DNA of 47,338 nt from Tenericutes bacterium ADurb.Bin239 (lineage in GTDB: Bacteria; Bacillota_I; Bacilli_A; RFN20; CAG-826), in assembly GCA_002069815.1 (NCBI GenBank), contig MWCB01000011.1, positions 1-47,338 on the forward strand, read 5' to 3'. Each line of letters begins with the position of its first letter. Within the stretch, counting starts at the first letter, position 1. Both the position numbers and the translations under genes were made by a program. Positions 1 through 47,338 of the stretch are shown here, in pieces. Under the pieces are notes generated by a model. That model ran no database searches and had not been told where the DNA came from. It saw only the letters and a program-made list of their open reading frames with translations.

Positions 1-58
1 CAACGGCACTAGTGATGATGACCGCTGCTAAAACAAAGAGTCCGCGTCTTAACTTCAT
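1..58 (-). CDS. Start of an exported protein (partial, runs off the window)
   Basis: Only the first 19 codons are present. The ATG at 58-56 overlaps the TGA stop of the GH125 gene in an ATGA arrangement and has a clear GGAGGATC ribosome site upstream. The visible peptide begins MKLRRGLFVLAAVIITSAV, a basic start followed by a hydrophobic stretch, so a signal peptide is very likely. It is translationally coupled to the mannan operon and is probably another surface component, but nothing can be said about its mature domain. Confidence 0.7.
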   Translation of the reverse strand, partial: MKLRRGLFVLAAVIITSAV

Positions 59-2598
59 AATGGATCCTCCAATACATTAATGTTTAATATTTTTGTTAAG
101 TATAAATGGGCGTACAATGCACATGGCCAAGTAAACCAGTCGCGTGAATATTCGCTCGGGTTATTAGCGTTAAAAGCTTCATGCATAACATACGTTCCCC
201 CTGTCGTGTTTGTCATATATTCAATCATCGTTTCAATTTCTGCTTGATTGTCGGTTGTTAAACCTTGCATTGCTAAAGCCATATGCCAGGGGACCGGGGT
301 TTCAGGATGCGGATTAGTACCCCCAATCATGTCATGGGGATCACCAATCCCTTTAGCGTAAGTCCCTTCGTAATAATAAGGGTTATCCTTACTTAAAATA
401 AAAGCACGGGTATTTAAATAAGTTGCATCATCCTTAGCCGCATAGCCTAACCACGGAATTGAAAGCAAACTAGGAATATTCGCCGCGTCCATTAATAATT
501 TCCCGCTATCGGAGTTAGCATCACTTGAAAATCCGTTCGTTTCAAAAGCATATATTTTGCCATAAGTTGGATGATTATATGTCGCGTATGTTTCAATTGC
601 CGCTCTTACTTCACTAGCCATTAATGTGGCTGCACTTAATTCATTCGGGAAGCGATTAATACTTTGGAACACTGCCGCCATCTTTTCAAGCGTAGCAACA
701 GCAAACATGTTGCCCGGGATAAAGAACTTATAGTAATTAACATCATCACTTGGCCGATAGCCACTCCAAATTAATCCACTTTCTAAATTAACTTCATGCG
801 GACCAGCGTCCCGATCATTACCGATTGTAATCATATAATTTGCGTCATCATGATTCCGCTCATTTTCTAACGTTTCTAATACTTTTTGGAACATAATTTG
901 GAAGAAAGCATCAAAGATGCTTGCATCTTTTGTAATATCGTAATAATTACTAGCCAACCACAGCGGATACATCAGCGAATCAATTTCAAACTTAAGTTCA
1001 AAGACACTCCCATCATTATTAAAAGCGTTAGCGTATTGATTACGCCGGATCAATTCAAATTGACGTAAAAGTAAACCCCGCACTAACATTTGCACATCTT
1101 GGTCCATATTCATAAATTGTAAATAAGGTAAGACTTGAGCACTAGAATCACGTAACCACATTGCGTTAATATCACCAGTGATAACAAAAGTCGTGCCATT
1201 TCGTTTATTCCGCTGAATGACACTCGGCCACGTGCCTTTATTATTCACAATACCGTCAAGAGTAGCGTAAAAAGTTTTTTGCACGGTCGTGCGCGTTGTA
1301 TCGTCACTTATCGTCGCGATATACGGATTTACATAATCACGCATCGCCGAATACGTATAATCAGCAGTGTCAAAACTTAATAAGTTAAACGCTATTTCGT
1401 CATTAATATGCGGTAAAGTCATATAATCTGTCTTCATTTGTTCAAGAGTTATAAGACCCCAATCGCCCCGCGAATTATCGACGAACTCAAAATATAGAGC
1501 TTTATGTTGGTAAGGAGTAAGGTCAAGGTAATAAAGATGGGTTGCTTCTTCATCGGCATCTTTCCACCGGTCACTAAAGAAACGGAAGACTTCAATATTG
1601 GTCCCGACTTCTTTTAAGGAAACGTATGTAACATCGCGATGCTTGGTAGCGCCTACTCGAAGCGAAGCAAGTAGTTGATTAGTAACTTTAAAAGCACTTG
1701 AACGAAGGACCCCAATCTTTGTTTCATCAGCGCGATTACTAAGCCTTCTAGACGCATTAATGTGACTTGCTTTAAAAACGCCTTCTTCACCAATAACGGT
1801 ATAACCATCTAATCCCAAACTAAAGTCGCCATTATATAGTGAAGTCGGGGTCCCAGCATAATCAGGAAATAACGGTTTAACATCACTTGCCTTTGTATAC
1901 CCCGCTAAATTCGGTCTATTTTGGTAGTAAGTGATAAAGTTATCGACGACTAAATAGCCGTAATTTGCCGAAGATTGGTCGACTAATTGTATTTTTATTG
2001 CGCGACCTAAAAAATTACTTAAATCAACATAATAATCATTCATATTTTCAACACGATATTCATAATTTTGTGCATTTGGAATATTAAAAAGTTGATTATT
2101 AACGCGATAGAGTTCGATATTCGTGTGCGCATCAATAAAGGAAATATATGTTAAAGCGCCTAGATAAGCACCGCCTAATTTAAAAGTAATAATGCCGCTG
2201 CCCCCAATAACGAAAGCACTAGAACGTAAGATCCCTTCCGCGCTTTCATTTTGACTATATAAGAAATAAGTACCTTCTTTGTTATAAGTAACACTTGGTG
2301 TCACCATCTCTAAATTAACAACATCACTGTCACTAAAGGCATCACCCTTCACTACTTCCCACCCCGCTAAATCACCACTCTCAAAGTTTCCATTAGTGAC
2401 CATATATTGACGTATATCAACTTCAGAACTTGATTCTTCACTTGATCCACTGGAAGTTACTTCACTACTTTCATCACTAACTATTAACGAATCGCTGAGT
2501 GATTCACTGCGGCTTGAACTTGTTTGCTGACAACTAAGGATTGACAAAAAGCTAATGAGTAAGACAAATATTTTTGATAAATATCGTTTATGTTTCAC
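55..2598 (-). CDS. Surface lipoprotein GH125 exo-alpha-1,6-mannosidase with two lectin-like modules
   Basis: 847 aa. A lipoprotein signal ends in lipobox LSILSC (Cys about 23), followed by a Ser-rich linker to about residue 60. Two related beta-rich modules lie at about 67-226 and 255-395, each with the GxLRSSAF core, a strand resembling FKLGGA, and YYVDLS...VD. The remainder, about 405-840, is a GH125 catalytic domain: GDINAMWLRDSSAQV near residue 480 and MHEAF...WFTWPCALYAHL near 804 are hallmark stretches, with the Glu of MHE at the position expected for the catalytic base. The family removes non-reducing alpha-1,6-mannose with inversion. Anchored outside the membrane, it would trim mannan or N-glycan branches before import by the ABC system upstream in the operon. 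It ends in an ATGA overlap with the next gene. The family call is firm; the substrate is inferred. Confidence 0.9.
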   Translation of the reverse strand: MKHKRYLSKIFVLLISFLSILSCQQTSSSRSESLSDSLIVSDESSEVTSSGSSEESSSEVDIRQYMVTNGNFESGDLAGWEVVKGDAFSDSDVVNLEMVTPSVTYNKEGTYFLYSQNESAEGILRSSAFVIGGSGIITFKLGGAYLGALTYISFIDAHTNIELYRVNNQLFNIPNAQNYEYRVENMNDYYVDLSNFLGRAIKIQLVDQSSANYGYLVVDNFITYYQNRPNLAGYTKASDVKPLFPDYAGTPTSLYNGDFSLGLDGYTVIGEEGVFKASHINASRRLSNRADETKIGVLRSSAFKVTNQLLASLRVGATKHRDVTYVSLKEVGTNIEVFRFFSDRWKDADEEATHLYYLDLTPYQHKALYFEFVDNSRGDWGLITLEQMKTDYMTLPHINDEIAFNLLSFDTADYTYSAMRDYVNPYIATISDDTTRTTVQKTFYATLDGIVNNKGTWPSVIQRNKRNGTTFVITGDINAMWLRDSSAQVLPYLQFMNMDQDVQMLVRGLLLRQFELIRRNQYANAFNNDGSVFELKFEIDSLMYPLWLASNYYDITKDASIFDAFFQIMFQKVLETLENERNHDDANYMITIGNDRDAGPHEVNLESGLIWSGYRPSDDVNYYKFFIPGNMFAVATLEKMAAVFQSINRFPNELSAATLMASEVRAAIETYATYNHPTYGKIYAFETNGFSSDANSDSGKLLMDAANIPSLLSIPWLGYAAKDDATYLNTRAFILSKDNPYYYEGTYAKGIGDPHDMIGGTNPHPETPVPWHMALAMQGLTTDNQAEIETMIEYMTNTTGGTYVMHEAFNANNPSEYSRDWFTWPCALYAHLYLTKILNINVLEDPL

Positions 2599-2608
2599 TT
2601 TAATCCTC

Positions 2609-4069
2609 CTAATACATTAAGTTATTTGCAAAATTAATTCCCGTAAAATCAGGTACTTCTTCATAATATGTTTTAATATCGGAAACAAAGATTGTATCCC
2701 AACTACCAGTAGCGTTATCAACGACTTCAAAATAGGCAACTTTGTTTAAATATTTAGTTAAATCAACATAATAAGTAACTAAATTAGTGCCATCACTTCG
2801 ATCATTAGTGAATCTAATGATTTCAGTGTTACATCCGTATAAGCGCACGGAAACATACGTATCTTTATCAAAACGCGCTCCTTTGGCTGCGCCAAGTTGA
2901 AGTGAAACGTACCCCGCCCCATCAATCGTAAATAATGATGAGCGAATTAAACCACGCCCCGCATCCCCATTGGCGTTGGACTTTAAAATCCCCGTTTCAA
3001 CATGGAAAGCTGACGTATCTTGCCATCCTAAATTAGGCGATACATTCCACATTTCCAGCCCGAGTGAAAAGTCCCCGTTTGGTAATTGATTGGGCGCATA
3101 ACTTAAGGCAAATGTCGGCACTTCATTAACGACTATACCCCCAATGTCAATACTCGGCTTTGGATCATGATAAGTTTCTAAATAATCAAATGTTACATAA
3201 TCATCACTATGACCCCCGCGGTCATGGAGAATAGCGTAGAGTTTTTCCCCTAAATAAGCACTTAAGTCCGCTTTATAGTAAGGTGCATACCCAAATTTAC
3301 TACTTGAACCATCACGATGATAATAGCGGTCACTATAACGCGCTATTTCGAAGTTATCACTCGCGCGATAAATTGAAAGATAAGCTAAGTCAGCTACCCG
3401 GCCAACTCCTAAGTTAAAAGTAATATAACCACTCCCGCCTAGAGTAAAGGTTGACGATTTTAGCATTCCTATTTTTTCTTCATAAGTTGCTAAGTCTTCA
3501 CCTTCAGGCGGTCCAATGAGAAAATCACCATTGCCCGAATAAGGTCCGCTTTCGGCCGAGGTTCCATGTGCGACTACGGCATCATTGGTAAACGCTAATA
3601 AGTTTCGTTCGCCTTTAAAAATAGTGCTTGCTTCCCACCCAAATAAATCACCCGTTTCAAAGGAATGATTGATAACCCGATATTCATTATTTTTGTCAAG
3701 TACTACAAAACTTAATGTACTTTGACCAGTTGTCGAATAAACATCAAGTTCATATTCGCCTGGTGTAAGGTAGACCAAGTAATGTCTTTTAATCCGTATA
3801 TAACTATCCGTAATTTCATAATCACTCGCGACAATATTATGGCCACTTAAAAAGGCAATATCGCCCGCGTCGTCATAAAATATATATTCTAAATCATTTA
3901 ATAAATCAAAATCGAAAGTATCAATAACGGGGGTAATTGCAAAATTATCAGCTACTATTTCTTCACTTGCTTCACTAGAACTTAACAAGGAAGATTCTAC
4001 TTCGGAAAGCGGATCAGTACATCCGATCAAAAGTAATAAGCAAAAACTAAGCATTACTTTTCGTTTCAT
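2609..4069 (-). CDS. Lipoprotein with two lectin-like (SSxF) modules
   Basis: 486 aa. A signal peptide with lipobox LLIGC (Cys about 17) is followed by a Ser/Glu linker. An Ig-like segment of about 90 residues comes next, then two copies of the module seen in the GH125 protein: about 133-305 (GDLFGWEA, MLKSSTF, GGSGYITFNLG, YYKADLSAYLG) and about 330-480 (NGDFSLGL, GLIRSSLF, VSLQLGAAK, YYVDLTKYL). There is no recognisable catalytic domain. It sits 10 bases ahead of the GH125 gene and overlaps the upstream DUF1861-like gene by four bases, so it is co-translated with the mannan machinery. A non-catalytic glycan-binding surface protein is the simplest reading. The modules resemble extra domains I associate with Gram-positive GH32-type proteins, but their ligand is not known to me. 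Confidence 0.75.
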   Translation of the reverse strand: MKRKVMLSFCLLLLIGCTDPLSEVESSLLSSSEASEEIVADNFAITPVIDTFDFDLLNDLEYIFYDDAGDIAFLSGHNIVASDYEITDSYIRIKRHYLVYLTPGEYELDVYSTTGQSTLSFVVLDKNNEYRVINHSFETGDLFGWEASTIFKGERNLLAFTNDAVVAHGTSAESGPYSGNGDFLIGPPEGEDLATYEEKIGMLKSSTFTLGGSGYITFNLGVGRVADLAYLSIYRASDNFEIARYSDRYYHRDGSSSKFGYAPYYKADLSAYLGEKLYAILHDRGGHSDDYVTFDYLETYHDPKPSIDIGGIVVNEVPTFALSYAPNQLPNGDFSLGLEMWNVSPNLGWQDTSAFHVETGILKSNANGDAGRGLIRSSLFTIDGAGYVSLQLGAAKGARFDKDTYVSVRLYGCNTEIIRFTNDRSDGTNLVTYYVDLTKYLNKVAYFEVVDNATGSWDTIFVSDIKTYYEEVPDFTGINFANNLMY

Positions 4070-4992
4070 ACTTTCGTCAACCTCTCATATTCAATAAACG
4101 GATCTTCCATTAAAGCATAATGTCCTTCCGCATCACTTAATCCGACATAAAGAGTTGCTAACTCTTGTTCATGTCGTAATAATCCACCAGCAAAGACAAC
4201 ATCAACCAAATCAGGACGTTTTGCCGCTCCTTTTTTAAAATCACTCCGTTCACAAATGACCTTAAGCGGGGTTGCTTCTTTCGTGCGCGGATTAAAAGCA
4301 AATGTCATCCCGTAATAATGGCGAACATCGCCATCACTAAAGGTAGCAATATGTCCTAATATTCCTAACCATCCGTTTTTAAGCACAAAGGCTTCATTGA
4401 CCCCGCCCCACGTTGTCGCACTAAATTGATTTGGAAGAATCGCCGCGTCTTTAATCATCGTTGTTGTTATCTCATTAAACTTTTTAGCAAAGGTATAGCC
4501 AATCTTACCTGGTCCAGCGACTCCGCCTTGCGGTCGCGTAAAAATATGGATACCATTTTTATCTTGTAATAAGCGCACGTCTTTCATGTTCAGGGGGGCC
4601 ACTAAGACTTTCGTTAAGTTATCAAGACTACTTCCTTTATAGAAAGTTGTGTGCCAATGGGTGATGTTATCACTTTCATCCATAAAGATTTCGGTCCCAC
4701 CTACGACTAGATCACCATCAATAGTTGTGACACACGGATCTTGGAAATTATGAATTTGATATTGAGTGGCTTTATATGTATCTCGCTCGATTTCTTCAAA
4801 GAAAATAACGCGGGAAACTTCTTTATCCCGTGGTTCAACACGACCTGGTAAATACGTTTTACCATGCCACACAAAAGGCTGGCAGATATTATAAACATCT
4901 TCGCCTTCCACTCCTAAAAAGGTAATCTTTTGGGTCTTAATGATTTCTTTATTAAGACGAGCTTCTTTTAATAATTTACTAATATCACTCAT
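4066..4992 (-). CDS. DUF1861 / GH130-like five-bladed propeller protein
   Basis: 308 aa, no signal peptide, so cytoplasmic. YLPGRVEPRDKE near residue 50, NFQDPCVT near 83 and WGGVNEAFVLKNGW near 196 match my recollection of the DUF1861 family, a beta-propeller group related to the GH130 mannoside phosphorylases. It lies between the sugar permease gene and the glycan-binding lipoprotein and overlaps the latter by four bases. A role in cutting or phosphorolysing an imported manno-oligosaccharide is inferred from this setting and from the second GH130 gene in the same operon. I cannot identify the catalytic acid with certainty; it could also be a non-enzymatic or hydrolytic relative. Confidence 0.65.
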   Translation of the reverse strand: MSDISKLLKEARLNKEIIKTQKITFLGVEGEDVYNICQPFVWHGKTYLPGRVEPRDKEVSRVIFFEEIERDTYKATQYQIHNFQDPCVTTIDGDLVVGGTEIFMDESDNITHWHTTFYKGSSLDNLTKVLVAPLNMKDVRLLQDKNGIHIFTRPQGGVAGPGKIGYTFAKKFNEITTTMIKDAAILPNQFSATTWGGVNEAFVLKNGWLGILGHIATFSDGDVRHYYGMTFAFNPRTKEATPLKVICERSDFKKGAAKRPDLVDVVFAGGLLRHEQELATLYVGLSDAEGHYALMEDPFIEYERLTKV

Positions 4993-4994
4993 AA

Positions 4995-5891
4995 TTATCC
5001 TTTAATCCCTACCCCCGCGACTGATTGTAAAAATTTCTTCTGCATAAAACTAAATAATAAAACAACGGGAATTAAACTAACTAAACTAGCCACGGATACA
5101 TAGTTCCATGGCACTAAATAAGAACTTGACCCTCCTTCACGGAAAAGATTTTCAAAGATGGAAATACTATTTGCCATAACCCAGTTCGATTTATCACTAA
5201 TATAGAGCGCTGGTCCGTATAAATCATTATATGTACCAACAAAATAAAGTAGAATGACCGTAGTAATCGCCGGAATATTAAGGGGTAGCACTACTTTAAA
5301 GAAAATCGCTACTTCCCCATATCCATCAACTCGAGCGGCTTCAATAAGGGCTTTGGGAATCGTTAAGAAAAATTGTCGAAACATAAAGATAACAAAGACA
5401 TCAGTGGCAAACCACGCGGCGATCCAAAGCGGAATATAGGCTACTTCTTTAAGCCCGCTATTAACCATAAATTCATAAATAGGAATACCGAGTAATTCCC
5501 CCGGAATCATCATCGTGGAAAGTAACACGAAGAAAATAATGTTTTTACCAGGGAACTTAAAGAACGCAAAGCCGTAAGCCACTAACGAACATGTAACTAC
5601 GGTCCCAATTGTTTTTAAGGCAAAGATAAACATTGTATTTAAGAACATACGCACTACTTTATAATCAGGATGTGAGAAGACAAACTTAATGTTTTCCCAG
5701 AGCGCAAAAGAATGCGGAACCATCGTTGCTTGGGTGGCCGCTTCATTTAAATCTTTCATCGCAGTAATGGAAAGATAATATAAAGGAATAAGCGCAACGA
5801 TAGCAAAAAACACTAACGCCGCATAAATAAAACTTTTGCGAGCGTGCTCTTTACGTTTGTGACTCTTTCGTTTGCTGCTTATTTTAATCAT
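4995..5891 (-). CDS. Carbohydrate ABC transporter permease, MalG type
   Basis: About 298 aa from the ATG at 5891, which overlaps the upstream permease stop in an ATGA; the longer open frame upstream only shadows that gene. A Lys/Arg-rich N-terminus precedes six predicted membrane segments. The EAA loop that docks the ATPase is visible as EAARVDGYGEVAIFFKVVLP, and the C-terminus FMQKKFLQSVAGVGIKG is characteristic of MalG-like subunits of the CUT1 class. With its MalF-type partner and the binding protein it would import oligosaccharides. No ATPase gene is present in the window, as is usual for CUT1 systems that share one MsmK/MalK-type ATPase encoded elsewhere. Confidence 0.92.
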   Translation of the reverse strand: MIKISSKRKSHKRKEHARKSFIYAALVFFAIVALIPLYYLSITAMKDLNEAATQATMVPHSFALWENIKFVFSHPDYKVVRMFLNTMFIFALKTIGTVVTCSLVAYGFAFFKFPGKNIIFFVLLSTMMIPGELLGIPIYEFMVNSGLKEVAYIPLWIAAWFATDVFVIFMFRQFFLTIPKALIEAARVDGYGEVAIFFKVVLPLNIPAITTVILLYFVGTYNDLYGPALYISDKSNWVMANSISIFENLFREGGSSSYLVPWNYVSVASLVSLIPVVLLFSFMQKKFLQSVAGVGIKG

Positions 5892-6823
5892 GATAAAGTA
5901 ATATCCTTTTCCACATAAAATTTCGACATAAAGAATTGCAAGAGAGTAAACGCTAAAATAATAAGGAAGAATAGCCACGCCATCGCCGCTGCATATCCGA
6001 GGCGGAACGGCATATTAAAGGCGGTCATAAACATGTAAATAGGGAAGAGTAAGGTTGAATTACTCGGCCACCCTGATCCGTTCCCCATCACAAACGCAAG
6101 TGAGAAAGCGCGCAAGCCATCAATCGTAATTAAAATAACATTGAAAAATAACATCGGCGTAATAAGCGGTAAAGTAATTTTAAAGAATTGTTGAACGCGA
6201 CTCGCTCCTTCTAAGGTCGCGGCTTCATAAAGATGTTCAGGGATACTTTGTAGAGCCGCAAGAAACACAAGCATTTTTATGCCAAAGCCCATTGAACTAA
6301 TTAAAATCATCGTTAATAAGGCTGAGTCGGGAGAAATATACCATAGCGGCGGATTCGTCGCGCCAAATAACATTAATAATTGGTTAATTAGTCCAGTCTC
6401 GGGGTTAAATAAATTTTTATAAACCGCGCCAACAGCAAAGCTAGGAATAATAAAGGGAAGCATATAAATCGTTCTAAATACTCCTATTCCTTTTACTTTG
6501 CTATTGAGTAACATCGCTAAAATAAGTGATGTAACGAGTACGAAGAAACCACTAACAAAGGCAAAGATTAATGATTGTTTAATCGATAAAGCAAATAACT
6601 TATCATGTTTTAAAGCATATAAATAATTAGCCCAGCCCACAAACTCGGTATTCGTGTCAAAAATACTCTTATTGGTAAACGATAACACTAAGGTTCGCAC
6701 AATTGGGTAAAAGTAAAAGAGCAAGAAGCCAATTAAAGCGATAGCGGTGAAAAGAAGAAAATAACGATAGTCTTTTCGAAAGTTCTTCGTAAACTGTTTC
6801 CACTTACTCCCTTTTAATGTCAT
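5888..6823 (-). CDS. Carbohydrate ABC transporter permease, MalF type
   Basis: 311 aa with six predicted membrane helices. Typical CUT1 features are LLFYFYPIVRTLVLSF near the start, the NLFNPETGLIN segment near residue 135, and an EAA loop EAATLEGASRVQQFFKITLP near 205. The start is set by GGAGAT eight bases upstream and by abutment with the stop of the solute-binding gene. It forms the membrane channel together with the MalG-type subunit, whose start overlaps its stop. The substrate is inferred to be manno-oligosaccharide from the surrounding GH125 and GH130 genes. Confidence 0.92.
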   Translation of the reverse strand: MTLKGSKWKQFTKNFRKDYRYFLLFTAIALIGFLLFYFYPIVRTLVLSFTNKSIFDTNTEFVGWANYLYALKHDKLFALSIKQSLIFAFVSGFFVLVTSLILAMLLNSKVKGIGVFRTIYMLPFIIPSFAVGAVYKNLFNPETGLINQLLMLFGATNPPLWYISPDSALLTMILISSMGFGIKMLVFLAALQSIPEHLYEAATLEGASRVQQFFKITLPLITPMLFFNVILITIDGLRAFSLAFVMGNGSGWPSNSTLLFPIYMFMTAFNMPFRLGYAAAMAWLFFLIILAFTLLQFFMSKFYVEKDITLS

Positions 6824-8146
6824 TTAGTTATCTCCATATAAGTCTCGATAATAGTTATTGACGTTTCGTTCAATCTTCGTTAAAACGGCGACAACATCAG
6901 TTTCCGCACCGCGACCATCAATCATTAATTTATATAATTCACTCATAACAAAGTTACGCATAATATTGGCAAAGTCTTGTTCACGCGGTAAGACAATTGC
7001 TTCATTAATAGCGGCAAAAAGGGCTTCAATCTTAATATTCTTCTGTTTGTCACTTGGTAATTCTTCAATATATGCCTGCATATTTTTAAGCGCGCCAATC
7101 TTACCATGCTCATACATTTTTAGCGCCCCTTCTTTCCCTGCCCAAAGTTTTAAGAAGCCAAATGACTCTTGCACTTTTTTACTGCGCACTGAAATACCAA
7201 AAGCATCGGCCGATAATTCACCACCCGGCGCTTCAGGACGTCCGACTGGTTTTGGCAATACTTCAATATCCCAATCTAAATCAATCGCATCATAAGAGAA
7301 CCAGTCCCCTAAGTGACCACCAAAAATCATAGCGACATTACCGGCTAAAAAAGAATTAGCGCTTGCCATTTCATTCGCGTTGGGACTAAATTTAACTCCT
7401 TCTGCACCCATTGCTTTTTCGCGGAAAAAGGTCGTCGCTGCAATTACTTCAGGAGTCGTCAGCGCAACTTTATGATTATTCGTGTTAGGAACGTAGAATG
7501 AGCCGCCCATCTGTTGAGCGTATACATACCATTCACCCCACCAGTTAAGTTGCGTTTCCGCTCCAAAGTGATGCGGTGGTGCGCCACTACATTTAGTCAT
7601 TGCCACTCCTGCTTTTTGAAAATCGTCATACGTCCAACTTGGCTGCGGATAAATGCTTTCTTCTGGTCCTAGATTTAAAGCACTGCGAATTGCTGTTTCA
7701 TGGTCCTTAAACATTGCTTTGTTGTAATAGAGAAGGGAGGTATTAACGGAAGTCGGTAACGCGTAAACTTTTTCATCAATCGTTAGTGCTTCAATAATTG
7801 GATCTAAATAATCACTTAGTTTTAACGTAGCGTCACCATTAATTAAAGTTGTTAAATCAGTCAAAGACGGACGCATAGCTTCAATGATAACCGTACTTGT
7901 TTTAATAATATCGGGTTCATCCTTAGTGCCAATTAATTTACCAACATCTTGCCCATATGTAGCTTTAACCGTAATCCCCGTTTGTTCCTTATAAAGTTCA
8001 AATAGTTCATCGTATCTTCCATCATCCTCAATATCAAGAGCAATTTTTATCTCATCAACTTTCGGTTTATTAATACATCCTGAAAGAGTACTACTAAGCA
8101 CAAATAAAGCAAGCATTACATTCACTTTAATTAATCTTTGCATCAT
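6824..8146 (-). CDS. Extracellular sugar-binding lipoprotein of the ABC importer
   Basis: 440 aa, family 1 extracellular solute-binding protein. The signal peptide ends in lipobox TLSGC (Cys about 24). The first lobe opens with DEIKIALDIEDDGRYDELF and contains the usual EQTGITVKATYG segment; LPTSVNTSLLYYNKAMF near residue 130 and GNVAMIFGGHLGDW near 270 are typical of this class. The ATG overlaps the stop of the GH130 gene (ATGA) with AGGAGCG just upstream. It captures oligosaccharides released at the surface and hands them to the two permeases encoded next. Ligand identity is inferred from context only. Confidence 0.9.
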   Translation of the reverse strand: MMQRLIKVNVMLALFVLSSTLSGCINKPKVDEIKIALDIEDDGRYDELFELYKEQTGITVKATYGQDVGKLIGTKDEPDIIKTSTVIIEAMRPSLTDLTTLINGDATLKLSDYLDPIIEALTIDEKVYALPTSVNTSLLYYNKAMFKDHETAIRSALNLGPEESIYPQPSWTYDDFQKAGVAMTKCSGAPPHHFGAETQLNWWGEWYVYAQQMGGSFYVPNTNNHKVALTTPEVIAATTFFREKAMGAEGVKFSPNANEMASANSFLAGNVAMIFGGHLGDWFSYDAIDLDWDIEVLPKPVGRPEAPGGELSADAFGISVRSKKVQESFGFLKLWAGKEGALKMYEHGKIGALKNMQAYIEELPSDKQKNIKIEALFAAINEAIVLPREQDFANIMRNFVMSELYKLMIDGRGAETDVVAVLTKIERNVNNYYRDLYGDN

Positions 8147-9168
8147 ACCGCTCCTAGGTTGCTTTTAATTTCCGCATACGTTAAAGTCGCAACCGCGATT
8201 CCTTCATCGCATACACCGTAATATATTTTTACTTCCGTTTCTTCAAAAATAGCTCCACATGTAAAGACGACATCAGGCATAAGTCCTTCTTTTTCATATG
8301 GTTCAGTGGCAGTAATGAGTGGTTCCTTACTTTTCCTTAAGATAATACTAGGATCATCTTTATCAACTAAAAGGGTAGTTAAATGATAACGATTAAATGA
8401 ATCAGCGCTATGATAAATAACAAGCCAACCGTCGTTTGTTAAATAAGGAACCGCCCCAGCACCTACCCGTACACTCGCGGTGTAGTCGATGCGGGCCCCT
8501 GTTAATACTTTATGTTCGCCCCAATGGAGTAAATTTGTACTGCGCGCGACCCACATATCAAGTCGCCCAAATTCACTTGTACTCGGTCGATGATAGGCGT
8601 AATAATATCCATTAATTTTTTGGGGGAATAAAACCACATCTTTATTATCAAAGTGGAATATATTTCCTAATCTTTCAAATCGCTTAAAATCAGTGGTGAC
8701 CATTAACCTGACATTAATACCGTATGCACTAACAGCGGTGTACGCAATATAATATTTTCCGTCAATCTCTGTAATCCGCGGATCTTCAATGCCAAATTCT
8801 TCATATGGGGAATCGGGTAAAAGTCGTTTTTCAGAAAAAGTAAAATGATAACCATCTTTACTTCTCCCAATGCGGAAATGCGAAATTGAAGTTAAGTAAT
8901 TTTGACGATGATTACGAATAACGCGCACATCAGAGAAATCATAATCAGGATCAGTTTTCGAAAACTTTAAAAATGTATAGTCATTATCGCGATATACGGG
9001 GATTACAATCTGCGAATCCTTTTGTGTCGCGACTGTTTCGGCAACTCGAGCAATCATAATGTATTCATCGTTAACTTTAATAACCGCGGGGTTAAAAACG
9101 CCAAACACTTTAAAATCAGGACGACTCGGTTTAATTTGTTCTTTGGTAACGATTAATCTTTTTTTCAT
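8143..9168 (-). CDS. GH130 family mannoside phosphorylase or hydrolase
   Basis: About 341 aa starting at the ATG at 9168; no signal peptide, so intracellular. The five-bladed propeller motifs are plain: FNPAVIKVNDEYIMIARV near residue 22, GIEDPRITEIDGKYYIAYT near 125, KDVVLFPQKINGYYYAYHRP near 170 and YHSADSFNRYHLT near 265. GH130 enzymes act on beta-linked mannosides, most by phosphorolysis to mannose 1-phosphate. Located just before the importer genes, it probably processes the imported beta-mannosyl core left after alpha-mannose removal, as in N-glycan or mannan catabolism. Whether it is a phosphorylase or a hydrolase cannot be decided by eye. Confidence 0.88.
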   Translation of the reverse strand: MKKRLIVTKEQIKPSRPDFKVFGVFNPAVIKVNDEYIMIARVAETVATQKDSQIVIPVYRDNDYTFLKFSKTDPDYDFSDVRVIRNHRQNYLTSISHFRIGRSKDGYHFTFSEKRLLPDSPYEEFGIEDPRITEIDGKYYIAYTAVSAYGINVRLMVTTDFKRFERLGNIFHFDNKDVVLFPQKINGYYYAYHRPSTSEFGRLDMWVARSTNLLHWGEHKVLTGARIDYTASVRVGAGAVPYLTNDGWLVIYHSADSFNRYHLTTLLVDKDDPSIILRKSKEPLITATEPYEKEGLMPDVVFTCGAIFEETEVKIYYGVCDEGIAVATLTYAEIKSNLGAV

Positions 9169-9170
9169 AA

Positions 9171-11087
9171 TTACACCAACCAATACATCTTTAAAAAGCG
9201 AATTTTCATCGTAGCATCAGGAAATTGAGCGCCAATATCGCTTCCATTTACTACTAAATAGAGCCGAAAAGCGGGATAAGTCGGATAAAAATCAATAACA
9301 TGAAAACCAGCTTCATTACCCGAACTTATTTTTAAGGGATTAGGCGAGATATTTTGGCCATAGGAATCATAGTATAGGACCTTGATTTCCCACATTGTTT
9401 TGACATAATCATTCATCTTGTTTAATTCATCAACTTGCAATAGTATTTGCATATGCGCTCCTTCTGTCGCATACGACATGCTTGTCGTAACAATCCCACC
9501 AAAGCAATACTTCGCTTCGGGATACTTATTTTGTTTCATAATAAGCCGATTATTTTCAACAGTAAGGGAAGCAGGACTTAACGCATGAATAACAGGGTCA
9601 AGGTTTTGTTTAGTGCGATCGGGAATTGTCCAATATTGCGGATCAGTAAAAGTAGAAGGAAAATCATTTATCATTGTAGCCGCTGCTCGAACATCAAGCG
9701 TATATTTTTGCGGAAAACCATTTTTATCAATAATAATTCCTTGTTCAATGTATGTTGGTTCTTTCTGCCACCCAAACATCGCCGATTTATACGCGAAGGC
9801 AGCCAATAAAGCTTCGGGATTATCTTCTTTAAATAATTGTCCGCTGAGATTACGATAAACGGTTTGGACCCCACTTTCTACAAAATCAAGTCGCATATAT
9901 GCCTTACCATCTAACTCCCGGGCAGTAGCAAAGGGATCATCCCATGAACCACTATAATAATTTATTAAAGCGTAGATTTCGCCTTCTTTATGGGGATGGA
10001 CAAACTGGACTGCGTCTTCAAGCGTTACTTGTAGATACATGTCCCCTGCCCACGTTGTTTTAAAGAGATTATTAAATAACGCTAAATCTTCAGGGTTGCC
10101 ATCATAATTAAGGCTTGCGAGTGCTGATTTTAAGTCACTAATATTTTCATAACCACTTAAAACATCAACCGCTACGGTTGCGATTTTACTTTGATCAACT
10201 CGTGATTTAGCGCTGATTGTTGTCCGCCCCACTCCCACAAAATTAACGATACCGACTTCATCAATAGTGACAATGTTTTCGTCAGCGCTTACCCACCAAA
10301 CCCCTTGATCAGTCGTACTTGGGGCAATACTTGCACTTAATGAAACAGGTTCACTCGCCACAAGACGTGAAAGTTTATTATCAATAATGGCTGGTGAATT
10401 AATTTCTATTCCGGTAATTGCTTCGATATTGTTATAAATCGCAATATGACGTACGTTTAATTCCGCCGTTTGCCGTTCGCCATCGGGACCCTTAGCTAAA
10501 ATATGAAAAGTACAATGCTTAAATTCATTTCGATATTTCCAACCATTTTGATAACCAGGATCGGGCTGCGTGTTACGCTCACGATATTTAGTGCTAAGCA
10601 TGGAGTCAACGACATTAACCGAAATTAAACCAGGCGTATTATCATCCGAAAGAACATAGTAATATTCCAACTCTCCTTCCACTGCTAGTTTAACGATGTA
10701 TTGTGAATAAGCGTCAATCACATCCATTTCAAAAATAACCGCTTTAGAAAAATCAAGGTATAAAACTGGTGTTTGTACCCCACCATAATTATCTAAACTT
10801 GCATCAATATTCCAAATTGAGACTGAATCAGTGCTTTCATTATAATTAGCGACACCCGCAGGTGTAGCGCTGCCAAATTGACTTATATGATAGGCAGAAT
10901 AACGAACGCTTTCGCCATTCCATCGTGGAATTTCAGATGTATTTTCACTTTGACTATCACTATTTTCACCACTTGTGGTAATAATTGGCGTGGAAGTATC
11001 ACTTGTTAAAGAGGCCCCGCTAGATGAAGTTCGGCAACTCGTAATAGTCATAATTACTAATAGCAATAATAATACTTTCTTATTCAT
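9171..11087 (-). CDS. Lipoprotein with a Big2 (Ig-like) domain
   Basis: 638 aa. Signal peptide with lipobox TITSC (Cys about 18) and a Ser/Thr-rich linker to about residue 55. A beta-rich region follows (about 55-220), then a Big2-type domain at about 225-310 (GIEINSPA...WWVSADENIVTIDEVGIVNFVGVGRTTISA). The C-terminal half, about 320-638, is unassigned and contains two aromatic-rich beta segments. AGGTGA precedes the ATG, and the gene lies five bases after the 687-aa lipoprotein and just before GH130. No catalytic motif is recognised. It is most likely an outward-facing glycan-binding or structural component of the same uptake system. Confidence 0.7.
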   Translation of the reverse strand: MNKKVLLLLLVIMTITSCRTSSSGASLTSDTSTPIITTSGENSDSQSENTSEIPRWNGESVRYSAYHISQFGSATPAGVANYNESTDSVSIWNIDASLDNYGGVQTPVLYLDFSKAVIFEMDVIDAYSQYIVKLAVEGELEYYYVLSDDNTPGLISVNVVDSMLSTKYRERNTQPDPGYQNGWKYRNEFKHCTFHILAKGPDGERQTAELNVRHIAIYNNIEAITGIEINSPAIIDNKLSRLVASEPVSLSASIAPSTTDQGVWWVSADENIVTIDEVGIVNFVGVGRTTISAKSRVDQSKIATVAVDVLSGYENISDLKSALASLNYDGNPEDLALFNNLFKTTWAGDMYLQVTLEDAVQFVHPHKEGEIYALINYYSGSWDDPFATARELDGKAYMRLDFVESGVQTVYRNLSGQLFKEDNPEALLAAFAYKSAMFGWQKEPTYIEQGIIIDKNGFPQKYTLDVRAAATMINDFPSTFTDPQYWTIPDRTKQNLDPVIHALSPASLTVENNRLIMKQNKYPEAKYCFGGIVTTSMSYATEGAHMQILLQVDELNKMNDYVKTMWEIKVLYYDSYGQNISPNPLKISSGNEAGFHVIDFYPTYPAFRLYLVVNGSDIGAQFPDATMKIRFLKMYWLV

Positions 11088-11091
11088 GATG

Positions 11092-13155
11092 TCACCTACA
11101 AATAACTCGTTTTGTTACATAATCTTTATATCCGTTTGTCGTTGTTACCACCACCTTTAATGGATAATCGGTGTCCGGTAACAATTCCTTACTATAGAAG
11201 AAAGTTTCAACTGGTTTGCCTTCATAGGCTAAGATGTCACCAAAATAGATTTCCATAAGACTTACATCATCATTTTGTAAACCAGTGTAACTAATCTCAA
11301 TCGGACTACTTTCGGTTAATTCTTGTTTATTATTAATGTTTACTAATTCCACTGCTGGACGTTTTTTAGCGATGATATTTTCTCCTAAATAGATCGTGTC
11401 ACCACGATGCTTTAAGAAACTATTCGCCGGTAAAACCTTTAACACTAATGCACTCTCTTTTGGTAACGAAATGCGCACTTTTCCCTGCAAATCGCGGCCA
11501 AATACGCTATTTGCCGTTAAATCAAATAAATCATAATTATCATTAAAACCCTTAAAGGTAACGACTTTATCTTCATCATACGGGTTGTAGAACATATATG
11601 TTGGATAGTCATTATTTCCAAAACTATCGGTCGCGTTTAAATCAATTTGGAGAATACCATTAACATCGGTTTTAGATACTAACGCCCCCATTCCTCCCAA
11701 GAACACACTACTATATAAGCTTAAGTCACAAGGTTGCGCAAACATCGCGGTCGCATCGCCCATTGCATACCCATTAATACCCGCCCAATTTTTTCTAAAA
11801 CCTTCATAAACGATTATTCCTTGCGGATCAAATGGTAGATAAGTATTCATCGTTTGATGATTAAGGTCATGCTCTTGCGGGAAAAAGACCCGACTATTAC
11901 TCACCACATTAAGCATATACTTTCCTAAGGCCGTGGCGTAACGCGGTTCATATTTAACAAGCGGCATTAAGGTCGTGGGTAAATGAAAGGAATTCATGGC
12001 GAAAGCATAATCACCAACTTGTCCCACTAAACCGTGCATTGGATAATTACCAAAACTATCATTCATCACTGCCCACCCGGCTCTAAAGTTGGAATCATTA
12101 TCAAAAACAAAATCAATAAATTTACTAATATCATAATCAGTGCCATATTTTTGATTTAGGACGGCGGCGACATAAGGGGCATAGTCAGTGAGAGCTTCAT
12201 AGTTTGGATTCTTTTGGTATGTTTGTAAATAATCAAGTACTTCTTTACATCCATCTAAATACTTTTCATCTTTTGTTATTTCATAAGCCGAATAGAAAAT
12301 AAAAGCAAGCCCCCCATTGGGCGGTTCAATATGTCCCCCCGTTGTCGTCGGTGAATGTAAAACAACGTTATAGCCGACAAATTCATAGTTAGGTTCACCA
12401 TCTACAACAAAATTGGGGAGTGCGGCTAACCATTGATCAGCCCCGTTTAAGACCATCTCGCGCATAAAGGGTGTATCTCTGTAGTAATCAAATAAACGCG
12501 CAAACAATATTTGGGGGAATAAGTCATACCAAAAACTTTGGCCTTGCACCCCATAATTATGGACTAATTTGCTACCCGTATCGTAACTAGCAAACGTCAT
12601 TTCCACAAAATCATAAGTTGTATCATTGAATGTTTGGGTTTGTTTATCTAAACCAACAAAAGTACTACCGAGGACCGAACCAATTGTGACAATAGCTTCG
12701 CTACCCGAACTTAACACCCGATTATCCCCAACGTAGGTTGGTAATCCAAAAGTTCTTCGTAAGTACCCCGTTTCCAGTGGATTATAAGTTGAAGGTTGCC
12801 GCGGTTGATCTAACCAATATCCCATTGGACTCCATGTCGTGGGGTCACTTGAAATATAAGCTGGTAACTTTACATCTGGATTATAAGCAAAACTAAAGGC
12901 TAAAGCATCAAACTCTTTCGCCATTTCTTCGTAATCAATATATTTGTAATTATTGGGAAAAGTAGGAAAACTATTCACGCGCGATATATTTTTTTGAACG
13001 TAGCGTTCCCGCGGATAAATAGTCTCTACTTCACTACTTGAACTTTCGTCACTTGATTCACTTAAAATAAGGCTAGATGAAGCATTATTACAACCAGTCA
13101 CTAGCGCAAATAAAAGGATAAGTAAGTTGAAGGGGCGTTTTTTATTCACTTGCAT
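11092..13155 (-). CDS. Large surface lipoprotein, possible alpha/alpha-toroid glycan-active enzyme
   Basis: 687 aa; first structural gene of the minus-strand operon. Lipobox LVTGC (Cys about 22), then a Ser/Glu linker. The central region, about 200-460, is rich in helices and aromatic/Gly stretches such as SFWYDLFPQILFARLFDYYRD, NGGLAFIFYSAYEITKDEKYL and GQVGDYAFAMNSFHLPTTL, which look like repeated helical hairpins of an (alpha/alpha) barrel. A beta-sandwich-like C-terminus follows from about 530 (RISLPKESALVLKVLP). I do not recognise the family. Position at the head of a mannoglycan operon and the surface anchor suggest a secreted glycan-cleaving enzyme, but this is inference. GAGG sits close to the ATG; a GTG two codons later has better spacing and could be the true start. 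Confidence 0.6.
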   Translation of the reverse strand: MQVNKKRPFNLLILLFALVTGCNNASSSLILSESSDESSSSEVETIYPRERYVQKNISRVNSFPTFPNNYKYIDYEEMAKEFDALAFSFAYNPDVKLPAYISSDPTTWSPMGYWLDQPRQPSTYNPLETGYLRRTFGLPTYVGDNRVLSSGSEAIVTIGSVLGSTFVGLDKQTQTFNDTTYDFVEMTFASYDTGSKLVHNYGVQGQSFWYDLFPQILFARLFDYYRDTPFMREMVLNGADQWLAALPNFVVDGEPNYEFVGYNVVLHSPTTTGGHIEPPNGGLAFIFYSAYEITKDEKYLDGCKEVLDYLQTYQKNPNYEALTDYAPYVAAVLNQKYGTDYDISKFIDFVFDNDSNFRAGWAVMNDSFGNYPMHGLVGQVGDYAFAMNSFHLPTTLMPLVKYEPRYATALGKYMLNVVSNSRVFFPQEHDLNHQTMNTYLPFDPQGIIVYEGFRKNWAGINGYAMGDATAMFAQPCDLSLYSSVFLGGMGALVSKTDVNGILQIDLNATDSFGNNDYPTYMFYNPYDEDKVVTFKGFNDNYDLFDLTANSVFGRDLQGKVRISLPKESALVLKVLPANSFLKHRGDTIYLGENIIAKKRPAVELVNINNKQELTESSPIEISYTGLQNDDVSLMEIYFGDILAYEGKPVETFFYSKELLPDTDYPLKVVVTTTNGYKDYVTKRVICR

Positions 13156-13164
13156 ATGCCTCGG

Positions 13165-13241
13165 TTTTAGTATAGCACAAGATTTTTCATTAGAAGTATT
13201 TTAATCAAAAATTAATCTAAATATTAATCTTTGTGTTAATC
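13165..13241 (-). promoter_or_regulatory. Operon promoter region with four phased TTAATC repeats
   Basis: On the minus strand TATACT (13174-13169) is a good -10 box for the operon starting at 13155; no convincing -35 is seen at the usual distance, which suggests an activator-dependent or otherwise regulated promoter. Just upstream lie four direct copies of TTAATC (plus-strand reading) at 13201, 13212, 13224 and 13236, that is 11-12 bases apart, about one helical turn. The same hexamer recurs in front of the divergent surface-protein gene. The array is a candidate binding platform for a regulator. Confidence 0.5.
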
Positions 13242-13255
13242 TCTTTTTTGCCTGT

Positions 13256-14251
13256 TTATGATTGTCTCACTATTGTTTTCACTGAATCTCTTTCGGCGAG
13301 AATTACACTTATTTGGTGCGTAACTCGCTTCTTATTCATAATATCAATCATTGCGCTGTATGCTTTTTTGGCAAACGAATCACGGGCTGGTCCGATCGAA
13401 GTCAATTTAGGAAGCAAATTATCGCAAAGCTGCGTGTTGTCAAAACTAACAACAGAGACATCTTCAGGGATTTTTAAACCGTTGAAAGATAACATTGAAT
13501 ATAGTTTTTGCGCCGCCGCGTCACAATGACAAACAAAGACGGTTGGCATATCATTAAGTGGTAAATCAAATAATACTTGGCTTAATTCAATATTTTCATT
13601 AATATGCCATTTGGGATCAAACCGAAATTCATTTTCCGTGATAGCTTTTAGATATCCAAAGTAGCGGTCGGATATCGCCGCGGTTTTTTGAATATTACCA
13701 ATAAACCCGATTTTCCGGTGCCCTTTTTCAATCAAATAATTAGTAAGTTTATACGCTGTTTGGTAGTTGTTATTGTACATGAAGTTAAGTGCATAAAGCG
13801 GGGTATAGTAGTCGATAAATAATGATGGTATGTTAATATTTTCCATATATCTAAATACATCGTTATTTAATTCACCGGCAAAAAAGATCCCATCAGGCTT
13901 TAATCCGTTAAGCGCCGATTTAAGACTATCAACTGGATTAACTTCCGTGACAAACACAACTTGAAGCATACTATTAACCTTTGATAATTCACCGCTTAAA
14001 TAGTAAAAAATATTTGAATAGTATTGTTCAGATGGCGTTAAGAAAAAATCTTTGTTGATCACAAAAATAAAGCGTTTGTTATTCATCACTTGTTTCGGTG
14101 ACTTAACTCCATAACCCACTGATGCAGCATAAGCTTTAATCTTTTTGCGCAGTTCTTCACTAACCCCTTTTTGGTTATTAAGCGCCTTGTGAACCGCAAC
14201 GGCACTAACATTCATTTTTTCGGCAATGTGTTTTAATGTTATTTTTTTCAT
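13256..14251 (-). CDS. LacI/GalR family transcriptional regulator
   Basis: 331 aa. The N-terminal helix-turn-helix reads ITLKHIAEKMNVSAVAVHKALNN (residues 3-25) and is followed by the hinge region, then a periplasmic-binding-like effector domain (FVINKDFFLTPSEQYYSNIF; KTAAISDRYFGYLKAI; DVSVVSFDNTQLCDNL). The HTH carries an unusual AVAVHKAL in place of the common TVSRVL, so its operator may differ from the standard LacI palindrome. AAGGAAATACAATT precedes the ATG. It lies between the mannan operon and the divergent surface-protein gene and is the obvious regulator of both, with a sugar as the expected effector. Confidence 0.9.
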   Translation of the reverse strand: MKKITLKHIAEKMNVSAVAVHKALNNQKGVSEELRKKIKAYAASVGYGVKSPKQVMNNKRFIFVINKDFFLTPSEQYYSNIFYYLSGELSKVNSMLQVVFVTEVNPVDSLKSALNGLKPDGIFFAGELNNDVFRYMENINIPSLFIDYYTPLYALNFMYNNNYQTAYKLTNYLIEKGHRKIGFIGNIQKTAAISDRYFGYLKAITENEFRFDPKWHINENIELSQVLFDLPLNDMPTVFVCHCDAAAQKLYSMLSFNGLKIPEDVSVVSFDNTQLCDNLLPKLTSIGPARDSFAKKAYSAMIDIMNKKRVTHQISVILAERDSVKTIVRQS

Positions 14252-14591
14252 AATTGTATTTCCTTTTTTAATTAAAATTTTGGTTAATTTGTGTTATTAA
14301 TCATTTTCTAAATTTTGAATGAATTAATATTAATTTAGGACTTTAACATTATTTACCCCTTGTTTTATTTACATTTTTGTAAAAAATGCAGTGTTTTTTA
14401 TCATCAGCTTAATAATACTACACTTTAATTTAAAAAAACACCTAATATTGTAAAGTTAATTTAATCTGTTTTAATTTGATTATTCAAAAAATTAATCTGT
14501 TTTATTGTTGACAAAGGAGTTTTATACTCCTATCATAAACTTATGAGATGTGTTTATTTATGAAAAAATAAACGCAAAAGGAGAAAATAAT
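14252..14591. promoter_or_regulatory. Divergent control region: strong plus-strand promoter with paired 13-base repeats
   Basis: This 340-base gene-free stretch is AT-rich. A promoter for the plus-strand surface protein is clear: TTGACA at 14508-14513, a 17-base spacer, TATCAT at 14531-14536. The spacer holds an inverted repeat AGGAGT-N5-ACTCCT (14515-14531). Upstream, TTAATCTGTTTTA occurs twice (14461-14473 and 14492-14504), 31 bases or about three helical turns apart, with the inverted repeat TTTGA-N4-TCAAA between them (14475-14488). A further inverted repeat CATTTTT/AAAAATG lies at 14372-14388. The lacI side shows no convincing promoter by eye. These repeats are likely regulator sites. 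Confidence 0.6.
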
Positions 14592-16280
14592 ATGAAAAAA
14601 CGTTTATCGATTTCCCTCATTGTTGGCGTTTTTGCTCTACTCGCTAATGTTGTAGTTGCGAAACCAGATATAGTTCAAGTAAAAGCTGATTATGCGCCTT
14701 ATCAAGTGTTGAACGGGGGATTTGAAACTGGCGATTTAACTGGCTGGAAAGTCTACCGGCTTTGGAAAGATGAAAGCGGGATGGCCGCCTTTGACGCTTC
14801 CTTAGTCCATGGTCACACTTATTTTGGCTCTAATCCCTATGGCCGTGATGGCAATTACCAACTCGGTATATCTTCTGGCCCTAATTCAGGTGATGGACCG
14901 ATTAAATGGGATGGAGGTATGGCTGAAGAACGAATGGGATATCTTCGTTCAAGCGACTTCATCCTTGGTGGCAGTGGGTGGATTAGTTTCAAACTGGGTG
15001 GTGGTAAACACCCCTCGTTTGCTTATCTTTCGGTAAGAAAAGCAAGTGATGATACGGAAATAGCGCGTTTCGGTAATCGGCACTTTAATGACACCGCGAA
15101 AGCATCGGCCCAATATGGTTCACCAATTACTAATGCCGAAGCCTTCTTATTCCAATATTACTATGATTTAAGTGCTTCACTAGGTGAAAAATTGTACTTT
15201 TTACTTTGTGAGACTGCTTCTTACGAATGGTCGGTTCTGTCCGCCGATAGTTTTGTTACATACATTGAAAGCGCCCCGCTACCAAGCGCCGATCAAACGG
15301 CTATTAACATCTTACCAACAGTGCTAAATATTGGCACCGCTGATAATTCTATTAAGAATGGTTATTTCGCAACAGGCGATTTAACGCACTGGAATACATC
15401 CGCTACTCAAGGCTGGGGTTATGTATATGACGGTGGCGCTTCGCACCCAGATGATAAACATCTTGCCTACAGTGATCAAACGGGTGGTGATAGTGCTATT
15501 GGTATTCTCCGATCAAGCGCCTTTATCGTTACTGACAATAAATACGTCCGTTACGACTGGGCGGGTGGTATGAAATATGAAAAAGAAATTTTTGTTTCGG
15601 TTAAAGAAACGGGAACAAATATTGAAAAATTACGGTTTGTCCGCCGTGATAACTTGAAAAATCACGAAGGAACTGGTTTCGATAATCATATTCTTGACCT
15701 TTCTTCGCTTGACAGTACTAAAACCTACTATTTAGAATTTGCTGATAATCGCGCTGGTGGGTATGGTATTTCACGTATTAAGAAGGTTCGTTTCAGTAAT
15801 GATTTTAATCCTGATTATGATCGCGCAGTGGCAATCAGCGGGCTTCCAACATCATTTGTCGTTGATCCGTTACAAGAAGCCATAAACTATGGTGCATACT
15901 TCTTAGGACAAACCGATGCTATGTGTGCCGCCTTAACTGGCAATCTTGTTAACTGGGCTAATCTTCAAACTGAATATGGAACTTTATCAGATGCGGCTAA
16001 AGACATCTTTACTGATGCCGCCACGACTGATGCAAACGTGGTAGCGGCGCGCGAACGGGCTGTCTTCCTCTTTAACAAATACGGAGCGGCTGAAGGTTGG
16101 GTATTCTTTATCGTTGACTCTAATAACGTCGCTTATCCTAAACCATCTGGCGTTCGGCCAAACGATGATACGCTTCCAACCGTCTTATCACAAACTAATA
16201 TCATGTTATTCGTGATGATATTTGTGGCAAGTGCTGGATTATACGTAGTCATGCGTCGTAAACGCGCTCTCAGTAAATAA
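14592..16280 (+). CDS. Membrane-anchored surface protein with two lectin-like (SSxF) modules
   Basis: 562 aa from the ATG at 14592, chosen because AAAAGGAG sits eight bases upstream; an in-frame upstream ATG lacks this. An N-terminal signal peptide (KKRLSISLIVGVFALLANVVVA) is followed by two copies of the module found in the GH125 protein: first about 35-215 (FETGDLTGWKV, GYLRSSDFILGGSGWISFKLGG, YYDLSASLGEKLYF) and second about 250-410 (GYFATGDLTHW, GILRSSAFIV, DLSSL, LEFADNRAGG). A helical stretch precedes a C-terminal membrane anchor (IMLFVMIFVASAGLYVVM) and basic tail RRKRALSK. No LPXTG motif is seen. Its strong promoter suggests an abundant surface glycan-binding protein. Function is inferred from architecture. 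Confidence 0.8.
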   Translation: MKKRLSISLIVGVFALLANVVVAKPDIVQVKADYAPYQVLNGGFETGDLTGWKVYRLWKDESGMAAFDASLVHGHTYFGSNPYGRDGNYQLGISSGPNSGDGPIKWDGGMAEERMGYLRSSDFILGGSGWISFKLGGGKHPSFAYLSVRKASDDTEIARFGNRHFNDTAKASAQYGSPITNAEAFLFQYYYDLSASLGEKLYFLLCETASYEWSVLSADSFVTYIESAPLPSADQTAINILPTVLNIGTADNSIKNGYFATGDLTHWNTSATQGWGYVYDGGASHPDDKHLAYSDQTGGDSAIGILRSSAFIVTDNKYVRYDWAGGMKYEKEIFVSVKETGTNIEKLRFVRRDNLKNHEGTGFDNHILDLSSLDSTKTYYLEFADNRAGGYGISRIKKVRFSNDFNPDYDRAVAISGLPTSFVVDPLQEAINYGAYFLGQTDAMCAALTGNLVNWANLQTEYGTLSDAAKDIFTDAATTDANVVAARERAVFLFNKYGAAEGWVFFIVDSNNVAYPKPSGVRPNDDTLPTVLSQTNIMLFVMIFVASAGLYVVMRRKRALSK

Positions 16281-16315
16281 TAGAATATAGTTCTCCTTCT
16301 CTTATTCTTTTACTT

Positions 16316-16358
16316 TGATGGTGGGGCAGGTAGTTAAGCACTATTTGCTCCACCATCA
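16316..16358 (+). terminator. Long hairpin after the surface-protein gene
   Basis: GATGGTGGGGCA (16317-16328) pairs with TGCTCCACCATC (16346-16357) with a single G-T wobble, plus an outer T-A pair, and the loop can pair further (TAGT/ACTA). It lies between the surface-protein stop and the phosphohexomutase gene. The T-tract after it is poor (ATTAATTT), so it may be an inefficient terminator, an mRNA-stabilising 3' hairpin or a processing site. Confidence 0.55.
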
Positions 16359-16408
16359 TTAATTTATGGGCACTAAATTGGAATTTAAAGTGTAGAAAGG
16401 ATAATTGT

Positions 16409-18088
16409 ATGCAAGCTGAAATTAAGCGATGGCAAACAAGTAAATTACTCCCGCTTGATTATAAAAAGATACTTGAAAAGGCCACTCTTGATGAACTATT
16501 TGAATGTTTCGGAGCTAAATTAAGTTTTGGCACTGGGGGAATGCGGGGCTTAATGGGCGTTGGTCCTAATCGTATTAATGACTTTACTATCAAAGGCGCT
16601 ACGATTGGTCTAGCTCATTTTTTATTAGAAAAATTTACTCTCCCTATTAAAGTAATCATTGCCTATGATACACGACACAACGGTTTTCGTTTTGCCAAAA
16701 TTTGTGCCCAAACTTTAGCGCATTTTAATATTGAGTCCTATATCTATCTAAATCCACGGCCCACCCCGCAATTATCGTTTTCCGTTCGCTGTAAAAAAGC
16801 GCAAGCTGGTATTGTCATTACCGCAAGTCATAATCCAAGTGGTTATAACGGTTATAAGTTATATGATGAAAACGGTTGTCAATTTGTCCCGCATCTTGCT
16901 GAACGTGTTGCCTACTTTATGGAAACTAAGGAAGACTACTTTGCTTTTAATTTGGAAGATTATCGAAGTTTATTGCATAAGGGATTAGTAACTGAACTAT
17001 ATGAAACATGTGACAAATGTTACCTAACCTTCTTAAATAAACTACATCCACGAGTAAACGTTAACAAAGATTTTAAGGTTGTGTACTCGCCCCTTCACGG
17101 AACTGGCTATGCCTATGGTGCTAAAATTCTTCGTGATTTAGGATTTAACGTCTACGAAGTAACAGCGCAGCGCATCCTTGATCCAAATTTCGCTACCGTC
17201 AAATCGCCTAACCCCGAAGTAAAAGAAGCGTTCACTCTGGCCGAAGCATTAGGTCATAAAGAAAAAGCGGCCCTTCTTTTAGCAACCGACCCTGATGGTG
17301 ATCGCCTTGGGGTCGCAGTCTTACATAAAGATACATATATTTATCTTGATGGCTCACTGCTTGGGTCGTTACTTCTTGATTACTTAATAAAAATTAATCC
17401 ACCCCAAAAAGGAGCGGTAATGATGACGACGATTGTTACTCCTAAATTAGGAACTATCATTGCCGAAAAGCATGGTATTAAAGTCCGTAACACTTTAACG
17501 GGGTTTAAATTCATTGGTGAACAAATCGCATTATTACCCACTGATGAATATTTTTATTTTGGCTATGAAGAATCATTTGGTTATCTCTTTTCCCCCGAAG
17601 TCCGCGATAAAGATGCGTTTCAAGCATTAATTATGACTACGAATATGTTTCATTATTATTTTGAAAACGGAAAAGACATATTAACAATTATTGCAGAAAT
17701 GTATGAACAATATGGTTACTTTAATGATGATCTCTTAAATTACGAGTTTATCGGTATTAAAGGCCAAACTCTTATCAAAAATATTATGCAAGACATTAGA
17801 GCTAATACTAATAAATTATGGGCCGGGATCGATGTATTAAGTACCGAAGACTACTTATCAGGGGTTAAGACCAATAAAGGAAAAGAAAACACTAAACTTA
17901 CGCTTCCTGTTTCGGATGTATATCGTGTTCTTTTTGAAAGTGGCGCTGTTGCCTTTCGCCCTTCCGGCACTGAACCTAAAATGAAAATATATATTTCGAT
18001 CTTTGCTCCCAGTAAAAAAGATGCTGATAATAAGTTTAATTTAGTAAAAGGACGTATAATTAAATTTATGGAGCAATATCATGAATAA
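16409..18088 (+). CDS. pgcA: Alpha-D-phosphohexomutase (phosphoglucomutase/phosphomannomutase)
   Basis: 559 aa, usual length for the large PgcA/PMM2-like bacterial group. All four signature regions are present: the phosphoserine loop TASHNPSGYNGYKLYD near residue 139, metal loop DPDGDRLGVA near 296, sugar loop GYEESFGY near 388, and phosphate-binding FRPSGTEPKMKIY near 515. It interconverts hexose 1- and 6-phosphates. GAAAGGAT precedes the ATG, and its end overlaps the start of the mannose-6-phosphate isomerase gene by eight bases. With GH130 generating mannose 1-phosphate, a mutase acting on Man-1-P to Man-6-P next to ManA would be logical, although glucose 1-phosphate is equally likely as substrate. 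Confidence 0.92.
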   Translation: MQAEIKRWQTSKLLPLDYKKILEKATLDELFECFGAKLSFGTGGMRGLMGVGPNRINDFTIKGATIGLAHFLLEKFTLPIKVIIAYDTRHNGFRFAKICAQTLAHFNIESYIYLNPRPTPQLSFSVRCKKAQAGIVITASHNPSGYNGYKLYDENGCQFVPHLAERVAYFMETKEDYFAFNLEDYRSLLHKGLVTELYETCDKCYLTFLNKLHPRVNVNKDFKVVYSPLHGTGYAYGAKILRDLGFNVYEVTAQRILDPNFATVKSPNPEVKEAFTLAEALGHKEKAALLLATDPDGDRLGVAVLHKDTYIYLDGSLLGSLLLDYLIKINPPQKGAVMMTTIVTPKLGTIIAEKHGIKVRNTLTGFKFIGEQIALLPTDEYFYFGYEESFGYLFSPEVRDKDAFQALIMTTNMFHYYFENGKDILTIIAEMYEQYGYFNDDLLNYEFIGIKGQTLIKNIMQDIRANTNKLWAGIDVLSTEDYLSGVKTNKGKENTKLTLPVSDVYRVLFESGAVAFRPSGTEPKMKIYISIFAPSKKDADNKFNLVKGRIIKFMEQYHE

Positions 18089-19025
18089 AGACCCCCGTAT
18101 TATAAAACTTACGCCTTTATTTAAAGAAAAAATATGGGGTGGGCGAAACCTTACCCATTATTTTAAAGATTTACCTGCTGGACCAATTGGCGAATGTTGG
18201 GTAATAAGTGGTCATCCCCATGGTGATACCCTTGTCGCAGACGGTCCTTTTAAAGGTATGCCCTTAAGTAAGGTTTATAACGAAAATCGTCATCTCTTTG
18301 GTAATGATGAAAGTGAATCTTTCCCGTTGCTTGTAAAATTCATCGATGCAAAATATGATCTTTCCATCCAAGTTCATCCTGATGACACGTACGCTCATAA
18401 AATCGGCGAAGAATATGGCAAAGAGGAAGTATGGCTAATTTTAAAAGCGCCTCTTTCACAAAAGATTCAACTTGGTCACTACGCACAAACCAAAGAAGAA
18501 TTTATAAATTTAGTAAAAAATAATGAATGGGATAAATTATTAAAATACGCTCATATTGAAGATAATTATCTTGTTCCTGTTTTTCCCGGAACATTACACG
18601 CTATTTTAGGTGGTACTCTTCTTCTAGAAATTCAGCAAGCATCTGATTTAACTTATCGATTATATGATTATGACCGTCTTGACAATCGCGGAAATAAACG
18701 ACCACTGCATATCAAAGAAGCGCTTGCGGTCACTAATGTTCCGGATACTTTAATTCGGCCTAAATCAGTTCTAAACAATACTCTAAACCATCGCGATATA
18801 TTTAAAGGTAACCATTTTACCCTTGGCGTGCAAACAGTCCACGGCACATTTACTTACGCTAGTATTCCGCGTTACTACTTACTTATTGTTACTAGCGGAC
18901 AAGGGGAAATTAATCATGTTCCGTTAACGGCGGGCGATGCTTTTATTCTGACGACTTCACAACAACCACTTACCCTAAAAGGATTCTTTAATTTTGTCCT
19001 CGTTAAAAGAAAGGAAAAGAAATAA
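18081..19025 (+). CDS. manA: Mannose-6-phosphate isomerase, type I
   Basis: 314 aa, typical of the short Firmicutes ManA. The zinc-site region QVHPDDTYAHKIG near residue 97 and KEEVWLILKAP near 113 are present, along with the conserved LVPVFPGTLHAILGGTLLLEIQQASDLTYRLYDY block near 168-200, which carries the catalytic Arg. It converts mannose 6-phosphate to fructose 6-phosphate. Its start lies inside the end of the phosphohexomutase gene (GGAG six bases upstream), indicating translational coupling, and the ROK kinase gene follows by one base. Confidence 0.95.
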   Translation: MNKDPRIIKLTPLFKEKIWGGRNLTHYFKDLPAGPIGECWVISGHPHGDTLVADGPFKGMPLSKVYNENRHLFGNDESESFPLLVKFIDAKYDLSIQVHPDDTYAHKIGEEYGKEEVWLILKAPLSQKIQLGHYAQTKEEFINLVKNNEWDKLLKYAHIEDNYLVPVFPGTLHAILGGTLLLEIQQASDLTYRLYDYDRLDNRGNKRPLHIKEALAVTNVPDTLIRPKSVLNNTLNHRDIFKGNHFTLGVQTVHGTFTYASIPRYYLLIVTSGQGEINHVPLTAGDAFILTTSQQPLTLKGFFNFVLVKRKEKK

Positions 19026-19026
19026 T

Positions 19027-19920
19027 ATGTCACTTAAAGCAATTGGGATTGATATTGGTGGGACCACTACTAAAGCGGCCGTCGTTGATGAAACTGGTGC
19101 GGTTTCTTACATAAAAGAAATAAAAACACCACAAAACAATGAACTTGGTTTCTTTCGTGAACTAAATAATCTTATTGAAAATGCTTTGCACCATGAACCA
19201 GAAGTGGTCGCACTTGGCATTGGTGCCCCTGGTTCAGTAACGCCTAGCACTACTTTTGTTCACGTTTTACATAATCTTGGTTATCGCGCGATTGATTTTA
19301 ACGAAAAAATAAACGAACACTTTAATTTACCAATCTTTGTCGCTAATGATGCAAATGTAGCGGCATATGCCGAAGCCCTTTTAGGTTCTGGTAAAGATTA
19401 TAACGTTGTGCAATATATTACTTTATCCACTGGCGTGGGCGGAGGGTTAATTATCAATAAAGAAATGTACACTGGGACCCATGGTTTTGCCCAAGAGATT
19501 GGGAATATGATAATTGATGGCGAAGCCCCTAAACCAAATCCCACGATGAACGCCAACAGTTTTGAAGCGTGTTGTTCAGGCGCTGGTTTATTTAACGCCG
19601 CCAAACGCTTTGCCCCCAGTATCCAATCAATCGCATCGATATTTAGTGATTCCCGCTTTTCACCGATTAAAAATATTTGGCTTGATAACTTAGGGAAAGC
19701 GCTCGCTAATCTTTATGCCCTTTATGAACCTGATGTGATTATCTTAGGCGGGGGCATTATGAATTCTGCTGATAAATTCTTTGACGCTATTGTCCCGAAC
19801 GTTAAAAAATATACATTTACCGAACTTCATCCTTATATCAATATTAAAAGGGCTACTTTTGGTCCGCGCGCTGGAGTAATCGGCGCCGCCCTTTTCGCCC
19901 TCAATAAAGTTAATCAATAA
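19027..19920 (+). CDS. ROK family sugar kinase (glucokinase/mannokinase-like)
   Basis: About 297 aa from the ATG at 19027, preceded by AAAGGA. ATP-binding motif GIDIGGTTTKAAVVD at residues 6-20; VANDANVAAYAEALLG with the catalytic Asp near 100; STGVGGGLIIN near 128; and VIILGGGIMNS near 240. The usual ROK zinc motif (CxCGxxGC) is not visible; the matching stretch reads NSFEACCSGAGLF, which retains the Glu and a pair of Cys but not the standard spacing. It phosphorylates a free hexose; beside ManA, mannose or glucose are the natural candidates. It ends two bases from the convergent ABC permease gene. Confidence 0.88.
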   Translation: MSLKAIGIDIGGTTTKAAVVDETGAVSYIKEIKTPQNNELGFFRELNNLIENALHHEPEVVALGIGAPGSVTPSTTFVHVLHNLGYRAIDFNEKINEHFNLPIFVANDANVAAYAEALLGSGKDYNVVQYITLSTGVGGGLIINKEMYTGTHGFAQEIGNMIIDGEAPKPNPTMNANSFEACCSGAGLFNAAKRFAPSIQSIASIFSDSRFSPIKNIWLDNLGKALANLYALYEPDVIILGGGIMNSADKFFDAIVPNVKKYTFTELHPYINIKRATFGPRAGVIGAALFALNKVNQ

Positions 19921-19922
19921 TT

Positions 19923-20699
19923 TTATTTGTAATCAGTTCGTTTAGCGAGCACTAACCCAAAGGCCGGTAACACGACTAAATAACTAATATTTGTTAAAGT
20001 GGCCCATAGCCATTCTACGTTTTTAGGTGCCGCGGTACCCCCTAAATATAAAAAAGGAAAAAGATAAAAGAGAAACTTTGCTTTAAGTCCTTCCCCTTCA
20101 TTAGCGACAAACATATAAGTGCTAACCATCATTAACACAAAATAAACACCAAGAATAATCCCTAGTGGTCCAATTAAGTTTTTAAAATGATACGTTAACA
20201 AAGTTAAAGCTGTATAAAGCACAAACACTCCGCTATAAGCGACTAGTCCGCGTTTTAAAAACTCCACGAATGGTGACTTACCAAACCCAAAGATAATACT
20301 ATTAAATAAATATGTGCTAGAACTATGGATAAACATAATGACAAACACATAAGTTAAAACCAAAATTAAAGAACTTAAAAACATATTGAGTTTACTATGA
20401 CCCGCAACGATTTTATTGCGAATTGTATTATTAGTAAATTCACCCGATAAAACAACCGTAACGACAATTAATAACACTAAGCCAATATTACTCGTTGGAT
20501 TAAAACTAGACGAATAAAACGTCAGCGGATTATAAAAATCAATTAGTAAATCGCCTACTTCTGTAAGATCCGCTACTAAACCAGATAAATACATAACAAG
20601 GGCGGTCAAAGCAGGAAAAACAAAGGCTAAGCCCATTAAGATATAAATACCTTTGCCTTTAAAGATACGCCGAAAATCAGCGACTAATAAGTTTTTCAT
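19923..20699 (-). CDS. ABC-2 type transporter permease
   Basis: 258 aa from the ATG at 20699 (MKNLLVADFRRIFKGKGIYI); the longer open frame upstream only shadows the ATPase gene. About six hydrophobic segments, with a large outer loop after the first helix, match ABC-2 permeases of the bacitracin/lantibiotic export type. NNTIRNKIVAGHSKLNMFLSS near residue 105 is the cytoplasmic segment typical of these proteins. GGAGCC before the ATG lies within the end of the ATPase gene, so the two are coupled. Cargo is unknown; such pairs export peptides or lipids or provide antimicrobial resistance. Confidence 0.82.
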   Translation of the reverse strand: MKNLLVADFRRIFKGKGIYILMGLAFVFPALTALVMYLSGLVADLTEVGDLLIDFYNPLTFYSSSFNPTSNIGLVLLIVVTVVLSGEFTNNTIRNKIVAGHSKLNMFLSSLILVLTYVFVIMFIHSSSTYLFNSIIFGFGKSPFVEFLKRGLVAYSGVFVLYTALTLLTYHFKNLIGPLGIILGVYFVLMMVSTYMFVANEGEGLKAKFLFYLFPFLYLGGTAAPKNVEWLWATLTNISYLVVLPAFGLVLAKRTDYK

Positions 20700-20700
20700 A

Positions 20701-21597
20701 TTAGGCTCCGACCCCCTTATTAATTTTTTGTAAATAATAATCTTCAATTGTTTCGCGCACAACTTCAAAAGCACTAACAAAATGTTCGGCGCCCATTAAT
20801 AATTTAAGCGCCTTTTGCGCTTCTTCCTCCTGCGAAAATATAAGAGTAGCGGTCCCCTCTTCACTATAAGTGAAGTCTTTAAGTAATTCACGGACTTCAT
20901 CATTAAGCGGTTGCATTAAGATAATTTCCGTGTAACTTTTTGCTTTCTTCGCTAAATCTTTAACCGCGATTTCTTCCACTAGTTCACCATGACTAATAAA
21001 GCCATAACGCGTTGCCACTTTATCTAACTCCGTTAAGATGTGACTAGAGATTAAAAATGTCGTCCCCTCTTTATTTAAACGTAAGATAAGATCACGCATC
21101 TCTTTAATCCCGGCGGGATCAAGGCCATTCATCGGTTCATCAAGTAAGATAAACTCGGGATTACTAAGTAAAGTTAAAGCAATACTTAAGCGTTGTTTCA
21201 TCCCTAAACTAAAGTTCTTAACGACTTTCTTACTCCCGCGCTGCTCTTCTAAACCAACTTTATCAAGCATACTCGCTAAATCTTCATCTGTGTGTTTATA
21301 CCCTAATAAATCGCTTTGGTAACGTAAGTTTTGTAAGGCGGTTAATCCTGGATGAAAAGCTGGGCTCTCCACAATCGCGCCAACACTCCCTAATCTTTTT
21401 GCTACATTTAAGGTAAAGGTGCCGGCTGTTGGACGTAAAATATTCGTAACAACGCGAATAAGGGTTGACTTCCCGGCGCCATTTTCCCCAACAAACCCAT
21501 ATATATCACCGCGATATATTGTCATATTTACATTATTTAAAGCATCTGTTTTCTTAAATCTTTTAGTGAGATTATTTGTTTTTAATAATATTTCCAT
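20701..21597 (-). CDS. ABC transporter ATP-binding protein (BcrA/DrrA type)
   Basis: 298 aa. Walker A GENGAGKST near residue 39, signature NFSLGMKQRLSIALTLL near 125, Walker B FILLDEPMNGLDPAG near 150, and switch His in LISSHILTELDKV. The C-terminal 80 residues form the extra domain seen in exporter ATPases of this group. It energises the ABC-2 permease encoded one base downstream. It lies 26 bases after the GH53 gene on the same strand and may be part of that transcript. No immunity or bacteriocin gene is seen nearby, so the exported substrate is open. Confidence 0.92.
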   Translation of the reverse strand: MEILLKTNNLTKRFKKTDALNNVNMTIYRGDIYGFVGENGAGKSTLIRVVTNILRPTAGTFTLNVAKRLGSVGAIVESPAFHPGLTALQNLRYQSDLLGYKHTDEDLASMLDKVGLEEQRGSKKVVKNFSLGMKQRLSIALTLLSNPEFILLDEPMNGLDPAGIKEMRDLILRLNKEGTTFLISSHILTELDKVATRYGFISHGELVEEIAVKDLAKKAKSYTEIILMQPLNDEVRELLKDFTYSEEGTATLIFSQEEEAQKALKLLMGAEHFVSAFEVVRETIEDYYLQKINKGVGA

Positions 21598-21623
21598 AGC
21601 TCTTACTTCTTTCTTATTTATAC

Positions 21624-22754
21624 TTATTTGGCTTTTGCTTCTTTTTTCGTTTTCTTTTCTAAATTCTTCTTCACCGCTAGCGCTTGCAGCGCTAACCCTG
21701 TTTTACTAAAGAGCGCTTGATTAAACCATACATTACCAATTGGAAGGTTTTTTTGTTTTAAGTATTTAAGCCCTTCCACCGTTGCCCACGTTAACCCTTC
21801 GACATTAATCCATCCTGGCTCAAAATAACAAATACCTTTTATATTGCCAGCGATTGCAATTTCAAAGAGTGATTCAAGGTAACGTTGTTGTCCTAAGGCC
21901 GTATACCCCGGAAGCCCACTTTTAGGGGGATATTTCTTTTTAGTTACAATCGTTACTTCGTCACCATCATCATACGGATAACTTGTCTCGACAATAAAGC
22001 GTTCATATGGATAATAAGTAGCGATAAATAAAAGGGAAGCTTCTAATTCACTAAGTTCACCATGAAAGTAAGGATAATAAGATAATCCTAAAGCATCAAA
22101 TTTAAATAATCTTGGTTCCATTTCATGGAGAAACTCGGCACACGCTTCGGGATTACCACCGTCACTAATATGAATCATGATTTTTGTAGTCGGACTTGCT
22201 TCACGAATCGCTTTAATACCGGCGTTAAGTAAGATCGCCAAACAATCATATCCATTCGCGCTTGGTTTCTTGCCTTTAAACACTTTTGCAAACGGCCATA
22301 AGATTCCGCGATTAACTTCGTTCCCCACTTGAATATAATCCAAACATAAGTTTTCACTCGTAAAAGCATTTACTACTTCTTTTGTATATTCATAAACTTT
22401 ATATTCTAAATCGGCAAAATCAAGCTTAGTCCACTCTTTCGGTAACACTTGATTATTCGCGGTCGCCCAAAAGTCACTATAATGAATATTAAGTAACAAC
22501 TTAAAACCCGCTGTAACCGCTCTTTTTGCTAACCTAAGCGCGGTTTCTAAGTTATTGTGCCCTCCGCCATAAGAAACACCTTTATTCGTCGCTGGATTAA
22601 CGAAAAGACGGATCCGCGCTAAATTAAAACCATTACTCTTTAAAATTTTAAATAAATCTTCTTTCTCCCCTTTAGTGTTACTAAACGTACCTCCTAATTC
22701 TTCAACGGTTAGGAGTGAAGATACATCAGCGCCATAGATGAAGTCTTTTTTCAC
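21624..22754 (-). CDS. GH53 endo-beta-1,4-galactanase, intracellular form
   Basis: 376 aa. Start is GTG with an excellent AAGGAGG seven bases upstream. The GH53 fold is recognised from FIYGADVSSLLTVEELGG at the start, NGFNLARIRLFVNPA near residue 49, LNIHYSDFWA near 90, the acid/base Glu in QVGNEVNRGILWP near 143, and the nucleophile Glu in FIVETSYPY near 246. The family cleaves beta-1,4-galactan (type I arabinogalactan). There is no signal peptide, unlike most family members, so it would act on imported galacto-oligosaccharides. The C-terminus is a Lys-rich tail (KKNLEKKTKKEAKAK). A structured-RNA candidate with a terminator lies in its leader region. Confidence 0.9.
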   Translation of the reverse strand: MKKDFIYGADVSSLLTVEELGGTFSNTKGEKEDLFKILKSNGFNLARIRLFVNPATNKGVSYGGGHNNLETALRLAKRAVTAGFKLLLNIHYSDFWATANNQVLPKEWTKLDFADLEYKVYEYTKEVVNAFTSENLCLDYIQVGNEVNRGILWPFAKVFKGKKPSANGYDCLAILLNAGIKAIREASPTTKIMIHISDGGNPEACAEFLHEMEPRLFKFDALGLSYYPYFHGELSELEASLLFIATYYPYERFIVETSYPYDDGDEVTIVTKKKYPPKSGLPGYTALGQQRYLESLFEIAIAGNIKGICYFEPGWINVEGLTWATVEGLKYLKQKNLPIGNVWFNQALFSKTGLALQALAVKKNLEKKTKKEAKAK

Positions 22755-22850
22755 TGCGTTTCCTCCTTACTATAAGGATTTAATAGTAATTAAATACAAC
22801 ACTCTAATTATAAAGGACTGCTTACGAACTTTCATTAAAAAACATAAGCA

Positions 22851-22936
22851 ATAAAAGAAAACGACCCTAACTGAATAGCGTCGTCTCCACCCAAGGCGAT
22901 AATCGGTTCCTGCCAAGTGCTGCCTCAGGTGCAATC
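22851..22936 (-). ncRNA. Unassigned structured RNA or terminating leader upstream of GH53
   Basis: On the minus strand, a -10-like TATGAT (about 22939-22934, within TTAATATGAT) is followed by a compact sequence that folds strongly. CACCTGAGGC (22931-22922) pairs over ten bases with GCCTTGGGTG (22897-22888), with two G-U pairs. The enclosed loop can form TTGG/CCGA. Then comes an intrinsic terminator: ACGAC (22884-22880) with GTCGT (22865-22861), inner CTA/TAG, then TTTTCTTTT. The whole unit is about 85 nt and lies about 95 bases before the GH53 start. It resembles a small RNA gene or an attenuating leader. I checked it against SRP RNA, SAM, T-box, ZTP, preQ1 and c-di-GMP signatures from memory and none fits. 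Confidence 0.5.
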
Positions 22937-22980
22937 ATATTAACATAAATATTTATAAATGCAAAAAGAAAATACTTTTT

Positions 22981-23883
22981 CTACTCTTTTGGTTCAGGTT
23001 CGACTTTAGGTTCAGGAGCAGATTCCTTTGTTTTAGGAGCCGCTTTTTTTGCTTTTGGTGTCACTTCTTTAACTTCAGGAGTCGCTTCTTTAGGCGCGGG
23101 TGCTGGTTCTTTAGTTTTCGGTGTCTCTTCTTTAACTTCCTTAGGGGCAGGGGCAGGCGTAACAGCTTCTGGGGCCTTTTCGGCTTTTGGTTCTTCCTTA
23201 ACTTTTTCTACAGCGGGTTCGGCCTGTGGTTTTTCTTCTTTTTTCGTTGCTTTAGCGGCCGCGGTTTCAATATCCTTTTTCATTTTAGCAAGCGCTCCGC
23301 TATCGACAAGTGGCATTACAAACACGCCAACCAGCGCCGCATAATAAAAGACGCCACCTAGGGCAAAAAATGCCCGGGTCCACCGAAAGTCACCGTAATC
23401 CCGAAAGCCGTTGATGAAAGTATCTAATAAATAAACAATCCCAATAAGCGCAAAAAGAGCCGCTACAACATAAGCATAAAATTTATCGATTTTTTCATAA
23501 GCATCGGGCTTAATAAACGCTAAGACAATAAGTAAAATAAGCGCGATGAATAATAGAATCAAGATGAAAAAGGCTTGGGTGGCAAAATCATTAAAACCAG
23601 CCCCAGATACCGCCCCAACAGGAAAAATTAAACTATGGGCAACGAGAAATGTTGTGGCTACAAGTAATAACTTTTGATTCTTTAGTTGCCGCGCAACAAG
23701 AAAGATTAAGACGAGCAGCACCAAAAAAAGATAACGTAATAACCAACGTTGATAGGCAATAAAACCTGATTGCCATACAATAAGATGAATCATCCACATA
23801 ATAAAAGATAAACCAACTAAGATACCAATTATTAGCGTATATAAATCAAATTTTAGGGATATTTTTTGTGTATTATTTTCCAT
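22981..23883 (-). CDS. Multi-pass membrane protein with a Pro/Lys/Glu-rich tail
   Basis: 300 aa. About six hydrophobic helices fill residues 12-205, followed by a low-complexity tail (about 210-300) built from Pro-Ala-Pro-Lys, KEV and KEETPK-type repeats. I do not recognise a family for the membrane part. The tail could be a flexible cytoplasmic or extracellular extension. AGAGGA precedes the ATG. It lies downstream of the MscS gene on the same strand with a 61-base gap and may be co-transcribed with it. Tail repeats make replication-slippage length variation likely. Confidence 0.6.
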   Translation of the reverse strand: MENNTQKISLKFDLYTLIIGILVGLSFIMWMIHLIVWQSGFIAYQRWLLRYLFLVLLVLIFLVARQLKNQKLLLVATTFLVAHSLIFPVGAVSGAGFNDFATQAFFILILLFIALILLIVLAFIKPDAYEKIDKFYAYVVAALFALIGIVYLLDTFINGFRDYGDFRWTRAFFALGGVFYYAALVGVFVMPLVDSGALAKMKKDIETAAAKATKKEEKPQAEPAVEKVKEEPKAEKAPEAVTPAPAPKEVKEETPKTKEPAPAPKEATPEVKEVTPKAKKAAPKTKESAPEPKVEPEPKE

Positions 23884-23944
23884 AACATATTCCTCTCTAT
23901 ATCGTTATTATAAAAGACTAAGGGGAGAAAAGTAAGTAAAATCG

Positions 23945-24898
23945 CTATTTTTTGCCTTCTTTTTCATTAACATTGACTGTGGGAAAGCCAAACTTAATTC
24001 CATGTTTTTCAAAGACAAGTTTAAGTTCGCGATTCATATCACGGACGACTTGATATTTTTTCATATCTTCCGTCTTAGCGTAAACTCGAATAAGTACACC
24101 ATTACTATCAAGTTTTTGGACACCACGATAAATAGGGCCTTCGACAATATCCGCTATTTTTTCTTTTAAAAGTGGCAGTGCATCTTTAACAATCTTTTCA
24201 ACATTTTCAAGCGGTTGATCGTAACTAATATAAACATCAGATATCGCTGGTGATAACTTCGCAGATGTATTTAAAATCATCCGTAAGTCACTGTTATTTA
24301 CAATTAAGATATCGCCATAAATATCTTCAATTGCTGTTGTTCTAATCCCAATATCAATGACCCAGCCGCGTGTTTCACCAACTTGAATAACGTCACCAAT
24401 TTTAAATTGTTTTTCAAAGATAATAAATAACCCGGCAATGACGTCTTCAATAAGACTTTGAGCGCCAAAGCTGATCGCTAACCCGACAATTCCGGCTCCA
24501 ATTAGGAGTGTTGGGGTATCAACGCCCCACGCACTAAGGACGAGGAATATTGCCACTGCGCTACTAAGGTACTTAAAGATACTGCGGAATAAAACCCACC
24601 ATGTTGAGTGTTTATTACGTTTCTTACCAAGGGGCACTAAAATATACTCAAAGAGTTTATTTAAGAGCCAGAAAAAGACAATAATCACAACACTTTCGGC
24701 AATTGTTATCCAGTGGTTCTTTAATATGTCGATAATGTTAAAAAACTTCCCAATGGTATTATTAACAAAATCGCCAAAACCAGTCCCTTGCAATAATTGA
24801 TCACTAATTACCGCTAGGATGACTAATACCACAAAGATACCGATAACAACTAGTTTTGGTATTAGTCCTTTTTTAAATTTAAACTTCTTCGCATTCAT
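23945..24898 (-). CDS. mscS: Small-conductance mechanosensitive channel, MscS family
   Basis: 317 aa. The Gly/Ala-rich pore helix and beta domain are clear: TLLIGAGIVGLAISFGAQSL near residue 130, DVIAGLFIIFEKQFKIGDVI near 152, and GDILIVNNSDLRMILN near 195. Upstream are two additional N-terminal membrane segments. The C-terminal domain from about 210 matches the MscS cytoplasmic cage. It releases solutes under hypo-osmotic shock. AAAGGAGG gives a strong ribosome site. It follows the surface protein gene by 14 bases, suggesting one envelope-related transcript. Confidence 0.92.
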   Translation of the reverse strand: MNAKKFKFKKGLIPKLVVIGIFVVLVILAVISDQLLQGTGFGDFVNNTIGKFFNIIDILKNHWITIAESVVIIVFFWLLNKLFEYILVPLGKKRNKHSTWWVLFRSIFKYLSSAVAIFLVLSAWGVDTPTLLIGAGIVGLAISFGAQSLIEDVIAGLFIIFEKQFKIGDVIQVGETRGWVIDIGIRTTAIEDIYGDILIVNNSDLRMILNTSAKLSPAISDVYISYDQPLENVEKIVKDALPLLKEKIADIVEGPIYRGVQKLDSNGVLIRVYAKTEDMKKYQVVRDMNRELKLVFEKHGIKFGFPTVNVNEKEGKK

Positions 24899-24912
24899 AC
24901 GTTTCTCCTCCT

Positions 24913-26265
24913 TTAGATATTGATTGTATAAATTAATTCATTTTCATATTGATATTCATAAGCTTTTTGTAAGTAAACATTAATCATTACAATATCTTGT
25001 TCCATATAAAAAACCATACATTCATATTCGTTATTATCCCCACCAGTGCCAGCGACTCTTTCGAAGCTAGTAATATACATTGGCACTAATTCACCCTCTT
25101 CATCATAAGCAAAGCATTCAGCGTAAGCGCCGCTTATAATATTACCTTCATCAACACAATCTAACGTAATATAAACCATCTCATATTCATATAAAATATG
25201 TTCAATATTGTATGTATAATACGGAGTCGTATAAACATCATATATCTCACTCTTATATACTTCTGCCTTTTTCCTAATATTATTCAGATATGGAACTTCA
25301 ATTTGGGCGGTATACGCAGTATTTTCTGTTAGATTATCAAAGTCAAAAATAGGCGGGATGTATTCTCCGTCTGCACCCATATAAGGTACTGCAAATTCGC
25401 ATAAAGCAATTAGTTCGTTATTTTGATATAAATTCAAAGTCGCGCTTCCGTGAAACGCTAGTGGAGCAAAGACTTCGGCCGCAAGGGAAAGGGACGTCAT
25501 ACTAAAAGCAACGGTGTGGATATACGTGAAGAAAGTTGGTGGTAAATCAATTGATTCGGTTAGTAAAATAACTTCTTCATTTTGTTTAGTGCCCGCTATT
25601 TTAAGAGTGATACAACTAGCGTGCTTAGGAAGCGACTCCAGCGTACAAATATTTGTTCCTTCAATTAGATCAATTGGTGGTAATTCAATTAATTCGGTGA
25701 TTGGTCCTTCTTCCCCTGGTTCACTAAAACCAAATGCAGGGAATAGTTTTATATCAAATAAATCAAGATCAGGATTAAAAACAACTATTGCAAAAGTAAA
25801 AGTTAAGGCTTGCTCATCTTCAACATAACTAGTGTCCATTATCTTTACCGCGGGTTCACTAATGCTTATAACGTTATATGTTGCAAATGTTTTTTTACCA
25901 TACCCCTGTGACCCTTTAATTGCTAACGTGTAATCTATATTAAAATAACGGATATTAAAGGTACCCGTTGATGTTCCTAACGATAAGGGGAAGGAAAAAG
26001 ATTCTAAACCTGACTTAACATCAAGCACTAGTGATTCTTCTTCAAGGGTTAAATCAGGATCATTAATGAGTGTTTCGTAATAAACCGTATTACCAAGCAC
26101 TTCCACATTAGTAAACGACACTTCTGGTTCAGCAGTAGTCGCTACAACAACAGCGGTAACTGCCACACTAGTGGTCACTGTAAACGACATCATCCAGCGA
26201 AGTACTTGTTCTTTTTTGAAACGTCCAAAGAATTTCTCGCGACGTGCTCGATAATTATCTTCCAT
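24913..26265 (-). CDS. Signal-anchored extracellular protein with repeated beta-rich domains
   Basis: About 450 aa from the ATG at 26265 (AGGA six to seven bases upstream); a longer frame to 26310 lacks a ribosome site. A basic N-terminus (DNYRARREKFFGRFKKEQ) precedes one membrane segment (about 27-45, FTVTTSVAVTAVVVATTA), after which about 400 residues of beta-rich sequence with Asp/Glu-rich patches probably form four Ig- or fibronectin-like domains. An N-in, C-out single-span anchor fits. I see no enzyme motif. It is followed closely by MscS. A surface adhesin or structural protein is the best guess. Confidence 0.6.
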   Translation of the reverse strand: MEDNYRARREKFFGRFKKEQVLRWMMSFTVTTSVAVTAVVVATTAEPEVSFTNVEVLGNTVYYETLINDPDLTLEEESLVLDVKSGLESFSFPLSLGTSTGTFNIRYFNIDYTLAIKGSQGYGKKTFATYNVISISEPAVKIMDTSYVEDEQALTFTFAIVVFNPDLDLFDIKLFPAFGFSEPGEEGPITELIELPPIDLIEGTNICTLESLPKHASCITLKIAGTKQNEEVILLTESIDLPPTFFTYIHTVAFSMTSLSLAAEVFAPLAFHGSATLNLYQNNELIALCEFAVPYMGADGEYIPPIFDFDNLTENTAYTAQIEVPYLNNIRKKAEVYKSEIYDVYTTPYYTYNIEHILYEYEMVYITLDCVDEGNIISGAYAECFAYDEEGELVPMYITSFERVAGTGGDNNEYECMVFYMEQDIVMINVYLQKAYEYQYENELIYTINI

Positions 26266-26362
26266 ATAATTCCTAAACCTTATTTTACTCTTAAAAGGAG
26301 TAAACAACAAGCAATGCTAAAAAAGAGTTTTAACTAACATAATTAACAATGAATGTTTGTAT

Positions 26363-26869
26363 TTATTCTTTAACTTCTTCTCTTTTTTTCGTTTGCTCGT
26401 AGAGAACAACGCTACTAATTACATCTGTAATAAAAAGAAAATGGAGAACAATATGGAAAACAAGCATGCCATCAGGTTCTTTCCATACCTTTTTTACTAA
26501 GTAGCGCGCATTAGGCATACTTGTTACCACTACCATAAAGTAAGTAAACGTAAATATCGTGATTATTACTACCAAGATAATAGGAAGCACCATTATGTTT
26601 ATTAAAGCGCCCATCGCTAACATAACACCAATAATAAAGTTAATAATATAATAAGGTATTAACATTAACTTGACGATCATTGTTTCACTAACTTTTTCTT
26701 CAGCGACTCCCGTTAGTGATTTAGTGACAACAATAACCCCAAAAACAAAAGTAACAAGCGCTAGACCAAGTCCGACATAACTTGCCCACGCAAAAGATTC
26801 TCCGGCAAATAAACCAATCACAAACATCGCTTGCATTAAATAAGCACTAACCACAAAGGCAATCATCAT
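26363..26869 (-). CDS. Small membrane protein of unknown function
   Basis: 168 aa with four predicted hydrophobic helices (about 3-23, 28-48, 66-105 as one or two, 130-150) and a charged tail ending KKREEVKE. No family recognised. The ribosome site is weak (AGAGATGT) ahead of tandem ATG codons. It lies about 100 bases before the beta-domain surface protein on the same strand and is the last gene before composition turns strongly AT-rich. An ordinary membrane protein; nothing further can be supported. Confidence 0.6.
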   Translation of the reverse strand: MMIAFVVSAYLMQAMFVIGLFAGESFAWASYVGLGLALVTFVFGVIVVTKSLTGVAEEKVSETMIVKLMLIPYYIINFIIGVMLAMGALINIMVLPIILVVIITIFTFTYFMVVVTSMPNARYLVKKVWKEPDGMLVFHIVLHFLFITDVISSVVLYEQTKKREEVKE

Positions 26870-26967
26870 ACATCTCTAATAATACTACTTGAATCTTTTT
26901 CTAAAACCATAATAACATTTACAATAATAACATTATTACATAAATTGCATAAAACTAAAGACATTAG

Positions 26968-27021
26968 CCTTATTTTTGTTATTCACATAACAAAATATTT
27001 AATTTTATTGTATTTATAAGG
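26968..27021. repeat. Nested inverted repeats at the edge of the AT-rich block
   Basis: TTTTGTTAT (26974-26982) and ATAACAAAA (26987-26995) are perfect nine-base arms around a four-base loop. Outside them CCTTAT (26968-26973) pairs with ATAAGG (27016-27021). It lies just downstream of the lipoprotein gene on the minus strand. It lacks the GC-rich stem and U-tract of a standard terminator, but could still end transcription or be a protein site. Placement at the compositional boundary is noted. Confidence 0.4.
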
Positions 27022-27040
27022 TTAGACCTGTTTTATCAAA

Positions 27041-28069
27041 TTATTCATTAACAACTTCTAAACTAAATAATTTATTTTCATGTAATAAATTTGTTAATTC
27101 TTTTGTATTTATAAATTTAGAGTCAATTTGGTTAATGGTTTCGTTGATTATTGAAGATACAAGATAACCATCCACAAAGAATTCAAAATTATTAGTTATA
27201 TTTTTTCTAATACTTGAATCTAAATTTTGAAAATAAATAGTAGTGTTGAAAGTAGTATTAAGTTCCTCTATATTAATATTCAATGCATTTTTATACTTTG
27301 GACAATTAATAGAAAACATATCTTCACTATAATTAGGAGGGACATTAAAAAACTTATTAATATAACTAGGAGCAAATACTGGTAATGTATTATTTTGGTC
27401 CGCTAAAGTATAAATTAAATTATCAAAATCATAAGTATTAGTAAGTAACACCAAAGAGTCGTGACTTGCACCAAGTATTACATCTAACATAGCGTTATAT
27501 GCATTGTGCGTATCATCTAATTTGTATGATGTATAACTAATTTCACCTAATTTATCACTAAGTAATATTGTCATATCTTCATATATTTCTTCATCAGATA
27601 ATACAATACCCACATTAGTGTACGTCTCTCCTAAAACAATTAAATCTCCTAGTGATTCAGCTTCTAAAGATAAAGAAGGAATAATAGGAAAGAAAGCTTT
27701 ATCACTACTATATTCATAATTAACGACCTTATGAGCACTAGTGATAATAGGAATATCATTATTTGATGTAACACTATTATTAAGTTCATTATTAAAACTA
27801 CCAATAATCGCTTTTACATCTCTTCTTCTAAGTGTTTCTTTTATTTTAGATTCATCAATATTTTCATATTCAAACCTTAATTCTTCTTGTGTACTAATAA
27901 AATAATTAATACCATTAACATAAGCATCACCAAAAGCAGCGAAGGATCCCGCTGTTGGGAGAAAGCTCACCAGTGTGTTTTTATTATTTTGTTTACAACT
28001 ACAGCCACTTAAAAGAATAGTGAAAACACCTAATAAGCTAGACACCTTTAATCTATCGATTGATTTCAT
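27041..28069 (-). CDS. Lipoprotein with a type I periplasmic-binding-like fold
   Basis: 342 aa. Lipobox LLSGC (Cys about 23) after a short signal peptide. FAAFGDAYVNGINYF near residue 43 is typical of the first helix of LivJ-like type I binding proteins, followed by alternating beta/alpha segments with IIGSF, IPIITSAH, NVGIVLSDEEIYEDM and HDSLVLLTNTYDF at the expected places. The ligand is unknown. No permease or ATPase is adjacent; instead it lies 54 bases downstream of the HNH nuclease gene on the same strand, inside the AT-rich block. It may be a free-standing ligand sensor, or an unrelated passenger of the acquired segment. Confidence 0.65.
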   Translation of the reverse strand: MKSIDRLKVSSLLGVFTILLSGCSCKQNNKNTLVSFLPTAGSFAAFGDAYVNGINYFISTQEELRFEYENIDESKIKETLRRRDVKAIIGSFNNELNNSVTSNNDIPIITSAHKVVNYEYSSDKAFFPIIPSLSLEAESLGDLIVLGETYTNVGIVLSDEEIYEDMTILLSDKLGEISYTSYKLDDTHNAYNAMLDVILGASHDSLVLLTNTYDFDNLIYTLADQNNTLPVFAPSYINKFFNVPPNYSEDMFSINCPKYKNALNINIEELNTTFNTTIYFQNLDSSIRKNITNNFEFFVDGYLVSSIINETINQIDSKFINTKELTNLLHENKLFSLEVVNE

Positions 28070-28123
28070 AAACTAATACCTTATCCAATTTTCTGGTGTT
28101 ATGGAAAAATTTATAATCAGCAT

Positions 28124-29404
28124 TTATTTAAGATGTAAATATATATTTTCAATAATTTGACCGCGGTTGGTGCTATCAAAATAGTGCTCAGCAAAACTAA
28201 GAACATTTGGATTGTTAGATAAAATACGATCAATTAGCTCTTTTTGGTAGTCTTCGCAACCAACTCCTGCCTTCAACGCAGTATGGCAAGCAGGACACAA
28301 TTTTACAAGATTGTCTTCATGATCTAGCTCAGCAGTATTATTTAATGAAATATTGTGATGTATTTCAAAGTACGGTCTCTCAGTTCTTCTGTGGATAAAA
28401 GTTCTATCATCAAGATTATAAATAAATTTACAAGCTCCGCATTCATCATCAGTATAAATTCGCACTAATTCCACTATTGTTTTACTTCTTGTATATGTTG
28501 GAACCGCTAAGTGTAACAAATATTTATCATCATCAAATCCTAATTCTTTTCTTAATCTATTCACATCTTTTTCTTCTAAGTTTTTGCCAAAGATTTTATT
28601 ACTAAAATGATTTAATCTATTCAAAAATAATTCTGAACCTTCGGGAATAACGTCTGTCATATCGATATAATTAATAAATTCTTTTTTTTCTATTCCATTA
28701 TGAGAATATACGTTATCAACTATTTTAACCTTGTATTCATTAATCAGACCAATGTTTTTTACATACCAATTTAACTGTAATCTTAGTTGCGTATTCCTTC
28801 TATTAATCCCCTTCACATATTGGTCTTGTAGTTCACGAAAATTGATATTAATTAAATAATAGGGAACCATTAAATATTCGTTTAATAACCTAGATTTACC
28901 TAATTCAAATGTATTATCATAGAAATAGTCCATTGCTATTAGCGGTCTTGTCGTATCAATTGAACCTCTAAGTTCACAAAATCCTCTAATAAAATGTTTT
29001 TTACTTTCATTGAATTCTTCTTCTATGAACCATGGACAATTATTAAATAATTTAAAGTAAAGTCTATTAAAAAAACTGGATTTTGTAATATTCAAATCAT
29101 TTATAATCAAAAAGACAGCTTTTTCTTTGCCTGCAAAAGAAAAGCCGCAATGATTATATGTTCTCTTATACTCATCGTACGTTATCCAATTAGTATTTTC
29201 AGTAATATTGTTAAGAGCAGTTACATAATTTTCTGTGTATGATTCAAAATCAAATTCTTCTACTTTAACTTTAGAAGATTTTTGGTAGGCGGAAACAGCT
29301 GCAAAATAATCGCCTTTTTTAGAAACAATTATTCTGCTTATTAATGCACCATGGATTAGCGGATGTAATTCATTTTCTAATATTTCACTTACTCTTATCA
29401 TCAT
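28124..29404 (-). CDS. HNH restriction endonuclease of the R-M system
   Basis: 426 aa. The C-terminal nuclease domain (about 305-405) has the HNH/zinc layout: CGAC near residue 312, EIHHNISL near 342 with the catalytic His, and DNLVKLCPACHTALKAG near 360 completing the second Cys pair and the Asn/His of the motif. The first 300 residues are unassigned and probably recognise DNA; FIRGFCELRGSIDTTRPLI near 157 is a striking conserved-looking patch. Its start lies 20 bases inside the end of the fused methyltransferase gene, so the pair is translationally linked with methylation made first. The cleavage site cannot be predicted. Confidence 0.85.
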   Translation of the reverse strand: MMIRVSEILENELHPLIHGALISRIIVSKKGDYFAAVSAYQKSSKVKVEEFDFESYTENYVTALNNITENTNWITYDEYKRTYNHCGFSFAGKEKAVFLIINDLNITKSSFFNRLYFKLFNNCPWFIEEEFNESKKHFIRGFCELRGSIDTTRPLIAMDYFYDNTFELGKSRLLNEYLMVPYYLININFRELQDQYVKGINRRNTQLRLQLNWYVKNIGLINEYKVKIVDNVYSHNGIEKKEFINYIDMTDVIPEGSELFLNRLNHFSNKIFGKNLEEKDVNRLRKELGFDDDKYLLHLAVPTYTRSKTIVELVRIYTDDECGACKFIYNLDDRTFIHRRTERPYFEIHHNISLNNTAELDHEDNLVKLCPACHTALKAGVGCEDYQKELIDRILSNNPNVLSFAEHYFDSTNRGQIIENIYLHLK

Positions 29405-31184
29405 TTGATTCCCCCTTTGCTTTTTCTAGTCTCTTTAATGCTATTTTAAAATACCTATCATCATTTTCAATGCCAATAAATTTTCTGCCCAATTTTAGAG
29501 CAGCCACACCAGTAGAACCGCTACCCATAAATGGATCCAATATAAGTTCTTTTTTATTTGTATGTATTTCAACGATTTCTTTCATTAATTTAAGACTTTT
29601 TTGGGTTGGGTGTTCGGTTTTTTCGAAACCTGAAACTGTCGGAGTTTTAAATAATGAGCGCAAATACGGAGTATTTTTTGGTTTGTTAAAAACCCATTGG
29701 GCTCCTTTTTTAACTCCCCATATTGCGAACTCCATATCTTGAACATATCTTCTATTTATATTTCTTGGCATAGGATTGGCTTTTTGCCATATAAGAACGT
29801 CCTTAACATCGATGTTATTTTCCTTCAGTTCATCAATTATATAACTGATATACAAATATGAACAAAAGATAATAATGGAACCATTTTTATCTAATAAATC
29901 AATATAATCTCCAATCCATTTTAATAAATCGAATTTTTTATCCCATTCACCAAAATCAACACCCTTTCTCGGAGAATACATGGTTGAAAAATTATTTTCT
30001 TTTGAAATATTATAAGGTGGATCAGTAATTATATGGTTTACTTTAACGTTGTTATTTTTTAATTCTTTTACAAACACAAAAGAATCAGCTAGATATACAC
30101 TGCAATTTTCATCTTCAATTCTTTTATCCTTATAAACATCTTCGATTGCCTTTGCAATTGCCTTTGCCATTAGTGGCGGGACAGCGTTTCCAATTTGGCG
30201 ACAAATACTGGTTTTTGGTCCGAAGAATTGAAAATCGTCGTCGAAACTTTGAATTCTAGCAGCTTCTCTGGGAGTAATGGCTCTATGTAACACTGGATGA
30301 GAATTTCTTCCATTAGAAGGTGTATCAAATCTAGTGTCGATGGTCGGACTAACATCATCCCACTTTAATCGTGACCAAGTCGTTGCAAATTTTTGTTTTC
30401 CATGTAATTCAACAGGGATTGAAGATTTATCACCTTCATCAGGTACCATCATTAATTTTTCAATTGCTAATTTACTGTGATTTGTTGCTTTATGGTTATA
30501 TAGTTTTTTTCCGCGCATATTCTTTTGAAAGATAGATTGTGGCTCGTTTATATAATCAGAAACATTATTGCCCTCACCTGAATTTAAATACCATAAGTCC
30601 GAAATGGCATCTCTTACCGTAACAATATTCTTAGTATTTCCGCGTGGAAGAGGAATGCTCCTACTAAGTGATCCAATAATTATTGCTCTTTCTCTATTTT
30701 GCGGAACCCCAAAATCTTTTGCGTTAATTACCCCAGCATTTACAATATATCCAAGTTTTGAAAATTTATTTCTAATTTCATTTAAAAAATAACCATCACA
30801 CGCATTAATCAAATTTTTAACATTTTCGATTACAAACACTTCGGGTTTAATTGCCTTAACAATATCTATATACTCTAGGAATAAAAAGTTTCTCTGATCA
30901 TCAAAACCAAGCTGTTTCCCTTTCAGACTAAATCCCTGACATGGTGGACCACCGATAATCATGTTAACGCCAAGTCGTTTTGATTCAGAAATAATATGTT
31001 TCCTTACTTTCTCATCGGTTATGTCGCCAACAATACCATGAGCACCCTTAATATTATTATTGAATGTTTTAATCGTGTTCTGGTCAAAATCAAGACCTAA
31101 AACTGTTTGAAAATTTTTATTTTTATCCATTCCATATGAGAAACCGCCAGCTCCACAAAATAAATCTAAAACCTTGAATTTCAT
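29385..31184 (-). CDS. Fused C5-cytosine and N6-adenine/N4-cytosine DNA methyltransferase
   Basis: About 599 aa; the ATG at 31184 has AGGCGG nine bases upstream, better than a GTG at 31220. Residues 1 to about 345 are a full C5-cytosine methyltransferase: DLFCGAGGFSYGMD (I), GGPPCQGFSLKG (IV), ENVK (VI), QNRERAIIIGS (VIII), TPREAARIQSFDDDF (IX) and QIGNAVPPLMAKAIA (X). After a short linker, about 360-595 is a beta-class amino-methyltransferase with VNHIITDPPYNIS first and LDPFMGSGSTGVAALKLGRKFIGIE later. DPPY fits N6-adenine or N4-cytosine. The overlapping HNH gene completes the system. Two different activities on one chain suggest a non-palindromic site whose strands are protected by different marks. 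Confidence 0.92.
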   Translation of the reverse strand: MKFKVLDLFCGAGGFSYGMDKNKNFQTVLGLDFDQNTIKTFNNNIKGAHGIVGDITDEKVRKHIISESKRLGVNMIIGGPPCQGFSLKGKQLGFDDQRNFLFLEYIDIVKAIKPEVFVIENVKNLINACDGYFLNEIRNKFSKLGYIVNAGVINAKDFGVPQNRERAIIIGSLSRSIPLPRGNTKNIVTVRDAISDLWYLNSGEGNNVSDYINEPQSIFQKNMRGKKLYNHKATNHSKLAIEKLMMVPDEGDKSSIPVELHGKQKFATTWSRLKWDDVSPTIDTRFDTPSNGRNSHPVLHRAITPREAARIQSFDDDFQFFGPKTSICRQIGNAVPPLMAKAIAKAIEDVYKDKRIEDENCSVYLADSFVFVKELKNNNVKVNHIITDPPYNISKENNFSTMYSPRKGVDFGEWDKKFDLLKWIGDYIDLLDKNGSIIIFCSYLYISYIIDELKENNIDVKDVLIWQKANPMPRNINRRYVQDMEFAIWGVKKGAQWVFNKPKNTPYLRSLFKTPTVSGFEKTEHPTQKSLKLMKEIVEIHTNKKELILDPFMGSGSTGVAALKLGRKFIGIENDDRYFKIALKRLEKAKGESNDDKSK

Positions 31185-31333
31185 ATATTTTTTCCGCCTT
31201 TTTGAGGAATCAAATTTCACTCCCTCATATTATATCGTTTTATCATAAAAATGCATTAAATATTATCATTATATTTTCAAATATATAATATTTGGTTAAA
31301 TTTAAATTTTTTTATCTTTTACGAAAAAGAACA

Positions 31334-31387
31334 TTGATATATTTCAAAATGAATATTATAATAGTATTAGATAATAAAATTATCTAA
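31334..31387 (+). promoter_or_regulatory. Strong promoter with a perfect inverted repeat at the transcript start
   Basis: TTGATA (31334-31339), 17 bases, then TATAAT (31357-31362). Directly downstream TTAGATAAT (31367-31375) and ATTATCTAA (31379-31387) form perfect nine-base arms around AAA, covering the expected start site, as an operator or leader hairpin would. It serves the 39-aa gene at 31419. A second, more AT-rich inverted repeat (CAAATAT/ATATTTG, 31278-31294) lies between it and the divergent methyltransferase gene. Confidence 0.65.
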
Positions 31388-31418
31388 AGCATAATTATTA
31401 ATGAAAGGATTTTTTTAA

Positions 31419-31538
31419 GTGGCTAAAACAAAATCATCTGTTCGTGGTAAACAAAACAAGAAAATTGTCCCTGTTACCAGCTATACAAAAAAAGATGGGA
31501 CAAAAGTTAAAGGTCATAGACGGTCAACCCCAGAATAA
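31419..31538 (+). CDS. Small basic protein, 39 aa
   Basis: GTG start with AAAGGAT eight bases upstream and its own strong promoter. The product is Lys/Arg-rich (AKTKSSVRGKQNKKIVPV, then SYTKKDGTKVKGHRRSTPE). The C-terminal part matches a pattern seen in many short bacterial and phage hypothetical proteins, Y-T-(R/K)-K-D-G-T-x-V-(K/R)-x-H-x-R-S. Function is unknown; charge suggests nucleic-acid binding. It is divergent from the restriction-modification genes and could be a regulator or an unrelated cargo gene. Conserved pattern, ribosome site and promoter together make it likely to be real. Confidence 0.65.
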   Translation: MAKTKSSVRGKQNKKIVPVTSYTKKDGTKVKGHRRSTPE

Positions 31539-31834
31539 TCTATGGAATCCTTATCACTTTGATTTTAAAAGAAGAAACAATTTCTCATTATGAATCTATT
31601 AAATATAAGGTGGACATTTTTTTAAATTCCAACCCGATTTAATAGCTTTGCTTACTTTTATAAAAAAATATTATTTTGAAATGTGATTATAATTTTATTT
31701 TCAATTTCACTGTATTTTTTTACATGATTACATATATCAATTTTGTGCTTTTAAATTAAATTTTTAGATATAAGAAAAAGTCAGAAATTTGACATTCTGA
31801 CTCTTCCGTTTTTTATTTAATAGATTTTATTTTC
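31539..31834. other. AT-rich gene-free stretch
   Basis: Between the 39-aa gene and the decayed gene. Apart from the hairpin at 31779-31802, no coding or regulatory feature is visible; the sequence is AT-rich with stops in all frames. Confidence 0.5.
31779..31815. terminator. Bidirectional intrinsic terminator
   Basis: AGTCAGAA (31779-31786) and TTCTGACT (31795-31802) form a perfect eight-base stem. On plus it is followed by CTTCCGTTTTTT, on minus by TTTTTCTTA. It would end transcripts from the 39-aa gene on plus and from the decayed gene on minus. Confidence 0.75.
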
Positions 31835-32346
31835 TTAAACTTCTATTTTTCCTTTATTAAATGATGATACAGCCCCATTGACTGGAGCGACTGCAATAGC
31901 GGATAATAGCAGTAAATCCTGGAGATTGTATACCCCGCGATTTGAAACATATTTTTTGTTTTGATTCCTAATCTAACAACATATTCTTCTTTGTGCGTTG
32001 AAGCGATTAATCCAGTGAAGTAAGTAATAATCTCGCTTTTCTTTAAACTGGGCTGAATTTCTTGTTGTACCTTAAAGATTGGATTCTCTCCATCTTCTGT
32101 AGTAGCATTATCTTCTTTACCAATTACTTCTTTTGAATGGCGGCCAGTAACAATAAATTCATCTTCTAAAGTTAATCACTACTTTTTGAGATATCATTTT
32201 TTATAACATCAACTTCCCCGTTGGATATCATCGCTGCATCATCAGTGCTTGGCTTCAAAGAGATTTACCTATTTTTTCAAAAAATCATTCGTATATTTTC
32301 TGCTGGTGAGTGCCACAGAAGGAAGCGCCGATATCCCGCCCTTCAT
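31835..32346 (-). pseudogene. Decayed gene of unknown family with several frameshifts
   Basis: AAGGAAAAGTCAGTT ahead of an ATG at 32346 gives a credible ancestral start (MKGGISALPSVALTSRKY...). The frame is then lost. Coding continues in other frames as KPSTDDAAMISNGEVDVIKN, then LEDEFIVTGRHSKEVIGKED, a long stretch including FKVQQEIQPSLKKSEIITYF and HKEEYVVRLGIKTKNMFQIA, and, after a one-base shift in a G-run near 31938, VYNLQDLLLLSAIAVAPVNG...FNKGKIEV to a stop at 31837. At least three frameshifts are needed to join these pieces. I do not recognise the parent protein. It ends just before the bidirectional terminator. Confidence 0.6.
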
Positions 32347-32455
32347 AACTGACTTTTCCTTATTTCATTCTTTAATTACTAAATTAATTAGAAATAATTT
32401 ATACGATTATATTTTAAAACCGAAAAGATAACACTTTTATTGATTTGGTTAATTA

Positions 32456-34003
32456 TCAAATAAAAGTAGAATTATAAATTGAAACAATGTGTTTCTCAAG
32501 TGGTGATGTTCTATATCCAGTAAAACCAATAACCAAGGTGTTTTTTGCTCTAGTAAATCCGACAAATAACTTTCTCTTTGTTTCAGCGTTGATTCCGTAT
32601 TCTTTTCTTTCAAATTTTAAAAAGACCTTGTTAGACTCAAGACCTTTTGATGAATGAATTGTCATTACTCTATTGACAACTTTATACTTAGTGTAGTGAT
32701 TTATAACTGTTTGATTGAACAATTGAGCACCTAACTCATTCAATATTTCCTTTGGTATTTGCACATCGCTTAACTTAAAAATTCTTTCTATATAATTAAT
32801 CGCCTTTTCTGCTGGCTTAATTGATAAACTATCGTAATTTAAAAACTTAGAATCAATAATAGAGTCTAAAAAAATAATCAACTCCTCAACAGAGTAAGCA
32901 TATTTTGGAACTTTATTTTTGTGGTTATAATAGAATTTAAGTATTTCCTCGATAATATATTGATAATTATCTGCAAATGCTTTGTTAGACTTCAATTCAA
33001 TTGCTTTTGAATATATGAGATTTTTGACACCTGCCGCCAAGCAACGCTTGTAAAACTCTTCTGCCTCTTTATTTGTTTCAACCAAAATAAAATATTCATC
33101 ATTGCTGATGAAATAATCTGGTTTAATTATGAATGTATCATCAATACTCACTTGCTTGTTATACGATATTACTTCTTTTGATGTGCTTTCACCCACTATC
33201 CTTCTAGCAAATTCCAATATGTTGTAGTGGCATCTGGCAGAATAAGTTAATTTATATTCCTTAAACCCTTTTCCTACCATTGAGTAAAATAAATCCGGCT
33301 GTGCCCCTCTGAATTGATAAATTGATTGTCTTTTATCACCAATTAGATAGCAATTGATGTTTGTGTTTTCAATTAACTTTTCAATAAATTTCAGTTGATA
33401 ATAATTAAGATCTTGCGCCTCGTCAACATAAATTGAATTATAAAGTGTTTCAAAATATTGCTTTACAACCGGAACTTTTTCTATGGCATCACATGCAAAC
33501 AAGTATGCAGCAAATGAGATTTCATAATTGTTATCAATCAAATTGTTTATCCATTTTTTATAATAGTTTTCAATTTCTGTAATCCTAAGATAATCCTTAG
33601 TTAATATATTTACGAGAGCGTTTTTATCCAAAGGAGGAATTGTTACGTTGAGTTTACCCTGAATATTTGGTGATTTTGGTAATAACTTACTTAAAATCCT
33701 GTTTTTGAATGGTATTACTATTTTATTAAGAATGAATGAATCAATAGTTCCCACATATGAAAATTCATTGTATACTTTGTTGCTCAATTTCTTTTCTAGT
33801 TCTCTAGATACTTCTCTAGTAAAAGAACATACAATGATTCCTTTGTTCAAAGATTTTTCTTCTATTGCACGTAACTCTTTTTCGGCTTTTTTAATTAATG
33901 TGTGTGTCTTCCCAGATCCTGGGCCAGCAGATACTAGTATCTTAGATTCTGTTGAATTAATAATAATCTCCTGTTCTTCAATTAACCTACGGTCGATCAT
34001 CAT
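32456..34003 (-). CDS. gajB: Gabija UvrD-like helicase GajB
   Basis: 515 aa, close to the usual size of about 500. Superfamily 1 helicase motifs are complete: Walker A SAGPGSGKTHTLIKKA near residue 23, motif II YVDEAQDLNYYQL near 192, motif III GDKRQSIYQFRGAQPD near 222, motif V TIHSSKGLESNKVFLKFE near 450, and motif VI RKLFVGFTRAKNTLVIGF near 482. Its ATG lies 17 bases inside the end of the gajA gene, the standard Gabija layout. In Gabija, GajA is a sequence-specific nicking nuclease controlled by nucleotide levels and GajB is activated by DNA ends. A stand-alone UvrD/Rep helicase is excluded by the overlap. Confidence 0.93.
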   Translation of the reverse strand: MMIDRRLIEEQEIIINSTESKILVSAGPGSGKTHTLIKKAEKELRAIEEKSLNKGIIVCSFTREVSRELEKKLSNKVYNEFSYVGTIDSFILNKIVIPFKNRILSKLLPKSPNIQGKLNVTIPPLDKNALVNILTKDYLRITEIENYYKKWINNLIDNNYEISFAAYLFACDAIEKVPVVKQYFETLYNSIYVDEAQDLNYYQLKFIEKLIENTNINCYLIGDKRQSIYQFRGAQPDLFYSMVGKGFKEYKLTYSARCHYNILEFARRIVGESTSKEVISYNKQVSIDDTFIIKPDYFISNDEYFILVETNKEAEEFYKRCLAAGVKNLIYSKAIELKSNKAFADNYQYIIEEILKFYYNHKNKVPKYAYSVEELIIFLDSIIDSKFLNYDSLSIKPAEKAINYIERIFKLSDVQIPKEILNELGAQLFNQTVINHYTKYKVVNRVMTIHSSKGLESNKVFLKFERKEYGINAETKRKLFVGFTRAKNTLVIGFTGYRTSPLEKHIVSIYNSTFI

Positions 34004-35711
34004 ATAAAAACTCCACTAGTATGTTTTTTTGATTTCTGTCATTTACTTTCAAAACAATATCGTTATCAATTAGATATTTATGCAAATTTTTCATTTTTCT
34101 TTGACTAAGTATTTCTATAACATCAGTTTTTTTATCTTCTTTTAAACCAACAAATTCAGCAAAAGCATTTTCAAAACCATTTTCTTGACCTTCATGTACA
34201 TAAATGTTGTACACCTTGAGAACATCTACTAAAGAAGGCACGTTTTTTTTAAAACTAATATGTTCTGGTGAGTTATTAATAACATTAAATGTATTCTCTT
34301 TGATATCGATACCCGCCAAGTCTCTTATTAACTCAATGGTATTTTCATCTAACAGCGAAAATGCTCTTTTTAACCCTGCATACACATATTCATCATCATC
34401 TTTTCCACTTTGGTAATAGTCATTATCAGTCAGAATATGAACTTTAATTCCAAGTGATTCTAAAATTTCTTTTGATGGTTTGAAATCAACACCATAGACA
34501 CAAATGAATCCAACACCCCTATTAAGAACAATTTTTCTAAATTCATCATCGCTGTTTATGAGAATGTTATAAAACATCTTCTCTGAATACCCTTCGATTA
34601 AAAGTACTTCATTGTAAAAAAAGGATTCTGCAATCTCTTCATTTATAGAATATCCAAATTTTTTATAAATTTCCTTCCCATCTACATTAACTCGGAAACA
34701 ATTAAATTTTCTTTCTTTAGTTTTTTCATCTATTTCATAATTAAATTTAAAAATTTCTTCAGTTTTTCGGAAATCAATTATACTAGGCGAGTGAGTGGTT
34801 ACAATAGTTTGACCTGAAAAAAAGTCATCCAATATGGATGCATATTGCTTTTGTAGTAATGGGAAAAGATGATTTTCAGGCTCTTCAAGAATAATAATTT
34901 TTTCTTTATGTTTTTCTTTTATGAGTTTTTGCAATAATAATGCTAAAGTTTTACTTTTTCCATCGCCAATATTAATTTTTTTATCATTTAAAACGCATGG
35001 AACTATGTCTAATGATTTATAAATATTAGATAATTCAAAATCGCTTTTAATCAAGAAATCAATGTCACCAAAAAACTCTTTCATCGAACCAATATTATTC
35101 AATTCATCTTGCATATTTTTTATCGCCGAATCATTAGAAATACTTTCATTGAGTTTTATAATACTGTCGGATATATCTTGACCTATTGCCAAATTCGCTT
35201 TTTCATTTAATAACTTATGATAAGAAAAATAATTTTTAGTATCTCTGCTTAAATCGTAATTAGGATAAACATAAATAATATCTACGACCTTATCCAAACA
35301 ATTTCCAATAGCTGCAGATTTAGGCTCCGTTTTATCTAATGATCCAAAAATAATATATTCATCATACGCCTGTATATCATGATTAAAAGTAGCATTAAAT
35401 TCTATCGTTAAAGTTTCTGTGCCATCGTCATTTACATCAACATATTCTTTTAATATTGCCCTATTATTACTGGATATTGCACTTAAATCTAATACCATTT
35501 TTATCAAAATGTCCATTTTGTTTAAATTCGTAGAATCAGACTCTACTAATGGCTGTCTTCTGGTTTTATAATCCAAAACCTTTCTAATGGCATAGCAAAA
35601 GTTAGATTTTCCAGAATCATTTTTTCCTATAATGAGAAACCTTTTCTTTAGGTTGACTATTTGTATATTCAACCCTCTAAAATTATTAATTTCTATTTCT
35701 TTGATATACAT
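33987..35711 (-). CDS. gajA: Gabija OLD-family nuclease GajA
   Basis: 574 aa, the usual GajA length. N-terminal ATPase: MYIKEIEINNFRGLN and IIGKNDSGKSNFCYAIRKVLD (Walker A near residue 34), signature-like NIGDGKSKTLALLLQKLI near 248, Walker B EKIIILEEPENHLFP near 274, then VTTHSPSIIDF near 305. The C-terminal TOPRIM domain follows: EVLLIEGYSEKMFY near 366 with the catalytic Glu and VHILTDNDYYQ near 425 with the Asp pair. GGGGAG precedes the ATG. Together with GajB this is a complete two-gene Gabija anti-phage system, here in an AT-rich island with a restriction-modification system. Confidence 0.95.
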   Translation of the reverse strand: MYIKEIEINNFRGLNIQIVNLKKRFLIIGKNDSGKSNFCYAIRKVLDYKTRRQPLVESDSTNLNKMDILIKMVLDLSAISSNNRAILKEYVDVNDDGTETLTIEFNATFNHDIQAYDEYIIFGSLDKTEPKSAAIGNCLDKVVDIIYVYPNYDLSRDTKNYFSYHKLLNEKANLAIGQDISDSIIKLNESISNDSAIKNMQDELNNIGSMKEFFGDIDFLIKSDFELSNIYKSLDIVPCVLNDKKINIGDGKSKTLALLLQKLIKEKHKEKIIILEEPENHLFPLLQKQYASILDDFFSGQTIVTTHSPSIIDFRKTEEIFKFNYEIDEKTKERKFNCFRVNVDGKEIYKKFGYSINEEIAESFFYNEVLLIEGYSEKMFYNILINSDDEFRKIVLNRGVGFICVYGVDFKPSKEILESLGIKVHILTDNDYYQSGKDDDEYVYAGLKRAFSLLDENTIELIRDLAGIDIKENTFNVINNSPEHISFKKNVPSLVDVLKVYNIYVHEGQENGFENAFAEFVGLKEDKKTDVIEILSQRKMKNLHKYLIDNDIVLKVNDRNQKNILVEFLYDDRP

Positions 35712-35792
35712 TATTCACTCTCCCCTTACGCTTTTTATTTAACATTGATATTTTATTGATAGCATCAATCATGTGGAAAATGATTGAATTTT

Positions 35793-36254
35793 TTATACTA
35801 CTCTTAATTTTACTGTATTTGATTTAACCGTAACATGTTTTTCATCAAATATAATTGTAGTGGTAAAGTAAAGATCATGTCTTCCTTTAGTTAATGATTT
35901 CTTAACTTCATTTTCATCTAAATAACCATATGATCCTATATTCCAAGTTTCAGTGTATGTATCACCATCGGCAATAAATAATTCATTAGGCTCTCCTAAT
36001 AATTCTTCAGTCGAAGGATACGGATACTCAAATCTTTCAATATGGGGCACAAAGGGAGAATAGTAATAAGAAATAGTTATATCTTCATAAGCTTGATTTA
36101 AAAGACTTACCATTACAACGAAATCTTGCCCTTCTTCTTTTCTCTTATTATCTACTTTGATAGTTAACACAAAGTCTTCCATATATTTACAACTTGTCAC
36201 ATTAAAAAGTGAGAAACACGATAACAATAATATAAATAATCCACTCTTTTTCAT
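35793..36254 (-). CDS. Small lipoprotein of unknown function
   Basis: 153 aa. Signal peptide KKSGLFILLLSCFSLF and lipobox NVTSC (Cys about 22). The mature part is a single beta-rich domain (TIKVDNKRKEEGQDFVVMVS ... NTVKLRVV), probably Ig-like. It lies 81 bases upstream of gajA on the same strand. It is not a known Gabija component; co-location may mean nothing, or it may be a passenger. AT-rich composition matches the island. Confidence 0.6.
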   Translation of the reverse strand: MKKSGLFILLLSCFSLFNVTSCKYMEDFVLTIKVDNKRKEEGQDFVVMVSLLNQAYEDITISYYYSPFVPHIERFEYPYPSTEELLGEPNELFIADGDTYTETWNIGSYGYLDENEVKKSLTKGRHDLYFTTTIIFDEKHVTVKSNTVKLRVV

Positions 36255-36358
36255 ATTAGTAGCCTCACATATTGAATTATATACTTAAACAAATTAAATG
36301 TGTATTTCGAATATTGAATACTTTCAATTATAATTAAAAACTGAAATATAAAAATGTA

Positions 36359-36387
36359 TTGACAATGTGCGCACATAATAGTATTAT
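36359..36387 (+). promoter_or_regulatory. Antitoxin promoter with a palindrome in the spacer
   Basis: TTGACA (36359-36364), a 17-base spacer, then TATTAT (36382-36387). The spacer begins with a perfect 12-base palindrome ATGTGCGCACAT (36365-36376), placed where a bound dimer would block polymerase. Ribbon-helix-helix antitoxins of the RelB/DinJ type repress their own promoters through such sites, so self-control is the likely reading. Confidence 0.75.
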
Positions 36388-36403
36388 AAAATTGGTGGTA
36401 GAA

Positions 36404-36733
36404 ATGATTAAAGATACAAATTTAAATGTTAGAGTAAATGGTGAAGTTAAAGCGGAAACTGAAGCAATTCTAGATGAACTAGGTCTTTCTTTTTCTACGG
36501 CAATTGATTTATATTTAGCGCAAATTATTAAAAAAAGAGGAATCCCTTTTGAAGTTAAATTGCCTAATGCCCAAAAAGTTGAAAAATCTTTAAAAATGGG
36601 AAAAATAATTAATTCCTTGGGTGGCGTTGAAACTAACCCCAAATTAAATAAGATTATTCACTTATACGCTAATGGTGATATAAGCTACAATGTTGCATTG
36701 TATGCAATCAAAGAAATAATCCACAATGTATGA
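36404..36733 (+). CDS. RelB/DinJ family antitoxin, apparently orphan
   Basis: 109 aa from the ATG at 36404 with GGTGG just upstream; a longer reading frame would run through the -35 box. The N-terminus has the ribbon-helix-helix pattern NLNVRVNGEVKAETEAILDELGLSFSTAIDLYLAQI typical of RelB/DinJ, followed by RGIPFEVKLPN. The C-terminal region (about 45-109) extends beyond the usual 85-95 residues. No toxin gene follows: the next gene downstream is a sugar kinase on the opposite strand. The toxin may be lost, or the protein may serve as a free regulator. Confidence 0.82.
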   Translation: MIKDTNLNVRVNGEVKAETEAILDELGLSFSTAIDLYLAQIIKKRGIPFEVKLPNAQKVEKSLKMGKIINSLGGVETNPKLNKIIHLYANGDISYNVALYAIKEIIHNV

Positions 36734-36799
36734 TTTTACTCTTGTATTATTCTTCTTGTTAAAAGAATAACGTATGTCGCAAAAGTATAAAAACACCTT

Positions 36800-36831
36800 A
36801 CAAAAGAAAAGGGCATCCACATTGGATACCC
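36800..36831 (-). terminator. Intrinsic terminator of the PfkB kinase operon
   Basis: On the minus strand GGGTATCC and GGATGCCC form a stem (36831-36811) with one mismatch around a five-base loop, followed by TTTTCTTTTG (36810-36801). It lies 30 bases past the PfkB kinase stop. Confidence 0.75.
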
Positions 36832-36860
36832 TAGACATGTCTTAACTAACAAGTTATTTT

Positions 36861-37850
36861 TTATTTATTTATGAATTTCATTATATCTTTGATTGGCTTA
36901 GCCCCATCGATTGATGAAGGGGAAAAAAGATTAAAAGCAGCGCTAGCGTGCGCTATTTTTAAAATCATTTCTGCTTCTAAATTATTGGATAATGCATATA
37001 AGGCTCCCGCAACAAAAGCATCACCCGCTCCCACCGTGGAAATAACTTTGTTTTTAGGGATGTTGAAGCTATTAACTACGACAAAAGCGCCCTCTTTTTG
37101 CTTCATAACCGCGCATTCTGGGTAATGAATAATAACAGTATCTTTAACTCCTAAACTAAATAAAACATCAATTGATTTTTTAATGTTTGAAAGAATAATA
37201 TTATCATCTTTATCACGAGCGGGAATACCAGTAATACTAGCCGCCTCTATTTCATTAATAATGACATAGTTACAATATTTAAGTGACGGCACGACCACTT
37301 TTTTATAACGGTCACTAGTGTCACTTACAACATCAATTGATGTCTTAATTCCTTTACTTTGCACTTTATGTAATAAGCGAGCCATCTTGGTACCATACTC
37401 CGCATCTTCTACATCTAACTTTGCTAAAAGAAGTAAATAACCAATATGGAAAATATCACAATCTAAAGTATCAAGATTAAAGTCTTCTACTTTTAAGTTA
37501 TCATTAGCCCCACCATATTGATAAAAGGTGCGATAGCCTCCCTTTTCAATCATTACATCGGTGTAAGATGTCTTCTTCTCCTTATCAATAATGACATTAG
37601 TGGTGTCAATAGCGTACTTCCGATATGTATCAAGAATAAACTTCCCTTTTTCATCATGCCCCACTCGACCAAAGACTTTGATATCAATCGTGGGATCAAT
37701 TACTTTTAAATTTATAGCAGTGTTACAAGCACTCCCTCCCACACTCATTTCTTCATCAAATATTTTGGAAAGCATTCCTCTTTTCGGGAGGACTTCAATC
37801 CGCTTAATCGCATCCACAATCATATTCCCGGCAAAATATATTTTATTCAT
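36861..37850 (-). CDS. PfkB family carbohydrate kinase
   Basis: About 329 aa from the ATG at 37850, preceded by AAAGGAC. The start overlaps the end of the truncated FGGY kinase gene. Ribokinase fold motifs are present: the GNMIVDAIKRIEVLPKRGM and SVGGSACNTAINL N-terminal region and the catalytic-base/anion-hole motif STVGAGDAFVAGALYAL near residue 265. It phosphorylates a sugar, probably a ketose such as fructose given the D-lyxose/mannose isomerase and alpha-mannosidase nearby. A ribose or deoxyribose role is not supported by any neighbour. Confidence 0.85.
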   Translation of the reverse strand: MNKIYFAGNMIVDAIKRIEVLPKRGMLSKIFDEEMSVGGSACNTAINLKVIDPTIDIKVFGRVGHDEKGKFILDTYRKYAIDTTNVIIDKEKKTSYTDVMIEKGGYRTFYQYGGANDNLKVEDFNLDTLDCDIFHIGYLLLLAKLDVEDAEYGTKMARLLHKVQSKGIKTSIDVVSDTSDRYKKVVVPSLKYCNYVIINEIEAASITGIPARDKDDNIILSNIKKSIDVLFSLGVKDTVIIHYPECAVMKQKEGAFVVVNSFNIPKNKVISTVGAGDAFVAGALYALSNNLEAEMILKIAHASAAFNLFSPSSIDGAKPIKDIMKFINK

Positions 37851-38349
37851 AATCAATGTCCTTTAACTTTTTATAAATATGTTTATTGGCAAGATATAGT
37901 TCTTTGTATATATTGTAGTACTTCAAATACTTTTCATGATTATTAATGTTTGGTCGTTCTTTTGAACTATAACTTGTCATATGTTTGACAGCTTCTTCAA
38001 CCCTAGTGTAATAGCCCGCAGCCACACTAGCGAAAAGGGCGCCACCAAGCGCTCCTGCTGCACTTGTGTTCGTTTTTACGGTCGGGGTGTTAAAAAGGTC
38101 AGTAAGTGGCTCTACCAGCGTTTTAGAATGGCTTCCGCTGCCCGCTAAGAGAATTTCTTGTAATTTAGTGTTACTTTCCTGTGCGTATTCAAACAAATGA
38201 TATAAAGAACAAGCAATTCCTGCCATCACCGAACGGGCAATAACTTTTCTATCCGTATTTGTTTTAATACCAATGAATGTTCCCTTAGTGTCAAAGAGCA
38301 CTGCTTTAACCCCAGAAGTCCCTAAGTCTAATCCTACTAAATATTTCAT
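37843..38349 (-). pseudogene. Internally deleted FGGY carbohydrate kinase (xylulokinase-like)
   Basis: 168-171 aa against about 500 for the family. The N-terminus YLVGLDLGTSGVKAVLFDTKG is the phosphate-1 motif of FGGY kinases, and after only about 35 residues the sequence jumps to the C-terminal nucleotide-binding region (GIACSLYHLFEYAQESN, ILLAGSGSHSKTL, AAGALGGALFASVAAGYY). The middle, which includes the catalytic Asp and most of the sugar site, is missing without loss of frame. It cannot be an active kinase. It still shares an overlapping stop/start with the PfkB gene and an intact operator, so it may be a recent deletion, a leftover leader cistron, or an assembly artefact. Neither ATG (38349 or 38358) has a clear ribosome site. 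Confidence 0.75.
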
Positions 38350-38357
38350 ATTTAACA

Positions 38358-38408
38358 TGACAACGTTGTCAATTTTATTTTACTATATTATAATTAAATT
38401 AACAATAA
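38358..38408. promoter_or_regulatory. LacI-type operator and divergent promoters
   Basis: TGACAACGTTGTCA (38358-38371) is a perfect 14-base palindrome with a central CG, the classic LacI/GalR operator form. On plus its TTGTCA (38366-38371) is the -35 box of a near-ideal promoter with TATAAT at 38389-38394 (17-base spacer), driving the lacI gene at 38431. On minus, TTGTTA-N17-TAAAAT just upstream of the operator can drive the kinase genes. Repressor bound here would block both directions. Confidence 0.8.
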
Positions 38409-38430
38409 TATATGTCGAGGAAAATACACT

Positions 38431-39402
38431 ATGGTCACACTAATTGATGTTGCAAAAAAGGCAGGAGTTTCCCCTTCTACGGTTTCGCGTTACATACGAA
38501 CACCGCACGTTGTTTCAAAAGAAAAAGCCGAAATTATCCAAAAGACAATTAATGAATTAGGCTACTCGCCTAACTTAGGAGCCTCCCTTCTTAAAAGTAA
38601 TACCGCTAACTTAGTGGGCCTAGTCATTCCTAACACTTATAACTACTTATTCATGACAATTATTAATCAGCTTACCAATCGACTTAAAGCCGAAAATAAA
38701 AACCTGATTGTTTTATATTCCACCGACTTTGCCGAAGTTAAAAAATGTATTAAAACACTTATCTCGCTCCAATGTAAATCAATCATCTATATTCCTGAAA
38801 AAGCAAGTAAAACAATTGATACTTACACGAAGAATAATGGAATCTACTCTTTACAACTCTTTATTGATGCGATGGAGCAAGATGATGCCATTATTATCGA
38901 TGACATCCAAGGTGCATATATTGCGACCAAAAACTTAATTAAAGCTGGTCATAAAGACATTGTGCTCGTCGATGGAGATAATGAAGTCTTTCGTAAAAGA
39001 AAAGAAGGGATGAAAAAAGCTTTCCTTGATTCGGGGATTATTTTTGATGAAGACCGCCATCTTTGTCCTTTAACTGAAAATATTGATGTGGTGCGCCGCG
39101 TCCGTAAACATCTTTATAATCATGAAACAACAGCGCTTATTGCCGTTACCGAAGGTATTGCGCAACAAGTTTGTCTTGCCTTACAACAAATTGGTAAGTC
39201 TATTCCCGATGATATTTCCCTTGTCGTCTACGATGACTCCCAGTGGGCCCAATTATCTAATTACTCGGCAATTGGGCATCCCATTAATGAGTTAATTGAT
39301 AATATTACTAACCTTTTACACTTACGTAATGATGATGAAAAAATAAATAAAATTGTTATTCCCCCAATCTTTATTAAACGGGGATCAATTAAGGAGATTT
39401 AA
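38431..39402 (+). CDS. LacI/GalR family transcriptional regulator of the mannosidase operon
   Basis: 323 aa. Helix-turn-helix TLIDVAKKAGVSPSTVSRYI (residues 3-22) with the standard recognition helix, then a hinge and a binding-protein-like effector domain (LVGLVIPNTYNYLFMTI; HKDIVLVDGDNEVFRKRKEG; DISLVVYDDSQWAQL). GAGGAA precedes the ATG, and GH38 follows by two bases. The perfect operator overlapping its own -35 box points to autorepression and joint control of the divergent kinase genes. Confidence 0.95.
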   Translation: MVTLIDVAKKAGVSPSTVSRYIRTPHVVSKEKAEIIQKTINELGYSPNLGASLLKSNTANLVGLVIPNTYNYLFMTIINQLTNRLKAENKNLIVLYSTDFAEVKKCIKTLISLQCKSIIYIPEKASKTIDTYTKNNGIYSLQLFIDAMEQDDAIIIDDIQGAYIATKNLIKAGHKDIVLVDGDNEVFRKRKEGMKKAFLDSGIIFDEDRHLCPLTENIDVVRRVRKHLYNHETTALIAVTEGIAQQVCLALQQIGKSIPDDISLVVYDDSQWAQLSNYSAIGHPINELIDNITNLLHLRNDDEKINKIVIPPIFIKRGSIKEI

Positions 39403-39404
39403 TT

Positions 39405-42005
39405 ATGCTAATTAATCGTTATGAAGAAATCAAAAAGTGTTCGCGAAATGCCTATGCCTTACGTCTCTACGGTCAGCTTGATTACTTATTACAACTTAAT
39501 AACGTAAATAAAGGAAAGTTTGACCCTCTTTTATTAAGAGCGCTTAAAGAAATCATTAATTTTTACAATAAAGAAAAAACATTTACGAACGCTTTTGTTA
39601 AAAAAATAGAAAATTCACTAATGAGTCTTCAAAGTGAAGCGCAAAAGTATACCGTTATTTGTATTGGTCACGCCCATATTGATGTGAACTGGCAATGGGG
39701 CATTGATGAAACTGTTAATATTACTGCTTCTACTTTTGAAACAATGTTATATCTCATGGATAACTATCAAGACTTCACCTTTATGCAATCGCAAGGTTAT
39801 CTTTATGTTTTAATGGCGAAATATCGTCCCGACTTAATTAAACGTATTAAAAAGTATGTTAAAGAAGGACGGTGGGAAGTAACCGCTTCTACTTACGTAG
39901 AAAATGATAACAATATGATTGATATGCTTTCTAGTAATCTCCAATTTAAATACTCCAAACGGCAAGTCGCTGAAATTTTCGATATAAGTGACTCCGCTCT
40001 TGATCTTGATTTTGAGCCTGATACTTTTGGTCATCATCGCTATCGCCCCGAAATCTTAGTAAACAATGACATCAAATACGTTTATCATTGCCGCGGTTCT
40101 TTTACAACCTCTATTTATCAATTTGTGGCCCCCAGCGGCAAAGAAGTTCTTGTCTTCCGCGAACCAAATTGGTATTTAGGCTTTATTGAACATGATTCAT
40201 TTACTTACGTGCCTGCTTTCTGCAGTGAAAATGGCACAAACTTTGCGCTAAAAGTATATGGTGTCGGTGACCACGGCGGTGGCTGTACGGTCCGCGACTT
40301 AAATCGTTTGTACGATATGCAAAAATGGCCGCTTATGCCCCATATTAAATTTGGAACCCTGCATGACTTTTTTAAAGAAATTGAAAAAGTTCCTAATATT
40401 AAAAAAATTGACTATGAACAAAACTGTGTCTTTACTGGTTGTTATTCATCAGTCTATGAAATTAAAAAGCAAAACGCAATGGTTGAGTCTAACCTTAAAA
40501 AAGCTATGCTTTGGTGTGCATTAGATGATAAACACAAATATTCATTTGATGAAGCCTTCCATGCCTATTTACCAACGCACTTCCATGACACAATTACTGG
40601 AAGTAATGTTAAAAGCGCGATTGATTTTGCCCTTGGTGAATATCAAATCGCTCTCTCCAATATTGGCGCTAATAAGGCGCTTGCCCTTAAAACTTTAAGT
40701 CAAAAGATTGATTCAACCAAAATATATTCCGCTGCGGCAGTGGAATTTGATAATATCGCGATTGGGGCAGCAGGCGGTTATTTAAACAAAAAGAATAACT
40801 TTGCGCTTTCACTGGGATATGGTAAAGAACGAGCCTTTGCCATCTTTAACCCTTCAAACTTTACTCGTGACGAAGTAATTGATCTTGATGTCTGGGATTA
40901 TTATGGTGACGTTACTAAGTTAGTGGCGTGTGACGCTAACGGGAAAGAACTTCCCTTCTCACTGCGCCAAGTGCACCCCTTCTTCTATTGGTATCATAAT
41001 TGTCATACCGTATCCGTTAAAGTAAAAGTGCCAGCTTTAGGGTACACAACCGTGTTACTTAAAGAAAAAGATAAACTTACCGCGCTAACCCCTGATCCTA
41101 ATCCGCGTATTTCTTTACCAAAGGATGATATTGTGCTAGATAACGGTATCGTTAAAGCAATCTTTGATAAAACTTCTCTTAACTTAAACTCCCTATTACT
41201 AAACGGTCAAGAACTAGCGACTAACGGCCGCTTTGAACTTGTAGTTGAAGACGCTAGTGAAAGTATGACTGCGTGGCGTATTGGCCGCTTTAAAAAGATA
41301 ACACCACTATCAAACTTCAGTGTTATTCCTGGTTCTTACTTTAAAAATGATGTGCGCCAAGGTTTTAGTTATCGCACTACTTTTAATAATAGTGAAATCT
41401 TTGTTCATGTTTCCCTCGACAAAGATGATGCTTCCCTTAAATTTAATGTCGGGTTACGGTTTTATGAAATTGGTAGTCTAGAATTCGGGGTACCGATGCT
41501 CCGTTACGTCGTGGAAAACAGTGAAAAACCAGCGGAAGCAATTTATAACGTAGCCGGCGGTTTCACTAAACGCCCCGCTAAAAATCAAAACCAAGTTGCA
41601 CTAAGTCTTGTTAGCGTTGGTAAGCTTGGCATCTTTGGTAAAGGACTCCACGGTTACCGTTATGACAAAGATTCACTTAGTGTTACCCTCATTCGTAACT
41701 CGCTTGACCCCGCAGTTAATCCCGAACTTGGTGATCACGAGTTTGATTTTAGACTTTTGCTCACTAGTAACCTAGTAAAAGCTCACGAAGTTTATACGAA
41801 CGAATTAGACCATATCTTACTTACTTATCAAAAAGGACCTCATCCACTTGAACATACTTTTATTAGTGTTGATGAAAAGTTACAACTTCACTATCTAACA
41901 GACGATGAAGTCGTTGTCACTAATCACGGTCCTGCCGAAGAGTTTATGGTCCTTAATAAAAAAGTTCACCTTAAAAAAGATGAGACTAAGATTATAAAAA
42001 GATAA
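39405..42005 (+). CDS. GH38 alpha-mannosidase
   Basis: 866 aa, no signal peptide, so cytoplasmic. The retaining GH38 catalytic site is visible: GHAHIDVNWQW near residue 87 (zinc His and Asp), FEPDTFGHH near 200 (nucleophile Asp), the VGDHGGG turn near 286, and LPTHFHDTITGSN near 390 (zinc His). The C-terminal half is the beta-rich region usual in the family, with FVVEDASESMTAWRIGRF-type segments. It removes alpha-linked mannose from imported oligosaccharides. AAGGAGATTTAATT precedes the ATG and the gene is coupled to the lacI gene, forming a regulator-enzyme operon. Confidence 0.94.
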   Translation: MLINRYEEIKKCSRNAYALRLYGQLDYLLQLNNVNKGKFDPLLLRALKEIINFYNKEKTFTNAFVKKIENSLMSLQSEAQKYTVICIGHAHIDVNWQWGIDETVNITASTFETMLYLMDNYQDFTFMQSQGYLYVLMAKYRPDLIKRIKKYVKEGRWEVTASTYVENDNNMIDMLSSNLQFKYSKRQVAEIFDISDSALDLDFEPDTFGHHRYRPEILVNNDIKYVYHCRGSFTTSIYQFVAPSGKEVLVFREPNWYLGFIEHDSFTYVPAFCSENGTNFALKVYGVGDHGGGCTVRDLNRLYDMQKWPLMPHIKFGTLHDFFKEIEKVPNIKKIDYEQNCVFTGCYSSVYEIKKQNAMVESNLKKAMLWCALDDKHKYSFDEAFHAYLPTHFHDTITGSNVKSAIDFALGEYQIALSNIGANKALALKTLSQKIDSTKIYSAAAVEFDNIAIGAAGGYLNKKNNFALSLGYGKERAFAIFNPSNFTRDEVIDLDVWDYYGDVTKLVACDANGKELPFSLRQVHPFFYWYHNCHTVSVKVKVPALGYTTVLLKEKDKLTALTPDPNPRISLPKDDIVLDNGIVKAIFDKTSLNLNSLLLNGQELATNGRFELVVEDASESMTAWRIGRFKKITPLSNFSVIPGSYFKNDVRQGFSYRTTFNNSEIFVHVSLDKDDASLKFNVGLRFYEIGSLEFGVPMLRYVVENSEKPAEAIYNVAGGFTKRPAKNQNQVALSLVSVGKLGIFGKGLHGYRYDKDSLSVTLIRNSLDPAVNPELGDHEFDFRLLLTSNLVKAHEVYTNELDHILLTYQKGPHPLEHTFISVDEKLQLHYLTDDEVVVTNHGPAEEFMVLNKKVHLKKDETKIIKR

Positions 42006-42019
42006 GTTTAACTTATTTT
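42002..42019. terminator. Weak hairpin between convergent genes
   Basis: ATAAGTT-T-AACTTAT (42002-42016) followed by TTT lies in the seven-base gap and gene ends of the convergent GH38 and isomerase genes. Low GC makes it a weak bidirectional terminator at best. Confidence 0.35.
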
Positions 42020-42699
42020 AATTTAGGATATTCACTACATAATAAGCGATACGGTTTTTCATCTTCTTCAATTTTTGGAAATCTTCCAGTTGGGGGATTA
42101 AACCGATTATCATTTTTATCATCGTTACATTCGCTTACTTCGCCAATTAGAACCATTCCCGTCCCTTTTTGCGGCGTAAACGAGTGATATAATCTTTGGT
42201 AAATATGTATTGATTCACCTGGTTTTAAAATAACACTAGCGCCAGCGTTTACAAAGTAAGTACGCCCATCGCTAATGATTTTTACTTTGCTTTCATAATC
42301 AATTTCTTCGTTTGGTAACGAATTATAAACTTTAATCGCTAAGTTACCACCCCCACGATTAATAATATCTTCGCTTTTGTGCCAATGGAAATGATTAATG
42401 CACGCTTGTCCTTCCATTAAACACATTATTTTTTCAGCGTATACTTTGGGATACTTATCGGCCATTAAGCGATTACCGTTACGAATGGTAATAAGTGATA
42501 ACCCGTAACGCTTAAAATCACCAAGCCCAAAATCAGTAATATCCCACCCTAAACTACAGTCCACAACTTCTTGATATTCTTTGGTCTTATTTTGCCAGTC
42601 TTCAGGTTTAAAATGACAAAAAGGGGGCAAAGCAAACGAATACTTAGCGCACAATCGTTCTAATCTTTTAATAGCTTTATTTATTTCACTTCTTTTCAT
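42013..42699 (-). CDS. D-lyxose/D-mannose ketol-isomerase (cupin)
   Basis: About 228 aa from the ATG at 42699. A cupin-fold sugar isomerase of the D-lyxose isomerase family (YdaE type): HFHWHKSEDIINRGGGNLAIKVYN near residue 117 supplies the metal His residues and Glu, and LKPGESIHIYQRLYHSF near 165 carries the second cupin motif His. Family enzymes interconvert D-lyxose and D-xylulose and act well on D-mannose and D-fructose. Next to the intracellular GH38 and a PfkB kinase, conversion of mannose to fructose is the likely role. No good ribosome site is visible; a stable hairpin lies just upstream. Confidence 0.88.
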   Translation of the reverse strand: MKRSEINKAIKRLERLCAKYSFALPPFCHFKPEDWQNKTKEYQEVVDCSLGWDITDFGLGDFKRYGLSLITIRNGNRLMADKYPKVYAEKIMCLMEGQACINHFHWHKSEDIINRGGGNLAIKVYNSLPNEEIDYESKVKIISDGRTYFVNAGASVILKPGESIHIYQRLYHSFTPQKGTGMVLIGEVSECNDDKNDNRFNPPTGRFPKIEEDEKPYRLLCSEYPKLK

Positions 42700-42711
42700 A
42701 TGCACGATTAA

Positions 42712-42743
42712 GGTAGTGACCCGAAATAAATCGAGTCACTACC
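42712..42743 (-). terminator. Stable hairpin between the Big2 gene and the isomerase gene
   Basis: GGTAGTGAC (42712-42720) pairs perfectly with GTCACTACC (42735-42743), with an inner CGA/TCG after one mismatch. On minus it follows the Big2 lipoprotein stop at 42762 by 18 bases and ends 13 bases before the isomerase ATG. The U-tract is poor (TTAAT), so it may be a partial terminator or a hairpin that controls isomerase translation. Confidence 0.55.
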
Positions 42744-42761
42744 CTTGGTTTTAATTAATAA

Positions 42762-44981
42762 TTACCAGCAATAGCCAAAACGACGGACATAACATCTCGT
42801 TTGCGCATTGCCTTCATTAGCGATTGAGTAAGTTTCAATCGATAAGAATCCAACTTTACCCTTAACTGCATCTGGGGTGGCAAAGGTGAAGAAATTTGCT
42901 TCCGCGAGTAATTTAAAGGTCACGATGCTATGGGCATCGCTACTCATTTCATACTCAGTCGCATCACAGAAACCATCCCACGTTAAGGGGTAACAGGTAA
43001 ACGATGAGAAATCTTCATTTGGTAAATAGAACACAATCCGAATCTTGGCGGTGTCAAGCATATCAGGGGTCGCGGATGGTGTCTTAGCCCATATTCTAAA
43101 TGCGGCCCCGTTAGTCGGTACTTCAATTTTAGCAAACATCGCTGTTTGCGCCGCTTCCGTTCTTGTTCCAGCAATACCGCTGATGAAGCCTAAGCAGCTC
43201 GTGTTATCTTCAAAGACAACATTACTACCAGGAGCACGATAAAGGTGCAGTTTACTGGTCGTATAGTCATCGTGAGGGGGGAATACAACGTTATCTTGGA
43301 CCGTTCGCCCGGACCAAGTGAAGTCCCAGTCGGCCGGCACATTCGTGTTAGCCGCGGCAATTGTTGGCATCGCCGCTGCTTGTTCTTTAGTCATACCAAG
43401 GAGACTTTCAGTAGTAACATGGACCGTGACAAATTTGTATAAGCCACCACATGAGACTTTAACGCGGGCAGTACCAGCGTCAACCCCCATTACAACCCCG
43501 CCCGCATCAACCGCGGCAATACCGGCAAAACTACTTTCAAAAGTAAAGCCTTCTTCACAACCAACTAGATCAGTTGGAGTAATAGTTACTATATCGCCTT
43601 TTACAACATTAATACTTTCGGGTACGTTAAATGACGTTTCGGGAATTGGTAAGACGGTCACATCAACGGTGAGACTAACTCCTGGAGCCCGATCATTAGT
43701 AATCGTAATGGTACAGGTCTTGGTTTCGGTTACTTCTTTCGCCGTAATTAACCCTTCCGCGGATACACTCGCCACTTCAATGTTACTGCTAACGAATGTA
43801 TTCGTGCCATTAACCGCATCTCCTACTGGATTAATGACGATTTGGCTCGTTTCGTTTGAATAAAGTTCAACGCTAGCTTCACTCCCTAAGAAGATGTTTG
43901 GTTTATCATCACAAATAAAGCCCATTCGTTTAATACCAAAGCAGTCATATTTGCCAGGAACTTTGCCATCAGCCATTAATTGGACCGAGACAATAAGATT
44001 ATTTTTACCGCGAAGGTCATATTTTCCTTCAACCGCAACCGAATAGATGAACATATTAAATTCGGGCGCACCCGAAATTTGGCCATAGGCTGTATCACTA
44101 ATTTCTTCAAAGGAAATCCAGCCATCAGCGTCTTGCGTTAATGAACCAGCATCAATGATTTGCAGTGGATATTCATTAAATTCGGTATAGTCAGCATTTT
44201 TTGCTTCATAGGCCATTAATCTAAATTTACCCGCGCCTGATAATGGAAATTCTTCGGCATCATTAACGTTGGACCAACCCCAGAGCCGATATGAATTCGC
44301 CCATGGTGAGACGTCCATCTTATGATAAGTTACGGCACTGATTTCAGCATCACCCTCTTTAATACCGCGCATAACAACGACATAGTCTCCATTGAAAATA
44401 GCGGCATTTTTAGTAGTCGCCCCGCGACCAACAACGGCGGTATCAGGGCGGGTGCCTTCAAAGTCAAATTTCGCAGCGGTTGATTCGCCATGCGACATAT
44501 CATCAATAATATGCCAACCATAGTCAATTAAAGGTGCACCCGAATAATTGATTGCGGTCGCATCACTATCCATCGCCGCGATATTTTTAAGTTTCTTAAA
44601 CGGCATTAAGCCTTCTAGTTTGTTGGGATCAACAACCGTTAAGGGGATGTCTTTGCGTACCGAACCACCTTTAACGAGAATACTTGTTTCACCTTCGCAT
44701 AGAGCGGTGACTAATCCGGTATTAGAAACAGTCGCAATATTCGTATCATACGACGTATACTCAAAGCTACTAATGCCAACGACGTTAGTAGGGGTAATTT
44801 GATACGTTTCTTCAACGTTCATCGTAATCGACGCTTCTACATCAAAGCCGGGCACTACTTCTTGGGTTGTTGAGGGTGGGGTACTAGTTCCTGCGGGGGC
44901 ACTAGATTCTCCGCCGCGACAACCGGCGAGTAATGCAAACACTGCCGTTATGAGAAGTGCTTTCAAAGTTTTGTTTTTCAT
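42762..44981 (-). CDS. Surface lipoprotein with several Big2 domains
   Basis: 739 aa. Lipobox LLAGC (Cys about 21) followed by a Gly/Ser/Thr/Pro linker. Big2-type Ig domains are recognised at about 48-120 (TYQITPTNVVGISSFEYTS, IATVSNTGLVTAL), about 370-445 (EVASVSAEGLITAK) and about 450-525 (DIVTITPTDLVG, VAAVDAGGVVMGV). Between and after them lie two related beta-rich domains (about 130-360 and 540-739) that share a DSAW/FRLWAW-like aromatic pattern and are probably carbohydrate-binding modules. AAGGAGAGG precedes the ATG. It follows the GH32-like gene by 12 bases, so it is in its operon. Confidence 0.78.
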   Translation of the reverse strand: MKNKTLKALLITAVFALLAGCRGGESSAPAGTSTPPSTTQEVVPGFDVEASITMNVEETYQITPTNVVGISSFEYTSYDTNIATVSNTGLVTALCEGETSILVKGGSVRKDIPLTVVDPNKLEGLMPFKKLKNIAAMDSDATAINYSGAPLIDYGWHIIDDMSHGESTAAKFDFEGTRPDTAVVGRGATTKNAAIFNGDYVVVMRGIKEGDAEISAVTYHKMDVSPWANSYRLWGWSNVNDAEEFPLSGAGKFRLMAYEAKNADYTEFNEYPLQIIDAGSLTQDADGWISFEEISDTAYGQISGAPEFNMFIYSVAVEGKYDLRGKNNLIVSVQLMADGKVPGKYDCFGIKRMGFICDDKPNIFLGSEASVELYSNETSQIVINPVGDAVNGTNTFVSSNIEVASVSAEGLITAKEVTETKTCTITITNDRAPGVSLTVDVTVLPIPETSFNVPESINVVKGDIVTITPTDLVGCEEGFTFESSFAGIAAVDAGGVVMGVDAGTARVKVSCGGLYKFVTVHVTTESLLGMTKEQAAAMPTIAAANTNVPADWDFTWSGRTVQDNVVFPPHDDYTTSKLHLYRAPGSNVVFEDNTSCLGFISGIAGTRTEAAQTAMFAKIEVPTNGAAFRIWAKTPSATPDMLDTAKIRIVFYLPNEDFSSFTCYPLTWDGFCDATEYEMSSDAHSIVTFKLLAEANFFTFATPDAVKGKVGFLSIETYSIANEGNAQTRCYVRRFGYCW

Positions 44982-44993
44982 AAATCCTCTCCT

Positions 44994-46412
44994 TTATTTT
45001 ATTTTTTTGAAAGTTATATTTTCCACGCTGGCTTCTCCGTGCACTAAGACGCCAACTTTATTGGACTTAAAGTTATACATTCTAGTCGATAAGGCGACTT
45101 CATCATTTAAATAAGCAATCGCCATATTATCTTCGACAATGACTTTGAGAGTATTGAGCGTACCCTCTTTTACACTAATGGGCCTTTCTAAATAGACCGA
45201 TAAATATGAATACTGCGGGAAGACTGGAAATAATTCAAACACTAATCGTTGATGATGGGGTTCAACAAAGAAGCCGTAGCCCGTATCATCTTCAGGAGAA
45301 GTGTTAAGTAGTAACCCAATACGCGCTGCTTTGGAATGATATCTAAACTTAAACTCTAACTGATATGTGTTTGTGTTATCAACTTCACTATAAGCGGTAA
45401 ATACTTTCGTTAAGCTTTCAATATGGCTTAAATCAACTGGTTTTTTATCACGGGTAACAAATTTTAATGCTTGACCTTTCGCGAAGGCATTATCAATTTC
45501 GTCAACCATTTTAACCCGCAGCGTTCCATCTTTATTTTGGAAGAGTTCATGGACGACGAGGTTACCACCCCATTGCCAAAGGCCGTTATCGACATTACCT
45601 TCCTTGGTTGGATTCCAGCCGAGAATAAAGCGCCTTTGGCCATCTGACACTGTCTTTGCCGCATAATAAGCGCGCCCATCAAACTTATCGTTCCGCGGTT
45701 TAAGCCACGGTCCGGTAAGTGACTTTGCCATCACGTAACGCGTTACGTGGTAACGCGAAAACTCGGAAAAGACATGATAATACCACTCCCCCATTTTAAA
45801 GAGATCGGGGCATTCATGGGCATAATAGAGTTCGGGAGCATAGAAGGGGCGTTTAATTTCCCACTTCTTAAAGTCTTTCGACACTAATAAGGTCGTCGCC
45901 CCACGCCGGAGCTTAGGACCATTACTCATCCTAGTAGTTAAGAGCATATTGTATTCTTTTGTTTGCTCATTAAAGAACACATAGGGATCGCGCCAATCGC
46001 GATGTTCATATTCACCACTACTAGGGGCAATAAAGGTATCTTCCGGAATCTTTGTCCAGTTTTCTAAGTCTCTACTAACAGCGTGCATCACCGCTTGGAC
46101 ATAGTTACCTGGATCCATATCAATATTATGACCCGTGTACCAAATGTGATAGAGACCATCGGGCGTCTTAAACACGCTCCCCGTGAAGACGTATTGATCA
46201 TACTCTTCTTTATGGCCGCGTTTTAGCATTTCGCCGTGATCTTTAAATGTCACGAAGTCTTTGGTCGTAATTTTAAACCATGGCGTGCCGACTTCTTCTT
46301 TTAAGCGATAATCTAAAAGATAGAAAATATGATAAACACCATTTTCGTAATAAGGGATACAATCGGCGATAATAGCGTGAGCGGGTTTATAAAATAATTT
46401 GGTGTTTGCCAT
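44994..46412 (-). CDS. GH32-like beta-fructosidase-type enzyme
   Basis: About 472 aa from the ATG at 46412 (GGGAG upstream), with no signal peptide, so cytoplasmic. Five-bladed propeller motifs fit GH32: HAIIADCIPYYENGVYHIFYL near residue 10 (nucleophile Asp position), FTGSVF near 70, HRDWRDPYVF near 128 (RDP motif) and HECPDLFKMGEWYYHVF near 187 (EC motif with acid/base Glu). A C-terminal beta-sandwich follows from about 330. The canonical WMNDPNG is replaced, as in a divergent GH32 subgroup, so the substrate need not be a fructan; GH43/GH68-clan relatives are possible. It lies between two Big2 surface-protein genes in one operon. Confidence 0.8.
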   Translation of the reverse strand: MANTKLFYKPAHAIIADCIPYYENGVYHIFYLLDYRLKEEVGTPWFKITTKDFVTFKDHGEMLKRGHKEEYDQYVFTGSVFKTPDGLYHIWYTGHNIDMDPGNYVQAVMHAVSRDLENWTKIPEDTFIAPSSGEYEHRDWRDPYVFFNEQTKEYNMLLTTRMSNGPKLRRGATTLLVSKDFKKWEIKRPFYAPELYYAHECPDLFKMGEWYYHVFSEFSRYHVTRYVMAKSLTGPWLKPRNDKFDGRAYYAAKTVSDGQRRFILGWNPTKEGNVDNGLWQWGGNLVVHELFQNKDGTLRVKMVDEIDNAFAKGQALKFVTRDKKPVDLSHIESLTKVFTAYSEVDNTNTYQLEFKFRYHSKAARIGLLLNTSPEDDTGYGFFVEPHHQRLVFELFPVFPQYSYLSVYLERPISVKEGTLNTLKVIVEDNMAIAYLNDEVALSTRMYNFKSNKVGVLVHGEASVENITFKKIK

Positions 46413-46413
46413 A

Positions 46414-47338
46414 TTAACTCCCTTCACTAATATCTTTTAATTCATAGAACGGATCTTCTGTAATGGTGACTCCTTCCACATCAAAGCGCATTTGCCGGAA
46501 TTGGAGGTGAACCCCTTTACAACAGTGTTCTTCGTTTTTATCAAAGATGTCATAAACTTGGTCTTGCTGAATAATCCACGTTAAATTCTTGCCTTTATAA
46601 GTATTCATATCAAAGTTAATGAATTTATCGAAAGTTTGATCAAATTCAATCCACCCATTCGTCATATCATGAATCGTATAATCTTCTTCAATCATAACGA
46701 TTCTAACTAACGAGGTATCATTAGGGTGAAGGTGACTACGGAACACAAATTGCACTAAACTTGCTTCTTCGGGAACTCTAACTTTGTTATAGACCATTGT
46801 ATTCATCCGGTCATCATCTGGTTCATTATTATCATCCCAATAATCTTGACCGACAATCCATTTCGCCCAGCCACCATCAAGGGCGTGACTATACCACGTA
46901 TCTTCGGAATAACCTGCTTTCCATTCCGCAAACGCGACTTTATTAAATTCCATATCGTGATTCACAATCGTAGACACGGGCAATTCATCCATCGTCGTTT
47001 TGGTGAAACCACGAATTAAGTAATCGGTTGGTTCATCGGTAATCGTGACGGTTGTATCACCGTAGATATCATCCGACATTTCACTTGTAGCGCGCACCGT
47101 TGCCACGCCAACTTTCTTAGGCAAGAGTTTGCCGCTTACAGGATCAATATCACAAATATCAGGATTAAGGGAGGAAAAGGTTGATCGTAAGTATGAAGTT
47201 TGTTCTGGTTCATACTTCGGTGTCATTCTAAATGTTGGATCATTAAGCGAGACGGTCACATCGGTTTTAGTAAATGTGACTGATTCAACATCATAAGGCG
47301 TAATTTCGGCCGTAAAACTTGCCTTAACGGCGGGATCA
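46414..47338 (-). CDS. Big2-type surface protein, C-terminal part (partial at the window end)
   Basis: The frame is open to the last base, so the true start lies outside; the visible 308 residues begin DPAVKASFTAEITPYDVESV. A Big2-like segment comes first (TSYLRSTFSSLNPDICDIDP, KKVGVATVRATS), then a beta-rich domain with TWYSHALDGGWAKWIVGQDYW and WIQQDQVYDIFDK that resembles the extra domains of the Big2 lipoprotein downstream. The stop abuts the GH32-like start by one base. It is probably another surface glycan-binding lipoprotein of the same operon. Confidence 0.7.
   Translation of the reverse strand, partial: DPAVKASFTAEITPYDVESVTFTKTDVTVSLNDPTFRMTPKYEPEQTSYLRSTFSSLNPDICDIDPVSGKLLPKKVGVATVRATSEMSDDIYGDTTVTITDEPTDYLIRGFTKTTMDELPVSTIVNHDMEFNKVAFAEWKAGYSEDTWYSHALDGGWAKWIVGQDYWDDNNEPDDDRMNTMVYNKVRVPEEASLVQFVFRSHLHPNDTSLVRIVMIEEDYTIHDMTNGWIEFDQTFDKFINFDMNTYKGKNLTWIIQQDQVYDIFDKNEEHCCKGVHLQFRQMRFDVEGVTITEDPFYELKDISEGS

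Follow-up and report, generated by a model that had tools for sequence, protein, structure and literature searches.

A putative GAGG/CCTC restriction-modification system pairing a fused two-domain methyltransferase with an HNH nuclease of predicted LAGLIDADG-like N-terminal fold in a Tenericutes bacterium

Locus and gene organization

The window analyzed here is a 47,338-nucleotide stretch of DNA from Tenericutes bacterium ADurb.Bin239 (contig MWCB01000011.1, assembly GCA_002069815.1), in which two overlapping minus-strand genes encode a fused DNA methyltransferase of the M1~M2 type (29385..31184, 599 aa) and an HNH restriction endonuclease (28124..29404, 426 aa). The methyltransferase occupies a single uninterrupted frame that runs from its stop at 29385 up to a GTG at 31220 (611 aa on the minus strand); alignment with homologs places the start at the ATG at 31184, the coordinate given in the original prediction and the one favoured by relatives, yielding the 599-aa product. 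The overlap between the methyltransferase end and the nuclease start, also anticipated in the original prediction, amounts to 20 bp (29385..29404, minus strand), and a Shine-Dalgarno-like GGGGG is found at 29411-29415, just upstream of the nuclease ATG.

A Gabija-like pair lies just upstream on the same strand (32456-35711), comprising a GajB UvrD-like helicase (32456-34003) and a GajA ATPase-TOPRIM protein (33987-35711), so the restriction system sits in a small defence island. Between this pair and the restriction genes is a decayed coding remnant (31840-32345, minus strand) interrupted by stops in each of the three minus-strand frames, while a lipoprotein-like open reading frame of 342 aa with no Pfam match (27041-28069, minus strand) follows immediately downstream of the nuclease. 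Farther away, a sugar-use cluster (36861-47259) includes a PfkB kinase, a LacI regulator, a GH38 alpha-mannosidase, a D-lyxose isomerase, a Big_2 protein, and a GH32 enzyme; beside the PfkB kinase is a truncated FGGY carbohydrate kinase (37843-38358, minus strand; 171 aa), consisting of the C-terminal part and a short N-terminal piece.

Domain architecture of the fused methyltransferase

The methyltransferase carries a C5-cytosine methyltransferase domain (30126..31184, minus strand; residues 1-353) followed by a beta-class amino-methyltransferase domain (29415..30104, minus strand; residues 361-590). Pfam assigns the former to PF00145 (E 2e-76) and the latter to PF01555 (E 9e-41), at residues 15-360 and 394-595 of the 611-aa frame, respectively; in the same numbering, residues 13-599 align with positions 1-585 of the 587-position PADLOC model PDLC03279 (782 bits). 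All characteristic motifs are kept in an alignment of 16 fused relatives. These include GGPPCQGF (with the catalytic C82), ENV (E120), QNRER (R164/R166), and QIGNAVPP in the C5 half, as well as the invariant catalytic tetrapeptide DPPY (D388-Y391; 30012..30023, minus strand), HPTQKS, and DPFMGSGSTG (from residue 550) in the beta-class half. Both active sites are thus intact by motif, which bears out the earlier description of two complete methyltransferases of different classes on one chain. The rarity that it implied for such a fusion does not hold: joined methylases are already covered by the REBASE naming 'M1~M2' (PMC4081073), and fused enzymes have been described as M.HpyAV (PMC2816704) and Mycoplasma hominis DCM3 (PMC10305163).

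Structural comparison of an AlphaFold2 model (VIA-align) gives the same division. Residues 1-353 match the folds of DNMT1, HhaI, and HaeIII (Z 24-28), and for residues 360-588 the closest solved structure is M1.HpyAVI of Helicobacter pylori (5hfj; Z 29.7, rmsd 1.5 A). In sequence, the amino domain resembles M1.HpyAVI over its whole length (E 4e-90), including PMPRNI(N/H)RRYVQD and WVFNKPKN; the aspartate of DPPY (D388) aligns with D29 of M1.HpyAVI, and a serine occupies the position of HpyAVI P41.

The nuclease and its predicted LAGLIDADG-like domain

The C-terminal part of the nuclease carries an HNH domain of the beta-beta-alpha-Me type (28283..28441, minus strand; residues 322-374), assigned to PF01844. 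The PADLOC model PDLC03514 (REase_II) covers most of the protein length (residues 82-418, 151 bits, E 1e-44). Among 26 homologs, the residues C322xxC325, H349H350, N365, and C370xxC373H374 are invariant and include the features expected of this nuclease class, namely the general base H350, N365, H374, and the two CxxC pairs C322/C325 and C370/C373. In the predicted model, residues 301-405 align with the HNH domain of EcoKMcrA (6ghc) with a Z of 9.6 (VIA-align).

The N-terminal part (28640..29377, minus strand; residues 10-255) is predicted to adopt a degenerate two-repeat LAGLIDADG fold. A segment of the nuclease alignment, FIRGFxELRGSID, resembles the LAGLIDADG motif, and the predicted model contains two alpha-beta-beta-alpha-beta-beta-alpha repeats between residues 15 and 218. 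For the N-terminus, Foldseek ranks LAGLIDADG homing endonucleases (E about 0.02) and an intein endonuclease highest among PDB entries, and a viral structure library yields a phage endonuclease at 5e-5 together with many homing-endonuclease or intein-type proteins. Residues 10-255 align with I-Tsp061I, PI-SceI, I-DmoI, and WhiA at Z values of 6-8 (VIA-align), a range that the tool calls middling. At the profile level, a DmoI-type profile compared with the profile of the 26 nuclease homologs scored 29.9 with the motifs in register, a value reached by none of 250 column shuffles (mean 12.6, sd 2.2). Unrelated profiles scored 12-15, and LAGLIDADG families compared with one another mostly 31-49, with one small intein set at 18-22. 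Viral contigs identified by motif supplied the LAGLIDADG comparison profiles. Taken alone, the sequence signal is weak, with an hhalign probability of 15% for one of the four profiles tried; neither the LAG1 nor the intein profile scored significantly against the nuclease profile, and no sequence signal was seen between nuclease repeats 1 and 2. Pfam searches with LAGLIDADG_3 and LAGLIDADG_2 returned no homing endonucleases in 392 genomes of the phylum at the cut-offs used.

Both LAGLIDADG-helix positions have a glycine and, five residues on, an arginine that fills the catalytic slot in 19/26 and 26/26 homologs, respectively. Residue 24 is Arg in 19 homologs, Leu in four, and otherwise Asn, Ala, or Ile, never an acid, and residue 146 is Arg in all 26. 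In the DmoI register Arg146 falls on the second motif's catalytic acid, and by motif reading Arg24 falls on that of the first, so neither helix ends in the Asp or Glu typical of active LAGLIDADG enzymes. Because arginine stands at both catalytic-acid positions, the N-terminal domain should, according to the model, bind but not cut DNA. The genomic context likewise departs from the intron or intein setting of such enzymes, since the nuclease gene belongs to a two-gene restriction-modification operon here and in relatives. The invariant residues R146, S148, D150, N188, R190, Q193, R203, Q206, and R208 cluster in the second repeat, where they could plausibly form a DNA-reading surface.

We consider it probable that GAGG/CCTC Type IIS nucleases read DNA through a LAGLIDADG domain that is catalytically dead, both of its acids having become arginine, and cut through a grafted HNH domain; this view of the recognition domain draws on fold and conservation. 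The competing view, in which a mixed alpha/beta domain of different true fold or ancestry resembles LAGLIDADG proteins by chance, is rather unlikely and yet has some points in its favour. Z values of 6-8 can arise from common arrangements, Pfam LAGLIDADG models matched 0 of 19 nuclease homologs, and a WhiA profile match was dropped as evidence since it did not exceed its reversed-profile control (21.1 vs 23.5). What weighs against coincidence is that every one of the best PDB matches to the N-terminus is a LAGLIDADG protein, in agreement with the viral library, that the order of secondary-structure elements is right in both repeats, that the Gly-to-Arg spacing recurs at both helix positions with an acid never present, and that the DmoI-type match is in register. 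A search of openly available literature found no published link between a LAGLIDADG domain and an MnlI-like restriction nuclease.

Distribution and co-inheritance

A genome scan identified 26 relative loci in Mollicutes, Clostridia, Spirochaetes, Pasteurellaceae, Alphaproteobacteria, and other groups, most of them with a single fused frame; the closest relative, from Acholeplasma granularum (81%), has the same tandem gene order. An assembly or frameshift artefact is ruled out, as the fused architecture recurs at many independent loci in unrelated genomes, and the presence of an adjacent, intact nuclease likewise rules out an orphan methylase. In nine relatives of the tree set, each domain has a gene of its own, the two lying side by side in unchanged order, and ten more distant relatives show the reverse domain order. 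The tree places fused and split forms among one another, a pattern suggestive of repeated fission or fusion at one and the same junction. Of the three changes of the fused label, only one is forced by the branches starred on the tree, so that a single origin of the fused form may also account for the pattern.

The C5, N6, and nuclease modules are inherited together, as indicated by strong correlations of pairwise distances (C5 vs N6, r 0.84; nuclease vs C5, 0.79; nuclease vs N6, 0.76); for the C5-N6 and nuclease-C5 pairs, 0 of 2000 permutations reached values as high. In the 392-genome set, with the window's own copy excluded, an open frame with C5 and N6 domains lies beside nine of ten strong full-length nuclease homologs (L117-L126), while none was seen in the neighbourhood stretch examined for the remaining one (L119). 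Across a set of 58 genomes the system was matched in four, including the window's own (3/57 others, two of these partial), and in 0 of 3 genomes of the same genus. This patchy distribution indicates that the system probably spread horizontally.

Related methylases also occur on mobile elements. A mycoplasma prophage from a goose (MW353169.1, 3492-5294) encodes a fused methylase, and no recognisable nuclease of this family was found in the stretch examined; its methylase possibly serves as self-protection against GAGG/CCTC restriction. The Lactiplantibacillus plantarum plasmid p9 (NZ_CP060181.1, 2180-4282) encodes a 700-aa methylase with the same C5 domain in its C-terminal half and a different N-terminal part.

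Predicted sequence specificity

The recognition sequence, the modified bases, and the restriction of incoming DNA are read across from characterized relatives. In Staphylococcus haemolyticus, the PDLC03279/PDLC03514 pair has been described as a Type II system in which the A of GAGG and a C of CCTC on the other strand are methylated; its methyltransferase is active in Escherichia coli, where plasmids are shielded from MnlI, and its cytosine mark was named m4C (PMC13417997). Mycoplasma agalactiae J7894_00205 produces both Gm6AGG and m5C in CCTC, a double mark that the authors ascribed to base-switching by one methylase (PMC9465063). DCM3 of M. hominis (592 aa) has a C5 (1-360) plus beta-class (361-592) layout and tracks with m5C in CCTC, m6A in GAGG having gone undetected; it was treated as an orphan, with an HNH gene nearby (PMC10305163). 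The cleavage position of MnlI is CCTC 7/6 (PMC4081073).

The amino domain is predicted to target GAGG, given its closeness to M1.HpyAVI and its serine at the P41 position; the P41S variant of HpyAVI keeps GAGG activity and has much lowered GGAG activity (PMC5173035). By analogy with the relatives, CCTC would be the target of the C5 domain. Published sources disagree as to whether the mark is m5C or m4C and which C of CCTC carries it, and the C5-type active site of the present enzyme argues for m5C rather than m4C. In the 47-kb window the CCTC/GAGG count is 0.75 times that expected, ranking 15th from the bottom among the 256 tetramers, a depletion too slight to serve as evidence. Judged by these relatives, the system very probably belongs to the GAGG/CCTC (MnlI-like) specificity group, whose design is already known. 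The predicted Type IIS arrangement, with an asymmetric site and one methyltransferase per strand acting on different bases, is supported by the marks measured for the S. haemolyticus and M. agalactiae family members.

Several other affiliations were considered and set aside. The methyltransferase is too short for the HpyAV/Hin4II family with its CCTTC site (599 aa vs about 810-862 aa), its one uninterrupted open reading frame differs from HphI-like systems, in which the C5 and N6A enzymes have their own genes, and LlaJI-like systems are ruled out by their opposite gene order and separate clade.

Proposed mechanism and alternative explanations

The present analysis establishes the domain make-up, the intact motifs, the joint inheritance of three modules, and the predicted folds. 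It is highly probable that the two genes constitute a Type IIS restriction-modification system in which Gm6AGG on one strand and m5C in CCTC on the other protect the host while the HNH nuclease cuts unmodified sites. The fused methyltransferase would protect both strands of the asymmetric GAGG/CCTC site, with the beta-class domain methylating GAGG to give N6-methyladenine and the C5 domain methylating CCTC to give 5-methylcytosine. The nuclease would bind unmodified GAGG/CCTC, most likely through the N-terminal LAGLIDADG-fold domain that lacks catalytic acids, and its C-terminal HNH domain would cut beside the site. A fixed 1:1 dose of the two activities, which would give the balanced protection of the original prediction, is a plausible benefit of the fusion; fusion is not required, as the nine relatives with separate adjacent genes demonstrate.

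A related but different site, such as CCTTC/GAAGG as for HpyAV or an extended motif such as TCCTCY, appears improbable. M.HpyAV is likewise a fused C5 and N6A enzyme paired with an HNH nuclease (PMC2816704), and a Carnobacterium relative was first reported as recognizing GAGG plus TCCTCY (PMC9465063), both of which lend this alternative some credit. HpyAV-type methyltransferases, however, measure 810-862 aa (PMC2816704), the closest counterpart of the amino domain is M1.HpyAVI, a GAGG enzyme, and the assigned PADLOC family is the one measured as GAGG/CCTC. An equally low likelihood is attached to the idea that the genes act mainly as an epigenetic regulator or a selfish addiction module rather than in phage defence. 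Restriction-modification systems can act as selfish elements (PMC4081073), in keeping with the patchy distribution, but the adjoining Gabija pair and the intact nuclease active site speak for defence; the two kinds of role are compatible and not exclusive. Least probable of all is a real fusion in which only one domain, for instance the C5 half, works and one strand is marked, as the M. hominis DCM3 strains might suggest, since neither active site is damaged and each is conserved in 16 relatives, M. agalactiae and S. haemolyticus were both shown to carry the two marks, and a hemi-protected Type IIS site would leave one daughter duplex exposed after replication.

Implications

The fused methyltransferase represents a further case of a known design, and the nuclease is the fresher part of the system. 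The two-domain anatomy nevertheless clarifies earlier observations, as it explains how a single 'm5C' enzyme can also make m6A (PMC9465063) and how the PDLC03279 enzyme marks adenine and cytosine on opposite strands (PMC13417997); these double marks are attributable to two joined domains, not to base switching. If the disarmed LAGLIDADG recognition domain is confirmed, it would imply that parts have passed between restriction and homing endonucleases, and that a fold known for long sites has been adapted to about 4 bp, a natural instance of the meganuclease fold reading a 4-bp site. The nuclease would then be a restriction enzyme assembled from parts of two superfamilies, both of which include homing endonucleases.

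Comparison with known systems

The S. haemolyticus system shares both PADLOC families with the present locus, its methyltransferase model spanning both domains end to end, and in its case the two strands receive different marks, one on A and the other on C; it differs in host and sequence, and also in its cytosine mark, which its paper gives as m4C although the present domain is of the C5 type. M. agalactiae J7894_00205 and M. hominis DCM3 similarly devote one protein to GAGG/CCTC, and DCM3 has the same order of a C5 domain followed by a beta-class domain. HpyAVI (M1/M2) of H. pylori is also a C5 plus N6A pair for CCTC/GAGG, but there two overlapping genes encode the methyltransferases separately, and no functional nuclease accompanies them. 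MnlI is comparable in being a Type IIS nuclease with an HNH domain. The HpyAV and Hin4II systems (CCTTC 6/5) resemble it in the combination of fused C5 and N6A methylases (M.HpyAV) with an HNH nuclease, and differ in the larger methyltransferase (810-862 aa vs 599 aa) and the 5-bp site. Finally, homing endonucleases of the I-DmoI type share the predicted two-repeat fold of nuclease residues 10-255, whereas here arginine replaces both catalytic acids, a C-terminal HNH domain would do the cutting, and the gene resides in a restriction operon instead of an intron or intein.
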